Part shown: positions 1 to 64,000 of the stretch, in pieces
Numbering within the stretch: the first letter of the stretch is position 1
How the letters are laid out: every line of letters begins with the position of its first letter
Source of the DNA: Olivibacter jilunii
Lineage (GTDB): Bacteria; Bacteroidota; Bacteroidia; Sphingobacteriales; Sphingobacteriaceae
DNA: 64,000 bases
Assembly: GCF_900607235.1 (NCBI RefSeq)
Contig: NZ_LR027851.1
Location: 372,001 to 436,000, forward strand
Direction of reading: 5' to 3'
Translations under genes and position numbers: made by a program
Notes under the pieces: model-generated
What the model saw: only the letters and a program-made list of their open reading frames with translations
Database searches by the model: none
Told to the model about the DNA's origin: nothing

Positions 1-820
1 CCAGCTGTTCTTGTGTTTTGCTTCCGATAGCGGCGCCTTCAAAGGTAATGAAACGACCCATCCAGTCAAAGTGTGTTACAATGGCTTCTCCTGAAACGGA
101 TTGAACAGGTAACTGCAATTGTTTGCCGATTAACGTGGCAATTGTTTTTATTTCAATGGATTGATCGCCCACAACATTATACACGGCTCCTTTCGCTGCT
201 TTCTCTACAGCCAAGCGGTAAGCTTTGGCCGCATCTAAACGATGTACCGCCGACCAATGGTTTTTCCCTTCCTCCGGATAGGCCGAAACACCATTTTTGC
301 GTGCCTGTGCAATAATAAACGGAATAAAGCCTTTATCGCCTTTGTCATGAACGGATGGTGGTAAACGAACTACCGACGCATGAACGCCTGCTTCTGACAG
401 TGCCAAGGTCGTGGCTTCTGAAGGTCGTGGTGAATTTCCAACCGGACTTTCTTCTGTAATAAAGCCATTGATAGGGGTTAATCCTAACATGCCGGAGGTT
501 ACCACCAGAGGTTTGTTGGTGCCTGCCAAGACATTTCCCATAGTCTGGATAGCGGTTTTATCCACTTCACCTGCTTTTTGGTATTGCGTAAAATCATGGA
601 TAAAAGCGGTGTGAATAATGCCGTCGGCCTGTGAGGCGCCTTGTTTTAAAATTTCTAAATCTTCAAGCGTTCCTAATAAAACCGATGCGCCTGCATCACG
701 GATAATTTTCGCGGATGCTTCTGAACGTGCCAAGCCGATGACCTGATGTCCTGCTCGGATCAATTCCTTCACTACTGCCGAGCCGATGAAGCCTGATGCT
801 CCTGTTACAAATATGTTCAT
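1..820 (-). CDS. Atypical SDR-family NAD(P)-dependent oxidoreductase (C-terminus cut by window edge)
   Basis: The frame opens with ATG at 820 and stays open for 273 codons to the left edge, so the C-terminus is missing. The N-terminus reads MNIFVTGASGFIGSAVV, a Rossmann TGxxGxxG dinucleotide-binding motif with G7, G10 and G13. The rest fits an extended or atypical SDR of the NAD-dependent epimerase group. I do not see the classical YxxxK catalytic pair where it would be expected (the stretch there reads RPSEATTLAL), so it is probably an atypical SDR and its substrate cannot be named. No partner gene is visible; the downstream side lies outside the window. Confidence 0.85.
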   Translation of the reverse strand, partial: MNIFVTGASGFIGSAVVKELIRAGHQVIGLARSEASAKIIRDAGASVLLGTLEDLEILKQGASQADGIIHTAFIHDFTQYQKAGEVDKTAIQTMGNVLAGTNKPLVVTSGMLGLTPINGFITEESPVGNSPRPSEATTLALSEAGVHASVVRLPPSVHDKGDKGFIPFIIAQARKNGVSAYPEEGKNHWSAVHRLDAAKAYRLAVEKAAKGAVYNVVGDQSIEIKTIATLIGKQLQLPVQSVSGEAIVTHFDWMGRFITFEGAAIGSKTQEQL

Positions 821-1229
821 CTTTTAACTATTTTGTTTGATACAAAGTTCCTGTATGGACGAAATAATACTGTAGCCGAACGTCAGATTGCTGTAGCCGA
901 AAGGGTAGTTGTGAGAGTAGTTAAGTGGTTGAGTAGGTTTTTTTAAGTGATGAGTTATGAGTGTTGAATGATGAATAGTAGCCGTGGAAGTGGCACTTGT
1001 TTGTCGTTGGGTAGGCTAACGAAAGCCTAAAGCTGAAGTCAATAATTAGCCAATTTGATGTTGGGTGATGAGTTTTTTTATAAGCGATGAATGATGCCTG
1101 CCTGCCGGTAGGCAGGAATTTTTTTGTTGCCGCCCCTTATAGCCGAAAGCTGACTGCTGATAGCTGAAAGCCGAATGCCGGTTGCTAATTCCTAAAACCT
1201 ATAGCACATTACTGCTAGCCAAGTAGATT
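821..1229. repeat. Intergenic repeat mosaic
   Basis: No gene is seen in these 409 bases. The stretch is a patchwork of short quasi-repeats that recur between other genes of the window: TTRAGTNG octamers (about 905-945), TGATGAGT/TGAATGATGAAT words, GCCGAAAGCTGACTGCTGA-like words (about 1140-1180), and a near-palindrome at about 1094-1113 (arms CCTGCCT/AGGCAGG) followed by a T-run. The last has terminator-like shape on the plus strand, but no plus-strand gene precedes it. Confidence 0.6.
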
Positions 1230-2462
1230 TCAGTTTATTTTCTGTTTGATACGATCAATCAACTGATTGAATTGGGGGTTGTTGGGACGTAATTGACTCA
1301 ACCTTTCTGCCCAGCGTAGGGCGTCTTTCAATGCCGGGTCGCCATTGTTTAATACCATGTCAAAGGTATTGCTGGCCTCATAGAGATAAACACAGATCTC
1401 GCCGGTGTAGATTTTTTGCGCAAAGGCTTTGTCTTCGGCTGTAATTTCAGTGCTATCTCTTTCTCCGCTATAATAGGGTTGCATAATTGCGGTATAACGC
1501 CGTTTGTCTTCTGCTTGTATGCTGTCTGTTGATATATCCATGCTGTTGGCCACGAAAGCATAACCCGCTTTTTTAGCTATTTCGGTGTCTTTTGCGCGCT
1601 GTGCGTAGCGTAACTGCAACAGATAAAGGTGTCCTTGCTGCTTGCGACTTAGCTGCTGTTTGAGTGCGTCCATCTGATTAAAAAGACTGGGTATGTCTTG
1701 TAAGCGGTTTTCTCGCAGCGCGGCGCTAGCTGCATCTGTTAATAAGTTAAAGAGCACGGGTGCCAGTTTTTGCCGCCTTGTTTGGTCTACCGTAGGATAG
1801 GTTTTTAGTAATAGGTCAAAAGCAGCCCCTTTGGCATGGTTGAGATTGTCACGGATGAAATCAATGTTAGCCGGGTTTTCACGCTCGGTACTGCTTTGGG
1901 CCTTGATATAGGCATCAAATGCTAAGCTGTTATCAAGGCCTAAATCTTTCTTCTGGATGATATAGGTTTTTAGAAAATGCGGATCCCGATTGCCCCCTTC
2001 AAATTGCTTATCCATTTTAGCTAATACCTGCTCGCGATTTTTTGCTACTGCGTCATGCGCATAAGCCATAAAGGTGTCCGGCTCTTGGTAATCCACCACT
2101 CGTGCCAATAACACACCTTCGGGTGTCAGGTAAAGATAGGTTGGATAAGCGTGTACTTCGTATTGCTTGACGAGCTTTATACCTTCGCCCCGCTCTGCAT
2201 TCAGTTTGTAATTGATGAATGCCTTGTTATATACGGCGCCTACGGCTGCAAGGGGTAGCACCTCTTGGTCCATTCGTTTACAGGGAGGGCACCAATCGGT
2301 ATAAACATCCACAAAAATAGGCTTGTTCTGTTCCTTCGCAAGCTGCAACAGGGCCTTCCACGATCCTTCAAAGAATTGTACACCGTCTTCTGCGCTAGCG
2401 AGTAGGGGAGAAAGGATTAAACCGATATAGAGGAGTGTATTTGCCAGGATGCTTTTCATCAT
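1230..2462 (-). CDS. Secreted thioredoxin-fold protein with helical C-terminal region
   Basis: 410 aa. A signal peptide is visible (hydrophobic 8-22, LASA then EDG), so the protein is exported. Residues about 28-135 form a thioredoxin fold with the active site DWCPPCK (C58, C61) and a cis-Pro loop around VHAYPTYLYL. Family knowledge: thioredoxin_7/DsbD-gamma-like domains act as periplasmic disulfide reductases or holdases. The remaining ~270 residues look alpha-helical without a motif I recognise. It stands alone, with no partner in its strand, and the gaps on both sides are filled by repeats. The redox fold is clear; substrate and partner are unknown. Confidence 0.85.
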   Translation of the reverse strand: MMKSILANTLLYIGLILSPLLASAEDGVQFFEGSWKALLQLAKEQNKPIFVDVYTDWCPPCKRMDQEVLPLAAVGAVYNKAFINYKLNAERGEGIKLVKQYEVHAYPTYLYLTPEGVLLARVVDYQEPDTFMAYAHDAVAKNREQVLAKMDKQFEGGNRDPHFLKTYIIQKKDLGLDNSLAFDAYIKAQSSTERENPANIDFIRDNLNHAKGAAFDLLLKTYPTVDQTRRQKLAPVLFNLLTDAASAALRENRLQDIPSLFNQMDALKQQLSRKQQGHLYLLQLRYAQRAKDTEIAKKAGYAFVANSMDISTDSIQAEDKRRYTAIMQPYYSGERDSTEITAEDKAFAQKIYTGEICVYLYEASNTFDMVLNNGDPALKDALRWAERLSQLRPNNPQFNQLIDRIKQKIN

Positions 2463-2534
2463 TCAATAATTAGCAGGTTTAAAATAAATATCGCTTATGA
2501 AGTGCAATGATACGAATATAAGGAATTTTGGGGA

Positions 2535-2643
2535 TTAGTTGAGTAGTTAAGTGGTTGAGTGGTTAAGTAGTTGAGTGGTTGAGTTGTTTAATAGTTAAGT
2601 GGTGGAGTTGTTTAGTAGTTAAGTGGTTGAGTTGTTAAGTTGT
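2535..2643. repeat. TTRAGTNG octamer array
   Basis: About 13 imperfect copies of an 8-bp unit TTRAGTNG, with TTGAG and TTAAG units tending to alternate (for example TTGAGTAG then TTAAGTGG). The same unit is found at about 18776-18930, 19260-19460, 19790-19990, 20320-20660, 23738-23780 and 46211-46258, always between genes. The period of 8 rules out a codon-based repeat. Confidence 0.8.
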
Positions 2644-2806
2644 AGAATAGTGGCAGTAGCAGTTGCCAAGGCGGTAGCGCGAGCTCAAACCTTATACCCT
2701 AAAGCTTATACCTTTACCGGGAGTATGAGCCGATTAGCCCCTTATAGCCGAAAGCTAATGGCTGAAAGCTGGTTGCTGAAACGGGTGATAAGTTTAGCGT
2801 TGTAGG

Positions 2807-2837
2807 TTGTATGGAAGATCGATTTTGTGTATCTTTA
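2807..2837 (+). promoter_or_regulatory. Putative Bacteroidetes-type promoter of the DUF2281 gene
   Basis: TTG at 2807-2809 is followed after 20 bases by TATCTTTA at 2830-2837, one base off the Bacteroidetes consensus TAnnTTTG. The spacing fits the known 19-21 range. Its position argues for the ATG at 2855 as the start of the next gene, because an upstream in-frame start at 2807 would lie in the promoter itself. Confidence 0.4.
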
Positions 2838-2854
2838 ACATAAATTTCAATGGA

Positions 2855-3058
2855 ATGGAACAGCTTCAATTGATAGAAAAAGTGAAAAAGATACCACCTG
2901 CTTATCAGCAGGAAGTAGAGGATTTTATTGATTTTATCTTAGAAAAAAAAGTTGCTAAAGAGAAAAAAGTTAAACGCAAGTTAGGTTTGTTGAAGGGCAA
3001 ACTGAGCATGGATAGTGATTTTGATACACCTTTAGATGATTTCAAGGATTACATGTAA
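2855..3058 (+). CDS. DUF2281 family protein (VapB-like antitoxin)
   Basis: 67 aa from the ATG at 2855. The protein starts MEQLQLIEKVKKIPPAYQ and ends with the typical DUF2281 tail: a GLLKGKLSM segment, then the C-terminal DFDTPLDDFKDYM. Members of this family are the antitoxin partners of PIN-domain toxins in many bacteria. Its stop codon overlaps the ATG of the following PIN gene (TAATG around 3056-3060), the usual coupling of toxin-antitoxin pairs. Because the toxin is broken, this is probably a surviving orphan antitoxin. An in-frame start at 2807 exists but would overlap the promoter. Confidence 0.8.
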   Translation: MEQLQLIEKVKKIPPAYQQEVEDFIDFILEKKVAKEKKVKRKLGLLKGKLSMDSDFDTPLDDFKDYM

Positions 3059-3296
3059 TGGGACAGTTTCTTCTTGATACACATGTACTTCTTTGGATGC
3101 AAGATGATAATGATCAGCTTCCTGATCATATTAAAGAAGCTTTAAGTGACGCTTCGAACGATCTTTATATTAGTATAGTATCGATTTGGGAAGTGGTGAT
3201 TAAAAAGTCTTTAGGTAAACTTCGTCTTGGCTATAGCATTGATGAATTAATACAGACGCAAATATGAAGAAATATGATCTAGACGTTCTTTGGTAA
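3058..3296 (+). pseudogene. PIN-domain toxin (VapC-like) with internal deletion
   Basis: The first 69 codons (3058-3267) are a good PIN-domain N-terminus: FLLDTHVLLWM with the conserved first Asp, then SIVSIWEVVIKKSLGKL with the conserved Glu. The frame then stops at TGA, whereas intact family members run to about 125-130 residues. In another frame, 3267-3296 encodes KKYDLDVLW followed by a stop, which resembles the usual C-terminal end of these toxins (…Y.v..lW). I read this as loss of the middle ~50 codons, including the later acidic metal-binding residues, with a frame change at the joint. The product should have no RNase activity. Confidence 0.75.
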
Positions 3297-3409
3297 TTGT
3301 CGCTGAACATAAAGTTTATAGCAGTTATTAGTTATGCTCTGCCATCCGATAGCTGGAAGCTAATTCCTAAAACCTTAAAGTCTACAGCTTATACCTTTAC
3401 TGGGAGTAT

Positions 3410-3436
3410 GAGCCGATTATTTCTTTTAATCGGCTC
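3410..3436. repeat. Inverted repeat GAGCCGATTA, 7-base loop
   Basis: GAGCCGATTA at 3410-3419 and its exact complement TAATCGGCTC at 3427-3436 are separated by seven bases. It lies ten bases before a longer palindrome with the same GAGCCGATT core. Confidence 0.8.
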
Positions 3437-3445
3437 AAAAAAATG

Positions 3446-3488
3446 ACATATTTGAGCCGATTATATACACGAATCGGCTCAAATATGT
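3446..3488. repeat. Perfect 17-bp inverted repeat
   Basis: The left arm ACATATTTGAGCCGATT (3446-3462) is exactly complementary to the right arm at 3472-3488, with a 9-base loop. No T-run follows on either strand, so it is not an obvious terminator. The same core, AGCCGATTA, occurs in repeat mosaics at about 2730 and 25962. Confidence 0.85.
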
Positions 3489-3770
3489 ACAACTGGCAAT
3501 ATAAAGATTGGCCTAATTTCATTACCTTAAAGCTTAAAACTTATAGCTTACACCTTATTGATCGCTGACTGCCGAAAGCTGCCATCCGATAGCTGAAAGC
3601 TAATGCTGACGGCTGCTCCTAAGCCCCATGGTACGGAATTAAAGAAAAATGGCACGATATAAGAAGGGTTTTAGTAATAATGTCTTTAACTTAGTCTTAC
3701 AAAGAACAAACCGAGTTTAACGATCTCGCCTATACGTTTGAGATTTAACACTCATAGATAATTTAATTGG

Positions 3771-4679
3771 ATGAAAAAAGTAGTTTGTTTTGGAGAAGTG
3801 CTTTGGGACGTGCTTCCTGAAGGGAAAAAACCGGGCGGTGCCCCCATGAATGTAGCTTATCATCTAAACCGGCTAGGGATAGCGAGTTATATGGTAAGTC
3901 GGGTCGGCGATGATCCGTTGGGAGAAGAACTGACTATGTTCTTGAAAAAAATGGGTTTGTCTACCGAATACATTCAACTGGATAAAGATCAAAAAACCAG
4001 TGAAGTGATTGCTACGGAAGGAGCCAATCACGAGATGAGCTATGAGATCGTACAGCCGGTGGCTTGGGATTTTATTCGTTTCGACCGTCAAACAGCTAAT
4101 TTGGTTGAAAACGCTGATTTAATGGTGTTTGGTAGTTTGGCTGCCCGCAGTGAGCTTAGCCGCGCTACACTATATGATCTGATTGCGCACGCTAAATTGA
4201 GACTTTTTGATGTTAATTTTCGTGCACCGCATTATGAACAAGCTACTATTGAATACCTACTGGACAAGGCTGACATCGTAAAACTGAACAACCATGAACT
4301 ACGCGTTATTGCCTCGTGGTTTGGTGATGAAGGCGGTCAGGAACACGAGCACGTAAATCGTTTGCAGGACAAATATAAGATCGGAGAGATCATTGTAACC
4401 AAAGGTGGAGAGGGTGCTTCTTACTATACACCTATGGAGCGATATGATTTCAAAGCATATCCGGTTATTGTGAAAGATACGGTTGGTAGCGGCGACTCTT
4501 TTTTGGCTGCTTTTGTAGCGCAAAAGTTATTAGGGAAATCGACGGAAGATATATTGGATTATGCGGCTGCATTGGGGGCTTATGTTACCTCGCAGGCAGG
4601 AGCCAACCCGGATTACAAAAGCTCCGATTTAGTACGTTTTATGTGGCAGAAGCAGTTAGAGCAACTCAAATGGCAATGA
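3771..4679 (+). CDS. PfkB-family carbohydrate kinase, probable fructokinase
   Basis: 302 aa, cytoplasmic, normal length for ribokinase/PfkB kinases. The N-terminal signature GGAPMNVAYHLNRLG (about residues 22-36) and the C-terminal signature DTVGSGDSF (D236 to F244, with D242 as the likely catalytic base and the GSGD anion hole) are both intact. Such enzymes phosphorylate fructose or a related sugar with ATP. The gene is convergent with the hybrid sensor gene (13 bases between stops) and lies beside a hexose importer, SusC/D, GH172 and GH32 genes; in Bacteroides the fructan locus also carries a fructokinase beside its sensor. The family is certain; fructose as substrate is inferred from context. 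Confidence 0.88.
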   Translation: MKKVVCFGEVLWDVLPEGKKPGGAPMNVAYHLNRLGIASYMVSRVGDDPLGEELTMFLKKMGLSTEYIQLDKDQKTSEVIATEGANHEMSYEIVQPVAWDFIRFDRQTANLVENADLMVFGSLAARSELSRATLYDLIAHAKLRLFDVNFRAPHYEQATIEYLLDKADIVKLNNHELRVIASWFGDEGGQEHEHVNRLQDKYKIGEIIVTKGGEGASYYTPMERYDFKAYPVIVKDTVGSGDSFLAAFVAQKLLGKSTEDILDYAAALGAYVTSQAGANPDYKSSDLVRFMWQKQLEQLKWQ

Positions 4680-4691
4680 GATCAAAAAATG

Positions 4692-7460
4692 TTATTTGAT
4701 TTTACTTTTATACTGACTGGGCGAGTATCCAAATTTGGCTTTGAAAGTGGTTGAAAAATAGCTGGGGCTGGAAAAACCCACGGCGTAGGTGATTTCTGCA
4801 ACATTTAAAGATTCATGTTTAAGCAGGTAAGAGGCCTTTTTTAATCTGCGCTCCAGAATATATTCATTAACGGTCATGCCGGTCAACGATTTAACTTTTC
4901 GATACAGATGCATGCGGGAAATTCCGATCAGCCGACAAATATCGTCCACACAGAATCGATCGTTACTGAGGTTTTCTTCCACCACGCCGGAAAAGTCGTT
5001 TAACAATTTTTTGTCCAACGAGCTTAATTTAACACTTTCTGTCGGGAGCTCAATATTGCTGGTAAAATGACTTTTTAATACTTTTCTGTTCTTGATTAAC
5101 GCTCTAATACTCGCCGAAAGATTGCTGATCAGGAACGGTTTCGTGATGTACATGTCTACCATGGCATCCATGCCTGAAACAAGCTGCTCCGAACTTGCTT
5201 GGGCGGTAAGAAGGATGATCGGAATATGAGAGGTCTTAAGATCGTTCTTTAAGGTCCTGCATACCTCTTTACCGGATATTTCGGGTATAACATTATCGGT
5301 AATAATGAGGTCGGGTACCTTTTCTCTGGCAAGTTGAATGGCTTCGGGGCCGTTGGTGGTGTAGAATACATCGTATTCATCGCTCAGCTCTGCCACTAAA
5401 TAGTTTAAAAGATCGGGGTTGTCTTCCACAATGAGTAAAGAGTGATCCTTTAAGCCACAGGATTCCGTTTGTTTGATGTCTAGCATTTCGATGTCTGAAA
5501 CGATGGTATACATGGCAGATTTTTCGTCCTTCTTAAGTACCGGGTCATGAAGAACACCTTTTTCGCGTTCGCTTAAATGCTCGTTTCCCAGTGGAAGCGT
5601 AACTGTGAAAGTAGAACCCTGTTCTTTGACTGATGCTACCTGAATGTCTCCTTTGTGTTTGTGGATAATCTCTTTTGCTAAAGATAAACCGATACCGAAG
5701 CCATTGGATGGAGAATTGTCTGCCTGATAGTAGGGGTCAAAAATCAAGGCGAGATCTTTTTCATGCATCCCAATACCTGAATCTTTGATCTGAATGCTTA
5801 CTTCACTTCCGCAGCGGGCTATGTAAACTTTGATGAAACCTCCGGCGTTTACAAACTTGAAGGCATTTGACAAGAGATTCAACAGGGCTTTATCAAGCAT
5901 ATTGACATCAAACCATACCGGTATTTCTTTTTCTGCAGGAACAAAGGACAGTTGCACTTGTCTTTTTAAAGCGTATACTTTAAAAGGTTCGATGAGATCA
6001 CGGACAAAGGAGACCAAATTGTTTGGTGAGGCCTGTATTAAGTAGCCTTCTATTTCTATCTTTCTGAAATCTAACAACTGATTGACGATATTCAGCAGTT
6101 GTACCGAATTACGTTGCACCGCTTTTAACTTATCAGCAGCCAATGGCAAGAGGCGGGGATCTTTTACCATATCCTCGATGGGCGATAAGATCAGTGTTAA
6201 GGGCGTTCGCAGCTCATGGGTAATGTTGGTAAAAAAGTTTAAGCGTGCTTCTGTGCCGGCAGCGGCTTGTTTTGACATTTCAATTAACTGCTTCCGTTGG
6301 GTGTCGATTTCTATATTCTTCTTAGCTAGATTTTTATTGATTTTTCTGTTATCTCTTAGTAGAATGACTACAATGCTTCCAAAAATGAGCGACAATACGA
6401 GCAACACAATAATGGTATTGAGTACAACCTGCTGGCTTTTATAAACTAATTTCTGTTCGTCCAGTAGTTTACGTTGATTGTAAATGTCGTCTTTCTGGCT
6501 ACTGATCATGGCAGCCTGCATCTTCATGACACGCACATTACTTGAGTCAATTACAATGGAACTCAATTTGTTCTCTTTTCTGAAGGGGAGGCCTTTCAAA
6601 ATGTCCAGAGCTGTCCGAATGGCCTCTTTGCCGAGTGTAGGATACACCAGGGAGGCGGTAATTTTTCCGTCGTATACCATATCCAACCCTCCTCCTTCAC
6701 CAAAACAGGCGTCCACGCCGACAATGGGAATATGTTTTTCAGGATAATATTTGTTAAGAATTTTTCGTGCTCCCAGCGCCATGTTATCATTATGGGCAAA
6801 AATGGCATCTATGTCCTTCAACTGCCAGTGTATCTTGCTCAAGATATTTTTGGTGGTGTCTTCCATCCAATCGCCGGATACCGTTTTGGCAATCTTTAAA
6901 GCTTTTAACTGATTAAGTGCGGCGAAGAAGCCGGTACTTCTGTCTATCGCCGGAGAGGAACCGGATAAGCCCGTGATTTCTACAACTTTCCCTTTGTTGC
7001 CAATAAGCTGCGATAGATACTGGCCCGCCATTTCGCCGATTTCCACATTATCAGCACCGATGAATGCCGTATAGCCATTTCCCTTCACTTCCCGATCTAT
7101 TACAATGACAGGAATGCCACGATCCATCACTTTTTTTACGGTGGCAGTTAGGGGTTCGGCTTCGTTTGGTGAAATTATTAAAAGATCAATTCCTTTTTCA
7201 ATAAGCGTATCTACCTGGGCGCGTTGCGTGGTACTGTTGCCACTGGCCTCTAAATAATGAAAATCAACTTCCGGATGAAGGCTTAGCTCAGTCAACATTT
7301 CCGCAAGCATGTTTTTTCTCCATAGATCGTTACCCGTGCATTGGGAGAATCCGATGGTAAACTTATTATGCTTTTTGTTAGTGCTGCAGGAAATTATCAA
7401 CCCGAAACCCAAAAGTAAAAACACCACCACATAGGATCGATTGAAAAAAATGGTATTCAT
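4692..7460 (-). CDS. Hybrid two-component system regulator with periplasmic sugar-binding sensor (BT1754-like)
   Basis: 922 aa. Order: N-terminal membrane/signal segment (about 8-28), a type I periplasmic-binding-protein sensor domain (about 33-320, with NDNMALG and IDREV motifs), a second membrane segment (about 348-368), HisKA with phospho-acceptor H415 in THELRTP, HATPase (N-box LLNLLSNAFKF, GIGLSLAKEI), a receiver with phospho-acceptor D722 in LIITDNVIP, and a C-terminal AraC helix-turn-helix. The whole phosphorelay and the DNA-binding output are thus in one chain. Known relative: the Bacteroides sensor BT1754 binds fructose and induces the fructan locus. The gene is divergent from the importer/SusC/D/GH operon, so it most likely senses fructose and activates it. 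Confidence 0.93.
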   Translation of the reverse strand: MNTIFFNRSYVVVFLLLGFGLIISCSTNKKHNKFTIGFSQCTGNDLWRKNMLAEMLTELSLHPEVDFHYLEASGNSTTQRAQVDTLIEKGIDLLIISPNEAEPLTATVKKVMDRGIPVIVIDREVKGNGYTAFIGADNVEIGEMAGQYLSQLIGNKGKVVEITGLSGSSPAIDRSTGFFAALNQLKALKIAKTVSGDWMEDTTKNILSKIHWQLKDIDAIFAHNDNMALGARKILNKYYPEKHIPIVGVDACFGEGGGLDMVYDGKITASLVYPTLGKEAIRTALDILKGLPFRKENKLSSIVIDSSNVRVMKMQAAMISSQKDDIYNQRKLLDEQKLVYKSQQVVLNTIIVLLVLSLIFGSIVVILLRDNRKINKNLAKKNIEIDTQRKQLIEMSKQAAAGTEARLNFFTNITHELRTPLTLILSPIEDMVKDPRLLPLAADKLKAVQRNSVQLLNIVNQLLDFRKIEIEGYLIQASPNNLVSFVRDLIEPFKVYALKRQVQLSFVPAEKEIPVWFDVNMLDKALLNLLSNAFKFVNAGGFIKVYIARCGSEVSIQIKDSGIGMHEKDLALIFDPYYQADNSPSNGFGIGLSLAKEIIHKHKGDIQVASVKEQGSTFTVTLPLGNEHLSEREKGVLHDPVLKKDEKSAMYTIVSDIEMLDIKQTESCGLKDHSLLIVEDNPDLLNYLVAELSDEYDVFYTTNGPEAIQLAREKVPDLIITDNVIPEISGKEVCRTLKNDLKTSHIPIILLTAQASSEQLVSGMDAMVDMYITKPFLISNLSASIRALIKNRKVLKSHFTSNIELPTESVKLSSLDKKLLNDFSGVVEENLSNDRFCVDDICRLIGISRMHLYRKVKSLTGMTVNEYILERRLKKASYLLKHESLNVAEITYAVGFSSPSYFSTTFKAKFGYSPSQYKSKIK

Positions 7461-7777
7461 GATTTATAATTCAGTTTTAAGCCACCAATTATTGACGCTA
7501 GGTTTTGGCAAATATAAGAGATTGGATCTTTTGGGGAGAGAAAAAAGCATTTTCGCCATTTAGGTGGTTAAACACCGATGGTATAATACTTGAAAAAGAT
7601 GGTACGCTGACGAAAACGTACAGTGAATAATTCATCTTTGTTTTTGTAATTATTTGATAGTCAGATGGATAATTTTTGTTATAAAAATGAAATGATTTGA
7701 TCATTTGCAGCAGCTCCTTCTCTTTTTACCGGCCTACCTTGCACAGCAAATTCAACAAATCAAGATAGATCTATATT
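7461..7777. other. Divergent regulatory region between the hybrid sensor and the fructan operon
   Basis: 317 bases without a convincing gene. The region must hold both promoters. On the sensor side a -7-like TATATTTG is present; on the operon side only a weak TACCTTGC (about 7735) was seen. The activator's binding site could not be picked out by eye. Confidence 0.5.
7509..7516 (-). promoter_or_regulatory. -7 element TATATTTG of the hybrid sensor gene
   Basis: Read on the minus strand the bases are TATATTTG, a full match to the Bacteroidetes -7 consensus TAnnTTTG, 49 bases upstream of the ATG at 7460. No good -33 TTG was found at the expected distance, so the promoter is likely but weak. Confidence 0.4.
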
Positions 7778-9115
7778 ATGAAAAATCACATGGTGAAACT
7801 ATGGTCGGTAGTGGTGGCTTTGGGCGGCTTTCTTTTTGGCTTCGACACTGCAGTTATTTCCGGGGCCGAAAAAGCCATTGAGCAATATTGGCAGCTCACG
7901 ATTTTTGAACATGGCTTTACCATTTCGGTGGCGCTCATCGGAACCGTTATTGGATCGTTACTCGGATCCTATCCGACGGATAAATTGGGACGTAAAAAAA
8001 CATTATACCTGGTGGCATTGGCCTATCTTTTTGCTTCTCTTGGAACGGCATTTACCACCAGCTGGCACCTTTTTGTACTCTTCCGTTTTATTGGTGGCTT
8101 GGGCGTAGGTGCTTCTTCGGTTACGGCACCTATTTATATATCAGAAATCGCACCGTCGGATAGGCGCGGTGCATTGGTAGGGCTGTTTCAATTTAATGTT
8201 GTATTGGGAATTTTGATCTCCTACTTGTCTAACTATTTAATCAATCAGTTAGAGGGAGAGTCATGGCGCTTAATGCTGGGCATCCAGGCCGTGCCGTCTC
8301 TCCTTTTCCTAATAGCGATTTATTTTATTCGAGAAAGCCCAAGATGGTTGCTGACGAATGGATTGCGGAGAGAAGAAGCTATAGAAACATTAAGTATTAT
8401 CAACCCACTAGGTTATCAACAAGAGCTCATTGCAATTGAAAATACAGCAAAACTAAAAGCCGTTAACAAACAGCCAGCCCTCTTTGTAAAAGCGTATCGC
8501 AGGCCATTGGTATTGGCCGGGCTGTTTGCGCTCTTTAATCAATTTTCAGGCATTAATGCCATTATTTACTATGCACCACGCATTTTTGAAATGGCCGGGT
8601 TGGGTGTTCATTCTTCATTGCTTTCAACAATCGGCATTGGTATGACCAATTTTGTGTTTACGCTATTGGCTGTCCAATTGATTGATAAGGTAGGTAGACG
8701 AATGTTGATGAAAATTGGCTCCATTGGCATTATTATTTCCCTTCTACTGGTTGTTTTTTCTTTTAATAATCCGGCATCATCAGGTATGTATATTTCGCTG
8801 TACTTTATGCTTTTTATCGCCTGTTTTGCCTTCTCTCAAGGGGCCGTTATTTGGGTCTTTATTGCAGAAATTTTTCCCAATCAGGTGCGGGCAAAGGGGC
8901 AAACCTTTGGAAGTTCTATCCACTGGATTTTGGCGGCGTTGGTGACTTTTTCCTTTCCTATACTGGCAGAGGCGCTTGGAGGCATGATGACCTTTCTATT
9001 CTTTGCGATAATGATGGTGTTGCAACTGGTGTTTGTGATTTGGTGGATGCCCGAAACGAAAGGTATCAGCTTAGAAGCTATCGAGGCACAATTGGCCAAT
9101 GAGCCACTGACATAA
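7778..9115 (+). CDS. MFS sugar porter, probable fructose/hexose importer
   Basis: 445 aa with twelve predicted membrane segments. Sugar-porter signatures are present in order: GRKKTLYLV after TM2, a PSDRRGALVGLFQ loop, PESPR-type RESPRWLL, QFSGINAIIYYAPRIF in TM7, VGRRMLMKIG after TM8, and the C-terminal PETKG. Such carriers (XylE/GLUT group) bring hexoses over the inner membrane with protons. It is the first gene of the plus-strand operon, 53 bases ahead of susC, and faces the sensor gene. Relatives in Bacteroides fructan loci (BT1758 type) import fructose; that specificity here is inferred. Confidence 0.92.
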   Translation: MKNHMVKLWSVVVALGGFLFGFDTAVISGAEKAIEQYWQLTIFEHGFTISVALIGTVIGSLLGSYPTDKLGRKKTLYLVALAYLFASLGTAFTTSWHLFVLFRFIGGLGVGASSVTAPIYISEIAPSDRRGALVGLFQFNVVLGILISYLSNYLINQLEGESWRLMLGIQAVPSLLFLIAIYFIRESPRWLLTNGLRREEAIETLSIINPLGYQQELIAIENTAKLKAVNKQPALFVKAYRRPLVLAGLFALFNQFSGINAIIYYAPRIFEMAGLGVHSSLLSTIGIGMTNFVFTLLAVQLIDKVGRRMLMKIGSIGIIISLLLVVFSFNNPASSGMYISLYFMLFIACFAFSQGAVIWVFIAEIFPNQVRAKGQTFGSSIHWILAALVTFSFPILAEALGGMMTFLFFAIMMVLQLVFVIWWMPETKGISLEAIEAQLANEPLT

Positions 9116-9168
9116 CTTGTCTATTAACCATATAATAAACCGAAACTAATCTAATTAATTAACCAAAT

Positions 9169-12100
9169 ATGAAAAAGCAAGTATTGATTGCATACTGTAT
9201 AAGTATGTTTTTTCTCCTTCGTGCGGCGGCGCAGGAAGTTGTAATCTCCGGAATAGTACGAGATACAAGCTCGGTTCCGCTGGAAGGAGTTACGGTGTCT
9301 ATTGTTGGAAAAACCGGTTCTGTTATTACTGACAATAAGGGGATGTATCGCATTGCGGCTGCTGTTGGGCAAAGCATCTCCTTCAGTATGTTGGGAAGTG
9401 AATCGGTCCGGGTGACGATTAGAAACGGCGACCCGATCAATGTGGTCATGAAAACCAGCTTGAATGCCCTTGAGGATGTTATTGTAACGGGCTATACCTC
9501 AGAGCGCAAAAGGGACTTAACGGGTGCTGTTTCTGTTGTTAAAATGGCAGATATTGAAAATGTGCCGCTGGGCAACCCGGTAAAAGCTATGCAAGGGCGG
9601 GTTCCGGGAGTAGAGGTTGGCGCGAGCGGTGCACCGAATGGGGGTGTTACGGTGCGCATGCGAGGCCAAACCACACTGAATATTAGCAATGACCCCCTAT
9701 ATATTATAGATGGCGTGCCAACGCAAAGGGGATTACAGGAGATTAATCAGAACGACATCGAATCGATGCAGGTATTACGCGATGCATCGGCTGCTTCGAT
9801 TTATGGATCGAGAGCGGCAGCGGGAGTGATTATTGTGACCACCAAGCGAGGTAAATCAGGCCTTCGGCGGATTGATGTAGATGCTTCACATTCCCTGCAG
9901 TTTTATAATAGTAAAATTAATACCTTGAATACCGATCAGCGCGCACGGGCTTATTGGCAGGCTGCTGTAAATGACGGACGTTTCGGCCCGTCTCGTAATA
10001 ATCCGCAGGATCCTTCTACCTTAAGTTTGATTTACGATTTTGATTGGAATAAGGATTTTTCGAATCCGCAATTGAATGCGGTAATCCTGGGGCAATACGT
10101 GGATCCTGAGCAGTCGATGCACACATCGGACACCCGGTGGTTTGACGAAGTTTCGCGGGTTTCGCAGATTAAACAATATAATGTTGCTCTTTCCAATGGC
10201 GGACAGCATGGAACGTCCTTCTTCTCGTTAGGTTATTATGACAATGAGGGTATCATCAAAGGTACGCGAAGCCAGCGATTAACCTTACGTATGAACGTAG
10301 ACCATGCGCTGTTTAATGGTAAACTGAAGATAGGGGAGAATCTAAACCTTTCGTATTTTAAGGACGCACAAATACCAACGGGCGACGTCACCTCGCTGGC
10401 CTTGATATTGAATCCCATTTTACCGGTTCGTACGGTTAATGGTGGTTGGGGTGGCCCCGTGGCCGGGATGGACGATCGGCAAAATCCGGTCAGATTGATC
10501 GAAGATAATAGACAGAATAACAACCACTTTGCCCGCATTTTGAGCAGTACATTTGCGGATCTTTCCGTTTTACCGGGCTTGAATTTTAGAACGGCTTTTA
10601 ATGTGGATTATGCAGGTACTTTTTATCGTCATTTGCAGTTGCCATACCGGTCAGGCTTTTTAAACAGTGATGTTACGCAGGTTAATACCAATTTCGACTA
10701 CAGTGGATCATTAACCTGGCAAAATATATTGACCTATGACTTGAATTCGAATGACCACCGTGTTAATTTCCTTTTGGGATCTGAAACGGTTAATAATAGG
10801 TACCAGGGATTTAATGCCAGTGCACAAGGGCTAGCTATTGCCGATCTGAACTATGCTTACTTGACGCAAGGTACGCGAAATATACTTGCCCGCGGCGATG
10901 GCAATTCGGACGCGCTACAGTCATTTTTCTTTAAAGCAAACTATAATTATCATGATCGATACTTAGCTTCTGTGACCATTCGGAGAGATGGTTCGAGTAA
11001 GTTCGGTTCGAACAATCGCTACGCGAATTTCCCCGCCGCCTCTCTGGGATGGCGCATCAGTGAAGAGGCCTTTTTTAAAGACAATGTAAATTTCATTTCG
11101 GATTTTAAACTCCGGTATAGCTGGGGGCAAACGGGTAATCAAAGCATTCCTGCATATGCTACCTATTCACTCTATCGTGCCATTTATGGAACGGACCTGA
11201 CCTGGGAACCAAGCGAAGGCAGCGCTTATGACATAGGTGGACAGGGCACCGGTACGCTTCCTACCGGATATACCGCCATCCAAACCGGAAACCCGGATCT
11301 TAAATGGGAAACCACCACGCAATCTAATTTTGGAGCGGATTTTGGATTGTTCTCCAATCGGCTTATCGGTTCAGTTGAATATTATATAAAGAATACAGAC
11401 GATATTTTGATCAGCCCGCCTTACTTGGGCGTAGTAGGTGAAGGGGGAAATACATGGATTAACGGTGCTTCGCTGCAAAACAAGGGCTTGGAGGCGGCGA
11501 TCAGTTATAGCCAAGATTTGACCGAGGATATTCAATTGGATATTGCGGCTAATATTACCAGAAACCGTTTAAAGATAACAGCGCTTCCTAACAATGCAAT
11601 TATCGGTTACCCAGGTAATGGTACAACCTACACGATTATCGGACACTCGCCAAATACGCACTTCGGTTGGGTGGCTGATGGCTTGTTCACGACGCAAGAG
11701 GAAGTTGATAACAGCCCGGAACAGCCGGGAAAGGCACTTGGTCGCATCCGTTACCTTGACCTTGATCAGAATGGACGGATTGATAATAACGACCAGCAGT
11801 ACTTAGGTACCTCGGATCCTGATTTTACTTACGGCTTGAATTTAACCCTAAGCTATAAGCGATTCAATATTGCCGTTTTCTTTCAGGGCGTACAGGGAGG
11901 AGTCGTAAATAATAGCTATAAAAATCTGACAGATTTTACTTCGCTGGCACCGGGATCAAATTGGGGCAGCCGCGTAATGGATGCTTGGACCCCTGAGAAC
12001 GCCGGGGCAAGTGTTCCTGCCTTAACTTTGGTCAATACGAATAATGAGAACAGATTTTCAACCTATTTTTTAGAGCCTAGAAGTTATTTCAAATTACGGA

Positions 12101-12291
12101 ACATTGAAATCGGATATGATCTGAAGGATGCTTTTGAAAGGTTTAATGTAACGCGGGCACGTGTATACATGCAGGCATCTAACTTGCTACGTTGGAAGAA
12201 CCGGGCCTATACAGCTCCAGATCCTGAAAATCCGGGGAACGCCTATCCGATACCGGTAATTGCAACAGTGGGTTTTAATCTATCCTTCTAA
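9169..12291 (+). CDS. susC: SusC-type TonB-dependent outer-membrane transporter of the fructan locus
   Basis: 1040 aa. Signal peptide (residues 1-22, ending RAAAQ), then a carboxypeptidase-regulatory-like beta domain (about 25-105), then the plug (VIVTGYTSERKRDLTGAV … DPLYIIDGVP … DASAASIYGSRAAAGVI) and a C-terminal 22-strand beta-barrel ending in an aromatic residue (FNLSF). It imports oligosaccharides across the outer membrane using TonB energy, capped by the SusD lipoprotein encoded 39 bases downstream. The genes around it point to fructans or fructo-oligosaccharides as the cargo. Confidence 0.95.
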   Translation: MKKQVLIAYCISMFFLLRAAAQEVVISGIVRDTSSVPLEGVTVSIVGKTGSVITDNKGMYRIAAAVGQSISFSMLGSESVRVTIRNGDPINVVMKTSLNALEDVIVTGYTSERKRDLTGAVSVVKMADIENVPLGNPVKAMQGRVPGVEVGASGAPNGGVTVRMRGQTTLNISNDPLYIIDGVPTQRGLQEINQNDIESMQVLRDASAASIYGSRAAAGVIIVTTKRGKSGLRRIDVDASHSLQFYNSKINTLNTDQRARAYWQAAVNDGRFGPSRNNPQDPSTLSLIYDFDWNKDFSNPQLNAVILGQYVDPEQSMHTSDTRWFDEVSRVSQIKQYNVALSNGGQHGTSFFSLGYYDNEGIIKGTRSQRLTLRMNVDHALFNGKLKIGENLNLSYFKDAQIPTGDVTSLALILNPILPVRTVNGGWGGPVAGMDDRQNPVRLIEDNRQNNNHFARILSSTFADLSVLPGLNFRTAFNVDYAGTFYRHLQLPYRSGFLNSDVTQVNTNFDYSGSLTWQNILTYDLNSNDHRVNFLLGSETVNNRYQGFNASAQGLAIADLNYAYLTQGTRNILARGDGNSDALQSFFFKANYNYHDRYLASVTIRRDGSSKFGSNNRYANFPAASLGWRISEEAFFKDNVNFISDFKLRYSWGQTGNQSIPAYATYSLYRAIYGTDLTWEPSEGSAYDIGGQGTGTLPTGYTAIQTGNPDLKWETTTQSNFGADFGLFSNRLIGSVEYYIKNTDDILISPPYLGVVGEGGNTWINGASLQNKGLEAAISYSQDLTEDIQLDIAANITRNRLKITALPNNAIIGYPGNGTTYTIIGHSPNTHFGWVADGLFTTQEEVDNSPEQPGKALGRIRYLDLDQNGRIDNNDQQYLGTSDPDFTYGLNLTLSYKRFNIAVFFQGVQGGVVNNSYKNLTDFTSLAPGSNWGSRVMDAWTPENAGASVPALTLVNTNNENRFSTYFLEPRSYFKLRNIEIGYDLKDAFERFNVTRARVYMQASNLLRWKNRAYTAPDPENPGNAYPIPVIATVGFNLSF

Positions 12292-12330
12292 TATATTTTC
12301 CATCATCATCTGATTTAAAAATACTAGCAA

Positions 12331-14052
12331 ATGAAAAATTTACCTGTCATAATATTGGTTGTGTATGCCATCTTGTTTTTTGGCTGCTCGAAAAATTTGG
12401 AAAAACTGCCGCAAGGCGTCGTGTTTAATGAAAATCTGAAAACACCCGAAAATGTGGAGGCGATGGTAATCAGTGCTTACTCAGCCTTGGGTAATGATCA
12501 TTGGAGTACACCTTATACAACGATGTGGGCCTACGGAAGTGTGCGGGGCGGAGACGCTTACAAGGGCGGGGGCGGAACGGGCGACCAGAACGACGTGCAC
12601 GCTTACGAATTGTTTTCAATCAATCGGGTAGACCTCGGAGAAAGTGATGGTACTTGGTTCCGTTTGTATGTGGGCGTGGCGAGATGTAATGCAGCCTTAG
12701 CGCTGCTGAATGAAATAGGTGATGACATATTCCCACAGAAGTTAATGCGCATTGCTGAAGTACGTTTCCTTCGGGCACACTTTTATTTTCTATTAAAAAT
12801 TCTTTTTAAACGAGTACCTTACATCGACGAAAGTGTTGAAAAATCAGCCTATCAAACTATCGGGAATGATCTGTACAGTAACGATGAACTATGGACAAAA
12901 ATAGCAGAAGATTTTCGCTTTGCTACACAGCATTTACCGCTGGCGCAGGCAGAGTCATCGCGTATTACAAAGGGGGCTGCCCAATCTTACCTAGCAAAAA
13001 CATTGCTTTACCAAAGTTATGTGCAGGATGATCAGCATAATGTGTTATCAAAAGACCAAGCGAAATTGAATGAAGTAGTAGCGTATTGCGACAGTGTGAT
13101 CAATTCGGGAAGATATCGCCTTTCTGAAGATTTTGCGGAAAATTTTCTTTCCGAATATGAAAATGGTCCAGAGACGGTATTTGCCATCGTTTTCTCAAAA
13201 AGCGACGGCACACCACAAGGACGGATTAATGCCGGTGTGGGAACCAATTATCCTATGAACCAGGAATATGGTTGCTGTGGATTTCATCAGCCGAGTTCTA
13301 ATCTGGTGAACGCATTTAAAACGAATGCTGACGGATTGCCGCTGCTGGATGACTATAATGCCCATGATGTTGTTCCTACCGGAGATTTTAAAATGCAAAG
13401 CTTCGATACGCGTTTGGATCATACTGTGGCCATTCCCGGACATCCCTATAAATACCAAAAAGATCTGGTGTTTCAGGCTTCATGGAATCGTGACAATGCC
13501 ACTTATGGCAACTTTATGAGTATGAAAGAAACGGTTGCTTATACCGATCCGACTTTTATGAAATATCCACCTTTTATGTCGAGCGCTAAAGATTGGCCGG
13601 TGATTAGGTATGCGGATGTGTTACTCATAAAAGCGGAAGCTTTAATTGAACTGGGACGTGAACAAGAGGCACTGCCACTAATTAATTTGATTAGGCAACG
13701 CGCGCAGAAAAGTGCGGCACGATTGACACAGGCAGATGGTAGGCCTACTTCCAGTTACTTTATCGATACTTATCAGCCAGGAGTGAATTGCGTTTGGACC
13801 AATGAATTTGCGCGTAAAGCGCTGCGTTTTGAACGCAGATTGGAATTTGCTATGGAAGGTTATCGCTTTTTTGACCTCGTTCGGTGGGGTATTGCGGCCG
13901 AGTTTATTAATGATTATTTTTCTGCTGAGCAAAGAAGAACACCCCATTTGGCGGGCGCCGCTTTCAAGAAAAACAGAGATGAGTATTTACCGATCCCACA
14001 GAATCAAATTAACTTTAGTCAGGGTTTATACGTGCAGAACTTCGGCTGGTAA
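12331..14052 (+). CDS. susD: SusD/RagB-family surface lipoprotein of the fructan locus
   Basis: 573 aa. The lipoprotein signal ends at LFFGC, giving a lipidated C19. The SusD N-terminal region with TPR helices and the C-terminal RagB/SusD domain are recognisable from KGAAQSYLAKTLLY, VIRYADVLLIKAEALIELG and RFERRLEFAMEGYRFFDLVRWG. It forms the lid over the SusC barrel and binds glycan at the cell surface. It is followed after 85 bases by the GH172 gene. No further surface glycan-binding lipoprotein (SusE/F-like) is encoded here. Confidence 0.95.
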   Translation: MKNLPVIILVVYAILFFGCSKNLEKLPQGVVFNENLKTPENVEAMVISAYSALGNDHWSTPYTTMWAYGSVRGGDAYKGGGGTGDQNDVHAYELFSINRVDLGESDGTWFRLYVGVARCNAALALLNEIGDDIFPQKLMRIAEVRFLRAHFYFLLKILFKRVPYIDESVEKSAYQTIGNDLYSNDELWTKIAEDFRFATQHLPLAQAESSRITKGAAQSYLAKTLLYQSYVQDDQHNVLSKDQAKLNEVVAYCDSVINSGRYRLSEDFAENFLSEYENGPETVFAIVFSKSDGTPQGRINAGVGTNYPMNQEYGCCGFHQPSSNLVNAFKTNADGLPLLDDYNAHDVVPTGDFKMQSFDTRLDHTVAIPGHPYKYQKDLVFQASWNRDNATYGNFMSMKETVAYTDPTFMKYPPFMSSAKDWPVIRYADVLLIKAEALIELGREQEALPLINLIRQRAQKSAARLTQADGRPTSSYFIDTYQPGVNCVWTNEFARKALRFERRLEFAMEGYRFFDLVRWGIAAEFINDYFSAEQRRTPHLAGAAFKKNRDEYLPIPQNQINFSQGLYVQNFGW

Positions 14053-14137
14053 TTAAATTCCTCTATAAAATACGTCATTCATGGCATATAAAATGAATTT
14101 ATCTAAGTTTGAAAAAGGGAACCAATAAATAAATCAA

Positions 14138-15709
14138 ATGAAAACTAAAATTCTTTTACTGATTTGTGCAACCATTGGTTTTGCAGTCCGTTACGGCCAT
14201 TGTCAGGAAGTGGTCAATACGGAGAAGTTATTGCAAGAGATGCGTGAGGTTGAGGAGGTTGCTCGCTATCCTGAACCTGCATATACATTAAAACAAGTAA
14301 GCAGTTATGACAGAAGATCCACCGTGCGCAATAGGGCGGGATGGTTTGCAAATAGTGATTTTAATCAGTTTATCCGTCGGGAAGAGCATGAAGGACGAGA
14401 AGAGCATGTGATGATGGACGCTGAAGGCCCAGGTGCAATTGTCCGTTTTTGGCTCACCTGTTTGGAAAAACCCGGAACGATGCGTTTTTATTTTGATCAT
14501 GAAAAGGAAGCTAGGATTACGGTTCCCGGGTTTGATTTATTGAAGGCAGGATTGGGGTTGGGGCCGGCATTGTTGAACCCGCATACGAATTATGATCCGC
14601 GGGGAAAGGGAGGGAATACGTTATATTTACCTTTGGTTTATGCGAAGCATTGCAAAATAACATGGGAGTTTGCTGATAGTGCAAGTAAAAAGAAGCCTCA
14701 TTATTATCAGATCAACTACCGAACATATCCAAAAAATATAAAAGCCGAAACGTTTTCCTTTGAGCAGTTACGACGATTAAAAAAAGAAATTGATAATACA
14801 GAAAGTGTCCTTTGGAACCCATCGGCAAATTTTAGCGTAACGGATTCTATCTCAAAAAAATTGAACCCTGCGGAGGAATGTGCGCTGAATTTAAGGGATG
14901 CTCATAAGGCTATTCGTCTGCTTAAAATCCAAATGAGTAAGTTAAACCGCGATCAGGAGGCGCTCTGGAGGAACGTGGTATTGAAAATATCCTTTGATGG
15001 CAAGGAAACGGTATTGTGCCCCTTGGGTGATTTTATAGGTAGCGGCTATGGGGGGAGCGATATAGCAAGTTGGTATAGAACGCTCGCAAATAAACAAACG
15101 CTCGTCTCACGATGGGTGATGCCTTTTCAGAAGTCGGCAGTGATACGCTTAATCAATAACAATAATTTTCCTGTCGAATTAAGTCTTTCAGTTGGAACGG
15201 ATGATTTTAAATGGGATGAACGAGCAATGTATTTTCATGCCTTCACAAAAATGGAAGAACACGTATGGGACGCTAAGTGGGATTATGATGCGGAGAAGAA
15301 CCCCAAAGGGGATGCCCGCGCACCGATTGACTGGAATTTCATTGCGATCAAGGGTAAAGGGGTATATGTTGGTAATACCTTAGCGACGCTGAATCATATG
15401 AATTCATGGTACGGGGAAGGGGATGCTAAAGCTTATGTCGACGGGGAAGCTTTTCCGTCTGAATTTGGTACAGGATTGGAGGATTATTACAACACCTCAT
15501 GGGCGCCGGTGGTTATTTACCAAACACCTTTTGCCAATGCAACACGGGCGGATCATACTTCGTCAACAGGACATAATACATTTACCCGGACGCGCATACT
15601 GGATGCCATACCTTTTAGTAAGCAATTTTCATTTGATATGGAAATGCTCAGCTGGGATAGTGGTTATGTGGATATTGCGGCAACAACCTATTGGTATGCC
15701 AGGCCTTGA
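14138..15709 (+). CDS. Glycoside hydrolase family 172 (DUF2961) protein
   Basis: 523 aa with an N-terminal signal peptide (about 1-22, ending GHC/QEV), so it is exported. The DUF2961 region covers most of the chain, from SYDRRSTVRNRAGWFANSD and GPGAIVRFWLT to WYGEGDAKAYVDGE and GTGLEDYYNTSW. DUF2961 is now GH172; its first characterised member is the difructose-dianhydride-I synthase/hydrolase of Bifidobacterium dentium, and other members are alpha-D-arabinofuranosidases. From memory, that enzyme's two catalytic glutamates are 21 residues apart; here E427 (GEGD) and E448 (GLEDY) have the same spacing. In this locus it probably acts on an alpha-fructofuranoside or difructose anhydride. The fold assignment is firm, the substrate inferred. 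Confidence 0.88.
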   Translation: MKTKILLLICATIGFAVRYGHCQEVVNTEKLLQEMREVEEVARYPEPAYTLKQVSSYDRRSTVRNRAGWFANSDFNQFIRREEHEGREEHVMMDAEGPGAIVRFWLTCLEKPGTMRFYFDHEKEARITVPGFDLLKAGLGLGPALLNPHTNYDPRGKGGNTLYLPLVYAKHCKITWEFADSASKKKPHYYQINYRTYPKNIKAETFSFEQLRRLKKEIDNTESVLWNPSANFSVTDSISKKLNPAEECALNLRDAHKAIRLLKIQMSKLNRDQEALWRNVVLKISFDGKETVLCPLGDFIGSGYGGSDIASWYRTLANKQTLVSRWVMPFQKSAVIRLINNNNFPVELSLSVGTDDFKWDERAMYFHAFTKMEEHVWDAKWDYDAEKNPKGDARAPIDWNFIAIKGKGVYVGNTLATLNHMNSWYGEGDAKAYVDGEAFPSEFGTGLEDYYNTSWAPVVIYQTPFANATRADHTSSTGHNTFTRTRILDAIPFSKQFSFDMEMLSWDSGYVDIAATTYWYARP

Positions 15710-15793
15710 TGTACGGGCGATGATAATAAGAAGCAATAAATAAAGAATGACTAGCCTTTGGCTCGACTTAATAAATGATAAAAAAACAAACAG

Positions 15794-17437
15794 ATGAGAA
15801 CTTTTGCGATCAAATTTTTAACAATTGCCCTGCTGTCGATTAACTATCTTCCATTAAGTGCAGGTGAGATTGAAATCAAAATCAATAAGAAATACCTTAA
15901 CTTTCCGGTATCACATAAGGAAGAGCGCCGGAAGATGACTTTCAGTGTGGATGGTAAAGCTGATCTTTCGGTGGTTATTAGACTGACTAAAGCTACACCT
16001 GATTATTGGGTTTTTAAAGATGTTTCGGATTTGCGAGGAAAAACATTGAAGATAAGCTATGAGGGTGATGAGGCAGGACTGGCGAAAATTTATCAGAATG
16101 ATAAACTGGCTGGACAAGATAGCCTTTATAAAGAGAAAAATCGGCCACAGTTTCATTTTACGACCCGCAGGGGATGGATCAATGATCCGAATGGTTTACT
16201 TTTTTATGAAGGGGAGTATCATTTGTTTTACCAGCATAATCCTTATGAGAATGAATGGGAGAATATGCACTGGGGGCATGCAGTGAGTAAAGATTTGGTA
16301 CACTGGACGGAGTTGCCGGATGCACTTTATCCGGATGAGCTGGGAACGATGTTTTCAGGTTCGGCTGTAATCGATTATAACAATACAGCTGGTTATAATA
16401 AAGGTAAAACGCCCGCTATGGTAGCTGCTTATACGGCAGCCGGGCCGGATAAGCAGGTGCAGTGTATTGCCTACAGCCTCGATAAAGGGCGGACGTTTAC
16501 AAAATACGAATCGAATCCAATCATTGATTCCAAAGCGAAGTGGAATAGCCCGGACACGCGCGATCCGAAGGTGTTTTGGTACAAACCGGGAAAACACTGG
16601 GTAATGGTGCTTAACGAGCGGGATGGTCATTCTATCTATACCTCTAACGATTTGAAAAAGTGGAACTACGAAAGTCATGTTACCGGTTTTTGGGAGTGCC
16701 CCGAACTTTTCGAACTGCCGGTAGATGGGGATATCAATAATACCAAATGGGTGATGTATGGTGCTTCGGGTACTTATATGCTGGGGTCTTTTGATGGGAA
16801 AGTGTTTAAGCCGGAAGCTGGTAAATATGTCTATACAACAGGATCAGTTTATGCGGCACAAACCTTTACGGATATGCCGGACGGACGACGTGTGCAAATT
16901 GGCTGGGGACAAATAACACATCCCGGTATGCCTTTTAGAGGGATGATGCAATTGCCAACGGAGCTAACGCTGCGCAATACGAAAGAGGGCCCCCGCCTTT
17001 TTAGTCGGCCCGTTAAAGAAACAGAACAGCTTTTTACATCGGTTCGGAAGGAAACGAACTTAACAACCGAACGTGCTAATCAATTGCTTGCACCATATTC
17101 GGAGGCGGATGGCTTGCGGGTGAAGACGACCATTAAATTGTCTCATGCCACTAGTGCCGGGCTTAATCTTTTTGGGCAACGAATTGTAGATTATGATTTG
17201 AATTATAATAAACTGAATGGTCTGTTTTATTCGCCGAACGATCCAACCAGTATGGAAATTTCGGCCGATATTTACATCGATAAAACCAGCGTTGAAGTAT
17301 TTATTGATGGCGGTGCCTACTCTTATTCCATGCCTAGAAAAGCGGAAGACAATAATAAAGAAGGCTTCCATTTCTGGGGAAATAATATTGAGGTAACTGA
17401 TTTGGAGATCTTAAACGTTCGATCTATCTGGAATTAG
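15794..17437 (+). CDS. GH32 beta-fructosidase (levanase/inulinase/invertase type)
   Basis: 547 aa with signal peptide (1-24, LPLSAG). An all-beta N-terminal stretch of ~110 residues precedes the five-bladed propeller. The three catalytic motifs are intact: WINDPNG (nucleophile D131), TRDPKVF (transition-state stabiliser D257) and WECPEL (acid/base E301). The C-terminal beta-sandwich (about 400-547) is typical. GH32 enzymes release fructose from beta-2,1 or beta-2,6 fructans or sucrose. Last gene of the operon, 84 bases after the GH172 gene, followed by a strong hairpin. Whether it acts on inulin, levan or sucrose, endo or exo, cannot be read from the sequence. Confidence 0.95.
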   Translation: MRTFAIKFLTIALLSINYLPLSAGEIEIKINKKYLNFPVSHKEERRKMTFSVDGKADLSVVIRLTKATPDYWVFKDVSDLRGKTLKISYEGDEAGLAKIYQNDKLAGQDSLYKEKNRPQFHFTTRRGWINDPNGLLFYEGEYHLFYQHNPYENEWENMHWGHAVSKDLVHWTELPDALYPDELGTMFSGSAVIDYNNTAGYNKGKTPAMVAAYTAAGPDKQVQCIAYSLDKGRTFTKYESNPIIDSKAKWNSPDTRDPKVFWYKPGKHWVMVLNERDGHSIYTSNDLKKWNYESHVTGFWECPELFELPVDGDINNTKWVMYGASGTYMLGSFDGKVFKPEAGKYVYTTGSVYAAQTFTDMPDGRRVQIGWGQITHPGMPFRGMMQLPTELTLRNTKEGPRLFSRPVKETEQLFTSVRKETNLTTERANQLLAPYSEADGLRVKTTIKLSHATSAGLNLFGQRIVDYDLNYNKLNGLFYSPNDPTSMEISADIYIDKTSVEVFIDGGAYSYSMPRKAEDNNKEGFHFWGNNIEVTDLEILNVRSIWN

Positions 17438-17538
17438 GGATGATGTTTGTGACCTGCTAGTAGTGCTAAGTAGTTCAGTCGGTAAGTAGTAAAATAGCGC
17501 TAATAACGTGGCTGCGGCACCACTGAAAACCAAAAATA

Positions 17539-17578
17539 GGGAATTAGTAATGCCTGCCGACAGGCATTACTAATTCCC
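17539..17578. terminator. Bidirectional terminator: perfect 18-bp inverted repeat
   Basis: GGGAATTAGTAATGCCTG (17539-17556) pairs exactly with 17561-17578 around a CCGA loop. It sits between the convergent GH32 and terpene synthase genes; an A-rich stretch precedes it (T-rich for the minus strand) and TTAATACTTAAAT follows. The GCCTG-CCGA-CAGGC centre is shared with small palindromes elsewhere in the window (about 1094, 32144), so a mobile palindrome may have been recruited here. Confidence 0.75.
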
Positions 17579-17603
17579 TTAATACTTAAATATAAATGTC
17601 GCT

Positions 17604-18608
17604 TTATTCCGGGCCTTGGTATTCGGGTTCTACATAGCCACCGGGAACGTAGCGGGATTTATCATTGGTATGCCAGGCGTATACGCCTTGTATCATAATC
17701 CCGATTGTATATACGTAATCATAGGCAAGTTCCTGCCACCGCCCGAAATTTGGTAAGTGCTCGTGTAGTATCTTAAACTCGTTTAGAAGCTTATCATGAT
17801 AATCCAGGGCCATCTTATAGGCTTCTTCCCATGATACGTTATTTTCATTGTGTATAACTTTTACGATATTGATGACATCACCTTTCCGACTCAACTCCTT
17901 CGGTAATGAGATTATGTCGTTATGCACGCCGATCATAAGGGCTGCCAAGGTGTGCAAGCTCAAAATATGGGGATGTTCTAACACCTCATCGGGCAAATTG
18001 CGAAAATCTTTTTGCATGGCTACATATTTACAAAAAGGTAAACCGCCACTGGTATCTTCGCGAAGTACCAAATAGACTGGGAATGGGGGCATAGTATCGG
18101 CCTTCATATAGCGTTTTTCATCCTGATAACCGATTAACAGGGTATGAATACTAGCTATGAATTTATCATACAGCCGCTGTGGCATGCCACATTTAATGGC
18201 CCGTTGCCTTATTAAGTAGAACTGACGGAATATGCCGAAGTCTGTAGGCTCTTCTTTCTCTTGTCCACTGAGTATGGCCATACTCCGTTGTCTTATACGA
18301 CACATTTCTTCGTGGCTACAATGGTCAAAATAATCATCCATCATGGCTCCATTGGCTGCGAAACTTGCGATCGGAAATAGCTCATCCAGCGTTTTTAAGA
18401 AGGGTAAACCACGGGCTGCTATATCTGTCAGCACATGCTTTTTGTGTGTTTCGCGTGCTTTCTCGGAATGAAAGGTATAATCTGTATCGATCCAATTATA
18501 ATATATTTCCCGCATCTCTTGTGCAAAGGGAGAAATTAGATTAGGGAAAGGATATTCAGGACGTTGCATGTTTTGGAATAATGCGTAGAATTCTTGTTCC
18601 TTTGTCAT
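17604..18608 (-). CDS. Class I terpene synthase family protein
   Basis: 334 aa, the usual length of a bacterial sesqui-/diterpene cyclase, with no signal peptide. The aspartate-rich metal motif is DDYFD (D91, D92, D95) and the second metal motif is a perfect NDxxSxxxE: NDIISLPKE with N230, S234 and E238. A C-terminal RY pair is visible in KSRYVPGG. These residues bind three Mg ions and the diphosphate of a prenyl substrate. No prenyltransferase, P450 or methyltransferase lies next to it, so the product cannot be guessed. It stands between the terminator of the fructan operon and a 2.1-kb repeat field. Confidence 0.9.
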   Translation of the reverse strand: MTKEQEFYALFQNMQRPEYPFPNLISPFAQEMREIYYNWIDTDYTFHSEKARETHKKHVLTDIAARGLPFLKTLDELFPIASFAANGAMMDDYFDHCSHEEMCRIRQRSMAILSGQEKEEPTDFGIFRQFYLIRQRAIKCGMPQRLYDKFIASIHTLLIGYQDEKRYMKADTMPPFPVYLVLREDTSGGLPFCKYVAMQKDFRNLPDEVLEHPHILSLHTLAALMIGVHNDIISLPKELSRKGDVINIVKVIHNENNVSWEEAYKMALDYHDKLLNEFKILHEHLPNFGRWQELAYDYVYTIGIMIQGVYAWHTNDKSRYVPGGYVEPEYQGPE

Positions 18609-18930
18609 TGTGTCGAGTTTTTAACGATTTAAACATGCCGCAACTGCTCTGTTAACAGCACGATTACTATTCCATAAAGAAACTAACGTTTATAATATTA
18701 AATAAATATAATTATCTATTTATTAAAAAAGGAAAGTTCATTCTGTTCATTTTGTTCGATGTCAGTGAAAGCCGTTGGTTGAGTAGCTAAGTAGTTGAGT
18801 TGTTGAGTGGTTAAGTAGTTGAGTTGTTGAGTAGCTAAGTTGTTAAGTAGTTGAGTGGTTAAGTTGTTGAGTGGTTAAGTAGTTGAGTAGTTAAGTGGTT
18901 GAGTTGTCGAGTGGTTAAGTAGTTGAGTTG

Positions 18931-19461
18931 TCGTTGCAAGTGATGAAATCACACGGGGCTCTCGCGGGTGGTACAAAACGGCCTTCTAGGGTGAGCGTAA
19001 AGAAAATTCAATTAGAAGGGTAGAAAAAACGTTATGCGAAGAAGTGGAGGGAAAGAAATGAGGATTGGGGCGGCTCCGCAGAACGGCGCGGGGCAATTGA
19101 ATTTTTAGCGAAACCTAGACAGCCTTGACTTTTGGTTCTTTTTGTCAAGAAAAAGAACAACAAATAATATTAATTAGAAATAATCATGAAATCCTTAGAA
19201 GGAAAGCCGACATCCGAAAGCTGATACAAATGATGAGTGATGAATTTCAGTTGTGAGGATAGTTAACTAGTTGAGTAGTTAAGTGGTTAAGTTGTTGAGT
19301 GGTTAAGTAGTTGAGTAGTTAAGTGGTTAAGTAGTTGAGTAGTTAAGTGGTTAAGTAGTTGAGTAGTTAAGTGGTTAAGTAGTTGAGTTGTTGAGTGGTT
19401 AAGTTGTTGAGTTGTCGAGTGGTTAAGTAGTTGAGTAGCTAAGTGGTTGAGTCGTGAGTTG
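18931..19461. repeat. 531-bp tandem repeat, copy 1
   Basis: Starts at TCGTTGCAAGTGATGAAATC. The unit has a ~330-bp unique part (including a GGTTCTTTTTGTCAAG/AAAAAGAAC hairpin and a ~103-bp stretch bounded by an 11-bp inverted repeat) and a ~200-bp TTRAGTNG octamer array. By eye it is identical to copy 2 base for base. Confidence 0.85.
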
Positions 19462-19992
19462 TCGTTGCAAGTGATGAAATCACACGGGGCTCTCGCGGGT
19501 GGTACAAAACGGCCTTCTAGGGTGAGCGTAAAGAAAATTCAATTAGAAGGGTAGAAAAAACGTTATGCGAAGAAGTGGAGGGAAAGAAATGAGGATTGGG
19601 GCGGCTCCGCAGAACGGCGCGGGGCAATTGAATTTTTAGCGAAACCTAGACAGCCTTGACTTTTGGTTCTTTTTGTCAAGAAAAAGAACAACAAATAATA
19701 TTAATTAGAAATAATCATGAAATCCTTAGAAGGAAAGCCGACATCCGAAAGCTGATACAAATGATGAGTGATGAATTTCAGTTGTGAGGATAGTTAACTA
19801 GTTGAGTAGTTAAGTGGTTAAGTTGTTGAGTGGTTAAGTAGTTGAGTAGTTAAGTGGTTAAGTAGTTGAGTAGTTAAGTGGTTAAGTAGTTGAGTAGTTA
19901 AGTGGTTAAGTAGTTGAGTTGTTGAGTGGTTAAGTTGTTGAGTTGTCGAGTGGTTAAGTAGTTGAGTAGCTAAGTGGTTGAGTCGTGAGTTG
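19462..19992. repeat. 531-bp tandem repeat, copy 2
   Basis: Starts exactly 531 bases after copy 1 and I found no difference from it, including inside the octamer array. Identity over a stretch that should mutate quickly indicates very recent duplication or ongoing homogenisation. Confidence 0.85.
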
Positions 19993-20660
19993 TCGTTGCA
20001 AGTGATGAAATCACACGGGGCTCTCGCGGGTGGTACAAAACGGCCTTCTAGGGTGAGCGTAAAGAAAATTCAATTAGAAGGGTAGAAAAAACGTTATGCG
20101 AAGAAGTGGAGGGAAAGAAATGAGGATTGGGGCGGCTCCGCAGAACGGCGCGGGGCAATTGAATTTTTAGCGAAACCTAGACAGCCTTGACTTCTGGTTC
20201 TTTTTGTCAAGAAAAAGAACAACAAATAATATTAATTAAAAATAATCATGAAATCCTTAGAAGGAAAGCCGACATTCGAAAGCTGATACAAATGATGAGT
20301 GATGAATTTCAGTTGTGAGGATAGTTAACTAGTTGAGTAGTTAAGTGGTTAAGTTGTTGAGTGGTTAAGTAGTTGAGTTGTTGAGTGGTTAAGTAGTTGA
20401 GTAGTTAAGTAGTTGAGTTGTTAAGTAGTTGAGTTGTCGAGTCGTTAAGTAGTTGAGTTGTCGAGTGGCTAAGTAGTTGAGTTGTCGAGTCGTTAAGTAG
20501 TTGAGTAGTTAACTAGTTGAGTGGTTAAGTAGTTGAGTTGTTGAGTGGTTAAGTAGTTGAGTTGTTGAGTGGTTAAGTAGTTGAGTTGTTGAGTGGTTAA
20601 GTAGTTGAGTTGTCGAGTGGTTAAGTAGTTGAGTTGTCGAGTGGTTAAATAGTTGAGTTG
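19993..20660. repeat. 531-bp tandem repeat, copy 3, with diverged octamer tail
   Basis: The unique part repeats that of copies 1 and 2 with three visible base changes (20194, 20239, 20276). The octamer array that follows (from about 20325) is arranged differently and runs on to about 20660, ending the tandem block. An oldest-copy-at-the-right-end order fits these differences. Confidence 0.8.
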
Positions 20661-20767
20661 TAAAAATAATGACAAAAACAGTTACAGCAGCGTCAAGCTA
20701 CCGGCAGGCTAACGAAAGCTGAAAGCCGACATCCGAAAGCTGCTAGCACTATTTGCATCTTAAAAAT

Positions 20768-20791
20768 ATTTATCGTAATATTGCAATAAAT
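20768..20791. promoter_or_regulatory. Putative ArsR operator
   Basis: A 24-base imperfect palindrome (20 of 24 positions symmetric) with outer arms ATTTAT/ATAAAT and the core ATCGTAATATTGCAAT, ending ten bases before the arsR start. A related motif, TATCGTTAAATTGCAATAT, recurs at about 21148-21166 ahead of the second gene. ArsR repressors usually bind such palindromes and leave them when arsenite binds. Confidence 0.5.
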
Positions 20792-20800
20792 AATAAGATC

Positions 20801-21130
20801 ATGGGCGTTACCAGAACAGAAATATTTACGGAAGAGCAGAACAGAATAGCTGTTCTTTTGAAAGCAATGGCCCATCCCGCCCGTATTGCCATCTTGCAAT
20901 ACATCATGGCTTCAAAGACTTGTATCAATGGGGATCTGGTGGAAGAGCTGGGTTTGGCGCAAGCAACTATATCGCAGCATTTAAAAGAACTTAAAACAGC
21001 GGGATTGATACAGGGTACCATTGAAGGGGTCAGTGTCTGCTATTGCATTCACCCTGAAAATTGGCAGCTGCTGAAAGAAACAGTAGGCGCTTTTTTAAAT
21101 GGATACGTGCCGAACAACGAGTGCTGTTAA
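20801..21130 (+). CDS. arsR: ArsR-family metalloregulator of the arsenic operon
   Basis: 109 aa from ATG 20801 (MGVTRTEIFTEEQN); a longer frame opening at 20753 would cover the operator and is less likely. The winged helix covers about residues 15-95 (MAHPARIAILQYI, DLVEELGLAQATISQHLKEL). Cysteines occur in ASKTCINGD, in SVCYCIHPE and at the C-terminal ECC end; these may bind As(III), but the classical ELCVCDL motif is absent, so the inducer site differs from E. coli ArsR. It heads the arsenic operon and probably represses it. Confidence 0.9.
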   Translation: MGVTRTEIFTEEQNRIAVLLKAMAHPARIAILQYIMASKTCINGDLVEELGLAQATISQHLKELKTAGLIQGTIEGVSVCYCIHPENWQLLKETVGAFLNGYVPNNECC

Positions 21131-21147
21131 AAAAATTTAACCTAATA

Positions 21148-21166
21148 TATCGTTAAATTGCAATAT
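21148..21166. promoter_or_regulatory. Second copy of the ArsR operator-like motif
   Basis: TATCGTTAAATTGCAATAT lies between arsR and the next gene and ends just before its ATG at 21168. It shares TATCGT and TTGCAATA with the site ahead of arsR at nearly the same spacing, suggesting a second binding site in the operon. Confidence 0.4.
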
Positions 21167-21167
21167 T

Positions 21168-21731
21168 ATGAATACGACGGAACTAATGACTTGGGGCGAT
21201 TTCAAATCCCAATTGACAAGGAATGTAGAGGCTATTTTACAATTTCAGTACGCCGAAGATAAATGGGTGGATGCCTCATACCATATCACCGAGATTAAAC
21301 AAGCGCCTATTACTTCGGTTGATTGTGGAGGTGTGATGAATGCCTGGACGGAGATTATTGTGCAGCTTTGGGAGCCGGCTTCGGACGGTTCGGAAAGGGC
21401 CATGAAGGTGGGTAAAGCCTTGTCGATTATTGAATTGGTAGAGAAGTCCCTTCCTTTAAATCCTGGCGGTATTGTTAAGATTGAATTTGGTAATTCGGAA
21501 TTTGATACCCGTCAACTATTTCCGGGGAACTTGATTTTGAAAGGTGAAAACCTCGTAGTTGACCTTATTCCGGATGCTACGCAATGCAAAGCGATTGGGC
21601 GTGGTGGTAGTTGTGGTCCGAAGGATCAGAACGAGACATGCTGTGCGCCCGCTCAGGAAGAAGAAAGCCAAAATAGGATGGTCAATCTAGCGACTATCCA
21701 AAGTTGTACCCCCGGTTCCGGATGCTGCTAA
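21168..21731 (+). CDS. DUF6428-family protein of arsenic operons, Cys-rich tail
   Basis: 187 aa, cytoplasmic. The first ~145 residues (MTWGDFKSQL … YHITEIKQAPITSVDCGG … KIEFGNSEFDTRQLFPG) match the DUF6428 family that I know from arsenic operons of Bacteroidetes, with unknown function. The tail is rich in cysteine (GGSCGPKDQNETCCAP … SCTPGSGCC), which could bind As(III) or another soft metal. It sits between arsR and the acetyltransferase, 37 bases after arsR. A metallochaperone role is possible but not shown. Confidence 0.75.
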   Translation: MNTTELMTWGDFKSQLTRNVEAILQFQYAEDKWVDASYHITEIKQAPITSVDCGGVMNAWTEIIVQLWEPASDGSERAMKVGKALSIIELVEKSLPLNPGGIVKIEFGNSEFDTRQLFPGNLILKGENLVVDLIPDATQCKAIGRGGSCGPKDQNETCCAPAQEEESQNRMVNLATIQSCTPGSGCC

Positions 21732-21744
21732 AACAAATTAACTA

Positions 21745-22236
21745 ATGGAAATTAGTATCATTACTGAAACAGACTGGCCCGCAGTGCGCGCTATTTATCT
21801 ACAGGGAATAGCAACTGGCCAGGCAACTTTTCAAACAGAAGCACCAAGTTGGGAGGATTGGGATCGATCGCATCTCAGGCATTCTCGTTTTTTAGCAAGC
21901 GTTGATGGGAGCGTTGCGGGATGGGCGGCTCTTTCTCCGGTTTCAAGTCGTTGCGTTTATGCCGGTGTGGCGGAAGTAAGTGTATACGTACATGAAGATT
22001 ACCGTGGAAAAGGTGTGGGTGATTTGTTGATGAATACACTCATAGAAAGTAGCGAAGCGCAAGGTCTCTGGACTCTTCAGTCCGGTATTTTCCCGGAAAA
22101 TGAGGCAAGTATTCGCCTACATGAAAAGCATGGCTTTCGGAAATTGGGCTATCGGGAAAAGGTTGGTAAACACGAGAATACGTGGCGCAATACGATATTA
22201 ATGGAACGTCGGAGTAAGACGGTAGGAATTGACTAA
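21745..22236 (+). CDS. GNAT N-acetyltransferase, ArsN/phosphinothricin acetyltransferase-like
   Basis: 163 aa, a complete GNAT fold with acetyl-CoA loop VSVYVHEDYRGKGVGDLLM and C-terminal ENEASIRLHEKHGFRKLGY. The order of motifs matches the phosphinothricin acetyltransferase (PAT/bar) group. Members in arsenic operons, called ArsN, acetylate the arsenic antibiotic arsinothricin. Here it lies 13 bases after the DUF6428 gene and 17 bases before arsC, so it belongs to the same transcript. The substrate is inferred from that context. Confidence 0.82.
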   Translation: MEISIITETDWPAVRAIYLQGIATGQATFQTEAPSWEDWDRSHLRHSRFLASVDGSVAGWAALSPVSSRCVYAGVAEVSVYVHEDYRGKGVGDLLMNTLIESSEAQGLWTLQSGIFPENEASIRLHEKHGFRKLGYREKVGKHENTWRNTILMERRSKTVGID

Positions 22237-22253
22237 ATAAAACAAAAAGAACA

Positions 22254-22691
22254 ATGAAGAAAATTTTGGTATTATGTACCGGCAATAGCTGCCGCAGTCA
22301 GTTGGCAGAAGGTTATTTACGGCATTTTGCGCAAGGAAAGGCTGAGGTATACAGCGCGGGAATTGAAACGCACGGCGTTAATCCGAAAGCGATACAGGTC
22401 ATGAAAGAGGACGGTATCGACATCTCCGGGCACACCTCCAATCATGTAGATGAATACAGCCATATTGATTTCGATTATGTCATCACCGTGTGTGACAATG
22501 CAAAGGAAAGCTGTCCTTACTTCCCTACCAAAGCGAAGCAGTTTCATCACAATTTTCCCGATCCGGCAAAGGCGGTGGGCACTTCAGAAGAAATCCTGAA
22601 CGAGTTTCGGGCGGTCAGGGATCTGGTTAAAGCCTATATGAAGGATTTTATCGATGAACATGTTAATAACGAACGATATGTCAGCGAATAA
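22254..22691 (+). CDS. arsC: Arsenate reductase, low-molecular-weight phosphatase type
   Basis: 145 aa. P-loop CTGNSCRSQ with nucleophile C8, and a redox pair C80/C87 in [10 protein letters not shown], the layout of thioredoxin-coupled ArsC (C10, C82, C89 in the staphylococcal enzyme). It reduces As(V) to As(III) for export. Its 3' end overlaps the start of the pump gene by 14 bases, so the two are probably translated together. Confidence 0.93.
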
Positions 22692-23736
22692 TTGCGCACC
22701 GATTGCCGGCCGTAAACAGTTAAGCTTTCTTGATCGTTATCTGACTTTATGGATTTTTCTCGCCATGGCCATAGGTGTTGGAATGGGTTATTTTATTCCG
22801 TCTACAGCGGCTTTTATTAATTCGTACTCGAGTGGCACAACAAACATTCCCTTGGCGATCGGCTTGATATTAATGATGTATCCGCCTTTGGCAAAGGTGA
22901 AGTATGAAAACTTAGGGAACGTATTTAAAGATGTAAAGGTGCTCAGCGTCTCGCTGATTCTAAATTGGCTAATAGGCCCGCTACTGATGTTCTTTTTAGC
23001 CGTCACGTTTTTAAGAGATTATCCCGAATATATGATTGGCTTGATCTTGATCGGTTTGGCGCGTTGTATTGCTATGGTGGTGGTTTGGAATGAACTTGCT
23101 GAAGGAAACCGAGAATATGCAGCGGGGCTAATTGCGCTTAACAGTATATTTCAGGTACTGTTCTATAGCGTATTCGCTTATATTTTTATTACGGTACTCC
23201 CTCCTTTATTCGGAATTGAAGGGGCAGAAGTACACATTACCATCAGCGAAATAGCCAAAAGCGTAGGTATTTATCTGGGGATTCCTTTTGCCATGGGACT
23301 GATCAGTCGCTACGGGCTGATTGCTATGAAAGGAGAGCAATGGTTTCAGGAAAAGTTTCTGCCTTTTATATCACCTATTACGCTGATTGCCTTGTTATTT
23401 ACCATCGTGGTCATGTTCAGTCTAAAAGGCGAATTGATTGTGCAGATTCCGATGGATGTGGTTCGGATAGCCCTTCCTTTGGTTATTTATTTTACTTTTA
23501 TGTTCATTTTCAGTTTCATGATCGGCAAACGTTTCGGAGCGGATTATTCAAAAAACACGTCGATCGCTTTTACAGCAACCGGAAATAATTTTGAGCTGGC
23601 TATTGCTGTAGCGATTGGGGTGTTCGGGATCAATTCGGGCCAAGCCTTTGCGGGAGTTATCGGCCCCTTGGTAGAGGTCCCCGCATTGATTGCCCTGGTT
23701 AATCTCGCATTTTGGTTTAGAAGGAAATATTATTGA
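22678..23736 (+). CDS. arsB: ACR3-family arsenite efflux pump
   Basis: 352 aa from ATG 22678 ([21 protein letters not shown]), with about ten membrane segments. The ACR3 hallmark cysteine in the fourth segment is present: [16 protein letters not shown]130. A second hallmark, [15 protein letters not shown], lies near the C-terminus. It exports the arsenite made by ArsC. The ATG at 22678 overlaps arsC by 14 bases; an in-frame ATG at 22654 is possible but would give an extra eight residues seldom seen in the family. Some databases call this gene acr3. Confidence 0.93.
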
Positions 23737-24084
23737 GTTTTAGTTGAGTTGTTGAGTCGTTGAGTAGTTAAGTAGTTGCGTAGGCTTTTCGTAAGTGATG
23801 AGTGAATTGTGGAATAGTTGATAGTGAGTGGGGAATAGTTAATCGTTAACAGTGAGTAGGGAATAGTTACTAGGAGCTTTATGGGGCGTAAGACATGTTC
23901 TCAACTAACAAGTTCCCTTGTTCACTGAGGCAGTTGGATGGAGAGGATGAGTATATGAATGTGAACGTTGAGTAGCGGGGTACCTGCCTACCGCTGGGCA
24001 GGCTAATGAAAGCCGACGGCTGGCAGCCGAAAGCAGATCGCCGAAATTTATTTTATATTCTTTAGTTTGCAGTTTAGAAAGGGT
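23737..24084. repeat. Intergenic repeat mosaic after the arsenic operon
   Basis: About 350 bases without a gene. It begins with TTRAGTNG octamers (23738-23780), continues with the TGATGAGTGAAT word and a GTGAGTGGGGAATAGTTAAT/GTGAGTAGGGAATAGTTAC direct repeat (about 23827-23872), and ends with a GCCTACC…GGGCAGGC imperfect palindrome (about 23984-24003) and GCCGAAAGC words. No terminator for the arsenic operon was identified. Confidence 0.6.
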
Positions 24085-24648
24085 ATGAATACATTATTTG
24101 TGAAAAATATGGTCTGTAACCGTTGTATTATGGTGGTACAGCATGAACTGGATAAACTTGGCATCGCCGCTAAAAGCGTCAAATTGGGTGAGGTTAGTCT
24201 TACTGATGAATTATCGGTTGAACAGAAAGATGCATTAAAGCAGGCTTTGAATCCCTTAGGCTTTGAGTTAATTGACGACAAAAAAAGCCGCACCATTGAG
24301 AAGATAAAGAATATAATTATTGATTTGGTTCATCACAGGGATAATGATGCTAAAACGAATCTTTCAGATGTGCTAAGCGACAGATTGAACCATGATTATA
24401 ATTACTTGTCTAACTTGTTTTCTGAAGTAGAAGGGACGACGATCGAAAAGTATTTTATTGCGCAAAAAATAGAAAAAGTAAAGGAGCTGCTGGTATATGA
24501 TGAACTGTCGTTGAGCGAGATTGCTTACCGTCTGAATTATTCGAGTGTTGCCTATTTAAGTAATCAGTTCAAAAAAGTAACCGGACTTTCCCCAAGCCAT
24601 TTTAAACAAATACGCGAGGATAAAAGAAAGCCTTTGGATAAAGTGTAA
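24085..24648 (+). CDS. AraC-family regulator with N-terminal CxxC (HMA-like) domain
   Basis: 187 aa from ATG 24085; a TTG six codons upstream is possible but less likely. Residues 1-70 look like a heavy-metal-associated (ferredoxin-like) domain: FVKNMVCNRCIMVVQHEL with C11 and C14, ending LNPLGFELID. Residues about 85-187 form an AraC helix-turn-helix: VEGTTIEKYFIAQKIEKVKE … LSLSEIAYRLNYSSVAYLSN … FKKVTGLSPSHFKQ. The likely role is metal-controlled transcription, the CxxC loop binding Cu(I) or a similar ion. It precedes a free HMA protein by 258 bases and follows the arsenic pump. The metal and targets are unknown. Confidence 0.82.
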   Translation: MNTLFVKNMVCNRCIMVVQHELDKLGIAAKSVKLGEVSLTDELSVEQKDALKQALNPLGFELIDDKKSRTIEKIKNIIIDLVHHRDNDAKTNLSDVLSDRLNHDYNYLSNLFSEVEGTTIEKYFIAQKIEKVKELLVYDELSLSEIAYRLNYSSVAYLSNQFKKVTGLSPSHFKQIREDKRKPLDKV

Positions 24649-24906
24649 TAATAGACTCTCCACTCCTTCAATTTAACAATCATTGCCGAAATTCCATAAG
24701 AAATAATGCGCCTCAGGGCTTGATGAACGATTTTTTTTAAGCCGATGGCTACCTGTGCAGCAAGGATATGACGTTGCCACTAATAACTTGGAATAACATC
24801 GAGAAACTAACAGTAAATCTCATAAATCAAACAAGAAATTGTACAACAAGGGGCATCAACATTGTACCGAAATTTGGCGTATTAAATAACACTAAATTTT
24901 AAAACA

Positions 24907-25125
24907 ATGGAGAACAAAGAATATCAATTCAAAACCAATCTTAACTGTGGCGGATGTGTATCAAAAGTTCAACCGGATTTAGATAGTGCAGACGGTATCT
25001 GTCACTGGCATGTTGATACAGATAATGCAGACAAAATCCTTACCGTCAGTTCGAAGGGCATTACAAAGGATGAGGTAGTCGCGATCATCCAACGCAAGGG
25101 TTTCAAAGCCGAGCCGATAGCCTAA
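24907..25125 (+). CDS. Small HMA-domain protein (metal-binding, copper-chaperone-like)
   Basis: 72 aa, a single heavy-metal-associated domain with metal site NCGGC (C14, C17), beta-alpha-beta pattern and GFKAEPI end. Related small proteins carry Cu(I) or other soft metals to P-type ATPases or act as sinks. No ATPase is encoded here. The protein follows the CxxC-AraC regulator in the same direction and is closed by a strong terminator, so the regulator may control it. Confidence 0.85.
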   Translation: MENKEYQFKTNLNCGGCVSKVQPDLDSADGICHWHVDTDNADKILTVSSKGITKDEVVAIIQRKGFKAEPIA

Positions 25126-25201
25126 CGATTTCGAAAGTAGTTTGAATGAGTAGAAATAGTTAAGTAGTTAAGTAGGAAAGTAGTTTTACCAGCAACCTTC
25201 G

Positions 25202-25238
25202 AGAATGTCCGGCCGTTAAGAGCCGGACATTCTTTTTT
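25202..25238 (+). terminator. Intrinsic terminator after the HMA gene
   Basis: A perfect 12-bp stem AGAATGTCCGGC/GCCGGACATTCT (25202-25213 and 25222-25233) with an 8-base loop runs directly into a T-run to 25238. It ends the HMA transcript before the convergent SRPBCC gene. Confidence 0.85.
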
Positions 25239-25279
25239 AATCGAACCAAACGTCGTTATCTAAAAGAAGCGAAGGGAAA

Positions 25280-25723
25280 CTATTGTTCCGAGAGTGTTTT
25301 AACGGTTTCCAGTCCTTCGGTAAACCCTTTGCTCATCATATCCACCCATTCTTCTCCCACTTGTACGGACGCTTTCAGTGTAGTGAAGCCGTTGGTTTCA
25401 GAAAGGTGATATTCTTCTAATGAGCCTGCCCAGCTTTTAACCTGCTCGCTGGTGGTGTCTTCTTTACCATCCATTATTTCTCCAACGTGCTCGAATACCA
25501 CGTCGTAGGGTTCGTTTTTACTTTTAATGGTACTTACCATGCCGTTGCCATTGTTATCTAGGAAAAGTGTTCTACCACCTACCTGCCAATCGCTTTGCAT
25601 GCGGGAACCGCCATTTGGATTAAAAGCGTTTGTCCATTTTGAATAGGTGTCGTCGTTCCAAAGTACATCCCAAACTTTTTGGGCGGGTGCTTTAATTTCT
25701 TTTGTGAATTCTAATGTTCTCAT
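25280..25723 (-). CDS. SRPBCC (AHSA1/START-like) family protein
   Basis: 147 aa, cytoplasmic. The start MRTLEFTKEIKAPAQKVWDVLW and the end FTEGLETVKTLSE are typical of the Bet v 1-like AHSA1 group; the core GGRTLFLDNNGNGMVSTI fits the beta-sheet that lines the hydrophobic cavity. Such proteins bind unknown small hydrophobic ligands or serve as co-chaperones. It is a single gene, convergent with the HMA gene. No specific role can be assigned. Confidence 0.82.
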   Translation of the reverse strand: MRTLEFTKEIKAPAQKVWDVLWNDDTYSKWTNAFNPNGGSRMQSDWQVGGRTLFLDNNGNGMVSTIKSKNEPYDVVFEHVGEIMDGKEDTTSEQVKSWAGSLEEYHLSETNGFTTLKASVQVGEEWVDMMSKGFTEGLETVKTLSEQ

Positions 25724-26054
25724 AAGTTTATTTTTATTTTATTTCAGACCCATTTTATTAATAACAAAACTATCGAAAAATTGAAAGAGATATTAGGGTA
25801 TAAACGTCAAATTGTGAGGGGGATTGCGACTTATTGCAGGTGCCGGAGTTGTTGAGTAGCTCAGTGGTTGAGTTCTAGAATTGTCGTAATAGCAGTAGCG
25901 CCTACATACGGGCAGGCTAACCAAAGCTGACTGCCGATATCCGAAATCCATAATTAGCCAATGAGCCGATTAGCCAATTTGATGATGGGGCTGGCACTGC
26001 CTAAAGCCGAAAGCTGACTGCTGAAAGCTAATTTCTAAAACCTATTAACTAACC
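25724..26054. repeat. Intergenic repeat mosaic
   Basis: 331 bases. The first 75 are AT-rich and probably hold the promoter of the SRPBCC gene. From about 25845 the same repeat words appear as elsewhere: GTTGAGTAGCTCAGTGGTTGAG, CGGGCAGGCTAACC, CTGACTGCCGATATCCGAAA, two AGCCAATGAGCCGATTAGCCAAT-like words and GCCGAAAGCTGACTGCTGA. No gene was found. Confidence 0.6.
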
Positions 26055-28406
26055 TTACTCCTCTTTTATTGCTTTAATTGGATTGCCGGTAGCGGCGATG
26101 AAGCTACGGATAAAAACAGTAGTCCCGGCAATAAAGAGCGTAACCAGCAAGCCGACCATAAAATGTAACGGGCTTATTTTAATCTGATAGGCAAATTCTT
26201 GTAGCCAACTGTGCATAGCGTACCAGGCAATGGGTACGGCTATTACGAAGGAGATGCCGATCAATATGACAAAGTCTTTTAAGAAGAGCAGCACAATATT
26301 GTTTACTGATGCACCCAATACTTTGCGGACACCAATCTCTTTTACACGTTGAACGGCCATTAATGACACCAATCCGAGCAGCCCTACGCAGCTGATAAGA
26401 ATGGCAATAAACGTAAACACTTTAAAGGTATTATAGAGTGTTTGCTCGCGTTCATATAATCTTGCAAGCTTATTATCAATGAATTCATAATTGAATAAAG
26501 ATTCGGGATTGAGCACTGACCATTCTTTGTTGATGGACGCGATGGTCTGTTTGATGTGGTTCGATTGAAGCTTCACACTTGCTTGCTGAAATCTTTCAGG
26601 ATTGTAATAAAGAAAGCAAGCCCTGATTTTTTTGTGCTTGGATTCGCTTTGAAAATCGGCCGCCACGCCCTGGATTTCTGCCCTACGATCGCCTACTGTT
26701 ATCTGTTGTCCCAACGCATCATTATAATTTTGTATTCCTAATCGGTTTACAAGGGTTTTATTGACGACAATTCTCAAAATACTGTCCTGCGGCATAATGC
26801 TCTTGGTAATAGGTAATCCAGCCAACATTTTTAGTCCAAACATGGAAAAATAATTTTCATCTACCACCTTCATTTCGGTTACATCTACTTCTTGCATGCC
26901 TAAATTCGGCGCAGAAAAAGGCATATAATTATTGTTGTAAGCCGGCGCAACGGAAGCAAAACTAAAGTCTTTAACACCGGGTTGGTTTGAAAGTAGCTGA
27001 CGCAATCCCTCGGGGTTTTTTCCCATATCAAAAGTGATAATGGATTCTTTATCAAAACCAATGTCTTTATTAAGAAAGAAATCCATCTGCTTGGCTACAA
27101 TAAAGGTGCTTATAATGAGCAATTGAGTTACCAAAAACTGAATACCGATCAGTCCTCTTTTTAAGATGGTAGTTCCTTTAACGGCAGTTGAGAAAGACGA
27201 CTTTAAAATCTGCAATTGATTGAAACGCGACTGGATCAAGGCGGGGTATACGCCGGAGATCAAAATCGCGAATAGTGAAATAATAAAAAGGCCAATAAGA
27301 ACATCTATGTGTAAAAGCTGATTGGCGTTGATACGGGTACCAAAGAATCCTTCCGTATAAGGGATAAATAACAATAGACAACCTATTGCCAGTCCTAATG
27401 CAATGATCACTTGAATGACTATTTCTGAGAGCGCACTTTTAATAATCTGAATGGGCTTGGCACCGATTACTTTTCGGATGCCCACATCTTTGGAGCGTTT
27501 TAAAGCAAAAGCGGTAGCCATATTTACAAAATTAATGCAGGCGATTACTAAAATGAATAAACCAACTGCTGCTAAACCGTATATGCTTTTTTTAGACCGC
27601 GGCATACTGGTCTGGTTGAGATATCGTTGATCGTAATGTATATCGGTTAATGGTTGTAACAATAGCGTAGCTTTTTCTTTTTCAACGGCTTCGCGCCAAT
27701 TTTTTTTAATAAAGGCCGGAAGCCTTTGTTCAACAGTGGCGGCGGATAGTTTTTCAGGTAAAGTAACGTATAGGTATCCTCCTTGTATCGACCAAAAATT
27801 GCTCGTTTCATCATGGAATGTTGCCCAAGAGACCAATGATTTAAAGGTTAAATGGGTATTACCGGGTAGGTCTTTAATAAGACCGGTTACCTTCAGTTCC
27901 CAATCGTTATCCATACGGATGGTCTGCCCGATAGGGTTCTGATCTCCGAAATATTGTTTTGCGGTGCTCTCGGTAAGTACAATCGTATTCGGTGCTTCCA
28001 AGGCTGAATTGGGATCACCTGCCAACCAAACTAAATCAAATATCTTGGCAAATTCATTATCGGCAGCGGCAACGTCTTTTAGGATAAAACGTTCGTGATT
28101 GATCTCGATCATACTTTCTCGCCAATAATAGTATTGTGAAACGTGTTCCAGCTCAGGAAAATCATTTCTGAGGGCGGGTGCAACGGCAAATGAAACACTT
28201 GGATTATAATCCAAACCCAACGACGTAACCCGGTATGTTCTGGCTGCTTGCTTATGATATTGATCATAACTAAGCTCATTCCGAACAATGAGAAAGATTA
28301 ATATGCAAGAGGCAAGCCCTAAGGCCAAGCCGAAAATATTAATGGCAGCATAAGATTTATAACGAGCTATGGATCGTATCGCTATCCGAAAATAATGTCT
28401 GAACAT
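26055..28406 (-). CDS. FtsX/MacB-type ABC transporter permease
   Basis: 783 aa. An N-terminal membrane helix (about 18-40) is followed by a MacB-like periplasmic domain (to ~235), a three-helix FtsX block (about 285-410, with FALKRSKDVGIRKVIGA), a second periplasmic domain and a C-terminal FtsX block (about 670-783, with MAVQRVKEIGVRKVLGASV). This double architecture is common in Bacteroidetes, where the partner ATPase is often elsewhere, as here. Members move no solute but transmit force to extract or export lipids, peptides or signals. The cargo cannot be deduced. Confidence 0.9.
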   Translation of the reverse strand: MFRHYFRIAIRSIARYKSYAAINIFGLALGLASCILIFLIVRNELSYDQYHKQAARTYRVTSLGLDYNPSVSFAVAPALRNDFPELEHVSQYYYWRESMIEINHERFILKDVAAADNEFAKIFDLVWLAGDPNSALEAPNTIVLTESTAKQYFGDQNPIGQTIRMDNDWELKVTGLIKDLPGNTHLTFKSLVSWATFHDETSNFWSIQGGYLYVTLPEKLSAATVEQRLPAFIKKNWREAVEKEKATLLLQPLTDIHYDQRYLNQTSMPRSKKSIYGLAAVGLFILVIACINFVNMATAFALKRSKDVGIRKVIGAKPIQIIKSALSEIVIQVIIALGLAIGCLLLFIPYTEGFFGTRINANQLLHIDVLIGLFIISLFAILISGVYPALIQSRFNQLQILKSSFSTAVKGTTILKRGLIGIQFLVTQLLIISTFIVAKQMDFFLNKDIGFDKESIITFDMGKNPEGLRQLLSNQPGVKDFSFASVAPAYNNNYMPFSAPNLGMQEVDVTEMKVVDENYFSMFGLKMLAGLPITKSIMPQDSILRIVVNKTLVNRLGIQNYNDALGQQITVGDRRAEIQGVAADFQSESKHKKIRACFLYYNPERFQQASVKLQSNHIKQTIASINKEWSVLNPESLFNYEFIDNKLARLYEREQTLYNTFKVFTFIAILISCVGLLGLVSLMAVQRVKEIGVRKVLGASVNNIVLLFLKDFVILIGISFVIAVPIAWYAMHSWLQEFAYQIKISPLHFMVGLLVTLFIAGTTVFIRSFIAATGNPIKAIKEE

Positions 28407-28659
28407 ATCGTAATAAATTGGATTGCTAAAATCAGCTCAAATAGGAAGCCATTTTATATAAACGATTGTAAGGCGATTCAAAGGCCATTTTATGCTGAAA
28501 CGCTGTACGAATATGAACACTTGTTGTTCGGTTTTGTTAATAGGACGGTGGTTAAGTGGTGGGTAGGACTTTCCGGCAAGCAATTAAGTGAGACTCGAGA
28601 AAAACAATTAGGTTTTTAAATGGTAAATAAAAGGGGGAATGTAAAACGGAATAAACATT

Positions 28660-29661
28660 ATGAAAACATGGATTAAGGAAGGTGCTTTTCACCTGAAAGA
28701 AAAACTAGGGCTAGGTGGTGTCGCTATCGGTACAGCGTTTGAAAAAATAAGCCATGACCAAGCGCAGGAAGTTTTAGCAAAGGCTTGGGACGTAGGTATA
28801 CGTTACTACGATACTTCGCCTTGGTATGGGCTCACTAAAAGTGAGCGGGCTTTCGGAACGTTCTTAGGGGATAAAGTACGGGAAGATTTCGTTTTTTCTA
28901 CTAAAGTAGGTCGGCTTTTCCGCGAGGTCCCTGAAAAGCAAGTTCCACCTACCATGTGGCAAGATCCTTTGCCCTATGATTTTGAACATAACTATACTGC
29001 GGACGCAGTGAAGCGATCGCTGGACGATAGTTTGAAACGCACAGGATTAGATCGGATTGACATCGTTTTCGTGCATGATTTATCAGAAGATCAGGTGGGC
29101 GATCGATATCCTTATTTCCTGAAACAGGCGACAGAGGGCGCCTTCAAGGTGTTAAGCGATTATCGGGATCAGGGCATTATTAATGCTTGGGGTATGGGCG
29201 TTAATCAGATAGAGCCCATTCTTGATTGCATCGAGCGGGCCGATCCGGATATCTGCTTATCAGCCACGCAATATTCTATTCTGGCACATGAAGACGCCGT
29301 TGACCGCCTTTTGCCTGCCGTAAGAAAGGCCGGGGTACAACTGGTATCGGGTGCGGGCTATAATTCCGGATTTATAGCTGGACGCGATCGTTATAATTAT
29401 AAAGAAGTTATTCCAAAAGGCTTCCGAGAAAAAAGGGATCGCATTGATGCGATTGCCAGGCGCCATGGGATTGACATCATCACGGCCGCCCTCCATTTTG
29501 TACTGGCAGCAGACGAGTTTGTATCCATCATCCTGGGCGCCAGCAAACCTGAACAGGTAATATCAAATGCGAAGGCTTTGGAAACACCGGTTCCTACCGC
29601 TTTTTGGCAAGAACTAAAAGCGGAAGGTTTGTTGTACGAGCAGGCGCAGGTACCGGTATAG
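28660..29661 (+). CDS. Aldo/keto reductase family oxidoreductase
   Basis: 333 aa, cytoplasmic (beta/alpha)8 barrel. The segment GIRYYDTSPWYGLTKSERAFG holds the catalytic Asp and Tyr, STKVGR the Lys and DIVFVHDLSED the His; the C-terminal IILGASKPEQVISNA loop binds the NADP phosphate. It most resembles the aldose/fucose 1-dehydrogenase and pyridoxal dehydrogenase branch, oxidising sugars or related aldehydes. It stands 80 bases ahead of the GH3-family gene on the same strand, but the two have no known common pathway. Confidence 0.88.
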   Translation: MKTWIKEGAFHLKEKLGLGGVAIGTAFEKISHDQAQEVLAKAWDVGIRYYDTSPWYGLTKSERAFGTFLGDKVREDFVFSTKVGRLFREVPEKQVPPTMWQDPLPYDFEHNYTADAVKRSLDDSLKRTGLDRIDIVFVHDLSEDQVGDRYPYFLKQATEGAFKVLSDYRDQGIINAWGMGVNQIEPILDCIERADPDICLSATQYSILAHEDAVDRLLPAVRKAGVQLVSGAGYNSGFIAGRDRYNYKEVIPKGFREKRDRIDAIARRHGIDIITAALHFVLAADEFVSIILGASKPEQVISNAKALETPVPTAFWQELKAEGLLYEQAQVPV

Positions 29662-29741
29662 CCATCACTGATGAGTTTTAATCGGGAACTAACAAAAATA
29701 ATGTTGCCACAGTAGTGGCGTAACTGATTGATCAAATTTCT

Positions 29742-31262
29742 ATGGCCATCATAGGTAAAATCATTAAGCAGGCAATTCATCTTTCGGATGCGATTGGTAC
29801 GGAAGCCGACCCGGTGAAAGAACAAAATCGGGTATTGGGAAAACTTTTGGAAAAAGCCCAGCTTACCGCTTTCGGAAAACAATATGATTTTCAAAAGATC
29901 TTAACGCACAAATCTTTGATTCAAGCTTTTCAACAGGCGGTACCGATTTTTGATTATGATAAGTTGTATGCTGAATGGTGGCATTACCTACTGGCGGGAC
30001 ATCAAAATGTTACCTGGCCGGGTGGACAGTCGTACTTTGCGATAAGCAGCGGCACCACAAGCAACAGTAAATACATACCTGTAACCGAGGATATGCTGGA
30101 AGCGATCCGTAGAGCGGGCATCCAACAAATAACAAGCTTAAAGAACTTTGACCTCCCACCCACATTTTTTGAAAAGCAAATATTGATGCTCGGTAGCAGT
30201 ACTAACCTGATTCAAAAGGATGATCACCTGGAGGGGGAAATCAGCGGGATCAGTGCGGCAAATATTCCTTTTTGGTTTAGAAAGTTCTATAAGCCCGGAA
30301 GCGAAATTGCTTCGCTGGATAACTGGGAACAGAAAATAAGACAGATAGCAGAGCGGGCGCCCGAGTGGGATATTGGTAGCATTACGGGTATTCCGTCATG
30401 GACGGAACTGATGTTAAAGGAAATCATTTCTTTTAATAAATTGAATACCATTCATGACGTATGGCCGAATTTGGCAGTATATACTTCCGGTGGCGTGGCC
30501 TTTGAACCCTATCGGAAGAGCTTCGAGAAACTAGTTGCGAAACCACTTGTCTATATTGATACTTATTTGGCCTCCGAAGGCTACCTGGCTACACAAAAAC
30601 GTCCGGACGCCGACATGGCTTTGATTACGGATAATGGCGTATTCTTTGAGTTTGTGCCCTTCACTGAGGCAAATATGGAAAAAGACGGGACGATTAAACC
30701 GCAGGCGCAGGTGCTAAGTACTGCGGAGGTAGAAGAGAACGTGAATTATGTTCTCCTTATTTCGACCGTAGCGGGCGCTTGGCGCTATATGATTGGCGAC
30801 ACCGTGATGGTGACCAACAAAGAGAGAATGGAGATTAAGATAAGTGGGCGTACCAAGCATTATTTAAATGTGGTGGGTGAGCAATTATCCGTTTACCAAA
30901 TGAATGAAGCGATGCGTTTGGTGGAAAGGGAATTTAATACCACGATTGAAGAATTCACGGTTGCGGCTTTGGTGAACGATGGCGATTACAAAAATCGATG
31001 GATTCTGGGAACAACTAACCTATCGGCTGATGCCACGAAAGTAGCCGATTACCTGGACAATCAATTACGTGCTTTGAACAAGAACTATGATGTGGCAAGA
31101 AACAAGGCGCTAAAATCGGTAGAGGTAAAACTGGTTCCTATTAACCATTTTTATGAGTGGAGTGCACAAACCAAGAAGCTCGGTGGACAGGTGAAGATAC
31201 CAAGGGTGATGAAAGATAACGAGTTTTTGGCCTTAGAGAAGTTTTTGAATGCTTTAGGGTAG
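29742..31262 (+). CDS. GH3 (auxin-responsive promoter) family acyl-adenylating protein
   Basis: 506 aa. The family's ATP-binding motif SSGTTSNSKYIPV lies near residue 100; further blocks are SITGIPSWTELMLKEI, YTSGGVAFEPYRKSF, YLASEGYLATQ and ISGRTKHYLNVVGEQLS. GH3 proteins belong to the ANL superfamily and join carboxylic acids to amino acids through an acyl-adenylate; plant members conjugate jasmonate or auxin, the bacterial ones are little studied. The last nine bases overlap the convergent peptidase-like gene. Start ATG 29742 fits the family's N-terminus. Confidence 0.85.
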   Translation: MAIIGKIIKQAIHLSDAIGTEADPVKEQNRVLGKLLEKAQLTAFGKQYDFQKILTHKSLIQAFQQAVPIFDYDKLYAEWWHYLLAGHQNVTWPGGQSYFAISSGTTSNSKYIPVTEDMLEAIRRAGIQQITSLKNFDLPPTFFEKQILMLGSSTNLIQKDDHLEGEISGISAANIPFWFRKFYKPGSEIASLDNWEQKIRQIAERAPEWDIGSITGIPSWTELMLKEIISFNKLNTIHDVWPNLAVYTSGGVAFEPYRKSFEKLVAKPLVYIDTYLASEGYLATQKRPDADMALITDNGVFFEFVPFTEANMEKDGTIKPQAQVLSTAEVEENVNYVLLISTVAGAWRYMIGDTVMVTNKERMEIKISGRTKHYLNVVGEQLSVYQMNEAMRLVEREFNTTIEEFTVAALVNDGDYKNRWILGTTNLSADATKVADYLDNQLRALNKNYDVARNKALKSVEVKLVPINHFYEWSAQTKKLGGQVKIPRVMKDNEFLALEKFLNALG

Positions 31263-31943
31263 CTCCCGCTCTTCCTCTAATGCTTTAACTTGTTCTACAA
31301 TTTCATCGGGCGAGGTATATAATCGGGCAATTCGATCTTTATAAGCTTGTGGTATATCCGCATGTTCGAGAATAAAGCGTTTTGTTTCTATGATATAGGC
31401 GCCCAAACCATGGTTTACCGCAAAGGTATCAGCGATAAGTTCCGCGCGCTGAATGAACTTTTTTGAAAGCAGGTAGGAAATCCCAAAACCAATTATGCTC
31501 CAGGTACTTCTTGATTCATAATCCATAATATGCCCAAGTTCATGGCCAATCCATCCAATTATAATACTATCGGGGAGTTGATGGATCGGGATAGCGGTAT
31601 GGGTGAGCCGAAACAGAGCGCTGATATTTATTTTGTAGATTCTGTTTTCTTTTCTCCGGAGCAATGATAAGGCCGCCGGTTGGGCTTGCATAACCGATTT
31701 TTTGATGTGTTGTTTAAATTCGAAGCGAATATGGGTGTCCTGAAGTTCCGGATAATAGGAAAGGGCTTTCAGTACATTTGCTTCAATAATTTTTGGAATC
31801 TCTTTATTTTTCTTGAAGTCGGCAAAGGAGGCGGTGTTACTGTTCAGCTGTAAAAGGTGGGTCATAAGTATAATATTGATAAAAGCACACATAATCCGAT
31901 TATTGATTTGTATTCGAAGCGCGAATGCTTCGTCGCGGGTCAT
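31254..31943 (-). CDS. M48-like zinc metallopeptidase domain protein
   Basis: 229 aa in the longest form; the first ~25 residues contain a hydrophobic stretch (IMCAFINIILMTHLL) and the true start may be an internal Met (M18 or M27). The zinc site is HELGH (H134, E135, H138) and a third ligand probably lies in ELIADTFAV (E168, D172), the arrangement of M48-type peptidases. No membrane segments beyond the N-terminus are seen. Its 3' end overlaps the GH3-family gene by nine bases. The substrate is unknown. Confidence 0.75.
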   Translation of the reverse strand: MTRDEAFALRIQINNRIMCAFINIILMTHLLQLNSNTASFADFKKNKEIPKIIEANVLKALSYYPELQDTHIRFEFKQHIKKSVMQAQPAALSLLRRKENRIYKINISALFRLTHTAIPIHQLPDSIIIGWIGHELGHIMDYESRSTWSIIGFGISYLLSKKFIQRAELIADTFAVNHGLGAYIIETKRFILEHADIPQAYKDRIARLYTSPDEIVEQVKALEEERELP

Positions 31944-32143
31944 AACAAAAAAGCCGTCGGCTACTTTATTAACCAGCGGCTTTCCGAAATGTTTCGCGGA
32001 GCTAACGGTGATTGAAGTGGACGGTGGATAATAAGTCGATGTGACGAGGTTTTAAGCGAAGAATTATGAATTCGGAGTGATGAATAGTGGCAGTTGCAGT
32101 AGTACTACGCCGCTGATTGTTAATAGCCAAGAGAAATGATGCT

Positions 32144-32159
32144 TGCCTGCCGACAGGCA
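32144..32159. repeat. Small palindrome TGCCTG-CCGA-CAGGCA
   Basis: A 6-bp stem with CCGA loop in the 280-base repeat mosaic between the peptidase-like gene and the SDR gene. The same loop and core form the centre of the terminator at 17539-17578; a variant is at about 1094-1113. Confidence 0.6.
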
Positions 32160-32224
32160 GGAGCTATGAGCGATAAGCTATGAGGTGCCTAACGCTTATA
32201 GCTTATCGCCAGCTTGTTGTAAAC

Positions 32225-33058
32225 TTAATAATCAGTCGATTTGGTCAGAGCTTCCCATTGTTTATAGCTGGAGGCTAGGAGCTCTAGCTTACTAAAGGCA
32301 CGTGCATAAGCATCGCTGCCCAGCAGTAAGTATACAGGCGGTTCGGGCATTTCAGCGAGCTCGATCATCGCCTTTGCCGCCTTTTCAGGATCGCCGGCCT
32401 GATGACCGTTCATCTGGGTATAGCGTTCATGTGAAGCTCTGATGTTAGCGTAAGCATCGATTTTTCTTTCTGACAACACAAGCGAATCGGTTTGCAGGAA
32501 ATTGGTACGGAAGGCTCCCGGTGCAATAACCGTTACCTTGATGCCTAGCTCTTTAACTTCATCGGCCAATACTTCACTTAAACCGATTATGGCATGTTTT
32601 GCTGCGCCATAAACCGACCAGCCAATAGCCGGTGCAATACCTGCAATAGAGGAAATATTGATGATATGCCCTGAAGCTTGTGCGCGTAGGATGGGCAGTG
32701 CATGACGAATGACATTAATCGTTCCGAATACATTAATATCAAAACTGTCACGCGTTTCCTTGTCCGTTAATTCTTCGATACTACCGCCAATACCATAGCC
32801 GGCATTATTCACAACTACGTCTATTTGGCCGAAGGTTTGATGAGCCTGCCGGATGGCTGCGGCTACATCTTGATCACTGCTCAGATCTACCTGAAGTGGA
32901 AGAAAGGCTTCGCCTTTAAAATTTATCGCATTAATCAAGCTTGTGCTGTTTCGGGAAGTTGCAACCACTTGGTGGCCAATCTGTAATAATTGTTTCGCTA
33001 AAGCGAGTCCGAGGCCTTTAGAGGCCCCTGTAATAAACCATACTTTCTTATTTTCCAT
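32225..33058 (-). CDS. Classical SDR-family oxidoreductase
   Basis: 277 aa from ATG 33058 (MENKKVWFITGASKGLG). The TGASKGLG cofactor motif, NNAGYG, catalytic S in NISSIAG and YGAAKHA (YxxxK) are all present, so it is an active classical SDR. Upstream ATGs at 33073 and 33097 are in frame, but a -7 element TACCTTTG on the minus strand (33078-33085) would start the transcript at about 33071, favouring 33058. It follows an AraC-family regulator on the same strand by ~80 bases, which may control it. The substrate is unknown. Confidence 0.88.
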   Translation of the reverse strand: MENKKVWFITGASKGLGLALAKQLLQIGHQVVATSRNSTSLINAINFKGEAFLPLQVDLSSDQDVAAAIRQAHQTFGQIDVVVNNAGYGIGGSIEELTDKETRDSFDINVFGTINVIRHALPILRAQASGHIINISSIAGIAPAIGWSVYGAAKHAIIGLSEVLADEVKELGIKVTVIAPGAFRTNFLQTDSLVLSERKIDAYANIRASHERYTQMNGHQAGDPEKAAKAMIELAEMPEPPVYLLLGSDAYARAFSKLELLASSYKQWEALTKSTDY

Positions 33059-33137
33059 ATTGTTTGTATTCATATGGCAAAGGTATAACGGACACAAGCG
33101 TAGCTGTTTGGGTGAATCAAACGGATGCTATTGAAAT

Positions 33138-34040
33138 TCAAACAAGTCGGATGGAAGTAGGTGTAACTTTAGTTTGTTTCTTAAAGAAAGAGGTAAAATA
33201 GGACGGATGGGCGAAACCGAGGCTATAACTGATCTCGGAGATATTCCAGTTGGTATGTTTCAATAATGCCGTGGCTTCGGCTGCCATGCGCTCGGCGATG
33301 TGAGCGGTGGTTGTTTTTCCGGTTGTTAGTCGAACCGCACGGTTGAGATGGTTTACGTGTACGCCTAGCTTGTCAGCGAAATCACTTGGCGATCGCATTT
33401 GAATGGGCTGACCGGGTAAATCGATCGGAAACTGGCGTTCCAGTAAAGCCATAAATATGGAAGTGATTCTCGCATTGGTGTCCGGATGGTGGTATAGCTG
33501 TTCATGCGGTTCCATTTTCATAGCGCAATGAAGCAGTTCGGATACATAATTACGCAGCAGGTCGTACTTAAAGCGATAATCCGAATGCATCTCGTTCAGC
33601 ATTTTCTCAAATAGGGTAGCTACTTCTAATTCCCGCGTTTCGTTTAAAGCATATACGGGTTTTCCGCCAGGTGTGAACATTGGCAAATCGTGGATTCCCT
33701 TTCGAAAACTTTCCGTGTAAAATGATTCTTTAAAAACGCAAAAGAATCCGGTGGACTGTTTATCTAAACGCTCAAAGCGATAGGGGACAGCCGGGTTGAA
33801 AAAAAGGAGTGTGCTGCCGGCAAAGGCGATGCTTTTATCGGCATAATGACAGCGGTGTTGCCCGTTAATAAGCATAATCTTGTAAAAGTCGTACCGAGCA
33901 TAGGGCGAGGCCGCTGTACTGCTATTTCTACTGTCCGTTAAGCGGAAAACGTTAAAAGCTTCCACACCATTCGCGGATAGCGAAGGGTTTTTGTCGAATT
34001 TGCGGGCATAAAATGCTTCTAGACTTTGGATAGCTGGCAT
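33138..34040 (-). CDS. AraC-family transcriptional regulator
   Basis: 300 aa from ATG 34040 (MPAIQSLEAFYARKF); an in-frame ATG at 34079 would add 13 residues. The N-terminal ~190 residues form a cupin-like sensor region (STLLFFNPAVPYRFERLD). The C-terminal ~100 are the two-helix-turn-helix AraC domain (PSDFADKLGVHVNHLNRAVR, ISEISYSLGFAHPSYFTSFFKK read in part as NISEISYSLGF). It precedes the SDR gene in the same direction; this regulator/SDR arrangement is common in Bacteroidetes. The signal is unknown. Confidence 0.88.
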   Translation of the reverse strand: MPAIQSLEAFYARKFDKNPSLSANGVEAFNVFRLTDSRNSSTAASPYARYDFYKIMLINGQHRCHYADKSIAFAGSTLLFFNPAVPYRFERLDKQSTGFFCVFKESFYTESFRKGIHDLPMFTPGGKPVYALNETRELEVATLFEKMLNEMHSDYRFKYDLLRNYVSELLHCAMKMEPHEQLYHHPDTNARITSIFMALLERQFPIDLPGQPIQMRSPSDFADKLGVHVNHLNRAVRLTTGKTTTAHIAERMAAEATALLKHTNWNISEISYSLGFAHPSYFTSFFKKQTKVTPTSIRLV

Positions 34041-34231
34041 ATACAAAAATACAGATTTTATCGTATTTCTTGGTTTCAACTTTATTGCGCGCGCTGTTTT
34101 CTCACTTATTTACAAAATAAAAACAGTCGCAACTATCTTTCTGAGGTTTTGTTAATTACATAATTTACCAGATCCATGAAGTTGTTCTTTTAAGGATCGG
34201 GTTTTTACGGATGTTGTAAAAAATGTAGGAA

Positions 34232-34468
34232 ATGGAATACGAAGAAATACCGGTAGCGATTACACCACTTGAAGAAAGACGTTTTGATTTTGATTTGACG
34301 GAGAACCAGTCTTTCAACTATTATAGAATCACCTGTGATGGAAAGGTGCTTTACATTGACGAAAACTTCGACTATATTGAAGGGGATATGCCCGTTGAAT
34401 GGCGAAAGCCTGCCATTGCGCGTTTGCAAACGCTTATCAAGGCAAGGGAACATCCTGATGGTCCGTGA
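34232..34468 (+). CDS. Small hypothetical protein
   Basis: 78 aa, acidic, without membrane segment or Cys. It starts MEYEEIPVAITPLEERRFDF and contains ITCDGKVLYIDENFDY, a pattern of beta-strands. I do not recognise the family. The composition looks coding on this strand and the opposite frame looks like a shadow. It is alone, divergent from the AraC gene and convergent with the sulfatase gene. Confidence 0.5.
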   Translation: MEYEEIPVAITPLEERRFDFDLTENQSFNYYRITCDGKVLYIDENFDYIEGDMPVEWRKPAIARLQTLIKAREHPDGP

Positions 34469-34577
34469 CCAAGGGATAACGGGACAGGATTCAGTGATAA
34501 GTTAAGAACCTCCACCTCCTTCAGTTTTAACCAAATTTTAGGGTCGAAACAAAGGGAGTGGAGATATATCTATTCTT

Positions 34578-35993
34578 TTATTCCCACGGGAAAATGGGAT
34601 TATCTGTGTGTGCTTCTTGCATGAATCCGGCAATTTTTTTAACAATTTCAGGATGTTGGAAAGCGATGTTATTCTTCTCGGCTCTGTCGACTGATAGATC
34701 GTACAGCTCAATCGGTGCGCCACCATCTGCCTTTACATTTAAGCGGACACCTTTCCATTTGCCGTAACGTACGGCCTGTTTACTGCCTTGTTCATGAAAT
34801 TCCCAGTATAGATATTCATGCTGCTTTTGTGTTCCTTGTCCCTTTAGCGTATTTACGAATGAGATACCATCGGTAGATGCGGCAGTTGCTGCGCCGCCTA
34901 GTTCGGCGAACGTAGGGAAAATGTCCCAGAATGCGCCAATGAACTCGCTCTGTTGCCCCACACGGATTGCCTTTGGCCACTTGGCGACAAAGGGCACACG
35001 TATTCCGCCTTCATACAAGTCGCGTTTTATTCCACGAAGCCCTCCGGAACTTTGAAAGAAGGTAGGATCTGCTCCGCCTTCTTTGTGCGGGCCATTATCA
35101 CTGGTGAAAATGATCAATGTATTTTCATCCAATCCTAAACTGCGTAATTTTTCCTCTATCTGGCCGACATATAAGTCCAACCGGGCCACCATTGCTGCAA
35201 AGGTAGCATGCGGATACTGTTGAGAAGCGTAGCCGCCGGATTTCGCACCCTTGCCATAGTCGAAGCCTTTGAAAGGCTTTTCCTCAAATTTACCTTTGTA
35301 ATACTGAAAAATGCTATCGTCCGGTACCAAGAGCTCGGCATGGGGGAGGATATAGGGAAGAAAAAGGAAAAAGGGCCGGTCCTTATGCTCCTCGATAAAG
35401 CCAAGTGCCTGCTCTTGTATCAGATCGGGTGCATATTGCTTATGGTATTCCAGATCGCCATTTTCGGTTAAGACTACTTTCTCGCTATTGTCCCACAGAT
35501 GGGTGGGATAATAACGGTGCGCTAACGACTGGCAGTTGTAACCGTAAAAGCGGTCGAAGCCCTGCTTGTTCGGATCGCCTTCGGAACCGACTGGGCCGAG
35601 GCCCCATTTACCGAAGGCGCCGGTTTGGTAACCCGCCTTTTTCAGCGTCTCCGCGATCGTCTCTACCGAATCAGGAATAGGGTATTGTCCTTCAGGCTCT
35701 ACCCCGAGGTTGCCACGGATAAAGGTGTGACCGGTATGTTGCCCGCTCATCAGCGCGGATCTGGAAGGCGCACATACAGCGGTGCCGGCATAAAACTGAT
35801 TGAAGCGAATTCCCTCTTTTGCCAGTCGGTCCAGATTCGGTGTGTTGATCAGCCGTTGGCCATTGAAGCCCACATCTCCATAACCAAGATCATCCGCTAG
35901 AATAAAAATAATATTTGGTTTTTTTTCCTGCGCTTTCGCATTAAATAGCAGGCATAGTGTCATTAGTAAGGGTAATAGCAAAAACTTCTTCAT
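34578..35993 (-). CDS. Secreted S1-family sulfatase
   Basis: 471 aa with signal peptide (1-21, NAKA/Q). Metal ligands D34/D35 in ILADDLGYGD, and the formylglycine motif CAPSRSALMSG with C74 as the residue to be converted by a sulfatase-maturing enzyme. Later blocks FTSDNGPHKEGG and GGLRGIKRDLYEGGIRVPF complete the active site. The protein resembles arylsulfatase A/N-acetylgalactosamine-6-sulfatase relatives. It is the third gene of a susC-susD-sulfatase operon, 50 bases after susD, so it probably desulfates a host- or alga-derived glycan at the cell surface or in the periplasm. The exact sugar is unknown. Confidence 0.92.
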   Translation of the reverse strand: MKKFLLLPLLMTLCLLFNAKAQEKKPNIIFILADDLGYGDVGFNGQRLINTPNLDRLAKEGIRFNQFYAGTAVCAPSRSALMSGQHTGHTFIRGNLGVEPEGQYPIPDSVETIAETLKKAGYQTGAFGKWGLGPVGSEGDPNKQGFDRFYGYNCQSLAHRYYPTHLWDNSEKVVLTENGDLEYHKQYAPDLIQEQALGFIEEHKDRPFFLFLPYILPHAELLVPDDSIFQYYKGKFEEKPFKGFDYGKGAKSGGYASQQYPHATFAAMVARLDLYVGQIEEKLRSLGLDENTLIIFTSDNGPHKEGGADPTFFQSSGGLRGIKRDLYEGGIRVPFVAKWPKAIRVGQQSEFIGAFWDIFPTFAELGGAATAASTDGISFVNTLKGQGTQKQHEYLYWEFHEQGSKQAVRYGKWKGVRLNVKADGGAPIELYDLSVDRAEKNNIAFQHPEIVKKIAGFMQEAHTDNPIFPWE

Positions 35994-36043
35994 TAGATTA
36001 TAATTGTTGTTGTGATGTATCCATGGTTGTTAGCGGCCATTGC

Positions 36044-37552
36044 TTAATTTCCATAACCGGGGTTTTGTGCCAATGCCGGATTCTCCTGTATGGCGATGGC
36101 CGGAATAGGCCAAAGATTATCCCGTTGCGGATCAAACCGTCTGGTATCGATGCGTTGCCCCTTGTCGTTGTAAATATCGCCATTAAGAACTTCTTGTGCA
36201 ATGCCCCAGCGTCTTATATCGTAATAATAGAGCCCTTCTCCTGCCAATTCAATGCGTCGTTCATGACGTATTTCTCGTCGTAATTCGTCCTGCGATAAAC
36301 TGGTGGATAATCCGGGCATCCCTATACGGGACCTTATTTGCTGTAAGGCATTGTAAACGGATTGATCTGGGCCGTAAGCTTCATTTTGTGCCTCCGCGTA
36401 CATCAGCAAGACATCTGCATAACGTAGCAGGATATAGTTTAATTCGGATTGCCCATCCGGAATTGTCGCAGCTGGTATGTCGTCTTTAAATACCGTATAT
36501 TTTTTCTGCCCATATCCTGTTCGCGGATATTGTCCCTCGGTCACCACCGCTCCCTTGAATAAACTGCCCTTAACAATTACCGTTGCCTGTAAGCGCGGGT
36601 CTCTATTTTCGTAAGGCTTGGCCGGATCATATAGGTTTGACTGACCGATGTTTTTTCCTTCGCGATCGTAATAGTCATTAACCAGATTAGGTAAGGGCCC
36701 GATGTTATTATACTGATCCAGGTTGATATCAAATCCGTGCGTAAATTCAGGAAACTTAAACTGTACATCAAATATGACTTCTTCATTTCCTTCATTTTCC
36801 AGGTAAAACAATCCGCGATAGTCCGGAAATAGTTGATAGTTGTTGGCGTCAATTACTTCTTTGGCGGTCTTGGCTGCCTCTTCCCACTGCCTCGCGTAAA
36901 GCAGTATGCGTGCTTTGAATGCCAGGGCGGCACCACTGGTAGCCCTTCCTTTTTCGTTGGCACCATAGCTTGCGGGTAGATCGGGAATGGCTTCATTCAG
37001 ATCACGCAATAGCTGTGTATAAATTTCCTCGGCTGTGTTTCTGGGTAAATTCGATTGGGTGGCATCATTGGTTGCATCCAAAATAAGCGGCGCCCCTCCG
37101 AAAAGATTCCATAAAGGAAAGTAAAATACGGCCCGTAGGAATTTCGCCTCAGCAGTATAACGTTTACGCCTGCTTTCATCCATTTCAACCTTGCCGATAT
37201 TAGCCAATAGGTTATTGGCTCGCCCGATACCTTGATAAGCTCCTTGCCAAACGGTATAAAATAGCGCCGTATTGGCATTGTGCTGCCCTTGTGCTACCAA
37301 ATTGTAATCGCCCTGATAGCGGTAGGCGTTAGGCGACAGGTTTTCAAAATAAAGAGGTGTTGTACCACCATATAAACCATTATGCAGCAACGATGCGTAT
37401 ACACCGTTCAGGCTGGCAACCACGCGCTCTTCGGTTTCCCAGTAATTATCATCAGTATATCGGTCGGTAGGCTCCACATCAAGAAAAGAGGAGCAGCTAC
37501 CAAAGCACAAAAGTAGGCTTCCTATTATGAAATATTTGCTAAATGTTTTCAT
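36044..37552 (-). CDS. susD: SusD/RagB-family lipoprotein of the sulfatase locus
   Basis: 502 aa from ATG 37552 (MKTFSKYFIIGSLLLCFGSC); an ATG seven codons upstream is possible. The lipobox FGSC gives a lipidated Cys near residue 20. SusD motifs are visible: NNYWETEERVVASLNGVYASLL-like N-terminus (DDNYWETEERVVASL), RYTAEAKFLRAVFYFPL and the C-terminal RHERRIELAGEGLYYYDIRRWG. It forms a complex with the SusC encoded just upstream (34 bases). Confidence 0.94.
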   Translation of the reverse strand: MKTFSKYFIIGSLLLCFGSCSSFLDVEPTDRYTDDNYWETEERVVASLNGVYASLLHNGLYGGTTPLYFENLSPNAYRYQGDYNLVAQGQHNANTALFYTVWQGAYQGIGRANNLLANIGKVEMDESRRKRYTAEAKFLRAVFYFPLWNLFGGAPLILDATNDATQSNLPRNTAEEIYTQLLRDLNEAIPDLPASYGANEKGRATSGAALAFKARILLYARQWEEAAKTAKEVIDANNYQLFPDYRGLFYLENEGNEEVIFDVQFKFPEFTHGFDINLDQYNNIGPLPNLVNDYYDREGKNIGQSNLYDPAKPYENRDPRLQATVIVKGSLFKGAVVTEGQYPRTGYGQKKYTVFKDDIPAATIPDGQSELNYILLRYADVLLMYAEAQNEAYGPDQSVYNALQQIRSRIGMPGLSTSLSQDELRREIRHERRIELAGEGLYYYDIRRWGIAQEVLNGDIYNDKGQRIDTRRFDPQRDNLWPIPAIAIQENPALAQNPGYGN

Positions 37553-37586
37553 TCTTATATAAAATCTATTCATGGTGAGGACAACA

Positions 37587-40500
37587 TTAGAGGGTTAAAT
37601 TTACCCCTGCGGTAATGGATTTATAGTTAGGGTAATCGATCATATTGGCTCGCGTCAGGTTCCGCTCTGGATCGCCTAATTTAAAGTCCGTAAAGGTTAA
37701 ATAGTTCTGAGCGTTTACGAAAACCTTGAACCTTCGGATATGTAGACGTTCCAGCCAAGCGCCGGGTAAACTGTAAGCAAGTTGAATATTCTTAAGTCGC
37801 AAGTAGCTGGCATCTTTGATCCAGAAATCAGAGGTTAGAAAATTTTGCGGGTAACCGGAAGAGGTGGTAAGGATAGGTAGCCGCGCCCCGGGATTTTCGG
37901 GCGTCCACGAGTCGGTCAACCATTCGTTTGTTACACCTGCCCCGTTCCGATAAGGGAAGGCTAGATTGCCGTTGGCATAGGTGTCTACATCCGCTACTCC
38001 CTGAAAGAATAAATCAAGATCTACGTTTTTGTAGGAGCCGCTCAAGGTGAAACCGTAGGTATATTTAGGAATGCTATTGCCGATCACTATGCGGTCGTTA
38101 TTATCGACGATACCGTCTTGGTTTTGGTCGACATAGCGGATATCACCGGGTCGGGTGTTGGCGGCCTGAAAGGCATGTTGTTCAATTTCGGCCTCGTTCT
38201 GAAAAATACCGGCCGACTGTAATCCGTAAAAGGCACTTATCGGATCGCCTTTTCTTATGATGGTAACACCATCGTAATAGATGTTACCTTTTACATCCAA
38301 TACTTCATTTTTTAAGTAGGCTAGGTTTCCACCCACTCGATAGCGAAAATCGCCGATAGCGTCCTGATACGCTAAAGAGACTTCGATACCTTTGTTGGAC
38401 ACTTTTCCGATATTACGGAAAGGACCCGTTAAATTGCCTACCTGTGCAGGAACATTTACCTGTCTTAGGATTTCACTGGTCGTTTTATCGAACAAATCTA
38501 GTTGGAAGGCCAATTTTCCTTGTAAAATATCAAAATCGACACCAATATTGGTCATGGTGGTTTTCTCCCAGGAGATAGAGGGATCGGCAAGTTGGATAAT
38601 GGCGGTTCCGGGTACCACATTGTTGTTAAAGCTGTAATTGTTTCCTAAGCTAATGGCGTTGACATAACTGTAGAGTGGTATGTTCTGATTGCCGAGTTGG
38701 CCCCAAGATGCGCGGAGCTTCAGGTTATCGATCCAGCTTGCTTCTGCTAAAAAGTTTTCTCTGTTCAGTCTCCAAGCGCCGGAGAAAGATGGAAATAGGC
38801 CCCAGCGTTTACCGTTGGCAAAGCGGGACGATCCGTCATAGCGCACATTCGCTTCGAATATATATTTGTCGCGAAAACTATAGTTTATCCGCCCGAAATA
38901 CGACTGTAGGCGCGATTGCGATGAAGTGCCGCCCACCGCAGGTGCAGTACTTCCGGCATCCAGCTCGTTCAATTCATTGCCCAGGTAACCTTGGTTATAA
39001 GCGTCAAAATCGCTGTCGTCAAAACGCTCCATGCTGAATCCCGCTAAAGCATTGACGGAGTGATCACCAAACTGACGGGTAAAATTCAACGTATGGAAGT
39101 TGGTCAGGTTTACGCCTTCCGTTGCAATCTGTTTCACGCCGCGCGCCGGAATGTTACCCATGGGGGTGACAACTCCCGTTTTGGGGTTGGTCAATGAAAT
39201 CTGCGGATAGGCATATTTCTCTCTGCCGAAAAAGATATTGGCAGCGGCGGTAATTTTATAAGTTAAATTAAGCGGAAGTTTAACTTCTGCAAAAACGTTG
39301 GCTAGTGTACGGTATCGATGATTTCTGCGAAAACCTTCATAAGAGAGGGCTAACGGGTTCCGGAAAAAATTATGGCCCGGGACGCGTACCCACTGATCGG
39401 CATAGCTTCCATCCTGCGCGTAGGGAACTTGCATGGGCAAACCTCTGTATAGGAGCCCCATGATGCCTCCTTCTCCATTGCCTTCGTCGGCGGTATAGGC
39501 GCTCTCGCGATCGTTCCAGAAAGTACCGGCCAGATTAGCGCCTATTTTTAACCAGGAATTGAGATCAGATTGTACATTGCTGTTCAAAGTATACTTCTTG
39601 GCATCAGTTGCGATAAGCACACCATCTTGATTCAAATAACCGAAAGATAGCGAGAAGGTAGTTTTTTCGCCACCACCGGATAATCGGAGATTATGTTCTT
39701 GGATGGGGGCATTTCTGTACATAACGTCGAACCAGTTCGTATTGGGATATATAAAGGGATCAGTTCCGTTGCGGTATTCATCTAACAGTTCCGTCCCATA
39801 CTCTGCCGGTTTTCCTTCGTTGGTCAGTGCACGATTTTTACCTTCCATGTACTGAATGGCGTTGGAAACAACATCCGGTTTAAAGGTTGCCCGCTGGGAA
39901 CCGACGTAAATGTTATAGTCTACTTGGAACTGGCCTTTTTGTCCGGTTTTTGTTTTTACGAGGATCACGCCATTTGCCGCTCGGTTACCGTAGATGGCGG
40001 CGGAGGCGGCATCTTTCAATACCGATATGCTTTCGATATCGTTCGGGTTCACTTCACTTAGTGGGTATTCAATTCCATCCACCAGCACCAAGGGATTGTT
40101 ATTATTCAATGTACCGACGCCTCGTATACGAATGGTGTTTCCTTCCGCTCCGGGACGTCCCTTATTCTGATTAACATAAACGCCGTTAGCTCCCTGAAGG
40201 GCCTGTGTAGAATTAGTGATCGGTCTGTTGGAAAGGAATTTCGAATCTACGGTAGCCACCGCGCCGGTAAGCGTACTTTTCTTTTGGGTGCCGTAGCCGA
40301 CCACCACAACGTCTTCGAGTTCATTTAAATCAGGCTCTAATTGAACAACGATGTCACTGCTATTCACTACGAGCTTGACGGTCTTATAACCTACATAGCT
40401 GGCAATTAACGTGTAGGGAAATTTTTGGCCGGTTACGAAGTTAAATCGTCCGTTTCCATCGGATGTTGCCCGGTGCGTGGTGCCTTCCAGGGTAAGGGTA

Positions 40501-40664
40501 GCCCCTGCGACGGCTTCGCCCGTATGGGCGTCCTGTACTTTACCGCTGAGGGTTGAGTTGATAAGGGGTTTGGTTTGCTGTGCGCGAAGTGTGACATAGC
40601 TTCCTATGAACAGCAAGAATAAAGGAATAAGGCTTTTGGGCCTTGTTCTAACAAGTAAAATCAT
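37587..40664 (-). CDS. susC: SusC-type TonB-dependent transporter of the sulfatase locus
   Basis: 1025 aa. Signal peptide (about 12-29, TLRAQQ), a carboxypeptidase-regulatory-like domain (SGKVQDAHTGEAVAGATL), a plug (VVVVGYGTQKKSTLTGAVATV … NPLVLVDGIEYPL … DAASAAIYGNRAANGVI) and a beta-barrel ending GVNLTL. It begins the susC-susD-sulfatase operon and has a well-formed promoter 70 bases upstream. No sensor, ECF sigma or anti-sigma gene stands next to it and there is no STN domain, so control must come from elsewhere. Confidence 0.95.
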   Translation of the reverse strand: MILLVRTRPKSLIPLFLLFIGSYVTLRAQQTKPLINSTLSGKVQDAHTGEAVAGATLTLEGTTHRATSDGNGRFNFVTGQKFPYTLIASYVGYKTVKLVVNSSDIVVQLEPDLNELEDVVVVGYGTQKKSTLTGAVATVDSKFLSNRPITNSTQALQGANGVYVNQNKGRPGAEGNTIRIRGVGTLNNNNPLVLVDGIEYPLSEVNPNDIESISVLKDAASAAIYGNRAANGVILVKTKTGQKGQFQVDYNIYVGSQRATFKPDVVSNAIQYMEGKNRALTNEGKPAEYGTELLDEYRNGTDPFIYPNTNWFDVMYRNAPIQEHNLRLSGGGEKTTFSLSFGYLNQDGVLIATDAKKYTLNSNVQSDLNSWLKIGANLAGTFWNDRESAYTADEGNGEGGIMGLLYRGLPMQVPYAQDGSYADQWVRVPGHNFFRNPLALSYEGFRRNHRYRTLANVFAEVKLPLNLTYKITAAANIFFGREKYAYPQISLTNPKTGVVTPMGNIPARGVKQIATEGVNLTNFHTLNFTRQFGDHSVNALAGFSMERFDDSDFDAYNQGYLGNELNELDAGSTAPAVGGTSSQSRLQSYFGRINYSFRDKYIFEANVRYDGSSRFANGKRWGLFPSFSGAWRLNRENFLAEASWIDNLKLRASWGQLGNQNIPLYSYVNAISLGNNYSFNNNVVPGTAIIQLADPSISWEKTTMTNIGVDFDILQGKLAFQLDLFDKTTSEILRQVNVPAQVGNLTGPFRNIGKVSNKGIEVSLAYQDAIGDFRYRVGGNLAYLKNEVLDVKGNIYYDGVTIIRKGDPISAFYGLQSAGIFQNEAEIEQHAFQAANTRPGDIRYVDQNQDGIVDNNDRIVIGNSIPKYTYGFTLSGSYKNVDLDLFFQGVADVDTYANGNLAFPYRNGAGVTNEWLTDSWTPENPGARLPILTTSSGYPQNFLTSDFWIKDASYLRLKNIQLAYSLPGAWLERLHIRRFKVFVNAQNYLTFTDFKLGDPERNLTRANMIDYPNYKSITAGVNLTL

Positions 40665-40737
40665 TTTTTCGATATGGTTAAGTTCAAGTAAACAATACAG
40701 GTCTTTTTCCCTGCTGCCAGACTGTAAAAAGTCGTAG

Positions 40738-40768
40738 CAAAAATAGAATAAAATATATAATACACAAA
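40738..40768 (-). promoter_or_regulatory. Bacteroidetes-type promoter of the sulfatase locus
   Basis: On the minus strand TTTG (40765-40768) and TATTTTTG (40738-40745) are separated by 19 bases, a full match to the TTTG-N19-TAnnTTTG consensus. Transcription would begin about 65-70 bases ahead of the susC start at 40664. Confidence 0.6.
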
Positions 40769-40803
40769 CTATATAGATTTAGTAGTTATTTAAAAATAAA
40801 AAT

Positions 40804-40831
40804 ATGCCGCACCCCAACTTGGTGTCGGCAT
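40804..40831 (-). terminator. Terminator of the thioredoxin genes
   Basis: ATGCCGCACC (40804-40813) pairs with 40821-40831 (one bulged base) around a 7-base loop. Read on the minus strand a T-rich run (TATTTTTATTTTTA) follows at once, as expected for an intrinsic terminator after the gene ending at 40877. Confidence 0.65.
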
Positions 40832-40876
40832 CATAGTAATATATTATCAAGACCGCATACTTCCCTCGTTCAACGC

Positions 40877-41503
40877 TTATTCCTGAATCAATTCTTCCAG
40901 CTGCTTATTGAATTTATCGGATGCATAGTTGGCAAAACCGGTATGATGAAATCTTATTTTCCCATTCTTATCCAGTACGACAGTTGTAGGCAACGTTCCG
41001 GCGTAAATAGAGGCCGGAACATTGCCTTTTGCCCTATAGATGGGTATGGAGTACTTTTCTCTCTTTAAATAAGTGTATGCTGTAGCTAAATCTTTATCTT
41101 CATTAATCGTCAAAAAGAAAATAGCGGGATGCTCTTTGAAATTTGCATAGAGCTTTTCTATCGATGGAAATTCTGCCCTGCATGGCGGGCACCAGGAAGC
41201 CCAAAAATTAATAAATACCACTTTGCCTCGTAGTGAGGAGGTGTTTTGAATACGCCCTTTGTCGTCTTCAAAGTCAAAATCAACAATCGATTGATCTGTG
41301 GCATCGAAACTCTTTTGGTCTATCGAGGCATTAAACAATCCGGTAAGCATAAGCTGCCGAAGCACCATCGATTTTGCTCCGGGACTGATCAGCATGGTCA
41401 ACGCAATAATTCCCATTAGGATAGAAAACGCATTTTTTCGGACAAATTGCCAAAACTTATTTGCTGACGATTTTTCCGTTGAAATCTCCTTATTATTAAA
41501 CAT
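40877..41503 (-). CDS. TlpA-like membrane-anchored thioredoxin
   Basis: 208 aa. One N-terminal membrane helix (about 24-45, AFSILMGIIALTMLI) anchors a periplasmic thioredoxin domain with active site FWASWCPPCRAEFPS and the cis-Pro loop AGTLPTTVVLD. TlpA/ResA proteins reduce disulfides in the periplasm, often of apo-cytochromes or copper chaperones. The gene follows a second TlpA gene by 29 bases, so the pair is one operon. Confidence 0.9.
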   Translation of the reverse strand: MFNNKEISTEKSSANKFWQFVRKNAFSILMGIIALTMLISPGAKSMVLRQLMLTGLFNASIDQKSFDATDQSIVDFDFEDDKGRIQNTSSLRGKVVFINFWASWCPPCRAEFPSIEKLYANFKEHPAIFFLTINEDKDLATAYTYLKREKYSIPIYRAKGNVPASIYAGTLPTTVVLDKNGKIRFHHTGFANYASDKFNKQLEELIQE

Positions 41504-41532
41504 AGTTCGTTTCTATTTACTTTTGTTAATGC

Positions 41533-42099
41533 TTATTCATCACTTTTAATCAACGCATTCAAGGCTGTTACCATTTGAGGATCTGCATAATCCCGACCAC
41601 CTTCCATGCGGGCAATTAGATTCCCCTTTTTGTCTAGTATTACCGTTGTTGGAATGGCATCTCCCAAAAAACTTGGTGGTATTTCACTGGCGGGAACATA
41701 CACCGGTAAGTCGTACTGATTTTTTTCCATAAAGCCGGTCGATTTTTTGATATTCGCATCGACGTCTACCATCAGGAATACAATATGGTCATTACCATTA
41801 AAAGACTGCTTTAATTTATTAATGGAGGGCATTTCCTGTATACAGGGAGGGCACCAGGTTGCCCAAAAATTAATGAATACCACTTTGCCTTTTAGTGAAC
41901 TTAATGATACGGTTTTACCTTGTTGATCCTGAAATATCAGATCTGCCGTTTGGCTCATGCTTGAAGCTTGTGTTTCGCTATGTCCTTTCGTAGGATTTTT
42001 TTCTTCATGTGTTGCGTTGTTCCCACAGGCCATTATAAAAATCGTTACCATAACCAACGCGCCTGTGCGGATTGCCGGATTTATAAATTGTGTCTTCAT
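41533..42099 (-). CDS. TlpA-like thioredoxin lipoprotein
   Basis: 188 aa. The signal IFIMACGNNA gives a lipidated Cys near residue 26. The thioredoxin domain (about 55-185) has the active site FWATWCPPCIQEMPS and the cis-Pro segment DAIPTTVILD. It is strikingly parallel to the next gene downstream: the same active-site surroundings and length, one anchored by lipid, the other by a helix. The two may be successive electron carriers or a duplicated pair with separate clients. Confidence 0.9.
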   Translation of the reverse strand: MKTQFINPAIRTGALVMVTIFIMACGNNATHEEKNPTKGHSETQASSMSQTADLIFQDQQGKTVSLSSLKGKVVFINFWATWCPPCIQEMPSINKLKQSFNGNDHIVFLMVDVDANIKKSTGFMEKNQYDLPVYVPASEIPPSFLGDAIPTTVILDKKGNLIARMEGGRDYADPQMVTALNALIKSDE

Positions 42100-42214
42100 G
42101 ACCGCTTATTTAAATAATTATTACTTCTTGTAAAGTGCTGATGATCTAAAATGAATAAAGTTGTTGTCTATTGATGCCTTGCAGCTAATAGAAAAAAGAG
42201 AAAGGGAAGTGGTA

Positions 42215-42610
42215 TTAAATGACGAGTTTTCGGTATTGAAGAAAGAGAGGAACAATATTAGGAACTTTTAGTTTCCTATAAAACAGATTAGATTGACCTT
42301 TATAAATCCGGAAACCGAGTAGAAGTAAAAACGCCGCGATAAAAATGACGCTGGGAAGTAATTGGTTGGTATGGTGAGACATCGATTTGGTGATGACCGA
42401 ATCTGTTGTTGACCCACTCATACATTGTCCAAGAATGTTCCCTACGACACCGCTTTTAGCATGGCCTTGTTCAACGTTTATCGGAATACCTGCAAGACTT
42501 TTGATGCCACTTTTAATTGGACAGGACGTCAGTAGCGTTAAAAGCATGGTTACAAATACGAGACCGTATGGGTAATATGTTTTTATCCTATTTGATAACG
42601 TGCGGATCAT
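42215..42610 (-). CDS. Small membrane protein of unknown function
   Basis: 131 aa. A first hydrophobic segment (about 14-30, GLVFVTMLLTLLTSC) ends at a Cys that could be lipidated, and a second helix lies at about 86-102 (LLPSVIFIAAFLLLLGF). The middle contains a Cys (GQCMSGS) and the end is basic. I do not recognise the family. It lies 115 bases upstream of the TlpA pair on the same strand and may be co-transcribed, suggesting a link to periplasmic redox or metal handling. Confidence 0.6.
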   Translation of the reverse strand: MIRTLSNRIKTYYPYGLVFVTMLLTLLTSCPIKSGIKSLAGIPINVEQGHAKSGVVGNILGQCMSGSTTDSVITKSMSHHTNQLLPSVIFIAAFLLLLGFRIYKGQSNLFYRKLKVPNIVPLFLQYRKLVI

Positions 42611-42716
42611 TTATTGTGCAATTTAAGCTATTTTAATGAACACGACAAGACATGCCTGTCCTTTTTAGACTTTTTAACAGATAGCATCACGAAGTTCATG
42701 GCTTAAAGTAGCAATT

Positions 42717-42758
42717 TATAAGAAAGCCGATCAGTGAAATCCGATCGGCTTTCTTATA
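42717..42758 (-). terminator. Terminator of the isoquinoline-oxidoreductase-type operon
   Basis: A perfect 16-bp inverted repeat, TATAAGAAAGCCGATC (42717-42732) and its complement (42743-42758), with a 10-base loop, lies 26 bases past the stop of the molybdopterin subunit gene. Being A-rich on one side and T-rich on the other, it can end transcription. Confidence 0.75.
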
Positions 42759-42783
42759 TTCATTGACAACTGAATAATGTATA

Positions 42784-44994
42784 TTACACGGATGCAAGGC
42801 TGAAAGGCAGCCGCCTAATTCTCTTCCCACTCAAGTCGTACACGGCATTAGCCAGCGCGGGAGCGAAAGGTGGTAGTCCCGGTTCTCCCACGCCGCCCGC
42901 ATCCTCGGCATTGTCGATGATGTGTACCTCAACCGGCGGCATATCCGCAATGCGGGGCATATTATAGTCGTAGAAATTTTTCTGGTCAACCAGTCCGTCG
43001 GTAAAAGTGACTTCATGCAAAGCTGCAGCACCTAGCCCCATGGCAACGCTGCCTTCAACCTGAGCGTGGATAATATCGGGGTTTACATACCAGCCACAAT
43101 CGATTACGGCCCATACTTTATCTATTTTAATTCCTCCCTCCGGAATGCGAGAAACTTTTACTACCTGGCCTACCGTTGAATTAAAACATTCTGTAATCGC
43201 CACGCCATACCCTTTGTTAGTACCCCGCGATTTCCATCCGGAAACCGCTTCCAGTTTATCGATTAGTTTATGAACGCGTTCATCCGGCAAATGCTGTCGA
43301 CGAAACTCAAGCGGATCGGTACCGGCGGCAACTGCTAACTCGTCAATAAAGCTTTCGTAAGCAAATCCATTGGTGGATGCGTATACCGAACGCCACCATA
43401 GAACCGGTATGGGAAGCTCAAAGGTGACATCAGCGATGCTAAGATGCGGGATCGACTGTGTATAGGGCTTAAGGAAACCCTCACTGGCGCTTCCGTTAGG
43501 CTTTGACCGGTCGTTACTACTGAAATGGCCAATATTTTGTCCACAGAGACGGACTTTCATCGCCTCAATTTTACCTGCCTTTACAACCCCTTCACATCGA
43601 TAGGATATGCCGGGGCGATAGGGGCCCTGGGTTGCATCATCTTCGCGGGTCCAGACAACCTGTACGGGTTTTCCGAGTTCTTTTGATATCGCGGCAGCCT
43701 CAAAAGGGTAGTCCATAAAGGCTTTACGTCCGAAGCCTCCGCCTAGAAAAGTCATATTGACCTTCACGTTTTGCCATGGAATACTGAACTCTTGGGCAAT
43801 CGCGTCCTGAACCATTTCGGGGGCTTGTATCGGCCCCCAAATTTCTACCGTATCGCCTTTCCAATGAGCGATACAGTTCACCGGCTCCATCGCGTAGTGC
43901 GATTGGTAAGGTGTTTCGTATAACACGTCTAACTTGGCGTCGGTGCTGGCGGCGGTAATGACTTCCGATGGATTGCCTTGCGTTTGAAAGATCAAGCCTT
44001 CTTGACCGGAAAGTAGTTCTTTTTGTCGCCTATAGATTTCAGGGGTGCTTATATGTTCAAAATTGCTATCATCCCATTCAACTTTTAAGGCCTTTTTGCC
44101 TTGCATTGCCGCCCAAGTTGAATCGGCTACGACAGCGACCCCTTCGCGCCAGGTGTTAAAAACTTTCATCCTTACTTTGAAGACCTTCGTTACCCCTTTT
44201 ACTTTCATCGTGTCCGAATCGTCGAAAGATCGGACAGTGCCGCGCATGCGGGGATTGCGCTCCACCGTAGCGAACAACATATCGGGAATACGCTTATCAA
44301 GTCCGAAAACGGCACTGCCATTGGTCTTTAATGGTGTATCGATCCGACGGCTCGCTTTCCGTATCAGCTTGTATTCGGAAACGGGCTTTAACGGAACTTC
44401 CTTAGGCGGCTGAAGTTTTGATGCAGCAACAACCAATTGCCCATAATGGAGCTTCTTTCCGGAAGGCTTATGGATAACGTGACCGGATGCTGCGTAACAG
44501 GTCGATACATCTACCTTCCATTGATTGGCGGCCGCCTGTACGAGCATCATGCGGGCAGTAGCGCTTAGCTTGAGCAGTTTTTTATAGCTTCCGCGAATAG
44601 TTGAACTGCCACCGGTAATCTGTCCTCCATATTCGTTCCGATTGCCCGGAGCAAAGGATACCTGAATATCTTTTAGATCTACTTCCAACTCTTCGGCGAT
44701 AATTTGAGGAACCGAATGATAGGAACCCTGGCCCATTTCGGCGCGGTGGTCAAACAAGGTTACTTGACCGTTTGTATCGATATGTATCCATGCATTTAAT
44801 GATACTAAAGGGGCTTCGTTATCCGCTGCTGTTTCTCCTGCAAGTATATTTACGATGTGGGCGCCAGCGGGAAAATAAAAGCCCAGCGCCAATGCTGCTG
44901 AACCCAGGCCAGCGGCTTTTAAAAAATTTTTCCGTGAAAGACGCGTGGCCTCTTCTTGTGAATATTGGCTATTTCGCTTAAGTGAATCCTTCAT
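42784..44994 (-). CDS. Molybdopterin-binding subunit, isoquinoline 1-oxidoreductase beta-like (xanthine dehydrogenase family)
   Basis: 736 aa. The N-terminus TRLSRKNFLKAAGLGSAALALG resembles a Tat signal with SRKNFLK instead of SRRxFLK, consistent with export of a folded Mo enzyme. The aldehyde oxidase/xanthine dehydrogenase Mo-binding domains are recognisable from GSSTIRGSYKK, MEPVNCIAHW, FLGGGFGRKAF and the C-terminal GVGEPGLPPFAP with active-site E704. Such enzymes hydroxylate N-heterocycles or oxidise aldehydes, passing electrons to a 2Fe-2S subunit. It is the last of three genes (2Fe-2S subunit, cytochrome, this). The substrate cannot be read. Confidence 0.92.
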   Translation of the reverse strand: MKDSLKRNSQYSQEEATRLSRKNFLKAAGLGSAALALGFYFPAGAHIVNILAGETAADNEAPLVSLNAWIHIDTNGQVTLFDHRAEMGQGSYHSVPQIIAEELEVDLKDIQVSFAPGNRNEYGGQITGGSSTIRGSYKKLLKLSATARMMLVQAAANQWKVDVSTCYAASGHVIHKPSGKKLHYGQLVVAASKLQPPKEVPLKPVSEYKLIRKASRRIDTPLKTNGSAVFGLDKRIPDMLFATVERNPRMRGTVRSFDDSDTMKVKGVTKVFKVRMKVFNTWREGVAVVADSTWAAMQGKKALKVEWDDSNFEHISTPEIYRRQKELLSGQEGLIFQTQGNPSEVITAASTDAKLDVLYETPYQSHYAMEPVNCIAHWKGDTVEIWGPIQAPEMVQDAIAQEFSIPWQNVKVNMTFLGGGFGRKAFMDYPFEAAAISKELGKPVQVVWTREDDATQGPYRPGISYRCEGVVKAGKIEAMKVRLCGQNIGHFSSNDRSKPNGSASEGFLKPYTQSIPHLSIADVTFELPIPVLWWRSVYASTNGFAYESFIDELAVAAGTDPLEFRRQHLPDERVHKLIDKLEAVSGWKSRGTNKGYGVAITECFNSTVGQVVKVSRIPEGGIKIDKVWAVIDCGWYVNPDIIHAQVEGSVAMGLGAAALHEVTFTDGLVDQKNFYDYNMPRIADMPPVEVHIIDNAEDAGGVGEPGLPPFAPALANAVYDLSGKRIRRLPFSLASV

Positions 44995-45022
44995 ATGTGC
45001 GATGCTTTCTTACCTTGTATTA

Positions 45023-45646
45023 TTAATTTGCGGGTGGCGCATAAGCTCCTGTTTCCAACCACTCAATCCAGGCCTTTTTGAATTCCGCATGGCTCAACGG
45101 TGGTTTGGTGCGCCCTTCTCCCATATTCCATCCGGCAAGTACCAAGTCGTCGTCAGCATGTTCAATCAGTTGTTGCTTGTTTTTATGGCCGTTTTGTTGA
45201 GGATCTAACAACTGCTTTGCAAGTTCATGGGCTGTTTTACCCTGAAAAACCATTTTCATGTCTGCCGGAGGAAGGTGCCAGTTGGGATTTCCGGGAGGCG
45301 TGTGCGGTCCAGGTGTATTTTCAGGTTGGTGGCAGTTTGCACACTTCATCGCGAAGAGACCTTTGCCATCTGCCCCTCTTTCTGGCAACATGGTATGCAA
45401 ATGGCTGTCGTCGCCTTGTAGGGGCACATCGCCGGCGGGATGGCAGTTTACACATCGGGGGCTCATCAGCACGGCATATACTTTGTTAAACGCTCTGACT
45501 GATCGAACACTGTCATCGGCCAACTTCCTTTTGCTAATCGGTCTACCGGTATCGCGTGCGTAAGTGTTCTCTGTACCGGTATAAAGAGAGAACCCGAGTG
45601 CAGCAATCATTACGGCGTAAATAATCAATTTGAGCTTTTTTGCCAT
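45023..45646 (-). CDS. Cytochrome c-type protein with two CxxCH motifs
   Basis: 207 aa with one N-terminal membrane anchor (about 6-22). Two haem-attachment motifs, CVNCHPAGD and CANCHQPENTPG, about 37 residues apart, suggest a dihaem cytochrome facing the periplasm. Conserved Met or His axial ligands may lie in HLHTMLP and PPADMKM. It sits between the 2Fe-2S and Mo subunit genes and so probably carries the electrons of the oxidoreductase to the respiratory chain. Confidence 0.85.
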   Translation of the reverse strand: MAKKLKLIIYAVMIAALGFSLYTGTENTYARDTGRPISKRKLADDSVRSVRAFNKVYAVLMSPRCVNCHPAGDVPLQGDDSHLHTMLPERGADGKGLFAMKCANCHQPENTPGPHTPPGNPNWHLPPADMKMVFQGKTAHELAKQLLDPQQNGHKNKQQLIEHADDDLVLAGWNMGEGRTKPPLSHAEFKKAWIEWLETGAYAPPAN

Positions 45647-45659
45647 AGGTCTTCCTTAA

Positions 45660-46130
45660 TTATCGTTCTGATGTTTTCTGCTGTAGTTCGGCGGCGAGAT
45701 GTATAGCTTTACGTATGCGCAGATACGTGCCACACCGGCATATATTGCCCGCCATGGCATTGTCGATATCTTCATCACTTGGATTGGGTTTTTCTCGCAG
45801 TAATACGGCGGCCGACATAATCTGGCCGGAGTGACAGTAACCGCATTGTGGTACGTCCACTGCGGCCCAGGCTTGCTGCAAAGGATGGTCGTTTTTTTCC
45901 GACAGACCCTCAATGGTAGTAACATGTTTACCCGCAACCCTGCTTAATTTAGTTATGCAGGATCGGACCGCCTCTCCATCAAGATGTACGACGCAGGCGC
46001 CACATTGTGCGACACCGCAGCCATATTTGGTGCCGGTGAGCCCGACGACATCCCGTAAGGCCCAAAGCAAGGGCATGTTGGGGTCCAGATCAAGCTGATA
46101 CGTTTTGTTGTTGACTGTAAATGAAATCAT
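45660..46130 (-). CDS. 2Fe-2S subunit, isoquinoline 1-oxidoreductase alpha-like
   Basis: 156 aa. The plant-type 2Fe-2S cluster cysteines are in [16 protein letters not shown] and RSC; the second cluster cysteines are in CGYCHSGQ and GNICRCGTY. This is the standard small subunit of the xanthine dehydrogenase family (CoxS/IorA). It is the first gene of the operon, 13 bases ahead of the cytochrome gene. Electrons pass Mo site, two 2Fe-2S centres, then probably the cytochrome. Confidence 0.92.
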
Positions 46131-46506
46131 TGGCTAAATTTGTCATCCTACTATCAAAGTTAATCTTATTACCGGATTTGGGCTAATGATTATCAAACAT
46201 TTTCTTAAGATATTCAAACAACTAGTTAAGTGGAGTAGTTGAGTGGTTAAGTAGTTGAAAGGTTTTTGAAACAGCGCGTTATCCGCTAAACTATGCATTA
46301 GATCAGTTGATTAGGGTGCTTAAGAACACTCCTTTCGTTAATGGTCACTTGACACAAATGTATGGATATGATATAAAGTCAATGTTAAATCCTGTTTGAT
46401 TTACTTATAATCTTCGCATAAAGAAATGTGAAGGAGCTAAGGGACTGACTTTAACTGAAAAAAAACGTACCCATGTAAAAAGAAAAAATCAGGTTAACTT
46501 TGCCTT
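46131..46506. other. Intergenic region between the oxidoreductase operon and the AraC gene
   Basis: 376 bases with no gene. A short TTRAGTNG octamer array lies at 46211-46258. The remainder is AT-rich and must hold the divergent promoters. TAACTTTG at 46495-46502 matches the -7 consensus but lies only four bases ahead of the AraC start codon, so if it is used the message would be almost leaderless. Confidence 0.5.
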
Positions 46507-47319
46507 ATGCTTTCTATCCGTACCATTGGCAACGAAGTACAAACTCAAGATAATGAGTTCTATCAAATTTTCCTGCTCCGCGATCCGATGGAGATGACGG
46601 TAGATTTTACGAACTATAAAACCGCTCCGTACTCTTTACTTTGCCTAAGCCCGTATCAACATTTGAGTTGGTTAAAAGGTCCGTTGACAACCGGTTTGCA
46701 ATTGCTGTTTCACGGAGATTTCTATTGTATTGAATACCATAAAAAAGAAGTGGCTTGCAACGGCCTGCTTTTTAATAACATCTATCTACAACCTCATGTT
46801 AACTTGGGAAAGGAAATATATCTTGAGATCGAGCAACTTGTTCGCAAAATGGAGAAGGAACTAAAGGTTGGCCTTGAATTTTCTGATGCGGTGGTCAAAG
46901 CCTACCTGCAATTGATCTTGGCTTTATCGAGTCAAGTGAAGAAGCATCAGATTAATCTACATGAAATTCCACAGCAGGAGGATATAGGTGAGGGGCGCAT
47001 TTTTCAGCAATTACTGGAAGCAAATTTTATGAGGGAAAAGTCTGTGAATTTTTATGCGCAACATTTTAACCTCAGTATAGATGCCTTTAGTAAAAAAATC
47101 AAGAAACATTTAGGTAAAGCGCCTTCTATTTTTATTCAAGATCGGATTATATTGGAATCGAAAAAGCTTTTACACCTGACGTATCAATCAATAAAAGAAA
47201 TCGCTGTACAACTAAATTTTGATGATGAACATTATTTCAGTCGTTACTTTAAAAAAAATGTGGGTATCTCTCCATCGGAATTTCGCTCGAAAGTGGGGAT
47301 TTCCATTGCGGCAAAATAG
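46507..47319 (+). CDS. AraC-family transcriptional regulator, probable partner of the DUF417 gene
   Basis: 270 aa. The N-terminal ~160 residues form a cupin-like domain (SPYQHLSWLKGPLTTGLQ…CIEYHKKEVACNG), the C-terminal ~100 an AraC helix-turn-helix (FYAQHFNLSIDAFSKKIKKH, IKEIAVQLNFDDEHYFSRYF). Cysteines occur in ACNG and CLSP. It lies 74 bases ahead of a DUF417 (RclC-like) gene, as RclR does in the E. coli reactive-chlorine system; functional equivalence is only a guess. Start ATG 46507. Confidence 0.88.
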   Translation: MLSIRTIGNEVQTQDNEFYQIFLLRDPMEMTVDFTNYKTAPYSLLCLSPYQHLSWLKGPLTTGLQLLFHGDFYCIEYHKKEVACNGLLFNNIYLQPHVNLGKEIYLEIEQLVRKMEKELKVGLEFSDAVVKAYLQLILALSSQVKKHQINLHEIPQQEDIGEGRIFQQLLEANFMREKSVNFYAQHFNLSIDAFSKKIKKHLGKAPSIFIQDRIILESKKLLHLTYQSIKEIAVQLNFDDEHYFSRYFKKNVGISPSEFRSKVGISIAAK

Positions 47320-47344
47320 TGTACCATAATGCCGTTTCTGTCCA

Positions 47345-47375
47345 TTTTATAAACCTAAGCGGCCCGCTACCTTTG
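47345..47375 (+). promoter_or_regulatory. Putative promoter of the DUF417 gene
   Basis: TACCTTTG (47368-47375) is a full match to the -7 consensus TAnnTTTG. TTTT at 47345-47348, 19 bases upstream, is one base from the -33 TTTG. This gives the DUF417 gene its own promoter, separate from that of the AraC gene. Confidence 0.45.
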
Positions 47376-47393
47376 TTCAATAGAAAATAAAAT

Positions 47394-47963
47394 ATGAAAC
47401 AGCTATTGAACGTTTTAGCAAATGGACAAGCGAGTTTTGTTCATCTTATGCGTATTGTCATTTTTATTGTAATGGCTTGGATAGGAGGATTGAAAGCCTT
47501 TCAATATGAGGCTGATGGAATTGTCCCTTTTGTTGCCAACAGTCCATTTATGAGCTTCTTTTACACAAAGAATGCACCGGAATACCAGCAGTATAAAAAC
47601 CCGGAAGGGAAGACAGTAGCTAAAAATGTGGCCTGGCATAAACAAAATGGGACCTACCTTTTTGCTTTCGGCTTGGGCACCGTCATCATTGTTATTGGAC
47701 TATTGACCTTAGCAGGGATATGGTCGGCACGAATAGGCCTGCTGGGCGGATTGTTAACTGCCGCCATGTCGATCGTAACCTTATCCTTCCTCATCACCAC
47801 ACCGGAGGTATATGTGCCAAATTTGGGAGGCGATTTTCCAACGCCCAATTACGGCTTTCCTTATCTCTCAGGCGCGGGCAGATTGGTTCTTAAGGATATT
47901 ATTATGATGGCAGGTGGGCTGTTAGTTGCATCAGATGCTGCCAAACGGATACAAGGGTGCTGA
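47394..47963 (+). CDS. DUF417 (YkgB/RclC-like) inner-membrane protein
   Basis: 189 aa with four membrane segments (about 17-34, 86-105, 110-130, 160-178). The DUF417 signature is seen in RIVIFIVMAWIGGLKAFQYEADGIVPFVANSPFMSF in part, and in the conserved ending SGAGRLVLKDIIMM. RclC in E. coli is a DUF417 protein linked to resistance to reactive chlorine. Here an AraC-type regulator is next to it. Only the family is certain. Confidence 0.85.
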   Translation: MKQLLNVLANGQASFVHLMRIVIFIVMAWIGGLKAFQYEADGIVPFVANSPFMSFFYTKNAPEYQQYKNPEGKTVAKNVAWHKQNGTYLFAFGLGTVIIVIGLLTLAGIWSARIGLLGGLLTAAMSIVTLSFLITTPEVYVPNLGGDFPTPNYGFPYLSGAGRLVLKDIIMMAGGLLVASDAAKRIQGC

Positions 47964-48091
47964 GAGCAATCGATTAGCAAAGAAAATAACCGCTCATCGT
48001 TCGTGGTCTTTAATGTCATTATAATGCAGGCTTGTTATTTTTATGGTGACTTCGAAAACAAGTTGCCAAACTTGTCCAATTCAATTAGTAG

Positions 48092-48122
48092 AACCCATCC
48101 CCTTCCCCGGGGTGGGTTTTTT
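48092..48122 (+). terminator. Intrinsic terminator after the DUF417 gene
   Basis: AACCCATCCCC and GGGGTGGGTT form a stem of about ten base pairs with a short loop, followed by a T-run to 48122. It lies between the convergent DUF417 and GNAT genes. Confidence 0.75.
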
Positions 48123-48160
48123 AATAAAAATTATTAAGCAATGACTGACATGGAAACGGC

Positions 48161-48682
48161 TTATTTCAGATTCTTTTTCATCATAATATCCGTTTGCTCA
48201 TCGGTGCCCATTTTGAAAATGTGCTTATCGAATGCAACGAATCCGTTCTTTTCATAAAATCGGATAGCTCGTGGATTTTCTTCCCAAACCCCGAGCCAGA
48301 TGTATACTTTGTTTAACGATTTTGCCACTTCGAGCGCCTTTTCATAAAGAAGCTGTCCGACCTTTTTTCCATGATGGCTACTTTTTACATAGATACGCTC
48401 AATTTCCAATGCTTCGTCGCCTTGTTCTTCGGTTTGCGCATGGCCCACATTAATTTTCAGATAACCTACCGCCTCTTCCCCGTCCCAGGCAATGAAGAAT
48501 AACGATTCTGCATTATTTAGTTCGGTTCTGATCTTTTCTTCACTGAAATTTGCCTCCAAATAGGTGCGCATGTCGGCTTCGGAATTACTGGCTGCAAAGG
48601 TTTCAAAGAAGGTTGTTCGGCCAAGGTCTTGAATAACTTTTAACTCGCCAAGCGACGCTTTACTAACTGCTATCGACTTCAT
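48161..48682 (-). CDS. GNAT-family N-acetyltransferase
   Basis: 173 aa from ATG 48682 (MKSIAVSKASLGELKVIQDL); the frame is open farther upstream but the added residues look non-family. The acetyl-CoA motif is IERIYVKSSHHGKKVGQLLYEKA and the C-terminal part WLGVWEENPRAIRFYEKNGF is typical of the RimI/diamine-acetyltransferase-like group. The substrate is unknown. The gene stands alone between two regulated units. Confidence 0.85.
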   Translation of the reverse strand: MKSIAVSKASLGELKVIQDLGRTTFFETFAASNSEADMRTYLEANFSEEKIRTELNNAESLFFIAWDGEEAVGYLKINVGHAQTEEQGDEALEIERIYVKSSHHGKKVGQLLYEKALEVAKSLNKVYIWLGVWEENPRAIRFYEKNGFVAFDKHIFKMGTDEQTDIMMKKNLK

Positions 48683-48833
48683 GATCATACGGTCTTTCAA
48701 AATAAAGATTTGAATAGCTCTTTTTTGCAAATATACCGGAATATCTAATTTCGAAAGACAGCGGCCGGCCAAAAGCAGTTAAACCCTTATAAATGGGGAT
48801 AAACGATAAGCATATTAGATCTGTAGGTAACCT

Positions 48834-50060
48834 TTATTCGGTTACCCAGCGATTGACCGTATTGTCTTGCGTTTCCAACACTATTTTATAAAAAGGGGAA
48901 GGGATATCTTTGATAGAAACAAGCGCATGTTTACCGGTTAATGGATACGTGCCCATGAGCCGATATTCATCTTCTTTGCCCGTTTTTTTATTATTGGTGG
49001 TGGATAGCCAGATCTTCACTTCGCCCTCCTGCTTCATGGGAGTCCAAAAAATGTCGAGGTGTTCTTTTAGGCGATGAACTTTTGGAAGCGCTATTGCTAC
49101 TTCGCCCATTAAAGAAATACCATCCAATTCGCGTGCGGCTATTGTCGGAACAGGAATCTCCATATATCGGGCAATGGTAGGTAGAATATCAACGACAGAA
49201 GGGTATAGCATTGCACTATAGGTGTTTTTAAGTGGCCTGTTGCTGAGAATCCATGCTGAGCGCTGGCGAAAGGACTGCCCCCCATGGCCTTTACCATCTT
49301 TTTCTGCTCTTCCGTGATCCGTAGTTACCAGGAGTAGCCAGTCTTCGTTGAATTTTTTTTCGCGTTCGTCTATAGCGGCCATAATTTGCCCAACCTCTTC
49401 ATCTACCTTTTGTATTGCCTCTGTGTATTCGGGGCTGTCGCCATACATGTGGCCCATATCGTCCGTGTGTTCGAGGTATACCCAGGAGAGGTCGGGTGCC
49501 CGCTCGGCAATCGATTCGGCAGCTTTAGCGCTAACTGCCTGATCAATTGCCAACATAAACCGGCGTTTCGCGTCATGTGGATATTTCACTGTGTCCAATT
49601 CCAACCCATCGAACGCTTCGTCCATCTTAATGTAATTCGTTTGTGCCAGGTTTTCGCCGATTAACTTCGTTCTGTTATCTTGCCAACTGGAAAAAACGGC
49701 AATTTTTTTCTTTGGAAAAGCATCTTTCAGTAAACGGAAAATCGTTGGATAGTTGTAATTGGGATCTTTGATATCATTATCCGGAACGTTGTGTTTGTTA
49801 TACCAAACGCCTGTTAGTACATTGTTATAGCCTACAGCAGAAATTGTTGGCGATTCACTATACGAGCCTGCTTCACCCCCTTGGTAAGCGCGAAGGTAGG
49901 CGCCTTTCGCCATCAACTTTTTCATATTTGGCACGTCTGTTCGCTCCAATGCATCGGCTGAAATGCCATCTGCAATTATGAAAACTACCTTTTTTTGTCG
50001 TTGTGCAATGACAGGGCCAAAGCACATACAGAATAGAACTAAAATACTAAGTTTTTTCAT
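48834..50060 (-). CDS. Alkaline phosphatase superfamily protein (type I phosphodiesterase/nucleotide pyrophosphatase-like), secreted
   Basis: 408 aa with signal peptide (1-19, GPVIA/Q). Metal ligands of the alkaline phosphatase fold are in IIADGISAD (D31), EHTDDMGHMYG, TTDHGRAEKD and GHGGQS; the likely nucleophile is T72 in SPTISAVGYNN. It ends in a ~110-residue beta-rich extension. The enzyme should hydrolyse phosphodiesters or phosphomonoesters outside the cytoplasm. It is divergent from a TetR gene that precedes a SusC/SusD pair, which suggests a phosphorylated or phosphodiester-linked nutrient. Confidence 0.88.
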   Translation of the reverse strand: MKKLSILVLFCMCFGPVIAQRQKKVVFIIADGISADALERTDVPNMKKLMAKGAYLRAYQGGEAGSYSESPTISAVGYNNVLTGVWYNKHNVPDNDIKDPNYNYPTIFRLLKDAFPKKKIAVFSSWQDNRTKLIGENLAQTNYIKMDEAFDGLELDTVKYPHDAKRRFMLAIDQAVSAKAAESIAERAPDLSWVYLEHTDDMGHMYGDSPEYTEAIQKVDEEVGQIMAAIDEREKKFNEDWLLLVTTDHGRAEKDGKGHGGQSFRQRSAWILSNRPLKNTYSAMLYPSVVDILPTIARYMEIPVPTIAARELDGISLMGEVAIALPKVHRLKEHLDIFWTPMKQEGEVKIWLSTTNNKKTGKEDEYRLMGTYPLTGKHALVSIKDIPSPFYKIVLETQDNTVNRWVTE

Positions 50061-50098
50061 CTATTTAAATTTGCTTTTTAGTGGTGATGAAGCTATCA

Positions 50099-50133
50099 GA
50101 TTTATTCATTCCCCTGTGTGGTTTGAATAAATC
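50099..50133. promoter_or_regulatory. Inverted repeat ahead of the phosphodiesterase gene
   Basis: Perfect 10-bp arms GATTTATTCA/TGAATAAATC with a 15-base spacer. Its position fits an operator or a structured leader of the gene starting at 50060. The half-site resembles, but is not equal to, the one before tetR. Confidence 0.4.
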
Positions 50134-50330
50134 ATGATGGTTTCATGTTTTAAATCTTTCGGCAAAAATCAAATATCCCGAATTATCCCCATAATCAGAA
50201 AGGATTGATTAACTTGGTTCTTTAATAGGGATGACATTGGGTTTTTCTTTTTGTCGTACTTACATTCATTGCGGTAAAATTCAGCTTGAGCAGTTAAGCC
50301 ATCATTAAGAAATCTTTATTTTATTAATTA

Positions 50331-50348
50331 ATTGAATGTTCATTCAAT
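50331..50348. promoter_or_regulatory. Putative TetR operator, site 1
   Basis: ATTGAATGTTCATTCAAT is a palindrome with perfect 8-bp arms around TT, 42 bases ahead of the tetR start, overlapping the probable -33 region (a -7-like TCTATTTG follows at 50358). An 18-bp partner with the same ends lies ahead of susC at 51131. Confidence 0.6.
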
Positions 50349-50390
50349 AATAACTCATCTATTTGTAACCGATTTCAGTACGATAAATAT

Positions 50391-50984
50391 ATGGGTAGAA
50401 AAAGTATAAAAGATATCAGGAAACAGGAGATTATCAAAGTCTTCTATAAAGTAGCAAAAAAAATTGGTTACGCCAATACTTCAATAGCAAAAGTGGCTAA
50501 AGTGATGAATATAAACCCCAGCCTTATCATCCATTATTTTGCTACTAAAGAGGATTTAAAGGAAGCGTTGATCGATTACTTATTGGAACGCTATCTGCTG
50601 ATTTTCAACATAGACAAGGAAAAAGATTATAGCCTGACAGACCTCTACGATATTATTGATCGACTCTTTTCAAAGAAATGGAACAAATTATTTGATGATA
50701 GTCTATTCTACGACTTTTATGCAGAGAGTTTCCGGAACAAACAAATTAGGCGTAAATACATTACCATTCTCGACTCGTTACGATCGATGCTTAGCACCAT
50801 ACTCGCTAAATTGAACGACCGGGAACAGCTGCGTCTAACGAACCCAGCGCATACGGCTGATCTGATTTTTATTTTTCTGGATGGCGCTTATTTTTATTTA
50901 TCGTTGGTAGAAGATAAGTCGATGGTCGAAAATAGACTCAATCAATACAAAGAGGAAGTTTATGATCTGTTAAAGTTAACCTAG
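50391..50984 (+). CDS. TetR-family regulator
   Basis: 197 aa. The N-terminal helix-turn-helix spans about residues 8-55 (IRKQEIIKVFYKVAKKIG … TSIAKVAKVMNINPSLIIHYFATKEDL), and the C-terminal ligand-binding part is all-helical. The gene has its own palindrome upstream, and the same palindrome lies ahead of the susC gene 243 bases downstream, so it very probably regulates itself and the SusC/D pair. The inducer is unknown. Confidence 0.9.
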   Translation: MGRKSIKDIRKQEIIKVFYKVAKKIGYANTSIAKVAKVMNINPSLIIHYFATKEDLKEALIDYLLERYLLIFNIDKEKDYSLTDLYDIIDRLFSKKWNKLFDDSLFYDFYAESFRNKQIRRKYITILDSLRSMLSTILAKLNDREQLRLTNPAHTADLIFIFLDGAYFYLSLVEDKSMVENRLNQYKEEVYDLLKLT

Positions 50985-51125
50985 CGTCTCCTACAAGCAT
51001 TCCTTCCTAATTTGCTATTCTGTCTGCATATTTCGGAAGCGGACTTGCGCATCTTTATTGATCGTAACAACGCCGCCATAAGGTTAGTGGCCTATGATAG
51101 TGACTGACAGTAAGTGTCTTTTCTT

Positions 51126-51153
51126 TTTTAATTGAATGAATGTTCAATTAAAA
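51126..51153. promoter_or_regulatory. Putative TetR operator, site 2, ahead of susC
   Basis: Perfect 11-bp arms TTTTAATTGAA/TTCAATTAAAA around six bases. The central 18 bases (51131-51148, ATTGAATGAATGTTCAAT) equal site 1 at 14 of 18 positions, with identical ends ATTGAATG and TTCAAT. It lies 75 bases ahead of the susC start; a weak -7-like CATCTTTG follows at about 51189-51196. Confidence 0.6.
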
Positions 51154-51227
51154 TAACGATATATTAATTCCTCCTTAACATCTGAAATTCATCTTTGTTG
51201 CCAGATCCCTAATCTTAAAAAATAGTT

Positions 51228-54200
51228 ATGAAACAGATTTTACTGTTACTTGTCATAAGCCCGCTGATCATCTGGCAGTATGGGGTATATGGCCGACAGG
51301 TGCGTCAAGATGACCGCACAATTTCCGGAACGGTGAAAGACTCGATTGGCGAAACACTGCCCGGTGTGAGTATTGCCATTGTTGGTAAGACACAGGGAAC
51401 GTCGACAACGATAGACGGCGTTTTCTCTTTAAAAGTAAAAACAGGGGATGTGCTGCATATCTCTGCCATTGGTTATTTGCCGCAAGAGGTAAAGGTAACA
51501 GCGGCTGAGCATTACGACATCATATTGGCCGATGACAAACAAAGCCTTAACGAAGTTGTCGTGGTTGGTTACGGAACACAGAAGAAAGTGAACCTATCCG
51601 GTGCGGTCGACCAAGTGAAAGCAACAGACCTACAGAATCGGCCAATAGCAAATGTTGCGCAAGGTTTGCAGGGAATGGTGCCAAATTTAAATATCCGCTT
51701 TGCATCCGGTGGTCCGGGTGAAGCGGCGGACATCAACATTCGGGGCATCACTTCCATCAATGGTGGCGGGCCGCTTATATTGGTTGATGGTGTGCAGATA
51801 AGTGCCGCTGAACTGAACCTGATAGCGCCACAGGACATTGAGACGATGTCGGTGATCAAAGATGCGTCCGCTGCGGCCATCTATGGGGCGCGGGCGGCAT
51901 TTGGGGTGATTTTAATTAAAACTAAAACAGGCGCTGTAGCGGGTGCTACCGTCAGCTACTCCAATAATTTCAGCCTAAATAAACCTACCGTTTTGCCGAA
52001 AATGGTGACAGACCCTTACATCTTTTCGCGTTTACTGGAATTATCTACCGATAATACCCCTTGGGATAACGTTAATTATAGCGATCAATTTTACCAATAT
52101 GCCAAAGAACGATCGGATAATCCGTCTATCGCCGGGGTACGGGTAAATCCGACCGATCCCAGCTTATGGGAATATATGGGTAATCGGGACTGGAGCCGCT
52201 ATTTTATGGATGATTATAACTTCAACCAAAATCACGACCTCGCCATTAGCGGCGTGAGCGAAAACAATAAAGCACAATATTACCTATCAGGCGGTTATAA
52301 CAGACAGAACAGTCCGTTAACCTTGGCCGATGATTACAATGAACGCTATAGTCTGCGCGCTAAAATTGATTATAACTTAAAGAAGTGGCTTAAAGTTGGA
52401 AATAACACCTATTATACCTATACGAACCGAAAATCGCCGACCCGATTTTACAGCAATCCCAGCCAAGCTTCCTCATCACTGCCTGTTACGAACACTCCTT
52501 TCAGTATTTATGATCTGTATACTATTTTTCCTACTTCATGGGATAAGAACCCGGATGGCACCTGGGCTAATGAAACCGTAGGTCGGCTGGCCGCCCAACT
52601 AGTTGACGGTGGTGCAACAACGGTGAAGCAAAACATGATTCAGTCTACCTTTACCGCTGAGATGTCTTTTTGGGATAGGTTGCTCACCGTTAATAGTGAT
52701 TTTACCTTTAGAAATACCTCCATCAACACGAATTCTTATAATACCAAATATCAAATCGGATATGGTCCGAATGATGTACGTGAGGAAGGAGAGAATAGTG
52801 CCAGAAGAGATGCCGAATCCATTACCTATCAAGTATTCAATATTTATGGTACGTTGAATAAGAGTTTCGGAAAACACAGTTTGTCGGCCATTGTGGGGTA
52901 TAACCAGGAAAATTACCGTGACGAATTTTTTTATGTCAGCAAACAAGACCTGATTTCTTCGTCTTATCCCACGATTGGCTTAGCCACAGGATTGACCAAT
53001 GGCGAGGAAGACATTAGAACCTATGCGCTTAGAGGTGCTTTCGGTCGAGTCAATTATATTTATAATGACCGTTATATCGTGGAATTCAACGGAAGATATG
53101 ACGGCTCTTCACGCTTTCCCAAAAATAAACGCTTCGGATTTTTCCCTTCCGCTTCCGCTGCATGGCGGATCGATCAGGGGTCTTTTATGGACGGTATCCG
53201 TCAGACCGTCAATAATCTAAAGCTTCGGGCTTCCTATGGTTCCTTAGGAAATCAGAACGTGGCCAACTACGGCTATCTTCCTTTCATGGAGGCTTCACAG
53301 TCCGGTTACCTGATCGGTGATTCGCGCCCGACCATGATCAGTCCGCCGCTCCTGGTTTCACCCAATTATACGTGGGAAAAGGTGAATACACTTAATGTCG
53401 GTTTGGATATGGGGCTCCTCCAGGATCGTATTACGCTGACTTTCGACATGTATAAACGGAACACCCTCAATATGTTAACACGCGGAAAGGAGCTCCCCGG
53501 CGTATTGGGTGCCGTTGAGCCGAGTGAAAATGCTGCCGACCTGCAAACCAAGGGTTGGGAGCTTTCATTTGGATATCAGAATAAATATGAGGTTGGCGGA
53601 AGCCCACTGACCTTCCAGGGCCGCTTTGTACTCTCCGATTCTAAAACACATATTACACGGTTTGATAATCCGAACGGAAGCATCCTGCAATACTACAAAG
53701 GAATGGAGCTGGGGGAAATCTGGGGATTGCAAAGCAACGGACTTTTTGCCAATACCGACGAGATTGCGCAATTAGACGAGTCGGCTATTATTCCTTGGGG
53801 TGCGTTACAGATTGTACCGGGATGGCCCAAATATATCGATCGGGATGGTAACGGAAAAATTGAAAAGGGCTATACGCTGGACGACACAAAGGATTTAACC
53901 GTAATCGGAAATTCAACACCACGCTACCAGTTTGGTCTTGATCTAAACTCCTCGTGGAAAAATTTTGATGTCAGGGTCTTTTTACAAGGTGTTGGAAAAC
54001 GGGATTATTATCCAATCGATTACCTTTATTGGGGCTTTTACCAACAGCCCTACGGAAATATCTATGAGCATCTGCTCGACTTTTATAGACCTACCGGCGA
54101 TAGTGATGAACAAAGGGCGCGTCATTCGCAATCTTATCTGAACCTCGGACTTGCAGATGCAAATCCCAACGGAAAATACCCGATTATGCAATCGTGGTTG

Positions 54201-54539
54201 GCTGATGCTAACCTAGGAACAAGAATTGACGATGCGATGGGATTGGCCATTCCCCAAACCGGCTATCTGCTTAACGGTTCGTATCTGCGTATAAAAAATA
54301 TTACAATCGGTTACACTTTACCTGAAACATTGATAAAAAAAATAGGCTTGGCCCGTCTTCGTGTTTATGCCTCTGGTGAGAACCTCTTCGAATGGTCGGG
54401 AATCAAAGATTTTTATGATCCCGAAAGTACGAACGCAAATATCAATACCGATCCGACCAGTGGTATCGGTAGAAAAGGAAATGGAATGACTTACCCTTTT
54501 CAAAGGAGTTATTCGGTAGGAATCAATGCCATCTTTTAA
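51228..54539 (+). CDS. susC: SusC-type TonB-dependent transporter controlled by TetR
   Basis: 1103 aa. Signal peptide (about 1-22), carboxypeptidase-regulatory-like domain (ISGTVKDSIGETLPGVSI), plug (VVVGYGTQKKVNLSGAVDQV … GPLILVDGVQI … DASAAAIYGARAAFGVI) and beta-barrel ending GINAIF. It forms an outer-membrane importer with the SusD encoded 11 bases after it. The neighbouring phosphodiesterase and TetR suggest the substrate; no glycoside hydrolase is beside it, so the cargo may not be a glycan at all. Confidence 0.95.
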   Translation: MKQILLLLVISPLIIWQYGVYGRQVRQDDRTISGTVKDSIGETLPGVSIAIVGKTQGTSTTIDGVFSLKVKTGDVLHISAIGYLPQEVKVTAAEHYDIILADDKQSLNEVVVVGYGTQKKVNLSGAVDQVKATDLQNRPIANVAQGLQGMVPNLNIRFASGGPGEAADINIRGITSINGGGPLILVDGVQISAAELNLIAPQDIETMSVIKDASAAAIYGARAAFGVILIKTKTGAVAGATVSYSNNFSLNKPTVLPKMVTDPYIFSRLLELSTDNTPWDNVNYSDQFYQYAKERSDNPSIAGVRVNPTDPSLWEYMGNRDWSRYFMDDYNFNQNHDLAISGVSENNKAQYYLSGGYNRQNSPLTLADDYNERYSLRAKIDYNLKKWLKVGNNTYYTYTNRKSPTRFYSNPSQASSSLPVTNTPFSIYDLYTIFPTSWDKNPDGTWANETVGRLAAQLVDGGATTVKQNMIQSTFTAEMSFWDRLLTVNSDFTFRNTSINTNSYNTKYQIGYGPNDVREEGENSARRDAESITYQVFNIYGTLNKSFGKHSLSAIVGYNQENYRDEFFYVSKQDLISSSYPTIGLATGLTNGEEDIRTYALRGAFGRVNYIYNDRYIVEFNGRYDGSSRFPKNKRFGFFPSASAAWRIDQGSFMDGIRQTVNNLKLRASYGSLGNQNVANYGYLPFMEASQSGYLIGDSRPTMISPPLLVSPNYTWEKVNTLNVGLDMGLLQDRITLTFDMYKRNTLNMLTRGKELPGVLGAVEPSENAADLQTKGWELSFGYQNKYEVGGSPLTFQGRFVLSDSKTHITRFDNPNGSILQYYKGMELGEIWGLQSNGLFANTDEIAQLDESAIIPWGALQIVPGWPKYIDRDGNGKIEKGYTLDDTKDLTVIGNSTPRYQFGLDLNSSWKNFDVRVFLQGVGKRDYYPIDYLYWGFYQQPYGNIYEHLLDFYRPTGDSDEQRARHSQSYLNLGLADANPNGKYPIMQSWLADANLGTRIDDAMGLAIPQTGYLLNGSYLRIKNITIGYTLPETLIKKIGLARLRVYASGENLFEWSGIKDFYDPESTNANINTDPTSGIGRKGNGMTYPFQRSYSVGINAIF

Positions 54540-54550
54540 AAAATAAAAAC

Positions 54551-56383
54551 ATGTCAACAATAGAATATACAAAGAAGAACAAGTTTCTTAAAATCGGCCT
54601 GTTCATCGGACTCCTAGCCCTTTCGACAGTAAGCTGTAATGATGATTTTTTGGAAAAAACACCCGAAACGGATATTGACGCGGGCAATTTTTTCAATACG
54701 GAAGGAGACTTAAACTTATATATTTATAATCTTTACAATTTTCCTTCTACCGGTATTTATACAGCAGATGCTTATAACTTAACCGACAATGCCTTCTCGA
54801 CGGGCAATGTGGAATTGAAAACCATGATGACCACCAATCCTTCTTCTACCACAATTACCGGTGGGTGGGACTGGGGCCAGCTCAGAAATGTTAATTTCTT
54901 TTTGGCGCATTTCCGGAGGGCCAACGCTGCAGAGGACCGCTTAAACCACTTCGAAGGTTTAGCCCGTTTTTTCCGTGCCCGCTTTTATGTTGATAAAATA
55001 AAACGCTATTCGGATGTTCCCTGGATAGATGTACCATTGGAAGCAAACAGCGAAGACATTTTATTTGCCGGGCGTGACTCACGGGAAACCGTGGTCAACC
55101 ACCTCATCGAAGACTATGAGTTCGCAATGAACAATGTGGATGTTTCGGCCCCTAAAGGAGCCGTGAACCGTTGGGTGGTCAAAGCTGATTATGCCCGCTT
55201 TTTGTTATATGAAGGAACTTTTCGGAAATACCATGCTGAACTGAACTTGTCAGAATCAGCTGATGAACTGCTACAAAAAGCGGCCGCTGTGACAAAAGAA
55301 ATTATGGACAGCGGGACCTTTAGCCTCTATTCTACCGGAAAACCGAATGAAGACTATGGGAGCCTTTTCGCAAGTGCGGATCTCTCAAGCAATCCGGAAA
55401 TCATATTTGGTCGGTTTTACCAAGCGAATGTGCTGAATGGAGATAGTGGCGAAGGGGTTTTCGGCAACTATGAGACTTATCCGCAAAAGGATCTCGTACA
55501 GGCGTATCTTATGAAGGACGGTTCTTTTTATAGCAGTCGCCCTAACTATCAGCAAAACGAGTTTGTTGAAGAATTCAGCAACCGTGATCCGCGTTTATAT
55601 CAAACATTTGCTTATCCGGGATGGGTATTGGTACGCTCCGGTACTTATGCGCAGGGAACGGGTTTATATGTGCAACAGTTGGCGAAGAACTTTTCGGGTT
55701 ATCATCAGATTAAAGGCTTTTATAATACAACAGATCAGGATGTACGGAATAATATGGATGTGCCCCTTTATCGCTTTGCTGAGGTCCTGTTGATTTATGC
55801 GGAAGCTAGGGCCGAATTAGCGCAACTTACGCAAGGCGACTTGGATATCACCGTAAATAAGTTAAGGGATCGTGTTAGTATGCCATACATGACCTTAAAC
55901 CCGCCAATGGATCCGGTGGAGGCTGCCAAATTTCCCAATCTTTCGTCTGCACAGCGCAGCGAATTATTGGAAATCAGGAGGGAACGTAGGGTAGAATTGG
56001 CAATGGAGGGCTTACGACATGATGATTTGATGCGGTGGGAGGCGGGAAAAGTACTGGAAAAGGAACCACAGGGGATCTATTTTGCTTCGTTGGGAAAACA
56101 TGATTTAACGGGTGACGGCGTGCCTGATATTTATTTGCTTCCTGCTTCGCAATCGATCCCTAACGATAAAGAAACCAATAGTTTGGGTAAGGTGCTCCAA
56201 TATTATCGCGTTGGTACCTTCGGTCAGGATGTATCTGTCTTCTTAGGAGGAGCAAACGCAGGAAATATTCAGATAATAGAAGATGTAGGAACATTTGTAG
56301 CCCCTAAATATTACTATAGGCCGATTCCGCAACAACAGATTATGCTCAATCCCAATCTTAAACAGATTTTTGGTTGGGAATAG
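54551..56383 (+). CDS. susD: SusD/RagB-family lipoprotein of the TetR-controlled locus
   Basis: 610 aa. The lipobox ALSTVSC gives a lipidated C29 after an unusually polar 11-residue leader. SusD motifs are present (RNVNFFLAHFRRAN, FEGLARFFRARFYVDKIKRY, YRFAEVLLIYAEARAEL, RRERRVELAMEGLRHDDLMRWEAG). It is the lid of the SusC importer encoded upstream. Last gene of the operon; a weak inverted repeat follows. Confidence 0.94.
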   Translation: MSTIEYTKKNKFLKIGLFIGLLALSTVSCNDDFLEKTPETDIDAGNFFNTEGDLNLYIYNLYNFPSTGIYTADAYNLTDNAFSTGNVELKTMMTTNPSSTTITGGWDWGQLRNVNFFLAHFRRANAAEDRLNHFEGLARFFRARFYVDKIKRYSDVPWIDVPLEANSEDILFAGRDSRETVVNHLIEDYEFAMNNVDVSAPKGAVNRWVVKADYARFLLYEGTFRKYHAELNLSESADELLQKAAAVTKEIMDSGTFSLYSTGKPNEDYGSLFASADLSSNPEIIFGRFYQANVLNGDSGEGVFGNYETYPQKDLVQAYLMKDGSFYSSRPNYQQNEFVEEFSNRDPRLYQTFAYPGWVLVRSGTYAQGTGLYVQQLAKNFSGYHQIKGFYNTTDQDVRNNMDVPLYRFAEVLLIYAEARAELAQLTQGDLDITVNKLRDRVSMPYMTLNPPMDPVEAAKFPNLSSAQRSELLEIRRERRVELAMEGLRHDDLMRWEAGKVLEKEPQGIYFASLGKHDLTGDGVPDIYLLPASQSIPNDKETNSLGKVLQYYRVGTFGQDVSVFLGGANAGNIQIIEDVGTFVAPKYYYRPIPQQQIMLNPNLKQIFGWE

Positions 56384-56397
56384 TTGAAATAATTTAT

Positions 56398-56437
56398 GAG
56401 GGTGCCTAAAAAGCTTAGATTGTCATCAGGCACTCTC
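56398..56437 (+). terminator. Possible terminator after the TetR-controlled susD
   Basis: GAGGGTGCCT (56398-56407) pairs with AGGCACTCTC (56428-56437) except at one position. No strong T-run follows, so this is a weak call. Confidence 0.4.
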
Positions 56438-56623
56438 TACTTCCCCCATATCAACTATACGCTATTGGGAACGTGGCGAGATAATTGCCCACCTTATTGT
56501 TTACTTAGTCACGTAAGTTCTTGATCTAAATCAATCGAATTTCTTAACCTATGTTATTTCGGGCAGCGAGCTGCTTGCCTAATTTTACCTCATAAAACAA
56601 ATCAAAAAATTATTAGAGATAAA

Positions 56624-57223
56624 ATGGCAAGGATTCTAAATATTATTTCTAGCCCAAGGGGCGAGCAATCGAACAGTATCAAGTTAGCGAATGCGGTAAT
56701 CGACCGCCTTAGAGAAAAGGAGCCTGCATCTTTTGTAAAAGTGAAAGATTTAACGCGTAACCCGTTCCCTCATCTGGAAGAAGTGCATCTCAATGCTTTT
56801 TTTACACCAGCTGAGAAACACACAGATGAGAATAGGGCAGCTATACAACATTCCAATCAGGCGATTCAGGAAATAATGGATGCGGATATTTTGGTAATTG
56901 GTGCTCCAATGTACAACTTTGGTATTTCATCTACCTTGAAAGCATGGATTGATCATATTACACGCGCAGGAATTACCTTTAAATATACGCCTGAGGGCCC
57001 GGTAGGTCTGATAACGGGAAAGAAAGCCTACGTAGCGGTAACAACAGGCGGCATTTATAGCTCCGGCGACTATAAACCCTTTGATTTCGTGACACCGTAT
57101 CTTAAAATGGCTCTGGGATTTATAGGCATTACCGATGTTACGTTTATTCGGGGCGAAGGTTTTGCCGTATCGGCGGTTCAAGAAACTGCATTGGATACGG
57201 CCATCGATAGTATCGTAGTGTAA
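56624..57223 (+). CDS. azoR: FMN-dependent NADH-azoreductase family protein
   Basis: 199 aa, a flavodoxin-like fold. The N-terminus ARILNIISSPRGEQSNSIKLA binds the FMN phosphate, ADILVIGAPMYNFGISSTLKAWIDHITRAG is the flavin loop (read in parts) and YVAVTTGGIYSSG follows. AzoR reduces quinones and azo compounds with NADH. It is a single gene between the SusD and a two-component pair. Confidence 0.9.
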   Translation: MARILNIISSPRGEQSNSIKLANAVIDRLREKEPASFVKVKDLTRNPFPHLEEVHLNAFFTPAEKHTDENRAAIQHSNQAIQEIMDADILVIGAPMYNFGISSTLKAWIDHITRAGITFKYTPEGPVGLITGKKAYVAVTTGGIYSSGDYKPFDFVTPYLKMALGFIGITDVTFIRGEGFAVSAVQETALDTAIDSIVV

Positions 57224-57330
57224 AGTAGTAACTGTGATATAATTAGAAAGATAGGCGTCGATCCTCGCGTGTTTGCAGTGGTCGACGTCTACAAGTCTCG
57301 GAAAATTACCTGAAATAAAGACAAATTTGG

Positions 57331-58059
57331 TCAGGGAATATCCGTATTGGAAACATTGCCTAAATATTCCTTAAAAAAATCATTTTTGTAGACTTCCCCT
57401 AAAGGTATTTCATTGTCCGTTAGATAAATGGTATGATGGTCGAATGATTCAACATATTTCTTGTTAACCACATACGATTTACTTACACGGACGAATATCG
57501 CAGAAGGAATTTTCTGATGGATGGCCTTTAAGTTCATCGCTGTTATCAATTTCTGGCTTTTGGTATAAATCACGACATAGTCTTTGAGTCCTTCGATAAA
57601 TCGGATATCTTCGAAGTTTACCCGATAAAATCGACGATCAGATTTGACGATCAAGTACTGCTCCGTATTCGCTTCAATGGTGTTCTTTTCCGTAGCATGT
57701 GAAAGCAGCGTTTTATATATTTCGGCTTTATGTATTGCTTTTTCCAAGCGGGATTTATCAACGGGTTTTAAAAGGTAATCAATGGCGTCAAGCTCATAGC
57801 TTTTTAAGGCATATTGCGGATAGGCGGTTGTAAAAATGGTGAGTACCTGGTTGGGGATTTGTGCAGCAAACTCCAGGCCGGTTACCATAGGCATCTGAAT
57901 ATCGAGAAAGATAAGATCTACTTCATTGGTGCTTATAAAATCGAGCGCTGCCGGCGCATTGGAGAATTTGCCCAGCATGTCAAGGTCAGAGACATCTTTA
58001 ATCAGCGCGTGCATTTCATCTCTCGCCAATGGTTCGTCGTCTACGATAATACAATTCAT
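57331..58059 (-). CDS. LytTR-type response regulator
   Basis: 242 aa: receiver domain (1-120) with phospho-acceptor D53 in LIFLDIQMP and a C-terminal LytTR DNA-binding domain (about 140-236). It overlaps the sensor kinase gene by four bases (ATGA), so the two are translated together. Targets are unknown; LytTR regulators often control neighbouring membrane proteins. Confidence 0.93.
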   Translation of the reverse strand: MNCIIVDDEPLARDEMHALIKDVSDLDMLGKFSNAPAALDFISTNEVDLIFLDIQMPMVTGLEFAAQIPNQVLTIFTTAYPQYALKSYELDAIDYLLKPVDKSRLEKAIHKAEIYKTLLSHATEKNTIEANTEQYLIVKSDRRFYRVNFEDIRFIEGLKDYVVIYTKSQKLITAMNLKAIHQKIPSAIFVRVSKSYVVNKKYVESFDHHTIYLTDNEIPLGEVYKNDFFKEYLGNVSNTDIP

Positions 58060-59138
58060 ATCGGTAAGATTAAGTGAACATGGTATTCGTTTACTTTAGA
58101 AGTGGTATTTAATGTATAACTATCGCCGTATAATAAATGGAGCCGTCTCTTAACATTTGCCAGCCCAAGTCCGCTGTTCTTTTTATCTGAAGCGACATAA
58201 TTGGGATCTATTGAATTAACACAATCAAAATAAAGTTTATGATTATTTACGTTTATGTCAATACGAATATAAGATTCCCCTTGCTTTATATCAATGCTAT
58301 GTTTGATGGCATTTTCGACGAAAGTGGTGAAAATATTGGCGGGTAAAAAAATAGCATTTAAGTTATGCATGGTCGACTGATCATTGACCTCAACCTGAAA
58401 GTTATCCCGGCGGATCTTCTCTAATTCGAGGAAGTTGGTTAGGAAATCAATCTCGGATCGGAGTGGTGTTTTTTCTACATTATTTTCATAAAGTTGATAA
58501 CGAAGAAACTCAGATAATTTCATGATAACGAGCGTCGCTTTTTCAGGGTTACTGCGAACCAGCGCTTTAATCCCATTCAGCATGTTAAAAAGAAAATGCG
58601 GATTGATCTGATTTCGTAACTCGTTTAGTTCCATGGTGAGGGTGAGGTTTTTAAGATCAGACATCCGCTCATTATCGCGTATCCAACGTTGAAATAACTT
58701 GATCATCGTGGTAACCAATATGACTGGTGTTAATATGAGTGTAGTTTCATAGAATCCTTTAGCAGGGTTGCCCTTTTGATAGTTTACAGAAACGTTTTGT
58801 GGGTCGAGTGTGTTTTCCAGTAAAAACTTCATCATAAAGAGGCATATCATTACCAGTAGGAGTAAAGACACTATATATAGTACATATTTACCTTTGAAGA
58901 AAAATTTAGGGATCAAAATATTCATATTCACATAGAACATGAATATTAAATGAGCAAAAACACAAAACCGACGATAATAACGATAAAGCCCCGTGTATTC
59001 TGATAAGGGATTTGTAAAGGAGATCATAACAAAGAGGCCTAAAAAGAGAAAAATATGTCGAAACGCTCGATAACGCTCGTCTACAATTAGTCGGATAATC
59101 GCTGTATTCTTTATTTCTAATGATTCCTGCTGCTGCAT
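58056..59138 (-). CDS. LytS-like sensor histidine kinase
   Basis: 360 aa with four membrane segments (about 28-47, 60-82, 87-108, 130-150). The His_kinase motif NQINPHFLFNMLNGIKAL is intact, and the HATPase C-terminal GLGLANVKRRLHLLYG is seen. It makes a two-component pair with the LytTR regulator. The sensed signal is unknown; the N-terminal part has no recognisable sensor. Confidence 0.92.
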   Translation of the reverse strand: MQQQESLEIKNTAIIRLIVDERYRAFRHIFLFLGLFVMISFTNPLSEYTGLYRYYRRFCVFAHLIFMFYVNMNILIPKFFFKGKYVLYIVSLLLLVMICLFMMKFLLENTLDPQNVSVNYQKGNPAKGFYETTLILTPVILVTTMIKLFQRWIRDNERMSDLKNLTLTMELNELRNQINPHFLFNMLNGIKALVRSNPEKATLVIMKLSEFLRYQLYENNVEKTPLRSEIDFLTNFLELEKIRRDNFQVEVNDQSTMHNLNAIFLPANIFTTFVENAIKHSIDIKQGESYIRIDINVNNHKLYFDCVNSIDPNYVASDKKNSGLGLANVKRRLHLLYGDSYTLNTTSKVNEYHVHLILPI

Positions 59139-59442
59139 TGGGGAAGATCAAATTCTTAGCAAAGATAATTCGATAAGCAGTATGTACACTAGTTTTTATA
59201 CTAACCTTGTTATTTATTATACCAAATCTACCATAGAAAGGCTTTAGTATAATATGTAAGGGCTTTGGTCTAAAAACCCAAAAAAGTCAGAAGCTTATGC
59301 TTTTCTTTGGACTGTTAATCCCACATCGGATTATATGGAAAGTAAAAATGACCCCGAAATATCGTTACTTGATTATTGCCGAGTAGTACCGGTTTATCCT
59401 GTAATGTCTGCCATAGCATCAACATTAAAAAATCTCGATTAA
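59139..59442. other. Divergent intergenic region with a possible 35-codon frame
   Basis: 304 AT-rich bases. A short frame, 59335-59442 (starting MESKNDPEISLLDYCRVV), ends with TAA directly joined to the ATG of the next gene. It could be a leader peptide or a chance frame. I see no promoter motif of good quality. Confidence 0.35.
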
Positions 59443-60477
59443 ATGGATAATTTAAAGAAAACCAGCTTCCTTCTGTTTAACTTATTGGCACTATGTTCAG
59501 CAAAATGTTTTTCGCAACAGAAAGACAGCCTGTATAGGGCAACATCCGATAGTTTAAACATACGAAAAAAAGCCGTGGCCTATGTAGCCGACAAATTTGC
59601 CTTTACCCGTCCATTGAATATCGAGTTCATTCAGACGGCACCTTACAAATTTACTTCCGAGAAAGGCCCCAATGCGATTCCGGAGAGTAAGGTTAATCAC
59701 ATTAGACAGGCCGACATTAGCGCTAATTTTAATTTTATAAAAAGAAAGACCTGGCTTTTGGGCGCAACAGCCGGCTATCGCTACACCTCACTAAACACAG
59801 ATTTGTCATTACCCACCAGTGCAATTAAAACGGTAGATGAAGATTATCATTACCTCTTTTCAGCCTTTACCCTTACCTATTTCTCTAAGCTATTTAACAA
59901 ACGGACCATCTATACCTCTAGCATTTCCGGTGATGGCAGTGACCGACATTTCGAAAGGGTTAAAGGGCTGTTGACCGCCACGATGGTGTTGAAAGCCAAT
60001 CAACGCACCAGGTTAATGGTTGGAATGTTGGTTAACATCGATCCCAGCGCACAAACACCATTTATACCAACCTTTTCTTATGAGCATAAATTCAATAATG
60101 GACTTATAGCCGACATTGTACTGCCACGAAATATTTACCTTCGAAAATATGTCTTTAACAATGGGCGTCTGTCTTTGGGAACCGAATTAGATAGAACTTC
60201 TTTTTATGTTTACGATCTTGACGGCACTTCACAGCGATATGAATACAGGCAATTGGATATTAATTCGGGATTGGTGTATGAACATCTTTTAGCAAAATAT
60301 TTTGTGCTCACGGCTAAGACGGGAATGAAATTGACAACATCAGGCCGATTATTCCGGAAAGAAGATTCTTTTGGCGACCCGGTATTCCAAACAAGTCCTG
60401 ATCCAACATTCTACGTTAATTTGGGGGTATCCTTTAATCCGTTTTCGTTTTTGGTAAGAAAGAATAAGACACATTAA
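59443..60477 (+). CDS. Outer-membrane beta-barrel protein, DUF6268-like
   Basis: 344 aa with signal peptide (about 1-23, AKCFSQQ). The rest has alternating beta-strands (NFNFIKRKTWLLGATAGYRY, FTLTYFSKLFNKRTIYTSSI, FIPTFSYEHKF) and a final barrel strand FYVNLGVSFNPFSF. It resembles the DUF6268 outer-membrane family, whose function is unknown. The LytTR pair is divergent from it and may regulate it. Confidence 0.65.
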   Translation: MDNLKKTSFLLFNLLALCSAKCFSQQKDSLYRATSDSLNIRKKAVAYVADKFAFTRPLNIEFIQTAPYKFTSEKGPNAIPESKVNHIRQADISANFNFIKRKTWLLGATAGYRYTSLNTDLSLPTSAIKTVDEDYHYLFSAFTLTYFSKLFNKRTIYTSSISGDGSDRHFERVKGLLTATMVLKANQRTRLMVGMLVNIDPSAQTPFIPTFSYEHKFNNGLIADIVLPRNIYLRKYVFNNGRLSLGTELDRTSFYVYDLDGTSQRYEYRQLDINSGLVYEHLLAKYFVLTAKTGMKLTTSGRLFRKEDSFGDPVFQTSPDPTFYVNLGVSFNPFSFLVRKNKTH

Positions 60478-60491
60478 AGCAAGCAAGTAAC

Positions 60492-60713
60492 ATGATCAAA
60501 GTTTTTAGAACCGATGTCGCGCATCTCCAGGAGGCTGAACGTATCATTCGTCTTCTTTCTCGAATCTACCCAGGCTCGAAAATCAATTTTGATCTAGAAG
60601 ACGAAGATAACATCTTGCGTATTGAAGGCGCTTTTTTTACTACACAAGATATCGTACGCTGCGTTGGAAAAAGCGGTTATACCTGCGTCGAACTGCCCAT
60701 TGTTTGGAGTTAA
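60492..60713 (+). CDS. Small ferredoxin-like-fold protein without Cys motif
   Basis: 73 aa. Pattern IKVFRTDVAHLQEAERIIRLL … KINFDLEDEDNILRIEG … GYTCVELP gives beta-alpha-beta, like the small HMA-fold proteins common in Bacteroidetes that have lost the CxxC. Function unknown. It lies 14 bases after the outer-membrane gene, so it may be co-transcribed with it. Confidence 0.65.
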   Translation: MIKVFRTDVAHLQEAERIIRLLSRIYPGSKINFDLEDEDNILRIEGAFFTTQDIVRCVGKSGYTCVELPIVWS

Positions 60714-60912
60714 TCCTGAAGAACTCCCTGCTTTCCTGACAGCATTTTATAGTCGGGTAGATCCACTGGCAATTCGTTACAAACCGTTATTCCAAGTCCT
60801 GTTAACAATGGACAAAAAGCAGGCGGTTTTTTATCACTGCACTGGCGGCCGCGATCGTACGGGAATTGCAACAGCCTTAATATTGAACATATTGCAAGTT
60901 CCTCAACATTGA
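60714..60912 (+). pseudogene. Tyrosine-phosphatase fragment (Y_phosphatase3-like)
   Basis: About 66 codons with clear homology to the middle of a Tyr/Ser protein phosphatase: FYSRVDPLAIRYKPLFQVLL then FYHCTGGRDRTGIATALI, the active-site P-loop HCxxGxDRTG. A full protein has about 250 residues; here the N-terminus is replaced by the end of the previous gene in another frame (an in-frame ATG lies at 60622) and a stop follows at LQVPQH. It looks like a deletion remnant. Whether it is translated is unknown. Confidence 0.7.
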
Positions 60913-61029
60913 AAGCGGGTTAATCTGCGTTTTAGTATTTGCCTTCCTTCTTTAAAATATCATTTTAAATAAACAAAATGGCTAGTCTATGGTTCCATAA
61001 TGAATACTATTTGATGAAAAATACGGCAA

Positions 61030-61302
61030 ATGGAGCGCAGCAATTCTCATATCCATGAAGAAATAGGTTCTGTTCTTGAACTGAATTACGTATATACTGT
61101 ATTGACTCCTATTGTCTTCCCTTACCGTAAAATGTATTGCTGTTACTATGGTATTTCGGATACAATATTCGGGTTTGGTAGCACCATTGAGGAATCTATA
61201 CACAGTTGGCATCTTGAACTCTGTGTCCGGATGTCTGATCTAAATGAGGACGATATACTGGGACAGGAAATAAAGTCGAAACTGCTAGGTGAGATGTGGT
61301 GA
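61030..61302 (+). CDS. Small hypothetical protein
   Basis: 90 aa starting MERSNSHIHEEIGSVLELNY. It has three cysteines (YCCYYGISD and ELCVRMSD) and a pattern of strands and a helix, with no family I know. It lies in the short-gene cluster between the outer-membrane protein and the LuxR-type protein. Coding potential is moderate. Confidence 0.4.
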   Translation: MERSNSHIHEEIGSVLELNYVYTVLTPIVFPYRKMYCCYYGISDTIFGFGSTIEESIHSWHLELCVRMSDLNEDDILGQEIKSKLLGEMW

Positions 61303-61676
61303 CCGGTAACCATTGTATATAAATATCGACTTTTTCTCGATTAATAGCATGGAAAGATTCTCAGTTTACAGCGAATCGTGTCTTCTCATCTTCGCTGACG
61401 CAAGGGTCCGGCCCGAAGCCTTCCTTTATAAACTTACGTTGAAGATCACATTTACTGTTTACGGCATTGCATTTTAGTTAAGATCAACGGCAAACGTATT
61501 AAACTAATATTTGTTGTAGTATAAGTTTTGAAAAAGTAGGATATTGCATATAAAAGAAACCTATTGTATTTTTGTTTGTTAGCCTATTTTTATTAATGTA
61601 TTAGTTGCTAGTCTAAAAAATTAACTAAAAATTATTTTTGCTTGGTAATTTGGTATATTGTCGCCATTTGGATATC
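61303..61676. other. AT-rich intergenic region
   Basis: 374 bases. A 42-codon frame (61349-61477) exists but resembles nothing. TATTTTTG at about 61633-61640 matches the -7 consensus and may serve the gene starting at 61677; the nearest TTG upstream is 25 bases off, longer than usual. Confidence 0.35.
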
Positions 61677-62144
61677 ATGGGGAAAAAGAGCATTAAACTT
61701 TCAGACGGGACTACTTATCTTGAACTTTTAGAATACGTACACCTCGATGGAAAAGTGAACGTTTTGGTGCGGATAAGTAGACGTAGCGACGACTCCATAA
61801 CAAGTCTTGATTTTGAGCTACCCTTTCAAGAGGTACATTTGTTGCATCGATATTTTGACGATTTCATGCGCGATCACAAGCAGCTGATCGAGGACTACAC
61901 AAAGAAACAAGCGAATAAAATACGAAAGCTGAAAGATTTATACCATGATTGCGAAGCAATCGGTTCATTCAGTATTGAGGAAGTAACCGAACTGCAAAAA
62001 TTGGACATTCCCTTTCTCTCTTTGTTGGCGCTTGAATTGAAAATGCCCGTTGACGAATTGAACACGTTCCTTAGATCGCATCGACTGCCCTTTTTACTAT
62101 TGAAGCGCATTTTGGAACGAAATTATCTCGGCAATTCTTCGTAA
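61677..62144 (+). CDS. Hypothetical cytoplasmic protein
   Basis: 155 aa from ATG 61677 (MGKKSIKLSDGTTYLELLEY); an earlier TTG start is less likely. First ~60 residues beta-rich, the remainder helical with a coiled-coil-like DYTKKQANKIRKLKDLYHDC. The end, SLLALELKMPVDELNTFLRS, suggests a helix-turn-helix-like fold. I do not recognise the family. It lies 120 bases ahead of a LuxR-type protein. Confidence 0.55.
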   Translation: MGKKSIKLSDGTTYLELLEYVHLDGKVNVLVRISRRSDDSITSLDFELPFQEVHLLHRYFDDFMRDHKQLIEDYTKKQANKIRKLKDLYHDCEAIGSFSIEEVTELQKLDIPFLSLLALELKMPVDELNTFLRSHRLPFLLLKRILERNYLGNSS

Positions 62145-62264
62145 TCCTAGATTTATGAAGGAGTGATTTTTGGTATCAAAATCAAGAGCTTTTTATAGAA
62201 AAGCGAACAAAAATCCTTCTTTGTTGTTCAAGACTTTAGAAACCGTAATTTCTGTCGTTCTACC

Positions 62265-62954
62265 ATGAAAAAAGTAAAAATCTCAATTATCAGGGAGGGA
62301 TCCGCCCTGTTGAAAAATGGACTCGCAATCAGTGAAAACCAAACATGTAGTTTCCAATATTATCAAAGTGTAGATGATTTTATCGAAAATTATCGCGTTC
62401 CCCCAAAAATTTTATTCCTATTTCAAACGAAGACAAAGCGCGTGGACGAAACTACATTGACGAAAGTCAAACACAATATCGGTGTTGCGGGAAAACTTGT
62501 TTTGGTGGATGAGTTGGCTTGTTATACTCATTTCTCCAACTTCCGGACTTACCTAAATGGTTATGTCTCCAGGAGTTTTTTTTATGATTACTACCTGACT
62601 ATAATTAAGTTGCTGTTAGCAGGCGAGTATGTGCTTTCACCTGAAACTTCCTTTGAGATCGCCGAAAATGTTGTTCGCTTATCAGGTCTTGCACTCAACG
62701 GAAAAATACCTTTGATCAGTGAGCAAGAAAAAATGGTTTTGCATTATGTCGTTGAAGGATATACCAATGCGGAAATTGGAAGCGAGCTGAAAATACCTGC
62801 TCGTAGGGTAGGAGTCTGTATTGATAGGTTATGCAAGAAGGCCATGGTATCGGATCGGCCGGCTTTAATTCGTTGGGTAACCTTGCATGCCTATGAGCTG
62901 TTCAATTGGACATTGGTTGATAAGCAGCGATGTATAGGAGTTAGTTCCGCTTAA
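62265..62954 (+). CDS. LuxR-type HTH protein with receiver-like domain lacking the phospho-acceptor
   Basis: 229 aa. The N-terminal ~130 residues follow the plan of a receiver (helix/strand order, YLNGYVSRSFFYDYY and KLLLAGEYVLSPE as in NarL-type proteins), but the site of the phospho-acceptor Asp reads PPKILFLFQTKTK, so there is no Asp. The C-terminal ~65 residues are a LuxR helix-turn-helix (ISEQEKMVLHYVVEGYTNAEIGSELKIPARRVGVCIDRL in parts). It may be an unphosphorylated or differently activated regulator. It lies 130 bases ahead of a PAS-PAS histidine kinase. Confidence 0.75.
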   Translation: MKKVKISIIREGSALLKNGLAISENQTCSFQYYQSVDDFIENYRVPPKILFLFQTKTKRVDETTLTKVKHNIGVAGKLVLVDELACYTHFSNFRTYLNGYVSRSFFYDYYLTIIKLLLAGEYVLSPETSFEIAENVVRLSGLALNGKIPLISEQEKMVLHYVVEGYTNAEIGSELKIPARRVGVCIDRLCKKAMVSDRPALIRWVTLHAYELFNWTLVDKQRCIGVSSA

Positions 62955-63084
62955 TAAGGGGCGCTGTTTATTCATCAATATAAGCTTCCCAATTGTTTTT
63001 TATATTATTTTTTAATAGGCTTCCAGTTTTACGAAAAAACCGGCGTCGGTTTTGATAGATAATTCACCAAAGACGACCTTGACA

Positions 63085-64000
63085 ATGATGACAGATCCGA
63101 AGACGAATAGTGCTCAGTTATTTTCTAGCCCACTTATTTCCGACGCAAACGTGTTAAATCAGCAATTGGTAAACGTTAATAAGCAATTACGAGATAGTGA
63201 AACACGTTTTGCCGCATTTGTGAAAGCCACTTCCGATGTCATTTATCGGATGAACGCAGATTGGACCATTATGCTCGAACTTCAGGGCCGTGAATTTCTC
63301 GAAGATACAGGGGAACCCATTCAACATTGGATGGATAAGTACATCCATTCCGAAGATAAGGAACAGATCTTGCATGTCATCCAAGAAGCACTACGCACTA
63401 AGAGCATTTTTCAACTGGAACACCAAGTGAAACGGCTTGACGGTAAAATGGGTTGGGCATCTTCTCGTGCTATTCCAATTGTGGACCGAGACGGCAATAT
63501 AATTGAATGGTTTGGAACCACCAGTGACATTACGCAACGGAAGCAAGCGGAAGAAGCCTTATGTCGATCGAAAGACGAACTGGAACAACAGAAAAGGCTT
63601 TATGAGGCAGTAACGGCAAGTACACCGGATCTTGTCTACGTGTTTGATTTACAATACAAATTCACCTATGCTAACAAGGCCTTACTTATAATGTGGGGCA
63701 AAAACACCTTGGAAGAGGCAAAGGGTAAGGGGCTTCGTGAATTGGGCTATGAAGAATGGCATGCCGAAATGCACGAGCGGGAGATTGACGAAGTGGTTGC
63801 AACGAAACGATTGATAAGAGGCGAAGTTGCTTTCCCTCATGCTACACTTGGTAGACGCATTTATGATTACATCTTTTCGCCGGTATTTGACGCAAACAAT
63901 GAAATTGTTGCGGTGGCAGGTACAACCCGTGATATTACCGAGATGAGGCAACTTTCGGAACAAAAGGACGAATTCTTGGCTATGGCCTCACACGAATTAA
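63085..64000 (+). CDS. PAS-PAS sensor histidine kinase (3' end outside the window)
   Basis: 305 codons are visible from ATG 63085 (a second ATG follows directly). Two PAS domains are recognisable: residues about 40-165 (FVKATSDVIYRMNADWT … GWASSRAIPIVDRDGNIIEWFGTTSDIT) and about 175-290 (LYEAVTASTPDLVYVFDLQYKFTYAN in parts … VAGTTRDITEM). The chain ends in KDEFLAMASHEL, the start of the HisKA H-box, so the catalytic domain lies beyond the edge. No membrane segment is seen, so it may sense a cytoplasmic signal. Confidence 0.88.
   Translation, partial: MMTDPKTNSAQLFSSPLISDANVLNQQLVNVNKQLRDSETRFAAFVKATSDVIYRMNADWTIMLELQGREFLEDTGEPIQHWMDKYIHSEDKEQILHVIQEALRTKSIFQLEHQVKRLDGKMGWASSRAIPIVDRDGNIIEWFGTTSDITQRKQAEEALCRSKDELEQQKRLYEAVTASTPDLVYVFDLQYKFTYANKALLIMWGKNTLEEAKGKGLRELGYEEWHAEMHEREIDEVVATKRLIRGEVAFPHATLGRRIYDYIFSPVFDANNEIVAVAGTTRDITEMRQLSEQKDEFLAMASHEL

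Follow-up and report, generated by a model that had tools for sequence, protein, structure and literature searches.

The levan PUL of Bacteroides thetaiotaomicron (BT1754-BT1765), which to our knowledge contains no GH172 gene, has a sensor, a SusD, a kinase and a GH32 homologous to those of the locus described here. The founding enzyme of GH172 is alphaFFase1 of Bifidobacterium dentium (BBDE_2040, PDB 7V1V), described as intracellular and accompanied by an ABC transporter. The roles and mutants of its catalytic residues E270 (acid/base) and E291 (nucleophile), its other reference active-site residues and the pairing of GH172 with GH32 in B. dentium have been published (PMC8605356). The family also includes the D-arabinofuranosidases ExoMA1 (8IC8) and DgGH172c (8AH3), as well as DgGH172b of Dysgonomonas gadei, which is reported to have 1.5 DUF2961 domains and to form a dimer (PMC10115798). 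A GH172 within a fructan PUL has been noted in passing for PUL 32 of Bacteroides uniformis, which carries four GH32, one GH172 and CBM38 (PMC9905522).

The GH172 gene and its fructan-type locus

The window, a stretch of 64,000 nucleotides from Olivibacter jilunii (contig NZ_LR027851.1, positions 372,001 to 436,000), contains a gene at 14138-15709 (+) encoding 523 amino acids. Its assignment to GH172 (DUF2961) in a preliminary description is borne out by the Pfam profile PF11175, which matches with 208 bits (E 1.7e-61; cut-off 27); the alphaFFase1 sequence of 7V1V matches with 77 bits, and the nearest named relative is an Olivibacter domesticus protein with 87% identity. Residues 1-22 (14138-14203, +) form a probable signal peptide, judged from a hydrophobic stretch recognised by eye and from a helix at 2-18 in the AF2 model. 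The enzyme is thus predicted to be periplasmic and belongs to a SusCD locus, in contrast to alphaFFase1.

The gene lies between SusD and GH32, as had been described, in the order SusC, SusD, GH172, GH32 on one strand, with gaps of 85 bp (SusD-GH172) and 84 bp (GH172-GH32). The SusC TonB-dependent transporter (9169-12291, +) matches TIGR04056 with 777 bits. SusD (12331-14052, +) is of the levan type: its best PDB match is 5LX8/6Z8I (E 5e-128), which we take to be BT1762 (the PDB title is SusD homolog), and the next different PDB protein reaches only E 3.5e-31. The GH32 beta-fructosidase (547 aa; 15794-17437, +) has the exo-inulinase 8I12 as its best PDB match and is the only clear GH32 in the genome (254 bits, against 34 or fewer for the others). 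Upstream are a PfkB-family kinase (3771-4679, +) and a hybrid two-component sensor (4692-7460, -), placed close by in the preliminary description as a fructokinase and a BT1754-like sensor, and their best matches agree with this. The kinase, a probable fructokinase, matches 2QHP (E 8e-50), presumably a B. theta kinase (deposited under the title fructokinase); the NCBIfam fructokinase model is also its best model, yet it scores under the cut-off. The fructose-sensor domain matches 2X7X (E 4e-63), which we take to be that of BT1754 (the PDB title is sensor protein), and is identical to it at 20 of 20 signature residues, positions chosen because they are conserved or, judging from ribose-binding proteins, should lie close to the pocket. 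For the MFS sugar porter between sensor and SusC (7778-9115, +; over the TIGR00879 cut-off) we infer fructose as the likely imported substrate. SusCD, GH32, fructose sensor and fructokinase are therefore together in one locus, which by homology is a fructan PUL. It differs from the levan PUL of B. theta in that SusD keeps the vicinal Cys of BT1762 but has Leu in place of W85 (reference residues from PMC7782687), and in that no annotated surface endo-enzyme, endo-levanase or surface glycan-binding gene was seen in the window locus.

A consensus scan found a 19-pair stem at 17538-17579 (no strand assigned) in the interval between GH32 and the terpene synthase gene. The total count of stems is not above that in shuffled sequences; this one stands out by length, being the longest by far, and is likely the end of the operon. 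A promoter scan gave 24 sites, no more than in shuffles, and Rfam gave no match over 3000-20000. Directly after GH32, on the opposite strand, is a terpene synthase family 2 gene (17604-18608, -). Elsewhere in the window, 21168-23736 (+) encodes a small protein whose tail is rich in cysteine, a GNAT-like protein and a transporter of the SBF family that may be an ACR3 arsenite efflux protein, and looks like an arsenic resistance cluster, while 34578-40664 (-) carries a sulfatase, a SusD and then a 1025-aa ORF, probably SusC, a separate glycan locus.

Catalytic site, domain architecture and clade

Besides the adjoining GH32 gene, the window GH172 shares with alphaFFase1 the DUF2961 fold, the catalytic pair and most of the -1 residues. 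The proposal that E427 (15416-15418, +) and E448 (15479-15481, +) are the catalytic glutamates agrees with a gap-free alignment in which they fall on acid/base E270 and nucleophile E291 of 7V1V; both are Glu in all aligned rows and lie in the GEGxx...GTxED motifs. In the -1 subsite W424, D449 and W455 align with W267, D292 and W298 of alphaFFase1; N272 corresponds to D429 and G299 to A456. The region of the window protein corresponding to the +1-subsite residues Glu85' and Lys147' has no reliable alignment. The preliminary description had also compared the distance between the two glutamates, 21 residues, with that in the founding enzyme. The count is correct, but it does not link the protein to alphaFFase1, since 94 of the 95 rows in the 500-aa group share this spacing, and so do three solved GH172 chains out of four (alphaFFase1, DgGH172c and 4KQ7; the fourth, ExoMA1, has 22), with 19 in the 640-aa group. 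Being a family trait common to the D-arabinofuranosidase DgGH172c, the spacing is uninformative on fructose, and we rejected it as a marker of alphaFFase1 activity. DgGH172b, compared here by description, has a monomer of about 73 kDa, which fits the 640-aa group, where W424 is lost and the spacing is 19.

Whereas alphaFFase1 consists of two jelly rolls and a long C-terminal helix, the window GH172 is predicted to have three jelly rolls. The AF2 model (pLDDT 91.6, pTM 0.91) places its strands in three blocks, and in Foldseek the top matches are all GH172, with E values between 1e-20 and 1e-16 for each of the four solved structures, mostly over ~310-350 columns, giving the double jelly-roll fold plus one additional jelly roll. 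The domains are predicted as an extra N-terminal jelly roll 1a (~residues 44-230; 14267-14827, +), delimited by a profile match, a second Pfam stretch and alignments; jelly roll 1b (~233-360; 14834-15217, +), delimited approximately by alignment, AF2 strands and hhalign; and the catalytic jelly roll 2 (~361-523; 15218-15706, +), aligned to residues 201-361 of 7V1V with an approximate boundary. Two separate Pfam DUF2961 matches occur within the protein. In hhalign the profile of residues 44-232 matches that of 233-392 (E 5.4e-6, probability 86%), and neither profile matches the C-terminal part. In jelly roll 1a, N72/D74 align with the Ca ligands N31'/D33' of alphaFFase1 and Y189 with Y187', which in that enzyme are supplied by the adjacent subunit (PMC8605356); jelly roll 1b repeats jelly roll 1 but lacks the N-x-D and Tyr residues. 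N72, D74 and Y189 would thus replace residues that a neighbouring subunit gives in alphaFFase1, and by analogy with DgGH172b the protein may assemble from two chains with two active sites.

Closeness of the protein to alphaFFase1 is not borne out by the phylogeny. In a tree of 122 rows, built on the DUF2961 core with a quick method, the window GH172 is found in a clade of 53 rows, and all four solved GH172 are across a fully supported branch; a more careful 49-row tree gives the same placement (100/99). With comparisons to solved enzymes restricted to the DUF2961 core, and 7V1V represented by residue 99 onward and fragments, a position of alphaFFase1 inside the window clade was rejected (p about 1e-124), while a tree with it as the closest outgroup to the 500-aa group as a whole was not (p 0.10). 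Identity to alphaFFase1 is ~20-23% over Foldseek-aligned columns; its authors delimited their subgroup by more than 47% identity and more than 79% coverage (PMC8605356). With this identity and another deep clade, the protein is outside the alphaFFase1/DFA I synthase-hydrolase subgroup. ExoMA1 and DgGH172c have the catalytic glutamates at the same or nearly the same spacing, but they belong to other clades, have Asn or Cys at the position of A456 and have D-arabinan gene neighbours.

Position 456 (A456; 15503-15505, +), where alphaFFase1 has G299 and both 4KQ7 and DgGH172c have Cys in the alignment, is Ala in 34 of 35 GH32-linked and in 4 of 4 GH183-linked rows of the window clade, Cys in 32 of 42 sister-clade rows, and Asn in ExoMA1 (aligned by eye). 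Cys304 has been described as clashing with fructose (PMC8605356); it would be the Cys aligned here under a numbering offset of 43, which we infer. The pattern at 456 is no more than suggestive.

Linkage to GH32 is frequent in the window clade. Using our own profiles, built from Pfam-confirmed members, we found a GH32 within ~10 kb in 35 of 53 window-clade rows and in none of the 65 DUF2961 rows outside the clade (Fisher p 6e-17, for rows that are related and so not independent, on contigs of uneven size), and chance adjacency was rejected on this comparison. The GH32 gene is within 300 bp of GH172, or fused to it, in 25 of the 35. In a Chthoniobacter MAG a single 1087-aa ORF (L104:1-3261) joins GH172 (23-539) to GH32 (548-1086). 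Label shuffles on the 122-row tree show the GH32 label to be clustered, a pattern that near-copies alone can produce; 14 window-clade rows have neither GH32 nor GH183 nearby, some of them on short contigs. Phylum- and class-wide searches for further orthologs and GH183 loci recovered the GH172 of the window alone and not a single GH183; the second search included no positive genome and is therefore uninformative. Two Pedobacter-type genomes have divergent GH32N-like proteins of ~493 aa adjoining GH172 (L042:10750-12228 and L050:11799-13274), which reach only 80-85 bits to Pfam GH32N, and a Pirellulales MAG has three GH172 in tandem (L116:3864-9489).

Predicted activity and alternative readings

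The best-supported reading is that the window GH172 is a periplasmic retaining exo-alpha-D-fructofuranosidase, to which we give a probability of about 0.6. This is the activity on alpha-fructofuranosides that the preliminary description had predicted, and the prediction gains from the conserved neighbourhoods (35 of 53 with GH32), from the GH172-GH32 fusion and from the contrast within the genome set out below. Since enzymes of family GH172 can take alpha-D-Fruf as well as alpha-D-Araf, the neighbours indicate the physiological role more than the chemistry. Small fructan-like or anhydride sugars would enter through the levan-type SusCD, and GH172 would open alpha-fructofuranosyl bonds, for instance in alpha-containing difructose dianhydrides or other caramel-type or branched fructosides, with E448 attacking the anomeric C2 of the alpha-fructofuranosyl unit and E427 acting as acid/base. 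GH32 would take off beta-fructosyl units, the MFS porter would import the fructose and the PfkB kinase phosphorylate it, and the BT1754-type sensor would turn the locus on.

Four orthologous loci bear on whether difructose dianhydrides are the substrate: L099:16127-19352 (Mucilaginibacter limnophilus), L108:16180-19296, L109:16121-19303 and L118 (16091-17563 and 20135-21469). They keep the fructose-type sensor, with its signature nearly unchanged, the MFS porter, the PfkB kinase and GH172, but have no GH32; instead they carry a pair of GH183/DUF4185 genes and another SusCD. GH183 is known for endo-D-arabinanase activity. Sensor, porter and kinase resemble their counterparts in GH32-type loci within each lineage (53-79% in Mucilaginibacter, 45-55% in Bacteroidales), whereas SusC and SusD form a set of their own (48-75% mutually, but 20-33% when compared with the GH32 type). 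In the GH183 of L099, the residues that align with D33, D51, R198 and E243 of EndoMA1 are retained (R198 and E243 by eye; reference residues from PMC10509167), and no fucose isomerase over the family cut-off was found in the M. limnophilus genome. These loci hint at the use of an unknown alpha-fructan or of D-arabinan: either GH183 acts on alpha-fructan, or D-arabinose takes another route, for example through the PfkB-type kinase. They would also speak for a GH172 that cleaves alpha-D-fructofuranosyl bonds within an extended alpha- or mixed-linkage fructan or EPS, not within difructose dianhydrides: once opened, DFA I requires a beta-fructosidase, and a DFA route leaves the loci without GH32 unexplained. 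The GH183 pair might be endo-alpha-fructanases and GH172 the exo-enzyme for an unrecognised alpha-D-fructofuranosyl-rich polysaccharide, the window locus being a GH32-linked sibling. We consider both the extended substrate and this division of labour unlikely. Against the former, the locus in the window contains a GH32 and lacks the annotated surface functions named above, and such a polysaccharide did not turn up in a limited literature search.

The four GH183 loci could also speak for an exo-alpha-D-arabinofuranosidase that degrades D-arabinan from Actinomycetota; the fructan-like neighbourhood would then be a coincidence or have a second function. It is true that exo-alpha-D-arabinofuranosidase is the activity of the Bacteroidota GH172 enzymes assayed and of most from Actinomycetota (PMC10115798, PMC10509167). 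The genome, however, has a separate locus with its own GH172, of the ExoMA1 clade (L062:561-16292; G000 C10), together with SusCD, a DUF6786 protein, FucI (L-fucose isomerase), a FucP-type permease, ribulokinase and GH116, resembling D-arabinan loci described in the literature (PMC10115798, PMC10509167). The GH172 pair of this genome thus appears to serve two different sugars. Markers of D-arabinan PULs, namely an isomerase, a pentulose kinase, GH183 and GH116, were not found in the window locus, and the one DUF4185 match of the genome is on another contig; DgGH172b, by contrast, is encoded in a D-arabinan PUL. Together with the GH32 fusion, the frequent GH32 adjacency and the fructose-type sensor and kinase, this leaves a D-arabinan role for the window enzyme quite improbable. 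Action on a different furanoside or ketoside, or retention mainly for binding with little catalysis, as the extra domain of the window clade and the weak activity of DgGH172b on pNP-alpha-D-Araf (PMC10115798) could suggest, is the most doubtful of all, given a catalytic Glu pair conserved in every aligned row of the clade.

Significance of the GH32-linked branch

That GH172 can occur in a fructan PUL of Bacteroidota (PMC9905522) and pairs with GH32 in B. dentium (PMC8605356) was already known; the distinct three-jelly-roll clade, its linkage and fusion to GH32 and the GH183 variant are new. The GH32-linked three-jelly-roll branch spans Bacteroidota, Verrucomicrobia and one Planctomycetaceae MAG, and gives a concrete prediction of alpha-fructofuranosidase activity for its members, Bacteroides salyersiae included. 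If the exo-alpha-D-fructofuranosidase reading is true, it would show how such bacteria use caramel-type or other alpha-linked fructose compounds. The GH183-linked siblings would then prompt one to ask whether GH183 has a second substrate besides D-arabinan.
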